Below are positions 1 to 43,052 of a DNA stretch of 43,052 bases, piece after piece. The first letter of the stretch is position 1, and every line of letters begins with the position of its first letter. The DNA lies in the NCBI GenBank assembly GCA_027036675.1, contig JALWDW010000017.1:1-43052 (forward strand), read 5' to 3'. The DNA is from Candidatus Dojkabacteria bacterium (GTDB lineage Bacteria > Patescibacteriota > Dojkabacteria > SC72 > JAHDCA01). Under the pieces are notes generated by a model. It ran no database searches and was not told the origin of the DNA. It worked only from the letters and a program-made list of their open reading frames with translations. Both the position numbers and the translations under genes were made by a program.

Positions 1-193
1 TTTAGATAGAAAGTTGAAACTCATTCACTTTTATCTGAAAGAAAAGGCAACTTTTGAGTGGGGTAGGCAAAAATAGCAACCGTTTTTGGCCTTTAACCCG
101 CAAAATCACGGATTTCACCCCGCCGATCCCGTGGCGACGGGCATTCGCTCCAAAGGGTGCGCCCCAACCCCGGCGTCGTGCTATAATACCCTC
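1..193. other. Gene-free leader upstream of yebC
   Basis: No credible coding sequence is visible. An in-frame upstream ATG at 86 would extend yebC by 36 residues, but that extension is unlike the family and lies upstream of the -10 box. A short GC-rich hairpin (CCCGT-GGCG-ACGGG) lies around 127-141. The gene to the left is not in the window. Confidence 0.5.
179..187 (+). promoter_or_regulatory. Extended -10 promoter of yebC, giving an almost leaderless transcript
   Basis: The sequence reads TG-C-TATAAT, a perfect extended -10 element. Only six bases separate it from the yebC ATG at 194, so the expected transcription start falls at or next to the start codon. No good -35 box is present, as is usual for extended -10 promoters. 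The same TGCTATAAT string precedes two other genes (16058-16066 and 29559-29567, both minus strand). Confidence 0.7.
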
Positions 194-991
194 ATGGCTG
201 GACATTCCAAGTGGTCAAAAATCAAACACAAAAAAGCGATCAAAGACGCTAAAAAAGGAAAAATATTCTCCATCTACGCGCAGAAAATCGCTGTAGCATC
301 CAGAGACGGCGGTCCGGACCCGGACATGAATTTCAGCCTGCGATTACTCGTGCAAAACGCAAAAAAAGCCGGCATGCCTCAAAACAATATCGATAGGGCG
401 ATCGCAAGGGGAGCGGGTACGGGCTCGGACGGAGTACGCATAGAAGACGTCACTTACGAGGCGATAGCCCCGCACAATGTCGGCCTGATCATCGAAACTG
501 TGACAGACAACAAAAACCGTACCGTGGCGACATTGCGTAAGACAATAGGGGACAATGGCGGGCAATTTGCCGAAAACGGGGCGGTGATGTGGAAGTTTGA
601 CCGCAAGGGATTGGTAACTTTGCGTCCCGCGCGTATGGTCAAAAGCGAAAAATATGGCAAACCGGATGAAGTGGTGGAAGCACCGGTCGATGAAGTGATG
701 TTGGAAATCATGGATATACCAAATATATCGGATATACAAGAAAATACGGTATGGGACGGTCAGGAAGATATATCCGTACTGGAAGTATACACGGACCCGA
801 CGCATCTGGGGGAAGTACGAGACAGGATTGCCGATGCGGGGTATATCCTGCGAGAAGCTGAGTTGGTCTACACTCCAAAAGACTTGCAAACCGGCTTCAC
901 GGACGAAGAGCTGGGGAAAATATCCGCCTTTATCTCCACGATAGAAGAACTGGACGACGTGAAGAGTGTTTACTCTGATATTGCGCTCTGA
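194..991 (+). CDS. yebC: YebC/PmpR family protein
   Basis: A 265-residue cytoplasmic protein of the YebC/PmpR/TACO1 family. Members are known as DNA-binding regulators and, more recently, as ribosome-associated factors that ease translation of proline-rich stretches. The N-terminus begins MAGHSKWSKIKHKK, the family's hallmark. This fixes the start at 194 rather than at the upstream ATG at 86. Further signatures are the NAKKAGMPQNNIDRAI helix and the central YEAIAPHNVGLIIETVTDN segment. It has full family length with no disruption. It is the first gene of the run yebC-ruvC-ruvA-ruvB; yebC next to ruvC is a widespread arrangement. ruvC follows after 20 bases. Transcription probably starts at the TGCTATAAT element just upstream. 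Identity is very secure; the exact role in this lineage is not shown by the sequence. Confidence 0.96.
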   Translation: MAGHSKWSKIKHKKAIKDAKKGKIFSIYAQKIAVASRDGGPDPDMNFSLRLLVQNAKKAGMPQNNIDRAIARGAGTGSDGVRIEDVTYEAIAPHNVGLIIETVTDNKNRTVATLRKTIGDNGGQFAENGAVMWKFDRKGLVTLRPARMVKSEKYGKPDEVVEAPVDEVMLEIMDIPNISDIQENTVWDGQEDISVLEVYTDPTHLGEVRDRIADAGYILREAELVYTPKDLQTGFTDEELGKISAFISTIEELDDVKSVYSDIAL

Positions 992-1011
992 TGATTGATT
1001 GAAAACGCATC

Positions 1012-1509
1012 ATGTTGATACTAGGAATAGATCCCGGCTACGCTATCGTAGGTTGGGCGGTGATGGAGATTACCGGTCCCGCGTCCAGAGCGTTGTTGGA
1101 ATGCGGGGTGATAGAAACGGATAAAGGGCTCCCGATGGCGACGAGGTTGAAAGAGGTCTATGACGATATCAATCTGATAATAGATCGCTTTTCCCCCGAC
1201 TACGCAGGTATAGAAAAGGTCATGTTGCACAAGAACGTCAAGACCGCCACCAAGGTTGGGGAGGCAACGGGTGTCATATTGTTGGCGCTGGAAGAAAAAG
1301 ATATTCCGATATACGAGGTAACACCGTTGCAGGTGAAAAACGCCGTCAGTGGGTACGGAAGGGCGGACAAAGCCCAAGTACAGAGGTCTGTGAAATTGTT
1401 GTGCGGGTTGGAGGAGGCTCCCAAGCCTGATGATGCGGCCGATGCTGTGGCGATCGCGATCACGGCCTATGACCATATCGTGACCAACACAAAACAGGAG
1501 TTATATTGA
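1012..1509 (+). CDS. ruvC: Crossover junction endodeoxyribonuclease RuvC
   Basis: A 165-residue Holliday-junction resolvase that nicks two opposed strands in the RuvABC complex during recombinational repair. The RNase H-like fold is recognisable from GIDPG near the N-terminus. Four acidic residues sit where the family has its metal-binding catalytic set: D7, E68 (in GIEKVMLHKN), D141 and D144 (in PDDAADAVAIA). Length matches the family (160-175 residues). It follows yebC by 20 bases, probably in one transcript, and precedes ruvA by 65 bases. A second promoter lies in that gap. Nothing is missing or interrupted. Confidence 0.96.
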   Translation: MLILGIDPGYAIVGWAVMEITGPASRALLECGVIETDKGLPMATRLKEVYDDINLIIDRFSPDYAGIEKVMLHKNVKTATKVGEATGVILLALEEKDIPIYEVTPLQVKNAVSGYGRADKAQVQRSVKLLCGLEEAPKPDDAADAVAIAITAYDHIVTNTKQELY

Positions 1510-1531
1510 GGGACCTCTGACATGCAAACAG

Positions 1532-1540
1532 TGATATAAT
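1532..1540 (+). promoter_or_regulatory. Extended -10 promoter before ruvA
   Basis: TG-A-TATAAT lies in the ruvC-ruvA gap, 34 bases before the ruvA ATG. It predicts a leader of about 28 bases carrying AAAGGA six bases before the start codon. This is one of few Shine-Dalgarno-like sites in the window. ruvAB may therefore be transcribed separately from yebC-ruvC. Confidence 0.6.
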
Positions 1541-1574
1541 GCGGTGATATACTTTCTAGACAAAAGGACATACA

Positions 1575-2177
1575 ATGATTGCATATATCAAAGGCGAATT
1601 GCTCGATGTCGGTGTGGACGGTGATACTGCGTATGCGGAGGTGCTGACACAATCCGGAGTCGGGTATAAGGTTTGGTTGCCGACTTTGCCGAGCGCTTTG
1701 GATACAGCCGAGGAAGCGGAATTTTTCATAGAAAGTGTCTATCGCGAGGACAGCCAAGCCTTGTACGGCTTTTTTACCGGCAGGCAGAGGGAGTATTCTC
1801 GTATATTAACAGGCATATCCGGTATCGGTCCGAAGACGGCGTTGAATATCGTTTCCGCGTTTGATATGGATACGTTTGCCGGATTGGTGGAAGCCGGGGA
1901 ATTCGCCGTGCTGAGCAAACAGGTCAAAGGCCTGGGCACGAAAGGTGCGAAAAGGATAATCCTGGAGTTGCAAGGGAAACTGGTACTAACGTCAACTGAG
2001 AAAGCAGATCCCGTCGGTGCTGGCGAGGACAACGAATTGTTCGGTGATATCAAGATGGCATTGGAAAGCCTCGGTTACAGGGGTGGTGAATTGCGTGATA
2101 AAATGACCTTGGCCCGTCGTATTATCGGTGAAAATGCCGATATTACGGTAGAAGCTTTGTTGGTGAAATTATTGTAA
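1575..2177 (+). CDS. ruvA: Holliday junction branch migration protein RuvA
   Basis: A 200-residue subunit that binds the four-way junction and loads the RuvB motors. The N-terminal OB-fold starts MIAYIKGELLDV and includes SGVGYKVWLP. Two helix-hairpin-helix motifs follow, ISGIGPKTALNIVS (about 80-93) and VKGLGTKGAKRIILEL (about 117-132). A linker leads to the C-terminal RuvB-contacting domain (about 153-200, with ALESLGYRGGE). The length is typical. It starts at an ATG preceded by AAAGGA and ends 13 bases before ruvB, consistent with co-expression. Confidence 0.96.
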   Translation: MIAYIKGELLDVGVDGDTAYAEVLTQSGVGYKVWLPTLPSALDTAEEAEFFIESVYREDSQALYGFFTGRQREYSRILTGISGIGPKTALNIVSAFDMDTFAGLVEAGEFAVLSKQVKGLGTKGAKRIILELQGKLVLTSTEKADPVGAGEDNELFGDIKMALESLGYRGGELRDKMTLARRIIGENADITVEALLVKLL

Positions 2178-2190
2178 AACCGTACAAAGG

Positions 2191-3231
2191 ATGATAAAGA
2201 CAAGCGACACAACCAAAAGCAAAAAACAAACGCACGCAAAAGAAGACAAAGGGTTGCGGAGTAAGATCTATGACAATAAATTCCGTCCAAAGACGTTGCA
2301 AGATATGGTGGGGCGCGCGAAGGAGAAGGAAAAGGTGCTGATGATGCTCAACGCCGCTCGAAGTAGGGGAGAGGTGCTGGATCATATACTGTTCTACGGT
2401 CCACCCGGACTGGGGAAAACTACATTTGCCCTTGCCATCGCCAACGAATTGCAGGCCAATTTACATGTGACATCCGGGCCTGCCATCACAAAGCAAGGCG
2501 ATCTTGCAGCGATATTGACCTCATTGCAAAAAAACGATGTCTTGTTTATAGATGAAATTCATAGGTTACCCAGAGCTATCGAAGAGATTATTTACCCCGC
2601 CATGGAGGATATGGTGGTGGATATTGTGATGGGCAAAGGGCAGACGGCCAAGACGATACGTCTGCCGATCCAACCTTTCACTTTGATAGGAGCCACTACG
2701 CAGATTGCCAAGTTGAGCGCCCCATTGCGAGATAGGTTCGGACTGTTGCAACGATTGGAGTACTACGAAGTAGATGAGTTGGCCGAATTGATCCGCAGGG
2801 CGTGCGCATTGGAGCAGGTCAGCATGACGGACGATGCGGTCAAAGAAATTGCGGCTCGCTCACGCGGGACGGCGAGGATCGCGTTGAGACTTTTCAAGAG
2901 GGTGAGGGATTACGCACATAGTCGGCAAGGTGCGGGTGATATAAAAGTTACGCAAGAAGGGGCTGTCCAAGCGATGGACTTATTTGCTATCGATAAGTAT
3001 GGGCTGGACAAACTGGATCGAGATATGTTGCGCATCATGGCGGACAGCTATGGTGGCGGGCCGGTCGGGTTAGGTACTTTGGCTGCAGCCTTGTCGGAGG
3101 ATCAAAACACGATCGCCGATTTACATGAACCGTATCTGATGCAGTTGGGATTTATCAAGCGCACATCGCAGGGTAGGGTGCTCACCCAAAAAGGTGCGGA
3201 ATATATAAGCGGTATGCAATCATTTATTTAA
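2191..3231 (+). CDS. ruvB: Holliday junction branch migration ATPase RuvB
   Basis: A 346-residue AAA+ helicase motor that drives branch migration with RuvA. Walker A is GPPGLGKT (70-77) and Walker B is DEIH (121-124). Sensor 1 is GATT (167-170), the arginine-finger region is APLRDRFG (177-184) and the sensor-2 arginine is in GTARIALR. The C-terminal winged helix includes GGGPVGLGTLAAAL and EPYLMQLGFIKRT. The first ~20 residues are a lysine-rich extension beyond the usual start. It follows ruvA by 13 bases, with AAAGG directly before the ATG, and is followed after 28 bases by a membrane protein. Confidence 0.96.
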   Translation: MIKTSDTTKSKKQTHAKEDKGLRSKIYDNKFRPKTLQDMVGRAKEKEKVLMMLNAARSRGEVLDHILFYGPPGLGKTTFALAIANELQANLHVTSGPAITKQGDLAAILTSLQKNDVLFIDEIHRLPRAIEEIIYPAMEDMVVDIVMGKGQTAKTIRLPIQPFTLIGATTQIAKLSAPLRDRFGLLQRLEYYEVDELAELIRRACALEQVSMTDDAVKEIAARSRGTARIALRLFKRVRDYAHSRQGAGDIKVTQEGAVQAMDLFAIDKYGLDKLDRDMLRIMADSYGGGPVGLGTLAAALSEDQNTIADLHEPYLMQLGFIKRTSQGRVLTQKGAEYISGMQSFI

Positions 3232-3259
3232 TTCCGGATAAATTGAAGATCGATACGAC

Positions 3260-4132
3260 ATGAGAATATTGAAATCGGCGAAAAGGATGGTCTCTACGGA
3301 GCATCTGCCGATCAATGACAAAGTTGGTGATCGGTACAACAAAAGGGCGAGGTTTATGTTTTTGGCTACGGTGCTAAGTGTGGTATTGTTGCTGGATAAA
3401 TTGTCTTTGCATATCGTCGGTACTCAACCGCATAGCTTGTTGTACTTGGTCGTGGCAGTATTTGTATTTGTGTATATAGGGTTGGTATGGGCTTTTGATT
3501 TCAATGTGAAGAAAAGCAGTTTGCTTGTCCTGATCCCGCAGAGCGCTTCGTTTGTAGCTTTGCAAGCGATGTTTATAGAGGTGTTTTTTTTCAGGAGAAA
3601 TTTTCGCAGGTTGTATGAATTGTTACTGTTTGTGATGCTGTTTTCTTTTATCTTTGCAAGCACTTATGTGGCTTTTTTGATGACGAATATTTTCAATGTC
3701 GAGCAGTATCGGGATTTGCCGTTGCGTCAGGTGGCACGGACCGTATCGTATGCATTTACCGTACTGGCCGCTTATTACATCACTTATACGCTTTTGTTGT
3801 TGGGTATCAATGTCTGGTGGACGGTATCGATCTTGTTTCTCGTTTATTTGTTCTTTAATATCACGCATCACTATTCCAAGGGGCGGAGCCTCGATACAAA
3901 CGCCGATATACTTGTCTACATGAGTATGGCGCAGGTGTTGGCGACGTTTGCGATGATGATTTGGGGTGGGCGGTACGAACTTTCCGCTGTCGTGTCGGCT
4001 GCGGTGGCTTTTGCCGTGCACGGCGTGTTGATGCACAAAGAGGAAGATATCTTCAATAAGGGTGTGTTGATAGCGTACGGAGTGGTCATCGCCCTGGGCT
4101 TTGCGTTGAGTGTGTTGATAAGGGTTCTTTAA
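3260..4132 (+). CDS. Multi-spanning membrane protein of unknown function
   Basis: I do not recognise a named family. The 290-residue product has a basic cytosolic N-terminus of about 30 residues and then roughly eight or nine hydrophobic segments (near 33-53, 60-80, 86-106, 118-141, 163-182, 184-201, 217-236, 240-257 and 266-288). An aromatic- and arginine-rich loop (FFFRRNFRRLYE) sits between the third and fourth. No transporter or enzyme motif is evident. It lies 28 bases after ruvB in the same direction and may be read through from the ruv genes, but nothing links it to recombination. Its stop codon overlaps the start of a dispersed hairpin repeat at 4129-4180. Confidence 0.8.
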   Translation: MRILKSAKRMVSTEHLPINDKVGDRYNKRARFMFLATVLSVVLLLDKLSLHIVGTQPHSLLYLVVAVFVFVYIGLVWAFDFNVKKSSLLVLIPQSASFVALQAMFIEVFFFRRNFRRLYELLLFVMLFSFIFASTYVAFLMTNIFNVEQYRDLPLRQVARTVSYAFTVLAAYYITYTLLLLGINVWWTVSILFLVYLFFNITHHYSKGRSLDTNADILVYMSMAQVLATFAMMIWGGRYELSAVVSAAVAFAVHGVLMHKEEDIFNKGVLIAYGVVIALGFALSVLIRVL

Positions 4133-4180
4133 TGCCTCCGGCGTAATTCCCCGACCGTAAGGTCATGGGAGAGGCTTCAT
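4129..4180. repeat. REP-like intergenic hairpin, copy R1
   Basis: The sequence can fold as nested stems: GCCT/AGGC outside, TCCC/GGGA in the middle, and GACC-GTAA-GGTC at the tip with a GNRA-type loop. The left arm begins TTTAATGCCTCCGG and overlaps the TAA stop of the upstream gene. The same left arm recurs at 20677 and 31888, and the tip and right arm recur at 20917-20949. There is no T-tract, so it is not a classical terminator, though it could protect the 3' end of the mRNA. Confidence 0.65.
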
Positions 4181-4190
4181 TGTATACGCA

Positions 4191-4301
4191 GATGAAATTC
4201 TAATGAAGTTTTCACCTCAGCTAGTCGTCCTCGACTGAAGGCTTTCTCCGCCCGGAGGGAGTTTCACTTGTATGCGGATGAAAATCTAATGAAGTTTTCA
4301 C
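4191..4301. repeat. 111-bp repeat, copy 1
   Basis: This unit is repeated at 4569-4679 with four differences over 111 bases by my count. It starts and ends with a 25-base motif (GATGAAATTC...TTTTCAC) and encloses two small hairpins, AGTCG/CGACT and CTCCG/CGGAG. A degenerate extra copy of the 25-base motif is at 4357-4382, giving five motif copies between 4191 and 4679. I see no coding function. Confidence 0.8.
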
Positions 4302-4356
4302 CCTTGGTGGAGCCTCAGCGGCAGCGACTCCGCTCGCAGAGTTGCCTTTGTATACG

Positions 4357-4382
4357 GATGAAAAATTTAATGAAAATTTCAC
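4357..4382. repeat. Degenerate copy of the 25-base motif
   Basis: This GATGAAAAATTTAATG-type copy lies between the two 111-bp units, preceded by TGTATACG as other copies are preceded by TGTATGC or TGTATACGC. It carries a few substitutions and one extra A relative to the consensus. Confidence 0.6.
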
Positions 4383-4568
4383 CCTGGGTTCATTCCTGCC
4401 TCCGGCTGAATTCTGCATGTGCGTGGATGTAGTCCACGAGGAGCTACAGTGGGTGAGCTCCGCTGCGAGTAAGGGGATACCTTTCTTCGCAGATGAGTGC
4501 AGCCTTTGTGGCTTCACCGCCTATTCCACGCCCGCAGGCCAGCCCCGCTGGAGATGCTCTTTCACACG

Positions 4569-4679
4569 GATGAAATTCTAATGAAGTTTTCACCTCAGCT
4601 AGTCGCCCTCGACTGAGGGCTTTCTCCGCCCGGAGGGAGTTTCACTTGTATGCAGATGAAATTCTAATGAAGTTTTCAC
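4569..4679. repeat. 111-bp repeat, copy 2
   Basis: Second near-identical copy of the unit at 4191-4301, in the same orientation, with the same terminal motifs and internal hairpins. The 267 bases between the copies are unique apart from the degenerate motif at 4357 and a partial 'TGCCTCCGGC' echo of the REP-like arm near 4397. Confidence 0.8.
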
Positions 4680-4787
4680 TCTCCGTGCAGTGCGTTGGGG
4701 TTTTACGGCCACCACCGACCGCAACCATGGTTATGATTACGTATGGAGATTTAACGCCTCCCGGTTGGGCTCATGAAGTAGGGTAGG

Positions 4788-5175
4788 GGGGTAAACCCCA
4801 GGCTTGACAAAGGATCCCTATTACCATGGGAATAACTACCAGGGAAATCTGATGCTTAATATATGTTCAATCGGAATTTAATGGTGCACACATGCTGTGG
4901 CCTCTGTGTATTCCTTGTAGTCATGGTATTTACCAATACTTTGTAGTTGCAGTAGATGATACGATCTACCTAAACATACATACGGAGTGGGTTGCCGTGT
5001 CATCTATCGTGCCTTGCGAAAATGTCCCCAAAAAAGCGGTGCCTTCGTCCCCAATGCGCTGTATAAGCCATAGCCACGCGGTATTGGCATATGCCGTATT
5101 TGCTCCGTTATTGTACGGCAGGTAAGGGTGCCGGGGTTTTGTGCCATGAGTGGGTATGAAGACCGGGTCTCACCC
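4788..5175. repeat. Dispersed non-coding element, copy A
   Basis: This stretch aligns with the reverse complement of 11768-12242 (copy B). Shared landmarks in the same order are a GGGG-loop-CCCC hairpin (4788-4799), TTGACAAAGG (4804-4813) followed by ACCATGGGAATAAC, an exact 16-mer (4936-4951), and an exact 21-mer (5149-5169). Between landmarks the similarity is diffuse but clear; B carries roughly 60 extra bases near A position 4890. A 77-codon open frame (4892-5125) runs through A, but the equivalent frame in B has stops. It could be a structured RNA, a protein-binding array or a decayed gene. Confidence 0.7.
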
Positions 5176-5816
5176 TCGAGTTGGACTTTGTAGGTTCACA
5201 TGACCAGGGTAGGGGGTCTTGTTGGGGTACTCTGGACAGTTCTCCCGGCGGAGCATGCAATCCCACCATTAGTACCGGAATACCAGTGTTTCTGGCATTA
5301 TCTATGCTCGGAAACCTGGTTTCTTAACGTCAAGCGATGACTTCTGCCGCATTTCGGCCCGCAAGTGTAAGGATAGAGTGGGGGAGTACACAACTACCCT
5401 ATAGTTCGTACCACGCTATGTGGATAACCTGTAGAGCACGGTAACCTATAGTTTCGCACCTATTTTTACCAACACGGCTCGCAGAAAGCAGTGTCAAGGA
5501 CCAACGCTTAAATAAAAGAACTTTGACCTAAAAGCTAGAAGGAACCCGAGGGTAAGTGGAGCACTTCCGGGGAGTTGCAACGGAGAGTACCCCATTACCC
5601 AAATGTCTCCATAAATTATACAGAACGGTATCGAGTATAATCACCCTTATATGCGATAGGGAATTATGATAAGATATAAAAAGTGGTATTTGACAATCTT
5701 GATACCTTTCGACGTTTTGTCATTGTATCAAGGTTTCGTCGGCACTTGATTAAAATTATAACAATCTCTCAATTAACTAACTCGCCCATCATTTACTGTT
5801 GATTTATATTCCAATC
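5176..5816. other. Gene-free remainder of the large gap before the recombinase
   Basis: I see no supported gene. Visible details are a pair of direct repeats (ACCCTATAGTTCGTACC near 5396 and ACCTATAGTTTCGCACC near 5450), one exact DnaA-box match (TGTGGATAA, 5419-5427), and increasing A+T from about 5610 towards the recombinase start. It is not recognisable as tmRNA, RNase P RNA, SRP RNA or a known riboswitch by eye. Confidence 0.5.
5698..5732. promoter_or_regulatory. Inverted repeat upstream of the recombinase
   Basis: CTTGATAC (5698-5705) and GTATCAAG (5725-5732) are perfect 8-base arms separated by 19 bases. TTTCGACG follows the left arm and a similar TTCGTCG follows the right arm. It lies about 85 bases before the recombinase ATG. 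It may be an operator or a recombinase-binding site; the arm spacing is wider than a standard dif core. Confidence 0.4.
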
Positions 5817-7253
5817 ATGAAATCATTTCCCAAATTGCCCGACCAGGATTCGTTTTTGTTGGATCTGCAAAATAACAATTATTCAATGCTGACTGTGTAC
5901 AATTACGCTCGCGATTTGTCGATATTCGCGGTTTTCTTGCTAACCCATGGTATTGAATTTACGAATTTGACCAAACAAGATTTGACTGTGTACAAAGGAT
6001 ATCTCCGCAAGGGCCTGCATTTGCGTGATCTAAATGAATTGCGTGGTAAAGCCGACGAAAAGGCTTCTGCAACAACGATAATCGGTACGAAGCGCTCAGA
6101 GGCCGATTTAAGCCCCGAAAATGATGACAGCAGTATATCTACACCTGGGGGAATCCGTAAAACAGATGAAAATACGTATTTGGACGATGTGTACCGCAAG
6201 GTGTTTGGGTCTTGGGGAAAAATGAGCCGTCTTTATCGTACCAAGCCCAAAGAGTCTCATGGTTTGGATGCTGTGAGTGTAAATCGAATGTTGAGTGCTT
6301 TGAGATCGTATTTGAGATACCGGATCGATATGGACTTGGAATACCCGTTGGCTCCTGATGCGGTTAAATTGATCAAAACGACTCGCAAGAAAAAACAGGT
6401 CGCGGAATTTGAGGATCTGGTACGGCTGATCGAGTGTCCTCTGGAATTTGAAAAAGACCGTCGCAACGGGCTTCGCAATCGAGCTATGCTGGAAATACTA
6501 TTTTCAACCGGTATGAGGATTTCCGAGCTTATAAGTTTGGATTTGGATCAGATCAATGCTGATGGTCGTTTGTTTATCACGGGTAAAGGTAAAAAACAAA
6601 GATTTGTTTATCTGACACCGCGCGCGTTGGTTTGGTTGAATATTTATTTGGCTGTGCGTTTACAATATGTCGGGCGTGAAACATTTACTAATACAGATGT
6701 TTCACGGCGGGGTAGTTTGTCAAAAAGTGGCTCTGCGAGTGGGACAGTGACGGTAGGGGGGCTCAGTGAGGATAGTACCGTCTCCCCCACCGGCGACAAA
6801 AATCCGGTGGGGACTCCCCTACTGGGTCGGATTGGGAAAAACGGTGTTCTCGACGATCGGGATATTGAGAATTTGGCGAATGATCATAGGTTGGAGTTTA
6901 TTCATCTACTCGAGTCCTACAGGAGGTCGGGATTTGTGGAAAAGTTCCACTCCCCTGCCCTATTCATCCCGTTTGTCGGGCGCAACGCGAAGAAAGCGGG
7001 TGCGAGGTTGTCCACAAACAGGTTTCAAGAAAAGATTGCGGAATACAGGCGCCGGCTGGGGATCACGGTGCCGACCTCCGCTCATAGTTTGAGGCACGGT
7101 TTTGCAACTTATTTGGCGGAAAACGGGGCGCCGGCGGCGGCAATACAGGTATTGTTGGGGCACGAGAGTTTGAACACGACTACGCGGTACGTACATGCGA
7201 GTGATCGTTTCGCGCAGGCTGAGCATAGTAAGAAGCATCCGTTGCGGGAGTAG
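5817..7253 (+). CDS. XerC/XerD-like tyrosine recombinase with two internal insertions
   Basis: A 478-residue phage-integrase-family site-specific recombinase, against about 300 for typical Xer proteins. I start it at the ATG at 5817; the frame also has a TTG at 5799. The catalytic set is complete: R234 (GMRISE), K257 (TGKGKK), H423 and R426 (HSLRH), H449 (LLGHES) and Y458 (RYVHA). The N-terminal SAM-like DNA-binding domain is recognisable. Extra length comes from two serine/glycine-rich low-complexity insertions, one within the N-terminal domain (about 65-140) and one between the catalytic lysine and HxxR (about 275-345). The second encodes a nested DNA palindrome at 6753-6822. It may act in chromosome dimer resolution or serve a local element; it lies between inverted repeat copies A and B. 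Confidence 0.9.
   Translation: MKSFPKLPDQDSFLLDLQNNNYSMLTVYNYARDLSIFAVFLLTHGIEFTNLTKQDLTVYKGYLRKGLHLRDLNELRGKADEKASATTIIGTKRSEADLSPENDDSSISTPGGIRKTDENTYLDDVYRKVFGSWGKMSRLYRTKPKESHGLDAVSVNRMLSALRSYLRYRIDMDLEYPLAPDAVKLIKTTRKKKQVAEFEDLVRLIECPLEFEKDRRNGLRNRAMLEILFSTGMRISELISLDLDQINADGRLFITGKGKKQRFVYLTPRALVWLNIYLAVRLQYVGRETFTNTDVSRRGSLSKSGSASGTVTVGGLSEDSTVSPTGDKNPVGTPLLGRIGKNGVLDDRDIENLANDHRLEFIHLLESYRRSGFVEKFHSPALFIPFVGRNAKKAGARLSTNRFQEKIAEYRRRLGITVPTSAHSLRHGFATYLAENGAPAAAIQVLLGHESLNTTTRYVHASDRFAQAEHSKKHPLRE
6753..6822. repeat. Nested palindrome inside the recombinase gene
   Basis: The outer arms GTAGGGG (6753-6759) and CCCCTAC (6816-6822) enclose a perfect inner stem, CCCCACCGG (6785-6793) and CCGGTGGGG (6804-6812), with a 10-base loop. 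It lies in frame in a low-complexity insertion absent from ordinary Xer proteins. It looks like a palindromic element that entered the gene without breaking it. Confidence 0.65.
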
Positions 7254-7279
7254 CGATCTCCGGGCTTTGTGGTTATTGA

Positions 7280-7723
7280 CTATTTTTGTTGTCGTGTGGC
7301 CGCTATCGCTTTGTGTCGTTCGTATTCTTGCTCAATTGAGCCGATGAGATCTTGTGTAAATCCGATCTGCTCGATCTCTGGTATCAAGCGCTGACGTGTC
7401 TGTACGGGCAAGCCCTCGAGTACGGTGATCACAAAGGTTATCAGGAAGTACATGATGATTGCGTTGGTACTCTCTTGTTGCATCGCGTCGCGTATAAGGT
7501 TGGACAACGCCCGCGGGTCGGGGGTGTCAGTAGCTAGGATGGTATCGGCTTTGTCGGGGTGAACGCCGTAGTCTACCGCTATCTCCATGGCCCGCTCAAA
7601 TTCTTCTTGGAATACATCCGCCATAGTTTTTTTGTCTTCTGCGGAAATTTCGGGACTCTCGAAGATGATGGACATCGCTTTGGCGACGGTTTCTGCTTCT
7701 CGTGCCGTCTTGTCGTCAGTCAT
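7280..7723 (-). CDS. Small protein with one membrane segment, unknown function
   Basis: A 147-residue protein I do not recognise. An acidic helical N-terminal region (about 1-85) is followed by one hydrophobic segment (NAIIMYFLITFVITVLEGL, about 87-105) and a short helical charged C-terminus ending in RQQK. There is no signal peptide and no catalytic motif. It converges with the recombinase gene, whose stop is 26 bases away. It opens the minus-strand side of an 11-kb block of unrecognised genes. Its promoter appears to be a TATACT box only eight bases before the ATG, overlapped by a 16-bp palindrome, so autoregulation or control by a dimeric repressor is plausible. Confidence 0.7.
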   Translation of the reverse strand: MTDDKTAREAETVAKAMSIIFESPEISAEDKKTMADVFQEEFERAMEIAVDYGVHPDKADTILATDTPDPRALSNLIRDAMQQESTNAIIMYFLITFVITVLEGLPVQTRQRLIPEIEQIGFTQDLIGSIEQEYERHKAIAATRQQK

Positions 7724-7731
7724 ATGGTTTG

Positions 7732-7749
7732 AGTATAAGTAAACTTATA
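7732..7749 (-). promoter_or_regulatory. -10 box with overlapping palindrome, possible operator
   Basis: On the minus strand TATACT (7737-7732) lies eight bases before the ATG of the 147-aa gene, predicting an almost leaderless mRNA. TATAAGT-AA-ACTTATA (7734-7749) is a perfect two-fold symmetric site over it, well placed for a dimeric regulator. Confidence 0.45.
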
Positions 7750-7793
7750 TTTATATCTTGCCACTTGCAGTATACCACGGTATGGGGCGTGAA

Positions 7794-7813
7794 TTCTAAT
7801 TCCGATTGCAACA
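7794..7813. repeat. 20-base fragment shared with the edge of element B
   Basis: This stretch matches the reverse complement of 12247-12266 at 19 of 20 positions. The site in B lies immediately outside the GGGG-loop-CCCC hairpin. The match does not extend clearly either way, so it may be a short remnant of the same element. The rest of the 7750-7980 gap holds only the terminator listed separately. Confidence 0.35.
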
Positions 7814-7905
7814 ATGTACTATAAACGACAGGTATCTATTCAACTGCTCACCCAACCTCGATTGTTGCGAAATTCAAGGTATTCGGCGCAGTTGTGTGGT
7901 AAATG

Positions 7906-7934
7906 AAAAAGGAATGCACACAACTGCATCCCTT
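7906..7934 (-). terminator. Rho-independent terminator of the 193-aa gene
   Basis: Read on the minus strand, AAAGGGATGCA pairs with TGCATTCCTTT (one G-U pair) around a six-base loop, and the right arm runs into a T-tract (CCTTTTT). It lies about 46 bases after the stop of the gene ending at 7981. Confidence 0.75.
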
Positions 7935-7980
7935 TCTGCGACAGCGTCAACTTGTGTAATGTACTCATTTTCGGGTTAAG

Positions 7981-8562
7981 TTACAGTGTTGCCTGCTCTT
8001 CTGCAATGCTTGGGTCAATTGTTTGCCCGACTACAGAGACGATTTTACTGAAGGCAGATGTTTTGTCGTTTACAATTCCAGAGATCATATGTACAAAACC
8101 TTTAGCTGTGTCGAGTATACCGTTTGGTTGCCCGGTCTGTTCAACGTCTTGGTGACTGTGTGCCACAGCCGCTAGCGCAAATGAAGCTCCCCACGTGACA
8201 GCAGCTCCACCGGCTGCTAAGATGGAACGCCACGCCTTGCCAAACAAGTTGTGCTCTTTGTTTTCTCCGTACAGTAGCCTCTTAAAAGCACTGAAAGGAC
8301 CAACCCTTTCAGGATTGAGAACCTCGACTTGCTGTTGTTGCCATGAACGGAAATTTTGCGCTATCTCATCGATGCGGGTCGAGAAAACTTCACCTAACCA
8401 TTGTCCGAAGCGAGGTGCACCTACCCTACCTGCCGTTTCTTTGGCACCGTTTTTCATAGTATCCCACTTCTTTCTGAGTGGTTCGGCGCCATGCCTAAAA
8501 CCATCTGCAAACAATTCGCCGACACTAGGTTTCTTGTTATCATGGGTTTTACGATTTGTCAT
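7981..8562 (-). CDS. Unknown protein with one hydrophobic segment
   Basis: A 193-residue protein with no family I recognise. A basic hydrophilic N-terminal half (about 1-110) leads into one alanine/glycine-rich hydrophobic helix (AWRSILAAGGAAVTWGASFA, about 110-133). A mostly helical C-terminal part of about 60 residues follows. It may be anchored to or inserted in the membrane by the central helix. It has its own terminator downstream and lies about 250 bases after the end of the 945-aa gene, so it is probably transcribed separately. The intervening bases 8563-8815 show no other gene. Confidence 0.7.
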   Translation of the reverse strand: MTNRKTHDNKKPSVGELFADGFRHGAEPLRKKWDTMKNGAKETAGRVGAPRFGQWLGEVFSTRIDEIAQNFRSWQQQQVEVLNPERVGPFSAFKRLLYGENKEHNLFGKAWRSILAAGGAAVTWGASFALAAVAHSHQDVEQTGQPNGILDTAKGFVHMISGIVNDKTSAFSKIVSVVGQTIDPSIAEEQATL

Positions 8563-8815
8563 ATCTAAAAGTAAATGAATTTAAATTATTAAGAATGTTG
8601 TATTTTACCAAGCCGCAGTACATATGTCAAGACTATGGGATTCCGCGTTCGTAAGAGGTAGAATACATTTGGTGCATAAGACGAAGCGAGCGGTGGTGTT
8701 GTTGAATAAGTTAAACAAAGGTTGAGAAAAGACATAGGCGCTGTAAAATCGATTGAAGCCTTGTTTAGCTGATACCCGGGCCGGCCAGTCGTGGGAAAAG
8801 CCAGTGGCGGTAAAG

Positions 8816-11653
8816 TCAATCCAGGAATGCCGTATATGCAGCCGGGATATCGCCTTTCGTCTCTCCCGCTCGTTCCCTTATGTATTTGTTAAATTGGTCT
8901 ATTCGTTCAGCCATATTGCCTGCGAGATCTCCTTCACTGATAAACTGAGATTCTAGTCGTGTGATCGTATCCTGCTGTCCGGTATCATCGACACGACGAA
9001 GTATACCGATTGTACGCTGGATTGCTGCATTGACGACAGCAGCGTCTCTCCTGATCCCCTGCAATGACGATGCAGAGGGGGTGTCCGGCTCCAGCCTATA
9101 TTCACGTGGTACATTTATGGAGCCATCGTACTCTTGCAGATTTCCGTGCATTACTTGCGGTGCTGTACTCTGCTCTATCTCGTCGGGGAATACCTTCTTA
9201 AGGAACTCATCACGCATAACGGCAATTTCTTCACCCGATGGGACACGGTGTTCCAGGATCGCATTGAGTCTACGAGTGTAAACGGATGTACATAAGCTGG
9301 TTAACACGCGTCGAAAGTCTTGTAAATCAACTGTATCCTGCAGTTGTTTCACGGCGTCTTCATTGTATCTACCGTTAAGCCCCAGTCTTAGGATGTAGTT
9401 CTTGGCCACCGGCATCATAGAATCCCGTTCATCTTCCCACTTGGGCCCACCGAAGGTCTTGCCAAATATTTTAAGTCGTTTTCCTCCGATATGTTCCGGG
9501 GACGGTTCGATCGCGTTGGCAAGGTTGATCAAGCCTCGTATAGTACTCAACTGAGTGAGAGAGTCTTGTTTGGGTTCTTCGTGCATCAGGCTGGCAGGTA
9601 AACCGAGTCCCGTAATGACTCGCCGGTACTCCGCCAGGTTATGCTGTCCGATGCGTACAGTCTCAGTGCCAACTGGGTCCGTTGAACCTATTCGAACTTT
9701 GATTTCCGTATCGGCTTCTGCGATAGACTTGGCTTGTTGCGCGTCCATCAAAGCTTGCAATGGCTTTGTAAGTTCAGCTGATACTTGCTTGGTAATTTTC
9801 TCATACATCTCTTGTACTTGGCCGGTTGTATCTGCTGTATATAGTTTGAAACTATCTCCTTCATAGACCTGATGCCCAGGGTTACTATAGAGAGCGTCGA
9901 CAGTTTTATGACCTAACTGACCACTTTTGATGGTATCTGCATAGTATACTGGAAAGACTGCTTTATCTCCGAAGACAGTCTCTGTTGTACTTCGCTGACT
10001 ATATCTACCCATCCCTTCTTGGTTTCTGGCGTCAGATCCAACAATATCTAGGAATAATAGACCGTTGATAGTTCGCCGCCGGTTGTCTGGAGCTTGATGC
10101 AATGACTCATCAAGGCTTTTGTTTGCTTCATGTACGGTGATAAGGCATATATTACGGATATGTAGCGCCTCGCTCGGCGTCATAAGCGGTGGTGATGACT
10201 CTTCTGCGTAGCTTAACAACTTTTTGAACAATACGTATCCTTGGTTGTTCCCCATGAGGTGTAGCCGAGCCACCTGCAACTGAAAAACCGCTCTTTTCTG
10301 TTCGAAGGTTATTGTCGGGTCAGTTGCAACTTCTTGCATGGCCTTAATTTGAGTGGAGGTTTCCAAACCGGCCTCACGGATTATTCGCGTAGCTGTAACA
10401 TAGTCATCAGGTGTGATACGCGGAGCGTCTGGATCTGCGTCGGGTTGCTGTCCGTATGATTCTTGCATGAGTTGTTTTAGTAGTGATACTTCAGCAAGTT
10501 CAGCGACCGCGGCACGGGCGGCTTCCCCGACAGGGTCCTGAATATTTTCAGATAAAGGAGATGGGTCCTTAATTTGTTCAATAATGCTACGGTACGGCTT
10601 TTGCTTGGAATCCCATGAAGAACCGGCTATCAGGCAAGGTCCATCAGCGACAATATCATTTTGCAACGCCTCTACAGCCAAACTTTGTTCCGCTTCGCGA
10701 ATTCCCTCCTCCAAGTATTCTGGTAAGGGAACTTGCTCACGCTCCTTGCCGAAACCTTGCTCTGCAAAGATCGCCTGAATATTGTAGTGGCTTTCTTTGA
10801 GAGCTTTTTGAAGGGCCTCGCGTATTGCCTCCCGCCGACTTGGTTCGAAATCTTCTGTCAGGTCGTTCAGGGCTTTTGTGTAAATACGCAATTGAGCAAG
10901 GTCCGTTGGTTTCAAATCGTCTCCGTACTTGGAGACGACACGATCCAGAGTGGCAAGCATACTGCCTACTACGAATCCGACTTGGTGCTGTTGTTGCGCC
11001 AACTCTGTTAGATCTTGATCTTGTGGGTCTATTACATACGGCTCGCCTGCGACTCTGTTTTCATGGTAAATCCCGAAGTCATTTGCCTTAGTCCAACTAG
11101 TCCGCATTTGCGTTTGCAAATCAGATGCGGTTTTGATATTTTCTGCGGCGCTCAGACCGTCCACCAATCCAGCCGCCCGCATGTCGGCTATATTATCAGC
11201 CATCTCTTTCAGAGCATCCTCTTCATTTTCGAGGCTACTCTTGACATGTGTTTCAGCTGGTAATGTTGTCGTGGGTCTGAGAGATGCAATTATGTCAGCA
11301 TTATGCGAGTCAATTACCGTTGTGCCTATGTCGACCAAGGTTGGATGGTGTATCTGAGGTAATTGAACAGGTGTCTCATACCCCGCTTCCGCAGTTGGAT
11401 GATTACAAGTTACAGGCCCTTCCAGAGATGCGGAGAGCACTGCCTCGACATAGAAGGTACTCCCTTTCAGGCAGTGCTCCCAGTGTGACTCGCCCTCCGG
11501 AGGACTAGCCGGAATTGCTTGCTCGACCATCTCATGTGCTGGTTTCGCGTCCTGGAGTTGTGCTCGGATAATGCTTGCTGGCTCAAAGCTCGTTGGCAGA
11601 ACACTTTCCATGGGGGGTTCGATTGGATTTTCTACGCCTTCTGCGTCAGGCAT
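8816..11653 (-). CDS. 945-aa protein of unknown function with a possible degenerate GGDEF-like fold
   Basis: I do not recognise the overall family. The first ~140 residues are proline-rich and probably disordered. Residues ~140-530 are mainly helical and charged. Residues ~531-660 show a pattern like a degenerate GGDEF/nucleotidyl-cyclase fold: a hydrophobic strand GLLFLDIVGS (531-540), then YEGDSFKLYTA (597-607) where active enzymes have GGDEF, a helix, and the strand IKVRIGST (651-658). The GGDEF signature is reduced to EGDSF, so catalysis is doubtful and the assignment is inference. The C-terminal ~280 residues are again helical. There is no signal peptide or clear membrane segment. Element B lies just upstream of its start. 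Confidence 0.75.
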   Translation of the reverse strand: MPDAEGVENPIEPPMESVLPTSFEPASIIRAQLQDAKPAHEMVEQAIPASPPEGESHWEHCLKGSTFYVEAVLSASLEGPVTCNHPTAEAGYETPVQLPQIHHPTLVDIGTTVIDSHNADIIASLRPTTTLPAETHVKSSLENEEDALKEMADNIADMRAAGLVDGLSAAENIKTASDLQTQMRTSWTKANDFGIYHENRVAGEPYVIDPQDQDLTELAQQQHQVGFVVGSMLATLDRVVSKYGDDLKPTDLAQLRIYTKALNDLTEDFEPSRREAIREALQKALKESHYNIQAIFAEQGFGKEREQVPLPEYLEEGIREAEQSLAVEALQNDIVADGPCLIAGSSWDSKQKPYRSIIEQIKDPSPLSENIQDPVGEAARAAVAELAEVSLLKQLMQESYGQQPDADPDAPRITPDDYVTATRIIREAGLETSTQIKAMQEVATDPTITFEQKRAVFQLQVARLHLMGNNQGYVLFKKLLSYAEESSPPLMTPSEALHIRNICLITVHEANKSLDESLHQAPDNRRRTINGLLFLDIVGSDARNQEGMGRYSQRSTTETVFGDKAVFPVYYADTIKSGQLGHKTVDALYSNPGHQVYEGDSFKLYTADTTGQVQEMYEKITKQVSAELTKPLQALMDAQQAKSIAEADTEIKVRIGSTDPVGTETVRIGQHNLAEYRRVITGLGLPASLMHEEPKQDSLTQLSTIRGLINLANAIEPSPEHIGGKRLKIFGKTFGGPKWEDERDSMMPVAKNYILRLGLNGRYNEDAVKQLQDTVDLQDFRRVLTSLCTSVYTRRLNAILEHRVPSGEEIAVMRDEFLKKVFPDEIEQSTAPQVMHGNLQEYDGSINVPREYRLEPDTPSASSLQGIRRDAAVVNAAIQRTIGILRRVDDTGQQDTITRLESQFISEGDLAGNMAERIDQFNKYIRERAGETKGDIPAAYTAFLD

Positions 11654-11693
11654 TTCAATATATGATGAGTTTAATTATCTTGTACGCTTGTCA

Positions 11694-11702
11694 AATATAC
11701 CA
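11694..11702 (-). promoter_or_regulatory. Possible extended -10 of the 945-aa gene
   Basis: On the minus strand the sequence is TG-G-TATATT, about 40 bases before the ATG at 11653. It lies outside the recognisable limit of element B. Confidence 0.35.
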
Positions 11703-11767
11703 AATACTAAGGGGTGTTTACAAGTGCGCAAATTTGCTTTCGATTGCAATAGGGTATTCGACGTCGG

Positions 11768-12242
11768 GGTTAGGACCCGGTCTTCATACCCACTGATTGG
11801 ATGGAAACGCTGTTGCGACACAGTTAGTGGGCAAGGATTCGACCCGGTCACATACACAAAACAGAGCGTATACGACATATACAAATATCGCGTGACTACA
11901 GTACACACTACACATCAGGTACGGAGAAGACGCTTACTTGGGGGTATTTTCCCAAACCCCGAAAGACAATACATCAACCCGCTACGTGCGCACGTTTAAG
12001 TACATCGTACTACCTATTGCAACTACAAAGTATCGATAAACACCATGGTTACAAGGAACGTGCAGAGCCCCCGGAATGCGCGCTCCAGAGCGACGGGTAT
12101 CCGTAAACGCCTATACGACAACGTAAGTTGGCCGTTAAATTTCGATTAAAATAATATTAACCGCAAGATTTTCTGGTCGGTTATTCCCATGGTGATAAGG
12201 TTCCTTTGTCAAGGCTGGGGTTTAAGCCTGGGGTTCAACCCC
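11768..12242. repeat. Dispersed non-coding element, copy B (inverted relative to A)
   Basis: The reverse complement carries, in the same order as copy A, the GGGG-loop-CCCC hairpin (12230-12242), TTGACAAAGG (12203-12212), the exact 16-mer (12018-12033) and the exact 21-mer (11774-11794). It fills most of the 720-base gap between the 987-aa and 945-aa genes. The frame matching A's 77-codon open frame is interrupted by TAG (11982-11984) and TAA. The remaining gap, 12243-12373, shows no gene. Confidence 0.7.
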
Positions 12243-12373
12243 GACTTGTTGCGATCGGAATTAGAATATAGGGGTTGTGGTACGGAATGTAATGTCGTAC
12301 TGGCTCGCATCCGACTTGGGTATGATTAAAGAAGATATAGGACTCTACGCATCGGCGCGATGCACGTGCGTTG

Positions 12374-15337
12374 TTACACGAACAAGCTTTCATACAGGCC
12401 TTGCGTATAGGAAGCGTCTACATGCTGTCCGTCGGCTATAAGACTAGTAAGCACATTGAACATATGCGCACCTTGCTGTGAATTAAATTGTTGCGGTGTG
12501 ATACCGGTATGTTGCATCAAGCGCAGGGCCTGCCCTTGGAAATCTCCCCAATTGCCACCCTGGTGGTTCACAAAGATATTGGCATGTGGCGATGCGGAAC
12601 GCCACCCATGCTGTTTTGCCCAGTTGATCCACTCCGGTGGCATACGGAAAGAACCTTGATCCAAAGCTTGTTGTATCGGATGGTTGGGCGAAGTCGTGTT
12701 TACACTGGTTGTAACCGTGCTATCAGACACATCGTTGGGTAGAGGTTGATTGGTGGGATGGGCTGTCTTCCCAGACTTGGAATGATCTGTGTCGGCTTGT
12801 TTGCGATGTGTGAGGGATACAAGAGATGTCATAAATGTCCCCAAGATTACTCCAGCCATCATGTTGACCCCTTTATTTGTGTATTTATATAGCTCATTCA
12901 GTGAATCCGCGACTTTTGCCAATCTGCCATTATTCTCGTCGTATAATCCATGAAGAATTGACTCCATAATCGCATATTGACGATACTGTATACGCTTTTG
13001 TTCCCTTTCGCGATCTGTAGAGGCTTTGTCGATCTCGTCTTTAAGGTTGCGCAGTCTCTGTTGAATACGTGATATAAGAAGCCTACTATCAACTCTATCA
13101 ACTCTATCATCTTTCTCATCTTTCTTATCTTTCTTATCTTCGGTTGCCATCATTTCCTGCAACAGACCATTCATCATATTCGCAATTGACTGTGTATTCA
13201 CGTCTCTTGCAGTTTGTGGCTGTCCATCCTCGTCCATGTATGGGATTTCCGAAATGTCATTTATGTACGTTGCAGCTTCAACCAATTGCGAGGCCAGCTT
13301 GGCGCGTGCCGCATCGGCCTTGGAACCCAGTTGTTTTTCGATATATGTTTCGGTGACGATACCACCTGCGATCGAAGCGGCGACTGCAACTCCGGGAGAC
13401 ATTATACCGAAGATTGCCAAGGCCCCCGGAGTGGCTGTGAACAACATACCAGTCAGTACATCTCGTTTTTCGGCAAACGATGTATTTGGTGAAAAAAGGG
13501 TCTTGAGACCGTGACCGACCCCGGATAGCATTCTGGTAAAAGGACGCAAGAACGCTTCTTGAAGCCCGTCGGTAGAAAAGAATTTTTGTTCGGGATCTCG
13601 AATGACACGTACAACACCGCCAACGACAACGAAAGCTAATAAACCTGGGACGATCGGGATACCTCCGGTACCAAGACCCAACCCCAGCAGCCCGGCACCC
13701 TGCATTGCCAACATAAACGGCAACATACCTTTGACCCGTTGAAGTGTTTTCCTAAATATGGTTGCGAAGACATCTTCACCGTGGTCCGTCAAAACTTCAT
13801 CTGTTAGGAACGTGCGGTTGGCCCCGGCGATAAGCTTGGCGACGGCCCTGTGTGCGTTATCGTCGGTGATATATTCACCAAGGACATTGTCAATGTCTGT
13901 CAAGATTGATTCTTGGGTTTCGGGTAGTGCTTTTTCGTCTGATACGATAGCCGCGAGGCGTTTTGTAATTAGTTTCTCCTTATCGGCTTTATTGTACGAC
14001 GAGCTCGAACTAACCTGCTTTATAGCATTTTGATTGAACTCAACAAATGTTATATACTGAGCCAATGCCATATGGGCCGGGATGTGAAGATCCAAAGTGC
14101 GTAAATTGTTTGTTTGCAATGCCTGTGCCAATTCTTCACCACCCTCCAGAGATCGAAGCCTGTGAACCAAGAGGGCTTTGTATGCTGCATCGGCAAGGTT
14201 CCTGACCGGTTGCGGAACTTCAGGATGCATGGATAATGCAGTGTATGCTTGGATGATACTGTCTGTTGAAGAATCGTTGGACTCCAATGTGTTCTTGATA
14301 AGAGTGAAAATAGAATTGTAGTCGTCTCCGAGCCTAGAGGGATTGAATCCTGAGGCTCTTATTTCTGCGTCGATCGCTGCCTTGTATTCGTCATGTATTT
14401 GCTTGGCTACTGCCGGTTGCGGTAGTTGTCGATCCAATGCCAACGGCTCCAATATGTCGTACATCTGTGCCACGGATTCATTTTCGGGCCTGTCAGGCGG
14501 TAGTATTTGACTGTCAGGATCTTGTACCGCGTCGATCAATGCCAGTTTACGCGCGGTATGCACCACCGCGAGGTGTCGGCGAACTTTTTCGTCGTCACTT
14601 GGGGATGGCCCGATGGCTGTAAAATCAGTAAACAAATTAAAGCGAATGGCATTGTTGGGGAATATGTCTGCCGATGCTGTCGGATCTTGGATCTTGGATT
14701 GCAGATCGGCGGCGCCTTTGAGCTGATCCGCAGTGACTTTACCGTCCCATGGGTCGGGTGTGGTATCAGTTTGCACAAATTTAGGCTTATCGGGGGACCC
14801 GGAAGTCCCCAAGTTACTAAAATTGACATCGGTTTCACTCCGTCCCAGCTTCTCCAGGAACTTTTTATGCACCTCTTTAGTGCCAGCTGTGGCAGTAGTC
14901 GGATTAAAGTTACCACTGAAGTACTTGAGAGCATCGTCATTTAGGGGGTTGGCAGGGTCGGAAGGATCTACAAGCAATTCCATGACCTTACCTGCGAGCA
15001 CTTGTGCGCGGACTTCGTTTTTCGCGTCGCCATCAGCGAGCTGATTAAATGCAGTATCACCGATAAGATCTTTGAGAGCATCGTCAGGCAGATACGCTTT
15101 GGCTGTGGCGAGTTCCTGCTCCAAATTGGTTATGATAGCTGCGACAGTATCTATATAGGCTTGCATCTGTTCGACTTTGTCGGGATTGACAGGCTGGAGA
15201 CTTTCCATAGTCTCTTGCCACGAATCCGCGAAGGCTGGGAGTTGGTTGTTTATCTCCGGACCTGCCTCTACAGGTGATCCATCGATGTCGTTGTAAGCTC
15301 TTCTATATCCTTCTTGGAAGCTTGATATGATAGACAT
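12374..15337 (-). CDS. 987-aa helical membrane protein of unknown function
   Basis: No recognised family. A long helical, acidic N-terminal region (about 1-530) precedes two hydrophobic stretches rich in glycine and alanine (about 537-580, containing GLLGLGLGTGGIPIVPGLLA, and about 629-663). A charged region follows, with a short repeat of D/K/E/R (EDKKDKKDEKDDRVDRVDS) and a likely coiled coil. A third hydrophobic segment (about 826-842) leads to a Thr/Ser/Pro-rich linker and a ~90-residue C-terminal domain with paired tryptophans (EWINWAKQHGW). It could be an envelope-spanning structural protein. It starts 20 bases after the stop of the 228-aa gene with no Shine-Dalgarno sequence, so the two probably form an operon. 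Confidence 0.78.
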   Translation of the reverse strand: MSIISSFQEGYRRAYNDIDGSPVEAGPEINNQLPAFADSWQETMESLQPVNPDKVEQMQAYIDTVAAIITNLEQELATAKAYLPDDALKDLIGDTAFNQLADGDAKNEVRAQVLAGKVMELLVDPSDPANPLNDDALKYFSGNFNPTTATAGTKEVHKKFLEKLGRSETDVNFSNLGTSGSPDKPKFVQTDTTPDPWDGKVTADQLKGAADLQSKIQDPTASADIFPNNAIRFNLFTDFTAIGPSPSDDEKVRRHLAVVHTARKLALIDAVQDPDSQILPPDRPENESVAQMYDILEPLALDRQLPQPAVAKQIHDEYKAAIDAEIRASGFNPSRLGDDYNSIFTLIKNTLESNDSSTDSIIQAYTALSMHPEVPQPVRNLADAAYKALLVHRLRSLEGGEELAQALQTNNLRTLDLHIPAHMALAQYITFVEFNQNAIKQVSSSSSYNKADKEKLITKRLAAIVSDEKALPETQESILTDIDNVLGEYITDDNAHRAVAKLIAGANRTFLTDEVLTDHGEDVFATIFRKTLQRVKGMLPFMLAMQGAGLLGLGLGTGGIPIVPGLLAFVVVGGVVRVIRDPEQKFFSTDGLQEAFLRPFTRMLSGVGHGLKTLFSPNTSFAEKRDVLTGMLFTATPGALAIFGIMSPGVAVAASIAGGIVTETYIEKQLGSKADAARAKLASQLVEAATYINDISEIPYMDEDGQPQTARDVNTQSIANMMNGLLQEMMATEDKKDKKDEKDDRVDRVDSRLLISRIQQRLRNLKDEIDKASTDREREQKRIQYRQYAIMESILHGLYDENNGRLAKVADSLNELYKYTNKGVNMMAGVILGTFMTSLVSLTHRKQADTDHSKSGKTAHPTNQPLPNDVSDSTVTTSVNTTSPNHPIQQALDQGSFRMPPEWINWAKQHGWRSASPHANIFVNHQGGNWGDFQGQALRLMQHTGITPQQFNSQQGAHMFNVLTSLIADGQHVDASYTQGLYESLFV

Positions 15338-15357
15338 GATACTGGTATTTCGTGAGT

Positions 15358-16044
15358 TTAAAGGTATTGAAACTGAGGTAATGACATCACCATCTGCATA
15401 GCGTGCTTGTACTCACCGTCTACCATGGCGGATTTGATGATATCATATACGTCCAGAGGCAAAAACAGCGGATCTGTCGCATCTTGTTTGGTATTGCGCC
15501 CATGGGCGATCGCGTGGTATTGATCGATCAGCAGTCTGATATCGTCCTTATAATTCTTGTCCACCAGTATGCGTAGGACTTGCACCAATCCGTCGGGCAA
15601 ATCCGCCACATCTTGGATCATGGCATGCAGGTTGCGGTATTGTGTGATGATATCTTGCATTGCTTGCCGGTATTGCGCGGCAAGGAAACTGTCAAAAGTG
15701 CGTCCTGTTTTTGCTCTGTAAACTTCGTGGATGAGTAAGAATTTCTGTCTTGGTGAGAGCTTGTCGTTTTGTAGCAGTGGAGAAAGCTTATCGTAATCGT
15801 GCTGAGTGAATACTTCAGCTATATCCATATGCAATTTTGCCGTGAGCAGAGTTCGTAAACCTACGGTGATAAGCTCACCAATATTTGCTCGCTCCCCTAC
15901 TACATCCTGCATCTCTTGCAACACTTGTTTGTAGTCGGAGACGAGTTGGATGTTTTGGTCGATATACGCGTCCACCTGTTTATCCATTATGCTGGATATC
16001 TGCGGGTTTTGTATAATTTTCAAGATGTTGTTTTTCAATGCCAT
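15358..16044 (-). CDS. 228-aa helical protein of unknown function
   Basis: A soluble, helical protein I cannot assign. The frame is open to an ATG at 16086, but I start it at 16044 (MALKNNILK). A perfect extended -10 element (16058-16066) lies inside the longer version, and the extension reads like promoter sequence. The protein is rich in Gln, Asp, Leu and Ile, with helices throughout and no signal peptide, membrane segment or catalytic motif. It is the first gene of a likely two-gene operon with the 987-aa protein. A divergent 836-aa helical protein starts 178 bases away on the other strand, so the three may be functionally linked. Confidence 0.72.
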   Translation of the reverse strand: MALKNNILKIIQNPQISSIMDKQVDAYIDQNIQLVSDYKQVLQEMQDVVGERANIGELITVGLRTLLTAKLHMDIAEVFTQHDYDKLSPLLQNDKLSPRQKFLLIHEVYRAKTGRTFDSFLAAQYRQAMQDIITQYRNLHAMIQDVADLPDGLVQVLRILVDKNYKDDIRLLIDQYHAIAHGRNTKQDATDPLFLPLDVYDIIKSAMVDGEYKHAMQMVMSLPQFQYL

Positions 16045-16057
16045 GGGGCTATAGGAC

Positions 16058-16066
16058 ATTATAGCA
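16058..16066 (-). promoter_or_regulatory. Extended -10 promoter of the 228-aa/987-aa operon
   Basis: On the minus strand this is TG-C-TATAAT, identical to the yebC element. It lies 13 bases before the ATG at 16044, giving a leader of about six bases. This decides the start codon of the downstream gene. Confidence 0.65.
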
Positions 16067-16221
16067 TTTTTTGTGGGTTGGGGCAATAGTGATGTGCTAC
16101 CACCCGGTCACCCGCACCATGAGTGATTGACAGGCGTGAAACCATAATGTAGAGTAGTTTTAGGTGATGCAAACAAGTCTATTGTTTCATACTATATTTA
16201 ATATTAACAACCTGATAAGAA

Positions 16222-18732
16222 ATGGGACGAAAATTATTCGAACCAGTCGAACAGGAGCAGTGGACACTGGAGAATATCGCGAATTACGCAGAGAGCTTAT
16301 CGCAACGAATGACAGATGCTCAGGACCCCTCTACAGTAGACAGCGCTTTGCGTGATGTATTAAGTTTGTGGGATCTCACGGATGAGAACTCTCCTGCATT
16401 CAGCTCGTATGCGCACAGCGTCGGTGGATATGACCGTATCTTAGAGGGTGATTCTCAACGAAGAATCTCGGAGGCTATTAATAAAAGTCTGGGTGTATAT
16501 TTTGCTAAGATTGAATATGCAGGAGAAGGTGGTGAAGATGGAGCGATCGACGAACGCAGGCTAGCCGGTATGGTTGACGAGTTGAAGCACCTTCCGGCTC
16601 AAGCGGCACGCTTGGTGCAATATGGCGCGGAACATGATGCCATAGAACCCGAGCTAGTGGACAATTTGCGGGGTGTAATAATGACCAGGGCGGCAAATGA
16701 AATTGCAACATATTTTTCTGTAGATAAGGCATCACAAGCTGGCGATGCAGTTCGCCGTTATGTGAACCTGGATATGATCAATGAAAAAACAATAGGTACG
16801 TTGCGTAGTAGTATTACCGATGTTATTACGAGGAATGTGCGGCGGGAAATGCAACGAATTAACATGTTGGATCCCGACGGCTACAAGAGGACATTGCGAA
16901 ACCTCAGACACTACTTGACGAACGACATCGTCTATGGACCGAATATAGCAAGCGGTTTAAGGATTGTGGACCAGGCTGTCAAAAGGAAAGTAGGTTCGGA
17001 AATACATGCCCGTGGTGTCAGCAAGTTATATTCCATTATGACTCAGGAAGATGCTAATGCGGATACTTTGGCGGTGGCGGTATCGTTTGTTCGTGAGTTT
17101 ACCGATCAAATGGGGAGTATATTGACAGAGGCTCAGGAACGGGAATTATTTGACGATCTTCTCAAAACAACACAATCTGCGATATTCAGACGTATCGAAG
17201 GTGGTGATTATCCGGCGGCACAGGAAATGTTGGATGCGGTCGAAACCCGAATGTACATAAGTGATGAACAAGAGCAATCAATACGTCGGGGACTGCGCAG
17301 GAGAACCGCAAGTTTCGTGCTTTCCCGTATTAAAGAAGGGGATCTTAAACAAGCAGCGGAAGTGTTTTCCAATATGCAGGAAGTCTTGTTTGATGATGAT
17401 ACAAAGGAACTGATAAGTAGTCGTGTAGCGTCTCAGTTAAATGACGACGTAGCTGACTTACTGCGCGCAGGCAAAGTAACCCAAGCGCGGCAGGTAGTGC
17501 TTAACTATATGGTTGCCGGTTGGACAAATATCCAGGAATACAGCCGACAAGATGTATCCAATCAGCAAGTACGCACAGCGGTCGTGCAAATGATTGACAA
17601 GATGCTCGGTGATGGAGATATGAACGAATTAATGCGCATACCGCAAAAAATGCGGGGTGTCATTGAATCCGGAGTGTTGGAGGAAGACGCTGAAAAGATT
17701 GACGAAGAGACAGTAAAGACAATATCAGATGTATTTGGCAGATATATAGGCGAGGCGATTATAAACGGGGGTGAGTCTAGGATGCAGGAATTAGATAGAG
17801 TGGCAAAAAGTTTGGCGGAACTCAATTACCTCGACATGGATGGACTGTCACTCCGTATAAGGTTCAACCTTATCAGCGAACTCAAACGTATGTTCGCAGA
17901 GTCCCATAACGAACTTAGAGATGCAGTAGTAAACCTCCAGCGCACAGTGCCGTCAAGTGAGTTGGAGAAAATGATCATCTTCAGAAGAAATCTAACGGAG
18001 TTTGTTGCGGATCAATTATTGAAAGGACTGCCGACCGCCGATCAATTCGACGGTTTCGCTCCTGGAGATGAACCGACACATGGGACGGCCCGTCTAGATG
18101 AAGTTAACAGAATATTGCACGAGTCAGGATTGATACAATTGTGTGGTCAGGAAAAAGTAAAGGAGAAAGTGGCCACTATGTTATTTAATGAAGTAAAAGA
18201 GCAAAGCGTAGAGAGTGGGCGTGATTTGCGACGTCTGGCGACTGTCGTGCGTAAGCTTAGAGAAGAAGACTTATTGGCCGCCAACCATGCCAGAGATATT
18301 GAGTCGCGTTTCACATGGCGTGCGATCGACACAGTGGTGAATAAGCTAGTGAAGGAAGGTGATGCACATGCTATACGAGCCGCACTAAAGTTTATTGTGG
18401 ATCTATCGGAGTTACAAAATAGTGAACCAGACCCAATGTCACTTGAGGACACTGTAAAGCATATGGCAACTCAAATAGATCGTGGTATTGGGGAGGCAAT
18501 CCTACGAGAGGTGAAAAATTTGATAAGTGCAGGGTTAAATGATACTACGAACTTTGAACAATTGTTAAGGTTACTTGAGAATGCCGACTCGGCGGCAGTC
18601 AACTATGATGGAGACCAAGTATATCAAATGATGCAACAGTATAAAGTTCCGTTGGAGATTGTAGATCTGTATAGAACGAAACGTTTTGAAGCCCATGATC
18701 GTTCTATACGTAGAATGTTTTCTTCAAGATAA
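16222..18732 (+). CDS. 836-aa alpha-solenoid-like repeat protein, unknown function
   Basis: No known family is evident, but most of the protein appears built from diverged helical repeats of about 42-50 residues, perhaps ten to twelve from residue ~120 onward. A recurring pattern is a helix with basic residues, a 'xxGDxxxAxxxL' turn-helix, and a short acidic loop. Examples are RRIEGGDYPAAQEMLDAV, SRIKEGDLKQAAEVFSNM, DLLRAGKVTQARQVVLNY and NKLVKEGDAHAIRAALKF. Such arrays usually form elongated binding scaffolds. There is no signal peptide or membrane segment, so a cytosolic location is likely. It is divergent from the 228/987-aa operon and convergent with the DUF4215 gene. The start ATG at 16222 lacks a Shine-Dalgarno sequence. 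The repeat call is my reading and needs a profile comparison. Confidence 0.75.
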   Translation: MGRKLFEPVEQEQWTLENIANYAESLSQRMTDAQDPSTVDSALRDVLSLWDLTDENSPAFSSYAHSVGGYDRILEGDSQRRISEAINKSLGVYFAKIEYAGEGGEDGAIDERRLAGMVDELKHLPAQAARLVQYGAEHDAIEPELVDNLRGVIMTRAANEIATYFSVDKASQAGDAVRRYVNLDMINEKTIGTLRSSITDVITRNVRREMQRINMLDPDGYKRTLRNLRHYLTNDIVYGPNIASGLRIVDQAVKRKVGSEIHARGVSKLYSIMTQEDANADTLAVAVSFVREFTDQMGSILTEAQERELFDDLLKTTQSAIFRRIEGGDYPAAQEMLDAVETRMYISDEQEQSIRRGLRRRTASFVLSRIKEGDLKQAAEVFSNMQEVLFDDDTKELISSRVASQLNDDVADLLRAGKVTQARQVVLNYMVAGWTNIQEYSRQDVSNQQVRTAVVQMIDKMLGDGDMNELMRIPQKMRGVIESGVLEEDAEKIDEETVKTISDVFGRYIGEAIINGGESRMQELDRVAKSLAELNYLDMDGLSLRIRFNLISELKRMFAESHNELRDAVVNLQRTVPSSELEKMIIFRRNLTEFVADQLLKGLPTADQFDGFAPGDEPTHGTARLDEVNRILHESGLIQLCGQEKVKEKVATMLFNEVKEQSVESGRDLRRLATVVRKLREEDLLAANHARDIESRFTWRAIDTVVNKLVKEGDAHAIRAALKFIVDLSELQNSEPDPMSLEDTVKHMATQIDRGIGEAILREVKNLISAGLNDTTNFEQLLRLLENADSAAVNYDGDQVYQMMQQYKVPLEIVDLYRTKRFEAHDRSIRRMFSSR

Positions 18733-18743
18733 TACTGATACCT

Positions 18744-18782
18744 CCTCCCCCCCCCACTTTACATACAGTGGGTGTGGGGGAG
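18744..18782. terminator. C/G-rich hairpin between convergent genes
   Basis: A run of nine or more C followed by CACT pairs with AGTGG and a GGGGG run around an eight-base loop. It lies in the 65-base gap between the 836-aa gene and the convergent DUF4215 gene. Neither side has a good T-tract, so efficient termination is uncertain. Confidence 0.5.
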
Positions 18783-18797
18783 TTTAGCTCGCAGTTC

Positions 18798-20498
18798 TTA
18801 GTGCCGTTTCCCGACGATCATCTTCAGCGACACGGCGTAAGACAAGGTCAGTAATGATACGGCTAGCATTAGTCCACCACCAGCAATACGCAAGACCTCT
18901 CCCAAACCCGTATCGACAGGTGTGTGGGTAGTACCTTTTACTTCTCTGGTTTGGATCGTACACGAAGATGTACAGTATGAGCATGAACCGACGCCGTTTA
19001 TTGTGCAGACCTTACCATTGTTAGCTCCGTCGTCGCAAGCTTCGCTCGTTTGCTTGACTCCGTCCCCACAAGATTCCAATTGACACGTTGAGCTACAACC
19101 ATCGTTGTTCTCGGTGTTACCATCGTCGCAGGCTTCACCAGGTTGCTTGTAGCCATCTCCACATTGGGCAAGCAAGCAAGTGTTGGTACAACTGTCATTG
19201 TTATTCTGATTACCGTCATCGCATTCTTCACCATTTTGTTTTATACCATCTCCGCAAGTGGGGAGTGCGCATGTATTGGTACAGCTGTCGTCATTATCGT
19301 TGTTGCCATCATCACATGCTTCACCAGGTTGTTTGTAACCATCTCCGCATCTGGCAGGTTGACATGAATTTGTACAACTATCATTGTTATTACGATTACC
19401 ATCATCGCATTCTTCACCTAACCTTTTTTGTGTTATATTGTCTCCGCAATATTCCTTGTGACATTGAGAATCACAACCGTCTCCGTTAATTGTGTTACCG
19501 TCATCGCATGCTTCATTGCCTTCTTTCTTACCATCGCCACAGACTGGAGCCGCTTTCTCTTTGGTTTTGATGATACATGTGCCACCGCTTATGTCACAAT
19601 ACTGACAGCTATTGCCTGAAGTGATGGAACAATCATCCGCCGGGTAATTTGGATCTCCTGTTTCACATTGCTCATTGCCTTCTAATTCACCGTTTCCGCA
19701 AACCGGAGCGTTTTCACACTGAACACCTGTATGGCATAAACCTACAGCAATCGGTGTCCATGTATTACCGAAACCCTCACATCCACCATAATTGTCGGTC
19801 AGACCCATTTCACTTTCATCCTTGGGGTCGACAACGTATGTATAAGAGCGGTCGGGATTAGTATCGTATATAGTTAACGAAGATAATGTGATATCTATCT
19901 GATATGAACCACAAGCTTCGGCGTAATTTGTATCTTTACTGTTGTATTGTATGGTATTAGTCAAAGTAATTGTCTTGCCCGGAAGCAAGGAGATGTCAGT
20001 TAGAGGGTTTCGCAATCTCCAATTTTCAGGTGCTTCCCCGTGTTTTGCACCACAAATATAATGATAATTGTATTGTTCATCAGTGTATCCATAAGGCTCG
20101 GGACAATGAAAACCAGCTTGGAGTAGATCCATTTCTATTTTATGATCTGAAACGTTTGTAATTGTATATGTAATGCCGTAGTCAGCAACACTGGTAGAAC
20201 TGTATGGAACATTAGCTTCTGGATCTTTACAGTCTGGATTGCCAATTTCTTGTGCTGTTACTTGTATGATAGCTTCTTTTTCGTCTCCAGAAGAAGGTGT
20301 TTTACATTTTAATGTATTTCCCCTCAAATCTACTCGTGCAACCGCCTGTACTGAATCTGCTTGTCGAGAATTAAAGTCCGAAATCTCTGCAGGAGTCAGA
20401 AATGCTTGCATCACAGAATATGATATTACAGGTAAAACGATAGCTAACAAAGCATATGCTCCTAATTTGAATAAGGTCTTTTTATTTAAGTATTTCAT
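18798..20498 (-). CDS. Cysteine-rich surface protein with DUF4215 repeats
   Basis: I start this 566-residue protein at 20498 (MKYLNKKTLFKLGAYALLAI), where a basic tip and hydrophobic helix look like a signal or anchor; an upstream ATG at 20618 gives an unlikely extension. Residues ~45-260 form a beta-rich region. The C-terminal half carries a run of cysteine-rich repeats of the form CGDGxxxxxEeCDDGNxxNxDxCxxxC, the DUF4215 (Myxococcus cysteine-rich) signature, with about six units. A hydrophobic segment and basic tail (IVGKRH) at the end suggest anchoring with the repeats outside the cell. The repeats probably use disulfides and acidic metal-binding loops. DNA repeats follow the protein repeats (19020-19540). 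GC content is visibly lower than in the ruv or surface-locus genes. Confidence 0.88.
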   Translation of the reverse strand: MKYLNKKTLFKLGAYALLAIVLPVISYSVMQAFLTPAEISDFNSRQADSVQAVARVDLRGNTLKCKTPSSGDEKEAIIQVTAQEIGNPDCKDPEANVPYSSTSVADYGITYTITNVSDHKIEMDLLQAGFHCPEPYGYTDEQYNYHYICGAKHGEAPENWRLRNPLTDISLLPGKTITLTNTIQYNSKDTNYAEACGSYQIDITLSSLTIYDTNPDRSYTYVVDPKDESEMGLTDNYGGCEGFGNTWTPIAVGLCHTGVQCENAPVCGNGELEGNEQCETGDPNYPADDCSITSGNSCQYCDISGGTCIIKTKEKAAPVCGDGKKEGNEACDDGNTINGDGCDSQCHKEYCGDNITQKRLGEECDDGNRNNNDSCTNSCQPARCGDGYKQPGEACDDGNNDNDDSCTNTCALPTCGDGIKQNGEECDDGNQNNNDSCTNTCLLAQCGDGYKQPGEACDDGNTENNDGCSSTCQLESCGDGVKQTSEACDDGANNGKVCTINGVGSCSYCTSSCTIQTREVKGTTHTPVDTGLGEVLRIAGGGLMLAVSLLTLSYAVSLKMIVGKRH

Positions 20499-20540
20499 AT
20501 CAGTAATGTGTAATATTAAATAGGTTACACTTTCCTTAGA

Positions 20541-20546
20541 ATTATA
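20541..20546 (-). promoter_or_regulatory. -10 box of the DUF4215 gene
   Basis: TATAAT on the minus strand, 42 bases before the chosen ATG at 20498, supporting that start over the one at 20618. No clear -35 box is seen. Confidence 0.45.
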
Positions 20547-20676
20547 TATCAAATAATGGTAAAAAGCAAATACTATGAGACAGGTGTAGGGTTGGATGTA
20601 TCTTACATACATGCCCAATCGAAATGTGTTGCTATGATGGGGTTGTTATCACTTCTATTCTATCATTGATACCATG

Positions 20677-20728
20677 TTTAATGCCTTCGGCGTAATTCCC
20701 AGACCGGTAAGGTCGATCGGGTATGAAG
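20677..20728. repeat. REP-like intergenic hairpin, copy R2
   Basis: It starts with the same arm as R1 (TTTAATGCCTTCGGCG then TAATTCCC) and has the tip GACCGGTAAGGTC, followed by GGGTATGAAG. It lies in the 671-base gap 20499-21169. That gap also holds R3 and several TATAAT-like runs near 21026-21050, but no gene I can support. Confidence 0.6.
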
Positions 20729-20916
20729 TAGTTCTCAGATAGTCAGAACGGTCATGACGTGGGTGCTCAGACAAAACAATGTGCCCATTTACACGCGTAA
20801 TGTACAATTTGTAGCGAAAGTTGCACTATGTAGCGAATAGAGTATCAAGTCATTTTTGTTAGCAATTCATGACAACTTTTAAGAAATTCGGGACAAACGA
20901 GGTTTGTTTAGCCGAT

Positions 20917-20949
20917 ACTCCGACCGTAAGGTCGTGGGAGAGGCTTCAT
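20917..20949. repeat. REP-like intergenic hairpin, partial copy R3
   Basis: It shares CTCC-GACCGTAAGGTC and GTGGGAGAGGCTTCAT with R1, lacking the TTTAATGCC arm. The preceding GGGACAAACGA (20890-20900) recurs next to copy R4 near 31937. Confidence 0.6.
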
Positions 20950-21169
20950 AAATGTCTTAAGTTCTGACAAATATGGAACACGGCTTCACTAACAGATCAA
21001 GTGACCGGAATTTCATAATTTGCCTCTATAATTATATATAGTATATAATCTAGGGTATGTTATACATAATCGTTTTACTTATTGCTTCACATAAAAGAGA
21101 TAACTATGATGTGTACAGATGACGAAAATGTATGGTTTTGTAAAGAATTAAATCAACGACATAGATAAC

Positions 21170-22138
21170 ATGTCTAGTGAAATAGAACAACAGTTAGATC
21201 CAACGGCGTATGTGCACTTACGTCTCGGTGAGGTAATTGAGAAGACATCCGGTTTTGTCCCACTTAACGAAGAAACAGTAGTTCAGGCAGGTTTATTAGA
21301 ATTTATTAAGCAAAGTGAGGTCACTAAATCTGCTACGAATACGAAATCATTTGCAATTACGGAGTATGTCCAACTTATGGCACCATTGTTATTTCGTGTG
21401 CTTGCTTTCGAAGAGTTATTACTAAGCGAATCGGATAAGAAGTATGAAATAAACATGGGCGCATTAAATGCGTTGTTTGATGCATGGCTGTATGAAGAAG
21501 GACCCCTCACAGGCAAGTTGGCTGCATTATTCCAGACTAACTTTGCTTTGTGGAAGTTTTTAGGAGCGGGTTATCAACATTGTGCTGGCAAGATATACAA
21601 AATCAAGCAAAAGGATCTGCCACCAGGATTGGCGAGATTGGCTTTTGGTATCGAAAACTCATTACAATTAACCGGATGGGGACAATATCAACAACCAGTT
21701 GGGCGTCCAGTACGTGTATATGAGTCCTATGATGTAGGACAATTTATGAATGGGAATTCTGTTGAAATGCGTTTGCCTTCGGATGAAATACTTAGTCGCG
21801 TTCAGCGGATTATCGAAGAGAAGGTTCGCTCATGGGAACCTGGAAGTCTATCTTTTCCGCGGTATGTAGATGTAACTCATCTACCTGCGAGGTTGTCTGA
21901 GCTTGGTGAGTCAAATGTTGGCGTTCATTATATTCATCCTGGTAAGACCAATGGGAAGCATAATGAGTTGAGGTACGGACCTTATGGCGCTGGTATTTTG
22001 GAGTACTACGACAGGATAAAAGGTACGGTAAGATTGCCGTTTGTGACTGTAAAACAAGGACCTCGATTGATATTCTTATACGGTAATATTCAATCGTATT
22101 TGTATGCATACACTGAGATCACGGAAAAACCTTTTTGA
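21170..22138 (+). CDS. Orphan protein of unknown function
   Basis: A 322-residue protein I do not recognise. The N-terminal ~140 residues look helical; the C-terminal ~130 have alternating strands with many aromatic, glycine and histidine residues (VGVHYIHPGKTNGKHNEL, YGPYGAGILEYYDRIKG). There is no signal peptide or membrane segment, so it is probably cytosolic. The AT-rich codon choice resembles dprA and the first half of comM more than the ruv or gyrA genes. The upstream gap contains two REP-like hairpins and several AT-rich -10-like sequences at 21026-21050, leaving a 120-base leader if used. It is 119 bases before dprA in the same direction. No function is suggested. Confidence 0.7.
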   Translation: MSSEIEQQLDPTAYVHLRLGEVIEKTSGFVPLNEETVVQAGLLEFIKQSEVTKSATNTKSFAITEYVQLMAPLLFRVLAFEELLLSESDKKYEINMGALNALFDAWLYEEGPLTGKLAALFQTNFALWKFLGAGYQHCAGKIYKIKQKDLPPGLARLAFGIENSLQLTGWGQYQQPVGRPVRVYESYDVGQFMNGNSVEMRLPSDEILSRVQRIIEEKVRSWEPGSLSFPRYVDVTHLPARLSELGESNVGVHYIHPGKTNGKHNELRYGPYGAGILEYYDRIKGTVRLPFVTVKQGPRLIFLYGNIQSYLYAYTEITEKPF

Positions 22139-22183
22139 ACCCATCCCATCCCCCACCTGTTGTCGTTTAATAAATATTTCATC

Positions 22184-22244
22184 TCAATTTCAGGGATATT
22201 TCATTTCGATAGTGTAATATCAATTTCAGGATACGGACTAAAAT
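22184..22244 (+). promoter_or_regulatory. dprA promoter region with paired direct repeats
   Basis: TCAATTTCAG occurs at 22184-22193 and again at 22220-22229, 36 bases apart. A TAAAAT -10 candidate (22239-22244) follows and ends 13 bases before the dprA ATG. No standard -35 box is present, so the repeats may bind an activator of the competence operon. Confidence 0.4.
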
Positions 22245-22257
22245 AATTTTAGGCGTA

Positions 22258-23259
22258 ATGCAAGTTCAAAAGGCCGATGTGCGAGTGTGTTCGGCTGCTT
22301 GTCTAAGTAGTTGGGTCGGGCATGATGTTGTATGGAGGGGCGATGTGGAGGTGTTAGGAACTTTGGTGGGTGATTACATGACTAGGGGCGTTGCTGTAGT
22401 TGGGGCGAGGAATGTATCTGAAAGAGGTCGGGTTTTGACGCAAAAATTGGTTGCTGGTCTGGTTGAGTCGGGGTTCGGTGTCATTTCAGGTTGTGCGCGG
22501 GGGGTGGATATGGAGGCACATAGGAAAGCTATGAGGTTGGTTGAAGGAGAAACTGTGACGGCAGCAATCATACCAGCAGGTTTGGGAATGGGGTTTGGTA
22601 AGGAGTTGAATGACGGAGTGAGTGGTAATAAAGCAGTGTTGATTAGTCCGTATCCTTTTGAGCATCCTGCTAGGCGATGGACGTTTGCGTACAGGAATAA
22701 ATTGATAGCACAAATAGCGGTCGCCATGCTGGTTGTCGAAGTTGGAGTCAAAAGCGGTACGATGCAATCAGCACGAGAAATGCTCCGTCTGGGCAAGCCA
22801 GTTTTTGTAATGGCGGTAGATCCAACTTCTCCTACTGCTGAAGGGATGGTGCAATTGGTGCACGAAGGAGGTATTTTGGTAAGTTCAGTTAAGCATGTTA
22901 TGAAATATCTGGCTGATGTAGGATTTGAAATTCGACGCGTAAGTTGTGGAGTGACGACCGGTAAGACAAATCATGAAGTTGTGCAGAATGTTGCTAATGG
23001 GTCTGATTGTGTACAAAACGGCATTCAAGCGATGAAGCAGAACGAGCAAATTGCGTATCGACGAGATATTTTATCAGGGTTACATGGCGATTTTCGCAGA
23101 TGTATGGAATTGTTGATAGAAGTTGGAAACATCGATCTAACTTCGATGAGTGTGAAGACAGGGTTGGGTACAAGTACACTTTTGCAGATCCTAAGTGATC
23201 TTGAAATGCGTGGATATATTTATCAAAAAATGGATATCTATTATGTTAGTCAAAATTAA
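22258..23259 (+). CDS. dprA: DNA-processing protein DprA
   Basis: A 333-residue Rossmann-like protein that protects incoming single-stranded DNA and loads RecA during natural transformation. Family marks are GVAVVGARN (44-52), SGCARGVDMEAH (77-88), YRNKLIAQIA (145-154) and the VVE...SGTM region (159-169). A C-terminal winged-helix-like domain is present (about 275-330). The N-terminal SAM-like domain of longer DprA proteins is short or absent. It overlaps comM by 17 bases. With comM and yraN it forms a competence operon, consistent with reports of competence genes in many CPR bacteria. Hand-counted lines give about 43-53% GC, lower than the second half of comM. Confidence 0.93.
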   Translation: MQVQKADVRVCSAACLSSWVGHDVVWRGDVEVLGTLVGDYMTRGVAVVGARNVSERGRVLTQKLVAGLVESGFGVISGCARGVDMEAHRKAMRLVEGETVTAAIIPAGLGMGFGKELNDGVSGNKAVLISPYPFEHPARRWTFAYRNKLIAQIAVAMLVVEVGVKSGTMQSAREMLRLGKPVFVMAVDPTSPTAEGMVQLVHEGGILVSSVKHVMKYLADVGFEIRRVSCGVTTGKTNHEVVQNVANGSDCVQNGIQAMKQNEQIAYRRDILSGLHGDFRRCMELLIEVGNIDLTSMSVKTGLGTSTLLQILSDLEMRGYIYQKMDIYYVSQN

Positions 23260-25159
23260 TTCTTTAGCATTTAAGGGTGTTGAAGCTGTACCAGTGCAGG
23301 TAGAGGTAGATGTGGCTTTTAGGAAAATCCCACAATTTAGTATTGTCGGCCTTGGTGACAAGGCTGTATATGAAAGTCGGGAACGCGTCCGAGCTGTGAT
23401 CAATAATCTGTATCCAGATTTACGAACTTTGTATAAAGTGACTGTGAATCTAGCTCCAGCGTCGTTGCCGAAAGAAGGGGCTTTGTACGATTTGCCGATC
23501 GCATTGGCGATATTGGCTGTGCAGATGGGATTTGAAGTGCCAGATGATGCCTTGTTTGTCGGAGAGTTGTCGCTGGATGGGGCGTTGCGGACAGTGCGTG
23601 GTGTTTTGTTGGCTGTCCTATTGGCGATACAAACAGGTAAGAATGAGGTATTCGTGCCTTTTGAGTTGAAATTAGATGCTATATGGATTGCTGGTGTAGA
23701 TATTTATCCAGTACGATCAGTTCATGACGTGGTTAATCATTTATCGGGGAAGAAGCGGATGCAGCCAGTACATCGAGATGTGAACAAACGACCAGTGTTC
23801 TTGGATGATCTGTTGGATTTGGATAAGTACAAATCTTATCTCAGTCTTGCACAAGGTGATGATAATGCGGTGCGCATCAAAGGAATAAGGAGGGTTGCAA
23901 GGAGAGGTGTTTTAGCAAAACCAATTGTTTGTCAGCGACAAGGTTCGTCCGAACAATCTAGAAGCTTATTGAAGGATGGTATCCCCTACTCCGTTACATC
24001 ATCAGAGGGCGTGGATGGTACTAAAAGTACTTTTGTAACTGACACAAGAGGTAGCACTCGAGGTTGTGTGGTAGATAGCACGGTTGATAGCGTAAAAGGT
24101 AGCACTGCAGCCATATCCACGTATGTGGATATGGCTGCAGTGCGTGGCCAGGAAAAAGCCAAACGCGCTTTGGAAATCGCCGTGGCCGGCGGGCACAACA
24201 CTCTTTTGGTCGGTCCGCCGGGCAGTGGCAAAAGCATGCTGGCCAAGGCGATGGAAGGCATCTTGCCTCCATTGACATTGCAACAAGCGCTCGAAGTGGC
24301 CAAAATACGCAGTGTATCTTCGCAGGACTCCACACAATACCTGATCGATGCCATCCCGCCCTTCATGATGCCACATCACTCGGTTTCAAACGTGGGCTTG
24401 TTGGGTGGTGGGTCCATACCGCGCCCCGGGTATATTACAATGGCGCATAGAGGGGTGCTTTTTTTGGATGAATTTCCTGAATTTGGTCGGAATGTACTGG
24501 AAGGAATGCGACAGCCGATGGAAGACGGTTCGGTCATGATTGTACGGAGTAAGGAAAAAAACCGTTTCCCCGCGCGTTTCATGCTTTTGGCCACCAGCAA
24601 CCCATGCCCTTGCGGATACTTGGGTGATCCGAATCACAAGTGCACGTGTTCTCCATCTCAAATTCACCGATACCAAAGCAGATTATCTGGTCCGATACTT
24701 GACAGGATCGACCTACATGTATTGGTCAAACCAGTGCCTCATGACAGTTTGTCTGCAAAAATCGATCCGGCTCGTCGACCGGTATCATCCGCCACTATGC
24801 GAGCCAATATCATACGTGCCAGGTTGCGACAAATGGTTCGATATACGGAAGCTACGCAACAGCCCACCCCCGACCCGGCGGGCGTAAACATGGCGATGGC
24901 GAGTTTGAGAAGTCCGGATATCGTAAACGGGGACGTATCGGACAACGCATTTCTATCCAAAATGAATCTGCGAAGCTCGGCGGAAGCCTTGCTACGTCAA
25001 GCTATGGTCAAGTTCGACCTCTCCGCCAGGGCGTATTTTCGCATCCTCAGAGTCGCACGCACGGTTGCCGATCTGGAGCCGACGGGCAGTGCTTTCATAG
25101 AGGACAGGCATGTCTTGGAGGCGTTGCAGTTTCGTTCAAATACAGTGTGGGGAGCGTAA
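23243..25159 (+). CDS. comM: ComM-like Mg-chelatase-family AAA+ ATPase with an internal insertion
   Basis: In Vibrio, ComM is a hexameric helicase that extends branch migration of incoming DNA. I start it at 23243 (MLVKINSLAFKGVEA), matching the family N-terminus and overlapping dprA by 17 bases. At 638 residues it is well above the usual ~500. Residues 1-170 are the N-terminal ChlI-like domain. Residues ~180-290 are a serine/threonine/glycine-rich insertion. The AAA+ core begins at VDMAAVRGQEKAKRALEIA, with Walker A GPPGSGKS (324-331), GVLFLDEFPEF, a CPCG...CTC zinc-like motif and LSGPILDRIDLHV. A perfect palindrome (24102-24143) marks the junction of insertion and core, and base composition changes there. 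yraN starts directly after the stop (TAAATG). Confidence 0.92.
   Translation: MLVKINSLAFKGVEAVPVQVEVDVAFRKIPQFSIVGLGDKAVYESRERVRAVINNLYPDLRTLYKVTVNLAPASLPKEGALYDLPIALAILAVQMGFEVPDDALFVGELSLDGALRTVRGVLLAVLLAIQTGKNEVFVPFELKLDAIWIAGVDIYPVRSVHDVVNHLSGKKRMQPVHRDVNKRPVFLDDLLDLDKYKSYLSLAQGDDNAVRIKGIRRVARRGVLAKPIVCQRQGSSEQSRSLLKDGIPYSVTSSEGVDGTKSTFVTDTRGSTRGCVVDSTVDSVKGSTAAISTYVDMAAVRGQEKAKRALEIAVAGGHNTLLVGPPGSGKSMLAKAMEGILPPLTLQQALEVAKIRSVSSQDSTQYLIDAIPPFMMPHHSVSNVGLLGGGSIPRPGYITMAHRGVLFLDEFPEFGRNVLEGMRQPMEDGSVMIVRSKEKNRFPARFMLLATSNPCPCGYLGDPNHKCTCSPSQIHRYQSRLSGPILDRIDLHVLVKPVPHDSLSAKIDPARRPVSSATMRANIIRARLRQMVRYTEATQQPTPDPAGVNMAMASLRSPDIVNGDVSDNAFLSKMNLRSSAEALLRQAMVKFDLSARAYFRILRVARTVADLEPTGSAFIEDRHVLEALQFRSNTVWGA
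24102..24143. repeat. Perfect 19-bp-arm palindrome inside comM
   Basis: GCACTGCAGCCATATCCAC (24102-24120) is the exact reverse complement of 24125-24143, with loop GTAT. The right arm encodes the conserved start of the AAA+ domain (VDMAAV); the left arm encodes the non-conserved end of the insertion. A smaller palindrome, AAAAGTACTTTT, lies about 80 bases upstream in the same insertion. Confidence 0.9.
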
Positions 25160-25555
25160 ATGGCGATGGACAGCGTATTGTACAACCCGTGGGATGACAA
25201 TGGCAGTACCGGTTTGCTCGGTGAGTTGGTTGCGAAAGAGTACCTGGTCAAACGAGGTTACGAGTTTGTGGACGGAAATATGCGTGTCGGCCATTTAGAG
25301 ATTGATTTGTTGATGCGTAAAGGTGATCTGATGGTGTATGTCGAAGTGAAGTCGTCGAAATCCGGCTCCTGGGAACGTATAGTCGGTAACCTGTCGGGCA
25401 AGAAACTGCGAAGGGTATTCCAGGCTTGCGTTTCCTACCACGAAAGGTTTTATCAAGAGTTGCCGATGCGGGTTGATTGTGTATGTGTGCAATTTGATTG
25501 GAAGATGGACGTGCGTCGGATCAGGCATATGACGAATCTGAGTTGGGATTATTGA
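25160..25555 (+). CDS. yraN: YraN/UPF0102 family nuclease-like protein
   Basis: A 131-residue protein with the restriction-endonuclease-like signature of UPF0102: GLLGELVAKEYLVKRGY (E22), then GHLEIDLLM (E47, D49) and VYVEVKSS (E62, K64). The acidic residues and lysine are arranged as in metal-dependent nucleases. The family's biological role is not settled, though it often lies beside dprA and comM, which suggests work on transformed DNA. The ATG directly abuts the comM stop, indicating translational coupling. Length is normal. It converges with gyrA; the 59-base gap holds imperfect dyads but no clear terminator. Confidence 0.9.
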   Translation: MAMDSVLYNPWDDNGSTGLLGELVAKEYLVKRGYEFVDGNMRVGHLEIDLLMRKGDLMVYVEVKSSKSGSWERIVGNLSGKKLRRVFQACVSYHERFYQELPMRVDCVCVQFDWKMDVRRIRHMTNLSWDY

Positions 25556-25614
25556 TCGGCGTGTGGCTACTATGTCTTGGGTGCTGAATCCACGCATGCC
25601 GGCGTCATCGCCTA

Positions 25615-28509
25615 TCACAGGATAGCCATGGCGGCGACTTTGTCCCCAGGTTTCAATGTCATGGTCTTGACTCCGGAAGTTTGGCGTCCCAATGTAGGTA
25701 TCGCCTCCACTGTCGAGCGAATCACGTTGCCTTTTTCGGAAATAACGACGATCTCCTTGTGAGGATGGTCCATGATCCGGGCGACACTCACGTTACCGGT
25801 TTTTGGCCTTACCTTGAATGTGTAGACGCCTGAACCCCCGCGCTTTTGCAACGGGTACTCGCTCAATTTAGTCATCTTGCCGTATCCGTATTCACTCAAG
25901 ATGAACAATTGTTGTTCATCCGCTCGGACGACGTCATACGATATGACGTCGTCATCGGCAAATTTAAATTTGATCCCTCGCACCCCTTTGGCGGATCTAC
26001 CCATCGCTCGTACGTCTTTTTCGTTGAACCGGATACTGCGCCCCATCTTGGTCACGGCGATGATATCGTCCTCGCCCGTAGTTGGTCGGACCCGTACCAA
26101 TTCGTCTCCGTCTGCCAACCCGATGGCCTTAAGCCCGGATTGTCGTATCTTTTCGAATTGAGATAGAGGTGTTTTCTTGATAGTTCCGTGCTTGGTACCC
26201 ATGAAGAGGTATTGAAGATTGCGCGGTTTGACGACCTCTTTTTTATCCTGCCCTTCCTGTATCTCGTCCTCTCCCATGACACCCGACACTTTGCGCGTAA
26301 GCACGCTGGATACCACTTCGTCTTGGTCGATCTGTATCAAGTTGACAATTGGTGTCCCCTTGGCGGTTCGGCTCATTTCCGGCACCTCATGGACTTTGAT
26401 CATAAATACGCGCCCTTTGTTTGTGAAGATCATTAAATTATCGTGCGTGTTGCATGAAAACGCGTGTTCGATGAAGTCACCTTCTTTTGTTTTGGCGCCG
26501 ATGATCCCCTTCCCCCCTCGTTTCTGCAGTTTGTATGTGGACGGTTTGACCCTTTTGATATATCCGGATCTGCTGATAGTCACGAAGGTCTCTTCAGCTT
26601 GCACCAGGTCTTCTTCGGAAAATTCCCCTACTGCACCTTTGACTACTTTTGTACGTCTTTCGTCTGTGTAATTTTCTTCAAGCCCTTGCAATTCACGGTC
26701 AATGACCATCAATATTTCGTGTTGGTCACCCAGAACACGGTTGTATTCTTTGATTGACGATTCCACTTCCTTGAATTCGTTTTGCAATTTTTGTCTTTCC
26801 AACGCGGCCAATCGACGCAATTGCATATCCAATATGGCTTGAGCTTGTACATGGGTGAAATCGAATTTATTTATCAAGTTTTCTTTGGCGACCTCCTGTG
26901 TCTTGGATGCACGGATGGTTGCAATTACCTCGTCCAATATATCCAGAGCTTTGAGCAATCCCTCCAAGATATGTCCGCGATAACGCGCTTGAGCGAGGTT
27001 GTATTCATAACGTCTGATGATTATCTGCATCCTAAATTGCAAGAAAAGCTCTAGCATACGTTTCAGGCCCAGTACTATCGGTTCCCCGTCCACCAACGCA
27101 ATCATATTGGCGTTGTACACCAACTGCATTTGAGTATATTTGTAAAGTTTGTTCAAAACGGTCTTGGGTTGAGCATCTTTTTTGAGGATGATGACGATTC
27201 GGATCCCTTCTTCTTCGCTGGATTCGTCTCGCAGGTTGGAAATGCCGGTAATTTTTTTGTCGCGAACCAAATTTGCGATCTTGGTCAAAAGGACCGATTT
27301 GTTGACCTGGTATGGGATTTCGGTGACGAGGATATGCATGCGGTTTTTATCGCCTTGTACGATTTTGGCTTTGGCGCGGATCAATATGCGTCCCCTACCG
27401 GTGGCGTATGCTTGCATGACTTCGGGGCGGTTGTATATGGTACCTCCGGTCGGGAAATCCGGTCCCTGTATGTATTCCATGATCTGCTCCAAAGACAGGT
27501 CGGATGTGTATCGCGGGTAGAGCGTGGCCGGCAGGTCAGATGAAGTGTGTGCGGGTAAACCGGTTTCGACATCCAACCCAAGCTTGGTGGCGAGGTCTTC
27601 TTTGTCCTTTTCATACGTATCGGATTGGGTGTGGAGATAATTATCGAGTAAGTTTGTCGGTTTCGCAGGTAATGTTTGCGGGATTTTCTCTTGTTTCTCA
27701 CGAGCAAGCCTCAGTTCGTTGTACGTTGCCGGGGTATCGGAATTGTTGCCGGAGCTGATCATGGCCCGCAATGCCCGGACGAGTTCCTCAAGGTTGTGCG
27801 GAGGAATTTTGGTCGCCATCCCTACTGCGATCCCGTCGCTTCCGTTGGTGAGCAGGTTTGGGAATTTGGTGGGTAATACGTAAGGCTCAAGCCGTGTTCC
27901 GTCGTAATTCATCCTGTACAAGACAGTACCTTTGTCCAAATCCTCGAGCATCAATTTGGCATAACGCGACATCCTGGCCTCGGTATACCTCATGGCCGCG
28001 GGCGGGTCCCCGTCTATGGAACCGAAGTTACCCTGCCCGTCTATCAGCGGATAACGCAGGCTGAAGTCTTGGGCCATCTTGACAAGCGTCGGATAGACAC
28101 TTTCCCCTCCGTGCGGGTGGTAATTACCTGATGTATCCCCCACTATTTTCGCTGATTTGCGATGGTGCGATTTGGGATGCAAATTCAGGTCTTGCATACT
28201 GACCAGGATACGCCGCTGCGACGGTTTGAGGCCGTCACGTACGTCAGGCAGGGCGCGCGATACGATCACCGACATTGAGTAATCCAGGTAATTTGATTGC
28301 ATTTCAGTGACGATAGGCACCGTGGAAATCACACCCGGGATGAAATTTGTTTTGGGTATCACGTCAGCGTTTGTCGGAGAGTGTTCGGTTTTGAGGTCCC
28401 CGTCTTCCACATCATTGCCCTCTGGAGACTTTGGCGAATTTACCGAAGCGGGTGATTGGGTTTCGCCTTGATTTGTCAACAAGTCCTTTGGGTCATCAGA
28501 TTTTGCCAT
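25615..28509 (-). CDS. gyrA: DNA gyrase subunit A with an insertion and an unusual quinolone-determining region
   Basis: This 964-residue type II topoisomerase subunit cleaves and rejoins DNA with GyrB to introduce negative supercoils. The catalytic tyrosine is Y175 ([13 protein letters not shown]). QKRGGKG matches the GyrA box required for wrapping, so this is gyrase rather than topoisomerase IV. The C-terminal beta-pinwheel is complete. Differences from E. coli GyrA are an acidic, low-complexity N-terminal extension (about 1-60) and a ~70-residue insertion between [10 protein letters not shown] and [14 protein letters not shown]. The segment [11 protein letters not shown] reads HPHGDSAVYDT in E. 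coli, so positions 83 and 87 are Glu and Pro. It has its own promoter; gyrB is not in the window. Confidence 0.96.
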
Positions 28510-28545
28510 CGATACTGTTTGTCAGTTTATAGAATCGTTCTGCGT

Positions 28546-28554
28546 ATTGTATCA
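28546..28554 (-). promoter_or_regulatory. Extended -10 promoter of gyrA
   Basis: TG-A-TACAAT on the minus strand, 36 bases before the gyrA ATG at 28509, giving a leader of about 30 bases. Confidence 0.55.
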
Positions 28555-28663
28555 TAGGCACCCGTATGATCAATGTGCACAGTGGCAATACGCATTGAAT
28601 CGCACAAGCCAAGGCGTGGCGAACTTTCGTTTCGGTCGGGATTACCACCGCTATGCGATGCGT

Positions 28664-29503
28664 TTACCTTTCCACTATTTCCATATTGCGGGTGTCGTCG
28701 TCAAGATTCATCTTGGAGAAAATATTTCTCATAGTTTGCCCCGTCAGATGCGCAGTTATCAGGATCAAATAGGTCTGCAACACGGGTTGGACAAAAATGA
28801 ATAGGCAAATTGTGAGTACGAAGACAACCACTGCGACCAGTGCTATACCAAAAAGGACTAAGGCAAGAACTAGTATATCTCCTGCGCCCGTGCGAATTAT
28901 ATTGATGAGTTCAGGCACCCTGAATCCGGACACTAGGTCGCCGGTCCGTGCGATATTCATCAAAACCGCCATATGCACGGCATAGGAAAGTAATAGCAAC
29001 GCTATACCGATGATGATGCCGGGTATCAGCACCAACGTGAGTGAAACTCCCCACGACAAGTCCAAGACGGTCTTGAGTATAAGGAAAAGACCGACTCCGA
29101 TTCCGCCGAAAAGACCTATCACCAGCCATGATGCAATGCCCCATACGAGATTGGCGACAAGTACAAATATACCTAATTTGAGTATGTTTGGGTAATCACT
29201 TGTATGTTCCGGCATTACCGAGTCTTTGTTTTTGTAGATAAGTTGAGATATCCTGACAGAGTATCCCGAGATATATATTTGTACTGGAATATACGCCAGG
29301 ATCAAGAGGAATGATAAACCGGAAGCGACGATCATGGGGGCTGACGGATCGTCCGATGAAAAACTGCTTATATTGATCCCGAGGTTTAGCGCAAATCTGA
29401 CCGCCGTGAAAGCGAATATAACGATCACCAAAGGTGCGGTCTTTTGCAACCACCTCTTGTCTTCAAATACATATGTAAATGCCTTGGATACATCTAACCT
29501 CAT
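28664..29503 (-). CDS. DUF4013-like integral membrane protein
   Basis: A 279-residue protein with a short cytosolic N-terminus (VSKAFTYVFEDKRWLQK) and about six hydrophobic segments. The opening 'F..vfeDkrWl.K' pattern, the GYSVRISQL motif and the following LKLGIFVLVANL segment resemble the DUF4013 membrane family of unknown role. A long run of small hydrophobic residues (VIGLFGGIGVGLFLIL) forms the central helices. It ends about 150 bases before the gyrA promoter on the same strand. Transcription probably begins at the TGCTATAAT element at 29559-29567, giving a ~50-base leader with a small hairpin. The family match is by eye. Confidence 0.75.
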   Translation of the reverse strand: MRLDVSKAFTYVFEDKRWLQKTAPLVIVIFAFTAVRFALNLGINISSFSSDDPSAPMIVASGLSFLLILAYIPVQIYISGYSVRISQLIYKNKDSVMPEHTSDYPNILKLGIFVLVANLVWGIASWLVIGLFGGIGVGLFLILKTVLDLSWGVSLTLVLIPGIIIGIALLLLSYAVHMAVLMNIARTGDLVSGFRVPELINIIRTGAGDILVLALVLFGIALVAVVVFVLTICLFIFVQPVLQTYLILITAHLTGQTMRNIFSKMNLDDDTRNMEIVER

Positions 29504-29532
29504 GATATGTCGTGAATAATATTAATTATCTG

Positions 29533-29567
29533 TCGGTATGTACCGAAGTACCGATTTCATTATAGCA
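29533..29567 (-). promoter_or_regulatory. Extended -10 promoter and leader hairpin of the DUF4013-like gene
   Basis: TG-C-TATAAT (29567-29559, minus strand) predicts transcription from about 29552. The start of the leader can form CGGTA/TACCG enclosing GTAC-TTCG-GTAC, with a UUCG-type loop. Confidence 0.5.
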
Positions 29568-29940
29568 TATGGTGATGCAACCCGGGGTTCATGCCCAACC
29601 TTCTGCCCCACCCTTTGGTCGTAAAGCCCCGTACTTGCACACCTCTTGCACACCGCAGAGCGCAGGATACATATCATACGTATATCGCTAGTGACTACCA
29701 CACCTACCGTAGCGATCCGTCCTACGCCAGTACTTAGCTTGTGCGGATCAGCCGTAGTCATGGGATATTACTGTATAGCACCTCCTGCATTCAGTGTTCG
29801 TGGTTGTCCAAATCGACGCCTCGTGAGCGTAGAACTTGCAATGATAGGAAATTTCCCCATTATCATAGGAAAGTACGCACCTGGATCAGTACTCTCGCGG
29901 AAAGGCTTTGCCTGTGGGGTAAACGAGGTATCCAATTTTG
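29568..29940. other. Divergent intergenic region without a supported gene
   Basis: Open frames exist on both strands (for example 29646-29969 plus) but resemble no protein, overlap each other, and one runs through the promoter of the next gene. There is no recognisable RNA gene. The composition is less AT-rich than usual intergenic DNA, so an unidentified RNA or decayed gene is possible. Confidence 0.4.
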
Positions 29941-29949
29941 TGCTATCAT
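29941..29949 (+). promoter_or_regulatory. Extended -10 promoter of the DNRLRE surface protein
   Basis: TG-C-TATCAT lies 33 bases before the ATG at 29983. Confidence 0.5.
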
Positions 29950-29982
29950 ATACCGTTACGTTAAATTGATAAAGTTTTTCGT

Positions 29983-31269
29983 ATGAAAAAGATTGTATTC
30001 CCATCACTGTTCGTTTCACTATTCGTCGCATTGGTCTTGTCGACAATGCCTGTGGGTGTCGTCATGGCTGCGGAGACGAAGTTGGGTGTCGTAGCCGACA
30101 CATTCATATCTCAAAATCATCCCGATGATACACATGGCAATGACCAGTTCGCCGCTATAAACAATGATCCGTCTGCTTATAACTGTTATCTTGCACGATT
30201 TGAGGATGCGACTTTGCCACCGGAAGTCATATTGGACAAAGCGGAGTTGCAATTTCATGTCAACGTCAATCTCCATGGGCAGGATGCGATACTGCAAATA
30301 GGAGTGAATGACCCAAGCGTATCCGTATATCTGCATGAGGATGATATTTCTTGGGACAATTCACCTGTTCGGTTGACGGACTATGCCTATACCGTATACA
30401 AGCATGTCAATATCGAGGCAGGTGGTGACAGGGTTGTGGATATTACGAAATTATATGAAGCATGGCAGACTGGTACTGTGCACAATAACGGGCTGTACAT
30501 ATGTGTCGCGCCGTCCCAACCTCATTCGTCATTTATCATCAATACCAAGGAAAGCGCCGATCCGGATGTCAAACCAAGCATAATTTTGACCTACCATACG
30601 GCTACTTTGGGCGAACCCCCGCGAGAAGAAGATTCGCCTGCGGTCGAGTTTTCATTCCACTTACTTGACCCCGATGGTGCGACATTGACAACGCCACCGT
30701 ACATTTTCACATGGCAGAGTGCTCACGCACCCGACCCTGATCGCCAACACCTGAAGATTATCGTAAACAAGCGAGGTTCGGGGCCTACAATGACCGAAGT
30801 TTTTTCACACGAGATTCCTGCGAACTGGACACGGTACGAGTCTTCGATCGATTTGGAAGACGGCTCTTACGAATGGTTCATACAAGCATATGACACGGAC
30901 ACGCCCGTTTATGAAACCGAGCACAAGGAATTTACTGTGGATCATAGTACCGCTACCGATACCGAAGCTGAGGGATCGTCCGATAGCAGTCCAGATGTCG
31001 GCGAGCATGCCACCGGCGGCAGCACAAGTGAGAACTCCAGTGGTACCGGGGCGAATCGCGAGCAAGTTGATGAAACCCGCGATGATATCGCCGATACGGA
31101 TCGATCCCCTCTCTTTGTTGGCCTGGCTGTCGGGTTGGGAACTGCGTTTATTGCTGCGGTGGCGGTGATGAGTTACATACTTTTGACAGGGAGAATGCAC
31201 GATCAGGTGAACACGGTACCTAAAACCAAGGCAGTCAAAAAAGTAAGGACGAGAAACGGTAAAAATTGA
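29983..31269 (+). CDS. Membrane-anchored surface protein with a DNRLRE domain
   Basis: A 428-residue exported protein. The N-terminus is a signal peptide (MKKIVFPSLFVSLFVALVLS, cleavage probably after VMA-A). Residues ~33-205 match the DNRLRE beta-sandwich pattern: it opens ADTFISQNHPDDTHGNDQF, and ends with the WQTGTVHNNGLYI and SADPDVKPSIILTYH strands. Relatives occur in carbohydrate-binding and cell-surface proteins. Residues ~215-320 look like a fibronectin/Ig-type domain (FSHEIPANWTRYESS, YEWFIQAYDTD). A Ser/Thr/Glu-rich linker leads to one membrane helix (about 371-396) and a basic tail. The body is therefore outside the cell and tethered by the C-terminus. It opens the plus-strand surface locus and has its own promoter. 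Confidence 0.85.
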   Translation: MKKIVFPSLFVSLFVALVLSTMPVGVVMAAETKLGVVADTFISQNHPDDTHGNDQFAAINNDPSAYNCYLARFEDATLPPEVILDKAELQFHVNVNLHGQDAILQIGVNDPSVSVYLHEDDISWDNSPVRLTDYAYTVYKHVNIEAGGDRVVDITKLYEAWQTGTVHNNGLYICVAPSQPHSSFIINTKESADPDVKPSIILTYHTATLGEPPREEDSPAVEFSFHLLDPDGATLTTPPYIFTWQSAHAPDPDRQHLKIIVNKRGSGPTMTEVFSHEIPANWTRYESSIDLEDGSYEWFIQAYDTDTPVYETEHKEFTVDHSTATDTEAEGSSDSSPDVGEHATGGSTSENSSGTGANREQVDETRDDIADTDRSPLFVGLAVGLGTAFIAAVAVMSYILLTGRMHDQVNTVPKTKAVKKVRTRNGKN

Positions 31270-31288
31270 ATTTGTAAAACTGGTACTG

Positions 31289-31849
31289 ATGCAAAACATT
31301 GCAAATCTACTATTCGAAATCTCATCTCTACGCCGAATACAGCGTGCGCATAGACAACAATTAGGACATATTGATGATTCTGATAACATCGCAAGCCATA
31401 GCCATTTAGTTTCTGTGGTGGCGTATTTCATAGCTAAGAAGGAAGGTGCAAATATGGAGAAAGTTCTCAAAATGGCGATAACGCACGATGTAGCTGAATC
31501 GAGGACAGGGGATATTTCTTGGATAAATAAGCGGTATGTCAAAGATTTCGAAAACGAAGCTCTAGAGGATGCTTTTGGAGAGACTGCGTTCAAAGAGATT
31601 ATACTGTTGCATCAGGAATATAGCAAAAGAGAAACACTTGAGGCCAAGATTGTAAAAGATGCAGACCGTATCGCACAAATAATTGTTTTGAAGGAATTGG
31701 TTGCGTCACATGGGAATGAACGAGCGAAATTATGGCTGACAAATCCCAACACTTTTTTTACTGACACAGGACAACAAATAGCTGATGAATTGTTCAAATT
31801 TGATGCCAGCCGATGGGGATTGGATCTTGAGACAGATAAAAGAAGGTAG
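31289..31849 (+). CDS. HD-domain phosphohydrolase, YfbR-like
   Basis: A 186-residue cytosolic metal-dependent phosphohydrolase of the HD superfamily. The metal ligands are visible: a histidine in ASHSHL (H37 or H39), the HD pair H66-D67 in ITHDVAESRTGDI, and an aspartate in KDADRIAQ (D124 or D126). THDVAE and KDADR with this spacing fit the HD_3 group that includes 5'-deoxynucleotidase YfbR, so removal of phosphate from nucleoside monophosphates is a reasonable guess; the substrate cannot be read from sequence. It begins 19 bases after the DNRLRE gene. Its codons are more AT-rich than its neighbours', which may mean independent acquisition. A REP-like hairpin follows it. Confidence 0.87.
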   Translation: MQNIANLLFEISSLRRIQRAHRQQLGHIDDSDNIASHSHLVSVVAYFIAKKEGANMEKVLKMAITHDVAESRTGDISWINKRYVKDFENEALEDAFGETAFKEIILLHQEYSKRETLEAKIVKDADRIAQIIVLKELVASHGNERAKLWLTNPNTFFTDTGQQIADELFKFDASRWGLDLETDKRR

Positions 31850-31887
31850 TGGTCAGGAAGTGGTGTCCTTTTATGCGGATCGTATAC

Positions 31888-31945
31888 TTTAATGCCTCCG
31901 ACGCAATCCACCGACACTCACACCGTAGCATAGTTTGGGACAAAC
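31888..31945. repeat. REP-like intergenic repeat, diverged copy R4
   Basis: It starts CTTTAATGCCTCCGACGC like R1 and R2, but the GACC/GGTC tip has decayed. It is followed by GGGACAAACGA, also found beside R3 at 20890-20900. It lies 39 bases after the HD gene. The rest of the gap to 32117 shows no other feature except the promoter noted with the next gene. Confidence 0.5.
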
Positions 31946-32117
31946 GAAATTTACGTAGACAACACCCAATCGCAAGCGTGCTGAAATAGCTTCCGTAAAT
32001 ACACCTATAACACCTTTATACAACGTATTCCGCCCTCATGCAACATCCCAAAAACTGTTCATTCTGGGAAATAAGTGCTAGGATATGGATAGGCTTAAAC
32101 TATTTACCCTGAAAAAT

Positions 32118-32909
32118 ATGTACCGAGCAAAATCCAAAAAGATACGACCTTCTCGCAACAAACATCGCAAAAGTTCGCCGATGGGCGGTAGCCCCAACAC
32201 GCCGGCACCGACAAGACGCGTGGCACGTGGCAAACCGAGCAAACGCAAGATCCTTATCGTACTGGTTGCGTTATTGGTAGTCGCCCTCGGAGGCGCCTCC
32301 GCACTATCGTATATCAAATGGAGAGACGCGGAGAGAAGATTGGAAAGTTTCAACGACCCAGCCCAATACGAGAAACTGCAAATGGAGCGCGCTCAAGCGA
32401 CTATCGACGCTTTGGGGAAATTGATGATCCTGCCGGATGAAAAACCTACGATAGCAACCATAGTGGACGTGGAGTCCCTGAAAAAACAAAACCCCGAATT
32501 CTACAAAAACGCGCGTAACGACGATAAAATACTGGTATACCCAAACAAAGCGATCATATACCGCGAGTCGGAGAATATAATTGTCAATGTGCTACCCGTG
32601 GTGACCGTACCTCGAAACAATACCGCGCAAGGTCTTCAAGTCGAAGTGATAGATGGTACGGATCGTGGAGATGCATTCAATACGGTCAAGGATCGGATCG
32701 CCAAACTTGCGAACGGGCAAGTGGTTGATGGCGGCAAAGCAGATACGACGTATGATAAGACAGTGGTTTATGACATCTCGGACGGAAAGAAAACCGAGCA
32801 AATAAAGAAGTTGGCAAGCGATCTGGGATACGAGTATTCGGATTCGATCCCGGCCGGCATAGCTTCTCAAGCGGACACTGTGGTGATTTTGGGTAATGAT
32901 ATATTTTAG
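32118..32909 (+). CDS. Membrane-anchored LytR_C-domain protein
   Basis: A single-pass protein of 263 residues from the ATG at 32118. An upstream ATG at 32085 would add 11 residues, but a TG-C-TAGGAT -10-like element at 32076-32084 abuts it and would place the transcription start inside that extension. A very basic cytosolic tail of about 45 residues precedes one membrane helix (ILIVLVALLVVALGGASAL). A coiled region follows (about 75-105), then a middle domain. The C-terminal ~90 residues match LytR_C (GLQVEVIDGTDRGDAF..., ending ADTVVILGNDIF). LytR_C is found at the end of some cell-wall polymer transferases and alone in many CPR proteins; its ligand is unknown. The catalytic LytR-CpsA-Psr domain is absent. 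Confidence 0.82.
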   Translation: MYRAKSKKIRPSRNKHRKSSPMGGSPNTPAPTRRVARGKPSKRKILIVLVALLVVALGGASALSYIKWRDAERRLESFNDPAQYEKLQMERAQATIDALGKLMILPDEKPTIATIVDVESLKKQNPEFYKNARNDDKILVYPNKAIIYRESENIIVNVLPVVTVPRNNTAQGLQVEVIDGTDRGDAFNTVKDRIAKLANGQVVDGGKADTTYDKTVVYDISDGKKTEQIKKLASDLGYEYSDSIPAGIASQADTVVILGNDIF

Positions 32910-32966
32910 CCGGTATCCCCCACCGGTTCGTAAGAGGTTTAAGTTGATGTGAACAATTGGACCGAG

Positions 32967-33728
32967 ATGCGTGGTAACAAGTATATTTTCTCCGGGATGG
33001 CCATATTGGCCCTCTCTGGACTGATCGCTATGTCGGGATTCGGCCATGTGTCGGCGATCGAAAGTTCAAATTACAAGACGGAACCGCACAACGAAGGGAA
33101 TAGTAGTGAGAGGTCAACTTCCACGCATTACCAAGTGGATAGTCAAGTCGGCGATGTGGCGGTGGGTACGTCGGGAAGTGGTGCATATCAACTGGATCAC
33201 GGTTATTTATACCCGGACAGCGCCGTGTCGCTTACATTCATAGTAGCTCCAGAAAAAAGGGTGGCGAACCCGCCCAACGGTGACGCCCCGCCAAACTGGG
33301 ATCTGTCGGATATAAGGCTGCGTATCAATCCTGTGGGAAGCGACAATGTGCTTTTTGAAGATACGGTGGGCCCTACCGATACTGACGGTAGATGGGTTAC
33401 ACCGATCCCTGCGAATATTTCGCCGGGTGTGTACGATATACGTGTCAAAGGTTTATCTCATTTGTCGCTATTGAAGACCAGTGTCAATTTGTCGGCCGGC
33501 AACAATCTTGTGGATATGAGTGATGACGGCAGCGGGGGTATCGTATATATGTTGGCAGGAGACGTGAATTTGACGTTTGGCGACGACAAAGTAAATTCAT
33601 TGGATATAGGTACGACATTGCGCGATCTCAATACATCGACGTACCGCACGGACCTAAATCAAGACGACAAAGTGAATTCACTGGACTTGGGCATGGTGAT
33701 TACCAATTTAAATTTGACGGGTCAATAG
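32967..33728 (+). CDS. Secreted protein with a C-terminal type I dockerin-like domain
   Basis: A 253-residue exported protein from ATG 32967; the frame is open from a GTG at 32949, but the ATG gives a better signal peptide (KYIFSGMAILALSGLIAMSG, cleavage near VSA). The middle (about 60-190) is beta-rich. The last ~58 residues contain two calcium-loop repeats, GDVNLTFGDDKVNSLDIGTTL and DLNQDDKVNSLDLGMVI. The second matches the dockerin loop DxNxDxxVNxxD exactly; the first has a three-residue insertion. Dockerins bind cohesins, and a cohesin-domain protein is encoded three bases downstream. No transmembrane anchor follows, so the protein probably sits on the cell surface through that contact. 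Confidence 0.85.
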   Translation: MRGNKYIFSGMAILALSGLIAMSGFGHVSAIESSNYKTEPHNEGNSSERSTSTHYQVDSQVGDVAVGTSGSGAYQLDHGYLYPDSAVSLTFIVAPEKRVANPPNGDAPPNWDLSDIRLRINPVGSDNVLFEDTVGPTDTDGRWVTPIPANISPGVYDIRVKGLSHLSLLKTSVNLSAGNNLVDMSDDGSGGIVYMLAGDVNLTFGDDKVNSLDIGTTLRDLNTSTYRTDLNQDDKVNSLDLGMVITNLNLTGQ

Positions 33729-33731
33729 GAA

Positions 33732-35924
33732 ATGAAGAGACGAATTATCTCTGTTTTATCATTTACGGCGTTGTTTTTCGGCATGTCGATATTCATGACC
33801 GTATTTGGAGTCGGCGGTAGATCGTCGGTATTGCGTTCGGTGGTACACGCGGCAAGCGGTCAGTATTCTTTTTCCCCCTCCTCTGGCATTTTCTATGTCG
33901 GCCGGCAATTTAATATCCGCTCGAATATCACAACTGACGAGGGCACCACGGCCGCTGATTTCATAGTTGATTATGATGATACGAAATTGCAGATTGTGGA
34001 CGCCGATGCGGGCAATGGAGGGGTTCAAATTTTTACCGGCAATTTGTATCCAAATTACCCGGTAGGCGCAAACAGTGTCAACGGCAACAGGATCATATTG
34101 ACGGGTTTCACATCTAATACAAGTGGCGTATTGCAAGGTGGTGGGACGGGCTGGTTTGGAACGATACGGGCCTTGGTGGTAAATACCGCGCCTGCAGGCA
34201 CAGATATGACCTATGAGTTCACCGGTGTCGGCAATACGACTGATTCAAATATATCCGACATCAATGGGATAGACATGCTGGACGGCATCACCAACGGTAA
34301 TTATATTCTGCTTGAGGATAATACGGACCCTTATTTCAGCGACTGGCAACCCGGGCATGGTGCCACAAATGTCAGTGTGGGCAGTGATGTGTATTTCAGA
34401 GTGAACGACGACGAAAGCGGTGTCGATATTACCTCCGTCACAGCCACCATAGATGGTATCTCGTATCATTACGGCGATCCCGGGTTTAGTTACAGTTGTA
34501 CAAGGAGCAATTATGATGTAGTCCCCTATTGCGATGTTACGATAAATCCGACCCACGATTTCCCTTACGATTATGATGTACATGTCAACCTATACGCGGA
34601 AGATCTTGCGGCCAACGTCGGCACACCGCCCATACCGGATCACAACAGCGCCACGGACAGCTACACATTCCATACTGAGTTTGATGTAAATCCGCCATAC
34701 ACCACGAATAATATTCCGGCCCGTTCGTCCGGTAGTGCAAGTACGGATACCGACATATCTTTTGATCTGAGAGATGACGAGACTGGAGTGGAAATTAGCT
34801 CGGTTTCTATCACGGTAAACGGGGTAGTGTACACGGCCGGTGGCCCCAACGCATTTGCGTATACGGGTAATAGCACCAATTATCATATAGTGATAAATCC
34901 CGTACATGAATTTGAGGAGAACGAGTTGGTGTTTGTACAGATTGACGCGCGTGACCGCGCTACGGCTTGGGGCGCTCCCGCGTACAATTGGTTGCATGAA
35001 AATTACTGGTTTAAGACGCGGGATACGAAGACTCCTTGGGTGGATCGTCGTATTCCGGATGTAGCGGCGCATACCGGCATTGATACCAACGATCCGATCA
35101 CGTTTCATGTCAACGATCTCGGTATAGGAGTTGATATATCGACACTTGAAATCGTCGTTGATGGGACCCGATATACGGTGGGTGACACGACATATACCGG
35201 TGACTCGTCAGACTATCTGATCAATCTGCCCGTTCCGGCCAATGGTTGGCAATACGATCATCCGGTGGGTATCGGGATAAATGTTTGCGATTTTTCACAT
35301 AATTGTATGACGACTGATACGTATGCTTTTGTCAGGCAATCATACACCTGCCCCGTATGTCCGGTATGCGAAGATTGTGAAAAATGTGATACTCCCGTTG
35401 AGGATAAATGTGAAAGTTGTGACGAGCTTGTCGAAAAGAAGTGCACCGGGGCGAAAGATACCCGTTCGGTGGATGGTGCGACAGATTACAAAGTAAGAAA
35501 ACAGATCGCCAACAAGTATGTAACCGAAGTGCGGGTAACGGAATTCAATGACGTGCGTTTTGACGGTTGGCGGAAAATAATTTTTGCGCGGAGGATTAAG
35601 CTGAATGGTACGGCGACTGCGGGGGCGATGTTGCGGTTGAGATTCGATGACGATAAATACTCGTTCTCGGTGCCTGTGGATCAAGATGGCAATTGGTCGA
35701 TTGATCTGAAAAATATGTTTGGACATGGAGATCACAAGATCGTTGCCGGTGTGGTTGTCGATGGGGTGGAAAGCGAAGAAAGCGAATTGGGCTGGTTTCA
35801 TATAGTAAATCTGTGGTGGCTGCTCCTTTTGTTATCTCTCGGTGGGGTTGCTGTCCGTTATATATATAAGAGGTATTTTAAATATAAAGATGAAAAAAAG
35901 AAGAAAAGGACGAAGAAAGCGTAA
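33732..35924 (+). CDS. Membrane-anchored cohesin-domain protein with Ig-like repeats
   Basis: A 730-residue exported protein. Residues 1-41 are a signal peptide. Residues ~43-194 match a cohesin-type beta-sandwich (SFSPSSGIFYVGRQFNI, then FIVDYDDTKLQIVDA, and ILTGFTS). Three Ig-like repeats follow (about 198-315, 318-428 and 432-535), each with a D..(S/T/I)GV(D/E)I segment and a (D/N)G..Y turn. A cysteine-rich linker (540-571) has eight cysteines, most spaced CxxC. Another beta-sandwich (about 600-690, with VDQDGNWSIDL) precedes a membrane helix (693-710) and a lysine-rich cytosolic tail. The layout is that of an envelope scaffold holding a dockerin partner, presumably the preceding gene's product. 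The next gene overlaps its 3' end. Confidence 0.87.
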   Translation: MKRRIISVLSFTALFFGMSIFMTVFGVGGRSSVLRSVVHAASGQYSFSPSSGIFYVGRQFNIRSNITTDEGTTAADFIVDYDDTKLQIVDADAGNGGVQIFTGNLYPNYPVGANSVNGNRIILTGFTSNTSGVLQGGGTGWFGTIRALVVNTAPAGTDMTYEFTGVGNTTDSNISDINGIDMLDGITNGNYILLEDNTDPYFSDWQPGHGATNVSVGSDVYFRVNDDESGVDITSVTATIDGISYHYGDPGFSYSCTRSNYDVVPYCDVTINPTHDFPYDYDVHVNLYAEDLAANVGTPPIPDHNSATDSYTFHTEFDVNPPYTTNNIPARSSGSASTDTDISFDLRDDETGVEISSVSITVNGVVYTAGGPNAFAYTGNSTNYHIVINPVHEFEENELVFVQIDARDRATAWGAPAYNWLHENYWFKTRDTKTPWVDRRIPDVAAHTGIDTNDPITFHVNDLGIGVDISTLEIVVDGTRYTVGDTTYTGDSSDYLINLPVPANGWQYDHPVGIGINVCDFSHNCMTTDTYAFVRQSYTCPVCPVCEDCEKCDTPVEDKCESCDELVEKKCTGAKDTRSVDGATDYKVRKQIANKYVTEVRVTEFNDVRFDGWRKIIFARRIKLNGTATAGAMLRLRFDDDKYSFSVPVDQDGNWSIDLKNMFGHGDHKIVAGVVVDGVESEESELGWFHIVNLWWLLLLLSLGGVAVRYIYKRYFKYKDEKKKKRTKKA

Positions 35925-36597
35925 CGCGCGCATGAAACGTATCGCAATAATTGGGGGCTTTGTTTTGCTTGGACTGATCATCTTGATCACAGGTATTCGT
36001 ATATATGGGCATAGTCCGGACCGACGAATGTTTGATATACATGGCAGTATCAAGAACGTGGCGGATGGCAAGCCGATGGCTGGCATGATCGTACGCGTGA
36101 ACAATCGCGAGGTTGTCACAAATAAGGATGGCTCGTTCGCATTTACCGGTGTGCCAGAAGGTGCGGTATTGACCGTAAGTGGTGCCGGATTGTACGGCGA
36201 TATGGTGTTTACCATTACTGATGACAAGCCGTTGAATATATATGTCGATGTCTCGGCGGAGCAATTTTTGATCAAGTTGAGGGAGCTTTATAAGTACAGG
36301 AAATTTGGTGCGGCATACGATCTGTTGACTTCGGAATATGCGGACAAAATTTCTTTGGAAGATTTTGTGGCTTCTGAAAATCGCTATTTCGACGGTATTT
36401 TGCATGTCGATTCTCCCAATCCGTGCCAGATCGAAAATGTCGTCTTCGAAGATCGCAAATACGATCCTGCCGGTACCAGTATGGACGCAGACATGATTTT
36501 TTATCTGTCCGGTGCATGTGAAGGTGTGCGAAGATATGTACGCAGGGTAATTGTAGTCGGTAATGGCGATACCTATAGTTGGCAATATGCACCGTAG
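35890..36597 (+). CDS. Membrane-anchored protein with a carboxypeptidase-regulatory-like domain
   Basis: I start this 235-residue protein at ATG 35890, overlapping the cohesin gene by 35 bases. ATG 35932 (MKRIAIIGG), just after the previous stop, is an alternative; the GTG at 35842 is unlikely. A strongly basic tip precedes one membrane helix (IAIIGGFVLLGLIILITGI). Outside the membrane, residues ~47-125 match a carboxypeptidase-D regulatory-like beta-sandwich (DIHGSIKNVADGKPMAGMIV, NKDGSFAFTGVPEG). The last ~110 residues resemble an NTF2-like fold (KLRELYKYRKFGAAYDLLTS). No catalytic residues are apparent. The overlap with the cohesin gene implies co-expression and perhaps joint assembly. Confidence 0.8.
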   Translation: MKKRRKGRRKRNARMKRIAIIGGFVLLGLIILITGIRIYGHSPDRRMFDIHGSIKNVADGKPMAGMIVRVNNREVVTNKDGSFAFTGVPEGAVLTVSGAGLYGDMVFTITDDKPLNIYVDVSAEQFLIKLRELYKYRKFGAAYDLLTSEYADKISLEDFVASENRYFDGILHVDSPNPCQIENVVFEDRKYDPAGTSMDADMIFYLSGACEGVRRYVRRVIVVGNGDTYSWQYAP

Positions 36598-36610
36598 CCT
36601 GTACATAGAT

Positions 36611-36639
36611 TGGTAACACATGCTATGCTGTGTATAGAT
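36611..36639 (+). promoter_or_regulatory. Promoter of the giant fibre gene
   Basis: TTGGTA (36611-36616), a 17-base spacer and TATAGA (36634-36639) form a standard two-box promoter. The predicted start is near 36646, about 40 bases before the ATG at 36686. The fibre gene can thus be expressed apart from the cohesin genes. Confidence 0.55.
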
Positions 36640-36685
36640 ATCTGAGGTGTGTATAGGTAGGATAGATGATGTCGTCAGAAAATAG

Positions 36686-39600
36686 ATGAGAAAATTACCT
36701 CGCAGATACAATATATACCGAATTCTGAGTGTCGTATCTGCCTTGGCGATCTTTACTTTATTCGCTCCCCTACTCTCCACCGCCAATGCGCAGGTCCCGC
36801 AGTTTATAAATTACCAAGGTAAATTGAAAGATTCTGGTGGGAATCCTCTTACCGGTACGTACGATTTCCGTATGCGAATTTATGATGATCCCACTGCCGG
36901 TACTCTGCTATATGCTGACGAACATGCAGGGATAAATGTGAGACCGGGGGGGATATTCAATGTTGCCATAGGCTCCGGTACAGTGATGACTCCGCCAAAT
37001 CAGCCATTTTCCTCGCTGGAGTTTACCGAACCTTATTACCTCTCCGTTGAAGTCGGTCAAAACGGCGTGTGGGATGGTGAAATGACACCGAGGGTGCCGT
37101 TGGCCACGTATATGTATGCATTCAATTCGCAACAATTGGAAGGGCATAGCGCAGGCAATGGCGCGGACGATGTGTTGGTGCTCGATAGCAATGGGGATAT
37201 AAATTTTGCAGGGAATATCATCACTACCGGAAATATAGAGAGCGGTGCAATCACTGTGGAAGAATCCGAATATTCAGCCTTCGCTGTCTTCGAAGATACA
37301 AGCAATGCCGTCAGTACATCGATACATGTGGGGAACGGCTCGCCCGAGAATATAGTCGTCGCAGGTGCCGGTTCTTTGTACCTGGATGAGGCGGGCAACG
37401 TATTCGTCAAAGAGAGCGGAACCGGGAATACGGGTTGGGTGGAATTGGCTACGATTACGAGCGTGGGCAACATATACAATACGGATGGTACATTGACAGG
37501 CAATCGTGTCGTTGACGCCGGCGGGCATTTGCTTAGGTTTCATAATAATTGGATTGATTACGACATACGTGATGATTCATCGGCTATCATTGCCGACGAC
37601 GGGAATGCAAGGAGTAGGTTTGATATTGAGCCCACATTTTTTCAGCTGTATTCACAAGATGCCGGTAGCTTGGCTCAGAGTTCCATCCAGGGTGACCCGA
37701 CCGGAGAGATAATATTGACATCCAACAGTACTGGAGCGGCAAACGATAGGATGCGAGTTATCGTGAATACTGATCAATTTGACATTGTAACCGATGATAC
37801 GACCTTCAGAGGCGCCACATACGACAAGGACTATTCGGCAAATTTCACGGATCGGTCTCTGGTGGACAAACAATATGTGGATAAGCAGCTGATGTGGGAA
37901 ATTGTCAATGGTGGGGAGAGAATACAACCAAAGGACAATAGCGTGCGGCAGATCTTCGTGGAAGAAAATTCAAACAGTTATACGCAGTTCAAAGTGGTGA
38001 ATAACAACGATACCGGCAACGTGGCCGGGGCCATCATTGAATTAAAGGGTTCCGGAGCCGACTTCACGAACAACATGTACATAGGCAAATATGGAGCGGC
38101 TTTTTGGATCCCTGAATTACAGGACAACGGAGCAGTCTTGACAGACAAAAATTTGGTGATAGGTACGGCTTCCGCTTCCAACGAGATACATTTCGTGGCC
38201 GGGAATTCGTACAGCGACTTACGTCCCGTGGTTGTTGCGGATAACGAAGGGTTTCGATATACATCGGATTTATCGGCGACGTATGTCGATAGGACATTGG
38301 TAGATAAAGGGTATGTGGACAGCTTGGTATCGACGAGTAGCTTCTGGGTTCCTGGCACGGCGGGTACTTATTCAATCCGCAGTACGGGTAATGCCGCTTC
38401 CGGCGGTGATGCGCAGGGAAATTATTCTGTGGCGATGGGCTACAATACTCGCGCTTCGACATATTTCGCAATGGCTGAAGGGACCTCTACCCTCGCCAAT
38501 GGGGAAGGTTCGCACGCAGAGGGGCGCGGTTCGCATGCTTTGGCCAACGCATCGCATTCAGAAGGTCAGCAAACTGTAGCGTCCGGATATAGCTCTCATG
38601 CGGAAGGGAATAATACGCGCGCTACGGGTATTGCTTCCCATGCCGAGGGGCTTCTTACCGTAGCACAAAATGCGTACCAGTATGCCGGCGGAATCTACAA
38701 TGTCGGTACGGCTACGGATACAATACACGAGATTGGTATAGGGACGGGAGCATCAAATAGGATGAATGCATTTGAAGTCTATACTGATGGCAGCATATTG
38801 GCACCAGAGTTCAGTATCGCTGAAATCAATGCGCGGGGGAGCAGTTCATTGACAACCAAAGAGTATGTGGACAATGCGATATCCACAGGTGCCAACAATA
38901 TATATAACAACGACGGTACGGTCGTAACGGACAGGACTGTGACATTTGACGATAAAGTTTTAGACTTTATGGCTGTGGGCGACAATAGCGAGTACAATTT
39001 GGATATGAGTGACACCGCCGGGGCCAATAGCTACTTCAGTATGTTGCCGGATGAGATGGAGTTCAATTCGGCTGCCGCGGGGAACGGTCCTGCGTCAAAT
39101 ATGATCATCGGTTCTACCCGGCTTGGCTTTCATCATGATGACGGGACGAACAATCTTGCCAGTGTGACCGTGAGCGACGACATTATCATCGAGGATGGTA
39201 TTCACAACCGTGGGGCGGTGTATTTGGCCGATTACTCGGCGAATTATACCGATCGTTCACTGGTGGACAAAGGGTATGTGGACGCGGCGATAACAAATGG
39301 GAAACAAACGTTGCAAGGTGTTGTCGATACATCGATTGCCAAAGATGGATACGTCACGGCTGATATGGGCGCCGGGGTTATTGAAGACGATGGTGGGCTT
39401 TTGTTTGTAGAAGCGCACGCAGGCAAAGACTTTGATTATGGTGCGGAAGGCTTCCTGGTATTTTCTCTCGCCGGAGGTATGGGTGATGCAGGGCACGCTT
39501 ATGTCTCTGATTATAGGAATGCCGGCAGTCGCAAAGGGCTGGAGTATTCCGCCGATTATTCCGCAGATTATACCGATCGTTCGCTGGTGGACAAAGGGTA

Positions 39601-41203
39601 TGTGGACAGTCTGAACAAAAAACTTTGGGATGCTGATCATGACACAGGAATTCAAGTAGAAGAAGCTAGTGATGAGGACAAAATCAGATTTGATACTGTG
39701 GGCATTCAGAGAATGGTAATAGATGAAAATGGCCATATAGGTTTGAACACAGAAAACTTCTCACATGACGTTTTGTTTTACGGTAATGTGTCCACGACCG
39801 TCAATGTGTTGCAGTCAAACTCGACGATGGCCGGGATAAATATCGACAGGTTCAGCGATGATGTTGAGCCTGCGCGCTTTGCGATGGATAAAGCTAGGGG
39901 TACAGAGTCTGCACCCGCAATCATTCAGTCTGGAGATGAGATTATAGAGATGTCTGGTGCCGCTTATGATGGCTCTCAATACATATCGGCAGGTGGTTTT
40001 ATAGTGAAAACTGACGGTACACCTGCTGCGAACAGTATACCGACAAGGTTAACTTTCTTAACCACTCGGGCAGGTGCTCTGGGTTCCGATGAGAAAATGG
40101 TTTTGACATCTGAAGGAGAATTGGGTATCGGTAATCTGGATCCTGATAGTGCTTTGCATGTGACAAGCGTATCCGGTCAAGTTGGCGAGGCAATCTTGAC
40201 ACTGGAAAACAGCACGGGTGATACGCAAGTTTTTAACGTGGACAATAATCCAGAAAATTATGTAACAGGCTCTGTTGGAGATATTGCAATAGACAACTTC
40301 CATGGAGATATATATATTAAACACTCTGGGGACGCCACCGATACGGGTTGGTTGCAATTGGCGGCGGGTGGCGGGTCGTTGTCGCCATGGACGCGTAGTG
40401 GGACGGATTTATCTCCTACCACGCCAGGCGACGATGTTGTATTAAATACCGGTGAGACATTGAGCATCGTTGATCTTGCGCAGGGGTCTATACCGTTTAT
40501 AGGTGCCGGCGGGATGGTTATGCAAGATAATTCCAACTTATACTGGGACGATACCAATAATAGGCTGGGAATCGGGACAGATAGTCCTGGTCATCAGCTG
40601 ACACTGGCCGGGGATGGTACATCTAACGCGGATGCGTCTTTGGAAATGGCGGTATACGCCGACTCAGGGCAGCCCGCCGGACTTTACCTCCATAGGGCTC
40701 GGGGTTCTGACTCCTCCCCAACAGCTATCGTTGATACCTTACCGATTGGGGGAATCATGGCCGGAGGATACGACGGTACAGCTATGGTGGAGTATTCAGC
40801 CGGTATACAGATGGATGCAACGGAGGATTGGTCCTCCACCGCCCATGGTACGAGGATATTTTTCTCTACAACTGAAAATGGAACGACAGGTATGGTTAAC
40901 CGTATGGTGATAGATGATAATGGTAATATAGGTATCGGTACGACATCACCTGATTACGAATTGCAAGTTGACGGTACAATCGCCCCTGAGACTACTGATA
41001 CGTTGGGACTTGGTACAAGTGCCCTGAGGTGGGATCTGTACGCGGACGAGATCGACGTAAACAGCTTGACAGTCAATAGCTTGCTAAACGCACCGCGAAG
41101 CAATACGGCGCCGGCATCTCCTGTCGCGGGCACGATCTATTTCAACACCGCGGACAACAAGTTGAAGGCGTACGACGGTACGACCTGGCACGATTTGTAT
41201 TAG
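36686..41203 (+). CDS. Giant secreted fibre/adhesin with YadA-head-like and 'VDKGYVD' repeats
   Basis: A 1505-residue secreted protein. A signal peptide (about 1-36, ending STANA-Q) is followed by the QFINYQGKLKDSGGNPLTG module (about 37-155, ending PRVPLATYMYAFNSQQLEG), often found at the start of long fibre-like proteins in CPR and other bacteria. Four spaced copies of a (D)RSLVDKGYVD-type motif occur near residues 388, 535, 855 and 964, with a related TTKEYVD near 722; similar motifs occur in phage-tail-fibre-like trimers. Residues ~570-670 are YadA-head-like repeats (YSSHAEGNNTRATG, ASHAEGL). The C-terminus ends in PVAGTIYFNTADNKLKAYDG, with no membrane anchor or YadA barrel. Trimeric assembly is inferred from these motifs. 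Attachment to the cell must be by another route, possibly the neighbouring proteins. Confidence 0.9.
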   Translation: MRKLPRRYNIYRILSVVSALAIFTLFAPLLSTANAQVPQFINYQGKLKDSGGNPLTGTYDFRMRIYDDPTAGTLLYADEHAGINVRPGGIFNVAIGSGTVMTPPNQPFSSLEFTEPYYLSVEVGQNGVWDGEMTPRVPLATYMYAFNSQQLEGHSAGNGADDVLVLDSNGDINFAGNIITTGNIESGAITVEESEYSAFAVFEDTSNAVSTSIHVGNGSPENIVVAGAGSLYLDEAGNVFVKESGTGNTGWVELATITSVGNIYNTDGTLTGNRVVDAGGHLLRFHNNWIDYDIRDDSSAIIADDGNARSRFDIEPTFFQLYSQDAGSLAQSSIQGDPTGEIILTSNSTGAANDRMRVIVNTDQFDIVTDDTTFRGATYDKDYSANFTDRSLVDKQYVDKQLMWEIVNGGERIQPKDNSVRQIFVEENSNSYTQFKVVNNNDTGNVAGAIIELKGSGADFTNNMYIGKYGAAFWIPELQDNGAVLTDKNLVIGTASASNEIHFVAGNSYSDLRPVVVADNEGFRYTSDLSATYVDRTLVDKGYVDSLVSTSSFWVPGTAGTYSIRSTGNAASGGDAQGNYSVAMGYNTRASTYFAMAEGTSTLANGEGSHAEGRGSHALANASHSEGQQTVASGYSSHAEGNNTRATGIASHAEGLLTVAQNAYQYAGGIYNVGTATDTIHEIGIGTGASNRMNAFEVYTDGSILAPEFSIAEINARGSSSLTTKEYVDNAISTGANNIYNNDGTVVTDRTVTFDDKVLDFMAVGDNSEYNLDMSDTAGANSYFSMLPDEMEFNSAAAGNGPASNMIIGSTRLGFHHDDGTNNLASVTVSDDIIIEDGIHNRGAVYLADYSANYTDRSLVDKGYVDAAITNGKQTLQGVVDTSIAKDGYVTADMGAGVIEDDGGLLFVEAHAGKDFDYGAEGFLVFSLAGGMGDAGHAYVSDYRNAGSRKGLEYSADYSADYTDRSLVDKGYVDSLNKKLWDADHDTGIQVEEASDEDKIRFDTVGIQRMVIDENGHIGLNTENFSHDVLFYGNVSTTVNVLQSNSTMAGINIDRFSDDVEPARFAMDKARGTESAPAIIQSGDEIIEMSGAAYDGSQYISAGGFIVKTDGTPAANSIPTRLTFLTTRAGALGSDEKMVLTSEGELGIGNLDPDSALHVTSVSGQVGEAILTLENSTGDTQVFNVDNNPENYVTGSVGDIAIDNFHGDIYIKHSGDATDTGWLQLAAGGGSLSPWTRSGTDLSPTTPGDDVVLNTGETLSIVDLAQGSIPFIGAGGMVMQDNSNLYWDDTNNRLGIGTDSPGHQLTLAGDGTSNADASLEMAVYADSGQPAGLYLHRARGSDSSPTAIVDTLPIGGIMAGGYDGTAMVEYSAGIQMDATEDWSSTAHGTRIFFSTTENGTTGMVNRMVIDDNGNIGIGTTSPDYELQVDGTIAPETTDTLGLGTSALRWDLYADEIDVNSLTVNSLLNAPRSNTAPASPVAGTIYFNTADNKLKAYDGTTWHDLY

Positions 41204-41236
41204 TTGGTACACTCTCCTACCCTGTCGGTGAAGTCT

Positions 41237-41641
41237 TCACGGTACTGAATGTGTCACATGATCCTCCCTGCTCCACCCCGGCGTCATTCTACACGCTATC
41301 AGGGCTCCTTTCTTTGGATCTTTTGACTTACCGTAATGGATTTGTCCCGGTGGGATGAGATGTGAGTCGCCTTCTACCATTTGAATGACTTTACCGTCCA
41401 CATGCAATTCCAACTCTCCTTTGAGTACAGTGTAGACTTCGGTGGTTTTTTTGTGATAATGCGGTTCGCTATCGAATATGAATGATACGACTTCGCTCCA
41501 TCCGGGGTGGTCCCGAGTCGGTTCTATATCCGCAATCAATTTGTAGATTGATTTGCCTTGTTTCTGGACGATAATTTCTTTATCCGGATATTTGTCTTTG
41601 AGATACTCTAGTGCTTCTTCCAGTGTCATATCATGTGTCAA
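41237..41641 (-). CDS. Cupin-domain protein
   Basis: A small 134-residue single-domain cupin. The first cupin motif is PHYHKKTTEVYTVLKGELEL, providing H61, H63 and E68 as metal ligands; the second is GDSHLIPPGQIHYG, providing H102. An N-terminal helix-rich segment (about 1-30) precedes the barrel. Such proteins are often sugar-phosphate isomerase-like or metal-binding enzymes; the substrate cannot be told from sequence. It converges with the fibre gene, with a 33-base gap and no obvious terminator. Two ATGs (41641 and 41629) are possible starts; I use the first. Confidence 0.88.
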   Translation of the reverse strand: MTHDMTLEEALEYLKDKYPDKEIIVQKQGKSIYKLIADIEPTRDHPGWSEVVSFIFDSEPHYHKKTTEVYTVLKGELELHVDGKVIQMVEGDSHLIPPGQIHYGKSKDPKKGALIACRMTPGWSREDHVTHSVP

Positions 41642-41722
41642 TTTATATTAGTCATACTCGGACAGTAGTACGATTGTACACATCGTGCCGGACTCAGGCT
41701 AGTGAGGGCCCGCTCGGCAGGA

Positions 41723-42430
41723 TTATATGGAAACAAGTTTTGTGCGTTCGTCTCGATGTGTAAATTCGATCAATATGGAGTTTTCATCTTTGATCGCATT
41801 TAAAATATCAACGAGTCCAGACATTCTTTGCGGTGAGTTTTCTTCGTTGGCAATCGCACGGGTTATCGGGATCCACCGGTGAACACCGTGCTCAGTTTCG
41901 GTTTTCAATTGCCCAGTAAATGAATCTGATGCGCATATGTAAAATATGCTATCGCTGAAAAGTTCGTTTTTATAAATTTTTACGTTTCTGATAATCCCGA
42001 TTATACGGAATTTGGCAGACAAACCTGTCTCGTCAGAGAATACTCGAGATGCGGCCTTAACTATGCTTTCGCCGTGATGTACGACACCGCCGATAATCCC
42101 CCATGAGCCGTAATGCGGTTTACGCCCGCGTTTCTGAGCCAAGACTGCTGATTTGGCCGGGTCAAATAGGATCATGAGTACGGTCAGCTTGAAAACATCC
42201 GGTACTGGGTGGAAGATTCCCAACATTTGTTCCGAATGTACGTATTTGATACCTGTTTCCGATAGTGAATATCGTCCATTTTCTTTTTGCACCAGGCCGA
42301 TTCTGACCAAATGTTGCAGGTGGTAGTTGAATAGGTCGTTTTCGGTCTCCTTCGGCTTGATTTCTGAATAGCGAAGACTTTTGTGAAGGGAGAGCTTTGT
42401 AAGAATTTGTTGTTTGATGTTGCTGTACAT
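41723..42430 (-). CDS. Winged-helix/Nudix protein with an altered Nudix box
   Basis: A 235-residue two-domain protein. Residues ~1-65 form a winged-helix-like DNA-binding domain (ILTKLSLHKSLRYSEI, then HLQHLVRIGLVQKENGRYSLSETG). Residues ~78-220 form a Nudix fold. The Nudix box is G115-x5-E121-x7-R129-V130-F-S-D133-E134-T-G136-L137. The usual glutamate after the arginine is Val, and the next glutamate pair is Asp-Glu. Two metal ligands remain, but a catalytic glutamate is lost, so it may be weakly active or a ligand-sensing regulator. That fits the fusion to a winged helix, as in Nudix-related transcription regulators. A good promoter lies just upstream. Confidence 0.87.
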   Translation of the reverse strand: MYSNIKQQILTKLSLHKSLRYSEIKPKETENDLFNYHLQHLVRIGLVQKENGRYSLSETGIKYVHSEQMLGIFHPVPDVFKLTVLMILFDPAKSAVLAQKRGRKPHYGSWGIIGGVVHHGESIVKAASRVFSDETGLSAKFRIIGIIRNVKIYKNELFSDSIFYICASDSFTGQLKTETEHGVHRWIPITRAIANEENSPQRMSGLVDILNAIKDENSILIEFTHRDERTKLVSI

Positions 42431-42440
42431 GTATGTGTGT

Positions 42441-42470
42441 AGTATAAAACGTCGGCAAGGTCAGGTGCAA
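42441..42470 (-). promoter_or_regulatory. Promoter of the winged-helix/Nudix gene
   Basis: On the minus strand TTGCAC (42470-42465), an 18-base spacer and TATACT (42446-42441) form a standard promoter. The -10 box ends ten bases before the ATG at 42430, so the leader is only a few bases. Confidence 0.5.
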
Positions 42471-43052
42471 TACTCAGTATGCGAGATCTCGTTTTGTACG
42501 TATAGTATGGCGTGGACCACAGGATGGTGTCAACCATTATAGACTCGACCTTACAACGGTGTACACTAAACACCAACCGGGACCGGTGTGGATTGATGAG
42601 AAAACCCTGAGAGATTGGCAAATAAAGTTACCGTATCTCAAACTGAATGCACCAAATGTGGTTACATATTATCAGGGTTCTTTTCGAACTTCCTCAATTA
42701 GATCTAAATTATTAAGCAAATTGTATGTATTACAAAAGCGGCAAAGGAGCAAGGATTTATAGAAATAGTGGTTTTAAGAACTATGGATGCTTGATGGGAT
42801 TGTTTTTGTTTCCGTTGCAGGTGGGGTGGGTAGTGGTGAGGACTGTGGTAGAGAATGTAAAATAATTTAGAAAACTTTTCTTTTAAATACTTCATTTATG
42901 AAATCTGTACTCATTCCAGTCGCAGTCATAATGCAATATTGATTTATTGCTACCAGCTTTTGGAATAGATATTTGTTGCGAATATTCTTATAATCCGCTT
43001 CTGTTCATCGATCGTGTGCTATTCCACTTCTAACATTTTTAATCCCAACTAA
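42471..43052. other. Right edge without a supported gene
   Basis: A plus-strand frame of 67 codons from a GTG at 42559 (including WIDEKTLRDWQIKLPYL) is the only stretch that looks at all protein-like, but it is short, AT-rich and unassignable. The last ~200 bases are AT-rich with no open frame reaching the edge convincingly. ACACC/GGTGT arms around 42568-42587 form a small hairpin. Confidence 0.4.

Follow-up and report, generated by a model that had tools for sequence, protein, structure and literature searches.

A dockerin gene and a cohesin gene lie side by side

The window (the whole 43,052-nt stretch that we analysed, contig JALWDW010000017.1 of a Candidatus Dojkabacteria bacterium) carries two codirectional genes whose products contain, respectively, a dockerin and a cohesin domain (Table 1). 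The dockerin ORF runs on the + strand from an ATG at 32967 to 33728, with an alternative GTG start at 32949, and its stop codon is separated from the start of the cohesin ORF (33732-35924) by three nucleotides (gaa); the two ORFs share one reading frame. This arrangement, two such genes three bases apart, had been proposed in an initial annotation made from the sequence, whose coordinates were correct.

Table 1. Features of the dockerin-cohesin locus and of its flanking genes.
Feature	Position	Strand	Basis
Membrane protein, LytR_C-like C-terminus	32085..32909	+	Pfam PF13399 E=0.0053, below cut-off
Dockerin-protein gene: signal peptide, N-terminal segment, X-like module, dockerin	32967..33728	+	sequence, Pfam, family profile
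Signal peptide MRGNKYIFSGMAILALSGLIAMSGFGHVSA, cleavage likely after VSA (HVSA/IES)	32967..33056	+	sequence; hydropathy and AXA scan
N-terminal segment resembling the N-terminus of CPR_pilus_PamT	32997..33248	+	NCBIfam NF058579, below cut-off
X-like beta module preceding the dockerin; limits approximate	33213..33551	+	family profile; strands in predicted models
Dockerin type I-like domain, two repeats, NSLD in both	33555..33713	+	PF00404 24.2 bits
Calcium loop 1, DVNLTFGDDKVNSLD, 3 residues longer than canonical	33561..33605	+	sequence
Calcium loop 2, DLNQDDKVNSLD, canonical ligand positions	33651..33686	+	sequence
Cohesin-protein gene: signal peptide, cohesin, three Ig-like repeats, Cys-rich stretch, Ig-like domain, C-terminal membrane anchor	33732..35924	+	sequence, Pfam, hydropathy
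Cohesin domain	33894..34268	+	PF00963 27.8 bits (genome search); fold matches
Three Ig-like (Big_5-type) repeats, stalk	34317..35339	+	Big_5 E=0.0023; repeat matches 34680-34961, 35019-35339
C-terminal membrane anchor, then basic tail	35787..35843	+	hydropathy, residues 686-704
Membrane protein with CarboxypepD_reg-like domain	35890..36597	+	PF13620 E=3.2e-7, just below cut-off
Large secreted fibre-like protein, MAT-type N-domain and YadA-head repeats	36686..41203	+	NF053851, PF05658

The gene upstream of the dockerin gene, encoding the LytR_C-like protein, is codirectional with it and separated by 39 nt from the alternative GTG start; its homologues lie near the pair in four other loci (L054, L055, L056 and L068). 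On the other side, the gene for the CarboxypepD_reg-like membrane protein overlaps the end of the cohesin gene by 35 nt, and its product has counterparts directly after the pair in L054 and L055 (BLASTP 3e-4 and 2e-7, respectively). The large gene that follows was compared with two models: its product matches the MAT fibre model NF053851 at E=1.5e-11 and 44.4 bits, not reaching the curated cut-off of 60, and the YadA-head repeats of PF05658 at E=1.8e-4, likewise below cut-off; by eye, it has no visible C-terminal membrane segment. No glycoside hydrolase family was found among the window proteins scanned, in agreement with the initial annotation.

Elsewhere in the window there are an exported protein with several DUF4215/cysteine-rich acidic repeats (18798-20618, - strand), a surface protein with a DNRLRE/CBM96-like domain and a C-terminal membrane segment (29983-31269, + strand), and a tyrosine recombinase (Phage_integrase; 5799-7253, + strand) whose low-complexity inserts seem atypical of XerC/D proteins. 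Several large proteins encoded at 8816-18732 (945, 987 and 836 aa) have no Pfam match at E<=1e-4.

The dockerin protein combines an X-like module with two F-hand repeats

The dockerin domain comprises two F-hand repeats with calcium ligands, as in type I dockerins (PF00404). Pfam Dockerin_1 matched it at E=4.5e-4 and 20.8 bits in the scan of the window, just under the cut-off of 22.9, and above this cut-off in the genome search that the initial annotation had called for. The loop DLNQDDKVNSLD, which that annotation took as a perfect fit to the calcium-binding consensus, corresponds to loop 2 and does present every ligand position of the D-x-N-x-D-x-x-x-N-x-x-D dockerin loop. Our analysis adds the first repeat, DVNLTFGDDKVNSLD, whose loop contains an insertion, so that only loop 2 is canonical. 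Loop 1 is lengthened in 21 of 23 members of the dockerin family, and the NSLD recognition positions are retained in most members.

The X-like module lies directly before the dockerin, as expected for type II X-dockerins, and carries the PEKR...GxSHL signature of the dockerin-protein family. When a profile from 21 dockerin proteins was compared with the PDB, it retrieved 2b59_B at E=1.3e-8, in an alignment spanning both the X module and the dockerin; positions 89-203 of profile A2 match the X-dockerins 2b59_B, 3kcp, 5g5d, 4wi0, 5k39 and 4u3s. X-dockerin chains also appeared among the Foldseek fold matches of both the window model and the model of a relative. As for the remainder of the protein, its identification as the CPR pilus protein PamT was discarded, because NF058579 scores only about 32.4 bits over residues 17-100, against a cut-off of 240, and the likeness is confined to the N-terminal segment.

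Fold comparison identifies the cohesin

According to the initial annotation, the second gene starts with a cohesin-like sandwich and ends in a membrane anchor, and both statements hold. In the window scan, Pfam Cohesin (PF00963) scored 24.7 bits against a cut-off of 24.1, and the C-terminus contains a hydrophobic segment with a basic tail. Across the family, Pfam detects Cohesin in only four of 20 members at E<=0.001, a cohesin family profile retrieved no PDB chain at E<=0.01, and single-sequence PDB searches with the proteins of the pair were weak. It is the comparison of predicted folds that settles the identity of the domain as a cohesin. Every one of the 50 PDB matches that Foldseek listed for the model of the window protein was a cohesin chain or a chain of a cohesin/X-dockerin structure, with a TM to target of up to 0.73; with the relative's model it reached 0.79, and cohesins occupied the first ranks, some integrin and other beta proteins appearing lower. 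A different beta-sandwich family, which the initial annotation had named as a possible refutation, was thus looked for by fold comparison, and the outcome favours a cohesin, nearly all top matches being cohesins. These matches mix types I, II and III with non-cellulosomal cohesins.

Most cohesin proteins of the family have an export signal of the A-x-A type; that of the window protein was left unmarked by a simple scan and is read by eye as VHA/A. Their membrane segments are C-terminal or internal. An LPXTG-type sortase motif before the anchor is absent from the window cohesin and present in a few relatives, and a sortase-family gene is found near four of the pair loci.

The gene pair is conserved in the class and in the phylum

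Conservation of the pair, also suggested as a check in the initial annotation, was evaluated by searching the two proteins separately in 86 genomes of the class (Dojkabacteria). In 21 of these genomes, that of the window included, we found 23 loci at which a dockerin gene directly precedes a codirectional cohesin gene. Every dockerin protein of the class that was found beyond its N-terminal segment is adjoined by a cohesin gene. Besides the window, this concerns 22 loci from 20 further genomes: 21 of them were counted together with the window, and in the remaining one, L075, a contig end cuts the cohesin gene. The dockerin gene always comes first, with a spacing of -65 to +57 nt.

In a sample of 380 genomes from the phylum, the cohesin model matched in 118 and the X-dockerin model in 95, although not all of the cohesin-model matches are cohesins, because that model includes one Ig-like domain. 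Of 49 strong cohesin-domain matches, 33 are preceded by a dockerin at a distance of up to 1 kb and three have one downstream, in no case on the opposite strand. Beyond the class, it is often a longer protein that terminates in the dockerin. The best named relatives in a collection scan with an 8-row cohesin alignment belong to Candidatus Dojkabacteria/WS6, which bears out the CPR origin deduced beforehand from the sequence. One fully annotated pair set is flanked by housekeeping genes.

A probable calcium-dependent clasp on the cell surface

The gene pair recurs across the phylum, and its probable role is accordingly to fasten a secreted protein to the cell surface. The initial annotation had likewise read the locus as a surface docking system unrelated to cellulosomes, and this is supported as the best reading, with the domains verified by sequence and by fold and the pair conserved in both class and phylum. 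Considering both domains, the signal and anchor segments read from the sequence, and the conserved gene order, we find it quite probable that each of the two genes supplies one half of a calcium-dependent, non-cellulosomal cohesin-dockerin clasp on the surface of this Dojkabacterium. The cohesin protein would be exported and kept in the membrane by its C-terminal segment, with the stalk of Ig-like repeats holding the cohesin domain outward. In the lineage of the window, the small dockerin protein would be exported and released, and its X-dockerin end would bind the cohesin in a calcium-dependent manner; whatever its N-terminal part holds would thereby be fixed to the cell surface.

The initial annotation had named a co-fold lacking an interface as its other possible refutation. 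The pair was folded with AlphaFold2 as one chain, reading the intervening stop as a residue since both genes are in one frame. With the signal peptide in the linker and an unpaired alignment, which make these runs a weak test, the window pair gave a pLDDT of 71.9 and a pTM of 0.47, and the pair of a relative 81.4 and 0.49; the domains were good to moderate in both models, and their relative placement came without a confident interface. For this reason, the binding of dockerin and cohesin is one that we infer.

The clasp might, as a refinement, anchor the fibre encoded two genes downstream, with either the N-terminal part of the dockerin protein or the CarboxypepD_reg protein holding its MAT-like N-domain, so that the whole would work as a host-recognition adhesin. 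The order dockerin, cohesin, CarboxypepD protein and fibre occurs in the window and in L054, and that of dockerin, cohesin and fibre in L056, and L055 shares the dockerin, cohesin and CarboxypepD genes and has, besides, a large gene of weak similarity. The window fibre joins a MAT-type N-domain to the apparent lack, by eye, of a membrane segment of its own at the C-terminus, and the N-domain of Bdellovibrio MAT fibres is presumed to bind a surface element (PMC10769870). However, most other pairs of the class have no fibre gene beside them, the MAT-like matches are all under the family cut-off and the fibre bears neither a dockerin nor a cohesin; what points to this role is gene position, in a few genomes. 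We consider this refinement rather unlikely, and keep the fibre-like protein as a candidate cargo or partner.

Another reading takes into account that both proteins appear membrane-anchored in many relatives, so that the clasp could join the membranes of sister cells or stiffen a complex within one membrane. About half of the dockerin proteins of the family have an N-terminal hydrophobic segment without an obvious signal-peptidase site in a simple hydropathy and motif scan, and in many relatives such proteins may be membrane-bound themselves, facing cohesin proteins that are anchored towards the C-terminus. Against this, the dockerin protein of the window looks cleaved and released, and the assignment of these segments comes from hydropathy and a simple motif; we therefore deem a membrane-joining function unlikely.

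Other dockerins and cohesins in the genome

The genome (881 kb, 83% complete) was searched with HMMs for both domains. It contains two dockerins in all, the second of which terminates a 924-aa protein on contig C23 that looks exported, and further cohesins on a 496-aa membrane protein on C13 and, below the Pfam cut-off, on a 267-aa cohesin-like membrane protein on C7 (L102:2540-3343, - strand); the window pair thus need not be exclusive. A weak cohesin match on C5 was taken as chance, as the 1068-aa protein in which it falls looks, on visual inspection, like a DNRLRE-type domain plus an M23-like peptidase. The same contig encodes a protein that reads by eye as RuBisCO-like (L008:10675-12261, + strand). 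On C23, the dockerin protein is the second of two adjacent paralogues of 858 and 924 aa (L006:2497-7877), which by eye resemble alpha/alpha-toroid lyases.

These additional domains raise the alternative that the cohesin binds, also or mainly, enzyme-borne dockerins encoded elsewhere, as part of a cellulosome-like complex. Nevertheless, Pfam found no enzyme family in either C23 paralogue, and none in either of the two dockerin proteins, so that no dockerin-bearing glycoside hydrolase was detected in this 83% complete genome; likewise, its cohesin matches are on separate proteins, one each, with no multi-cohesin scaffoldin. The C23 dockerin also departs from NSLD at the recognition positions in both repeats. 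With neither scaffoldin nor enzyme families found, a cellulosome was rejected, as the initial annotation had anticipated, and a cellulosome-like complex is very improbable.

It is equally hard to believe that the two folds were kept for other roles, e.g. as plain adhesin domains, and do not bind each other: the divergence of the sequences from cellulosomal cohesins and the cohesin-like proteins of about 240 aa that occur once per genome in many genomes of the order, without dockerin matches there, would fit this, but in the class the two genes occur together almost without exception and in a constant order, and most members keep the NSLD positions, which argues otherwise.

Comparison with known cohesin-dockerin systems

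Cohesin-dockerin clasps are chiefly familiar from bacteria that digest cellulose. Clostridial type II X-dockerins bind surface-anchoring cohesins, and 2b59 and 5k39 are type II X-dockerin:cohesin complexes. As in the complexes of Clostridium thermocellum/Acetivibrio (2b59, 5k39, 5g5d and 4u3s), the surface clasp of Dojkabacteria would pair an X module followed by a dockerin with the single cohesin of an anchoring protein. It differs from them in that no scaffoldin or enzymes were found, the anchor has no SLH domain, the dockerin protein of the window is small and its loop 1 is lengthened. Additionally, both repeats bear NSLD in their helices, a trait of symmetric type I dockerins, and the predicted cohesin fold is no closer to type II cohesins than to type I and non-cellulosomal ones.

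Cohesins and dockerins outside cellulosomes are known in archaea and in other bacteria (PMC9012536, PMC8542988, PMC10066038), and specific binding has been reported for those of archaea (PMC9012536). Cohesins and dockerins likewise exist without a cellulosome in Archaeoglobus fulgidus (2xdh) and ANME archaea (PMC9012536), and 2xdh is among the closest folds to the window cohesin model (TM 0.73 to target). What distinguishes the present pair from the archaeal proteins is that it forms a fixed two-gene unit recurring across a bacterial phylum, that it includes an X module and that its cohesin is anchored in the membrane. Within Patescibacteria, the epibiont Southlakia epibionticum also has an envelope dockerin protein, SEML1_0315, which is essential and for which its authors speculate on glycan binding (PMC10633639). 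The Bdellovibrio MAT fibres have an N-domain similar, below the family cut-off, to that of the fibre gene downstream of the pair, and the accessible part of their description mentions neither cohesin nor dockerin (PMC10769870). Our search of the open-licence literature yielded no description of a conserved cohesin-dockerin gene pair from Patescibacteria. In all, the kind of system is already known, and this form of it is set apart as new by its minimal X-dockerin protein, by the constant pairing of the two genes and by how widely the pair occurs.

It is doubtful that a dedicated X-dockerin/cohesin clasp is the means by which Patescibacteria generally attach host-recognition structures to their surface, here a MAT-like trimeric fibre. 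Nonetheless, the clasp bears on how reduced, presumably host-dependent and presumed epibiotic bacteria display proteins on their surface, and, as a two-gene unit that extends across the phylum and has solved structural precedents, it is directly testable by binding assays. It is also a candidate means of holding fibre-like adhesins on such cells.
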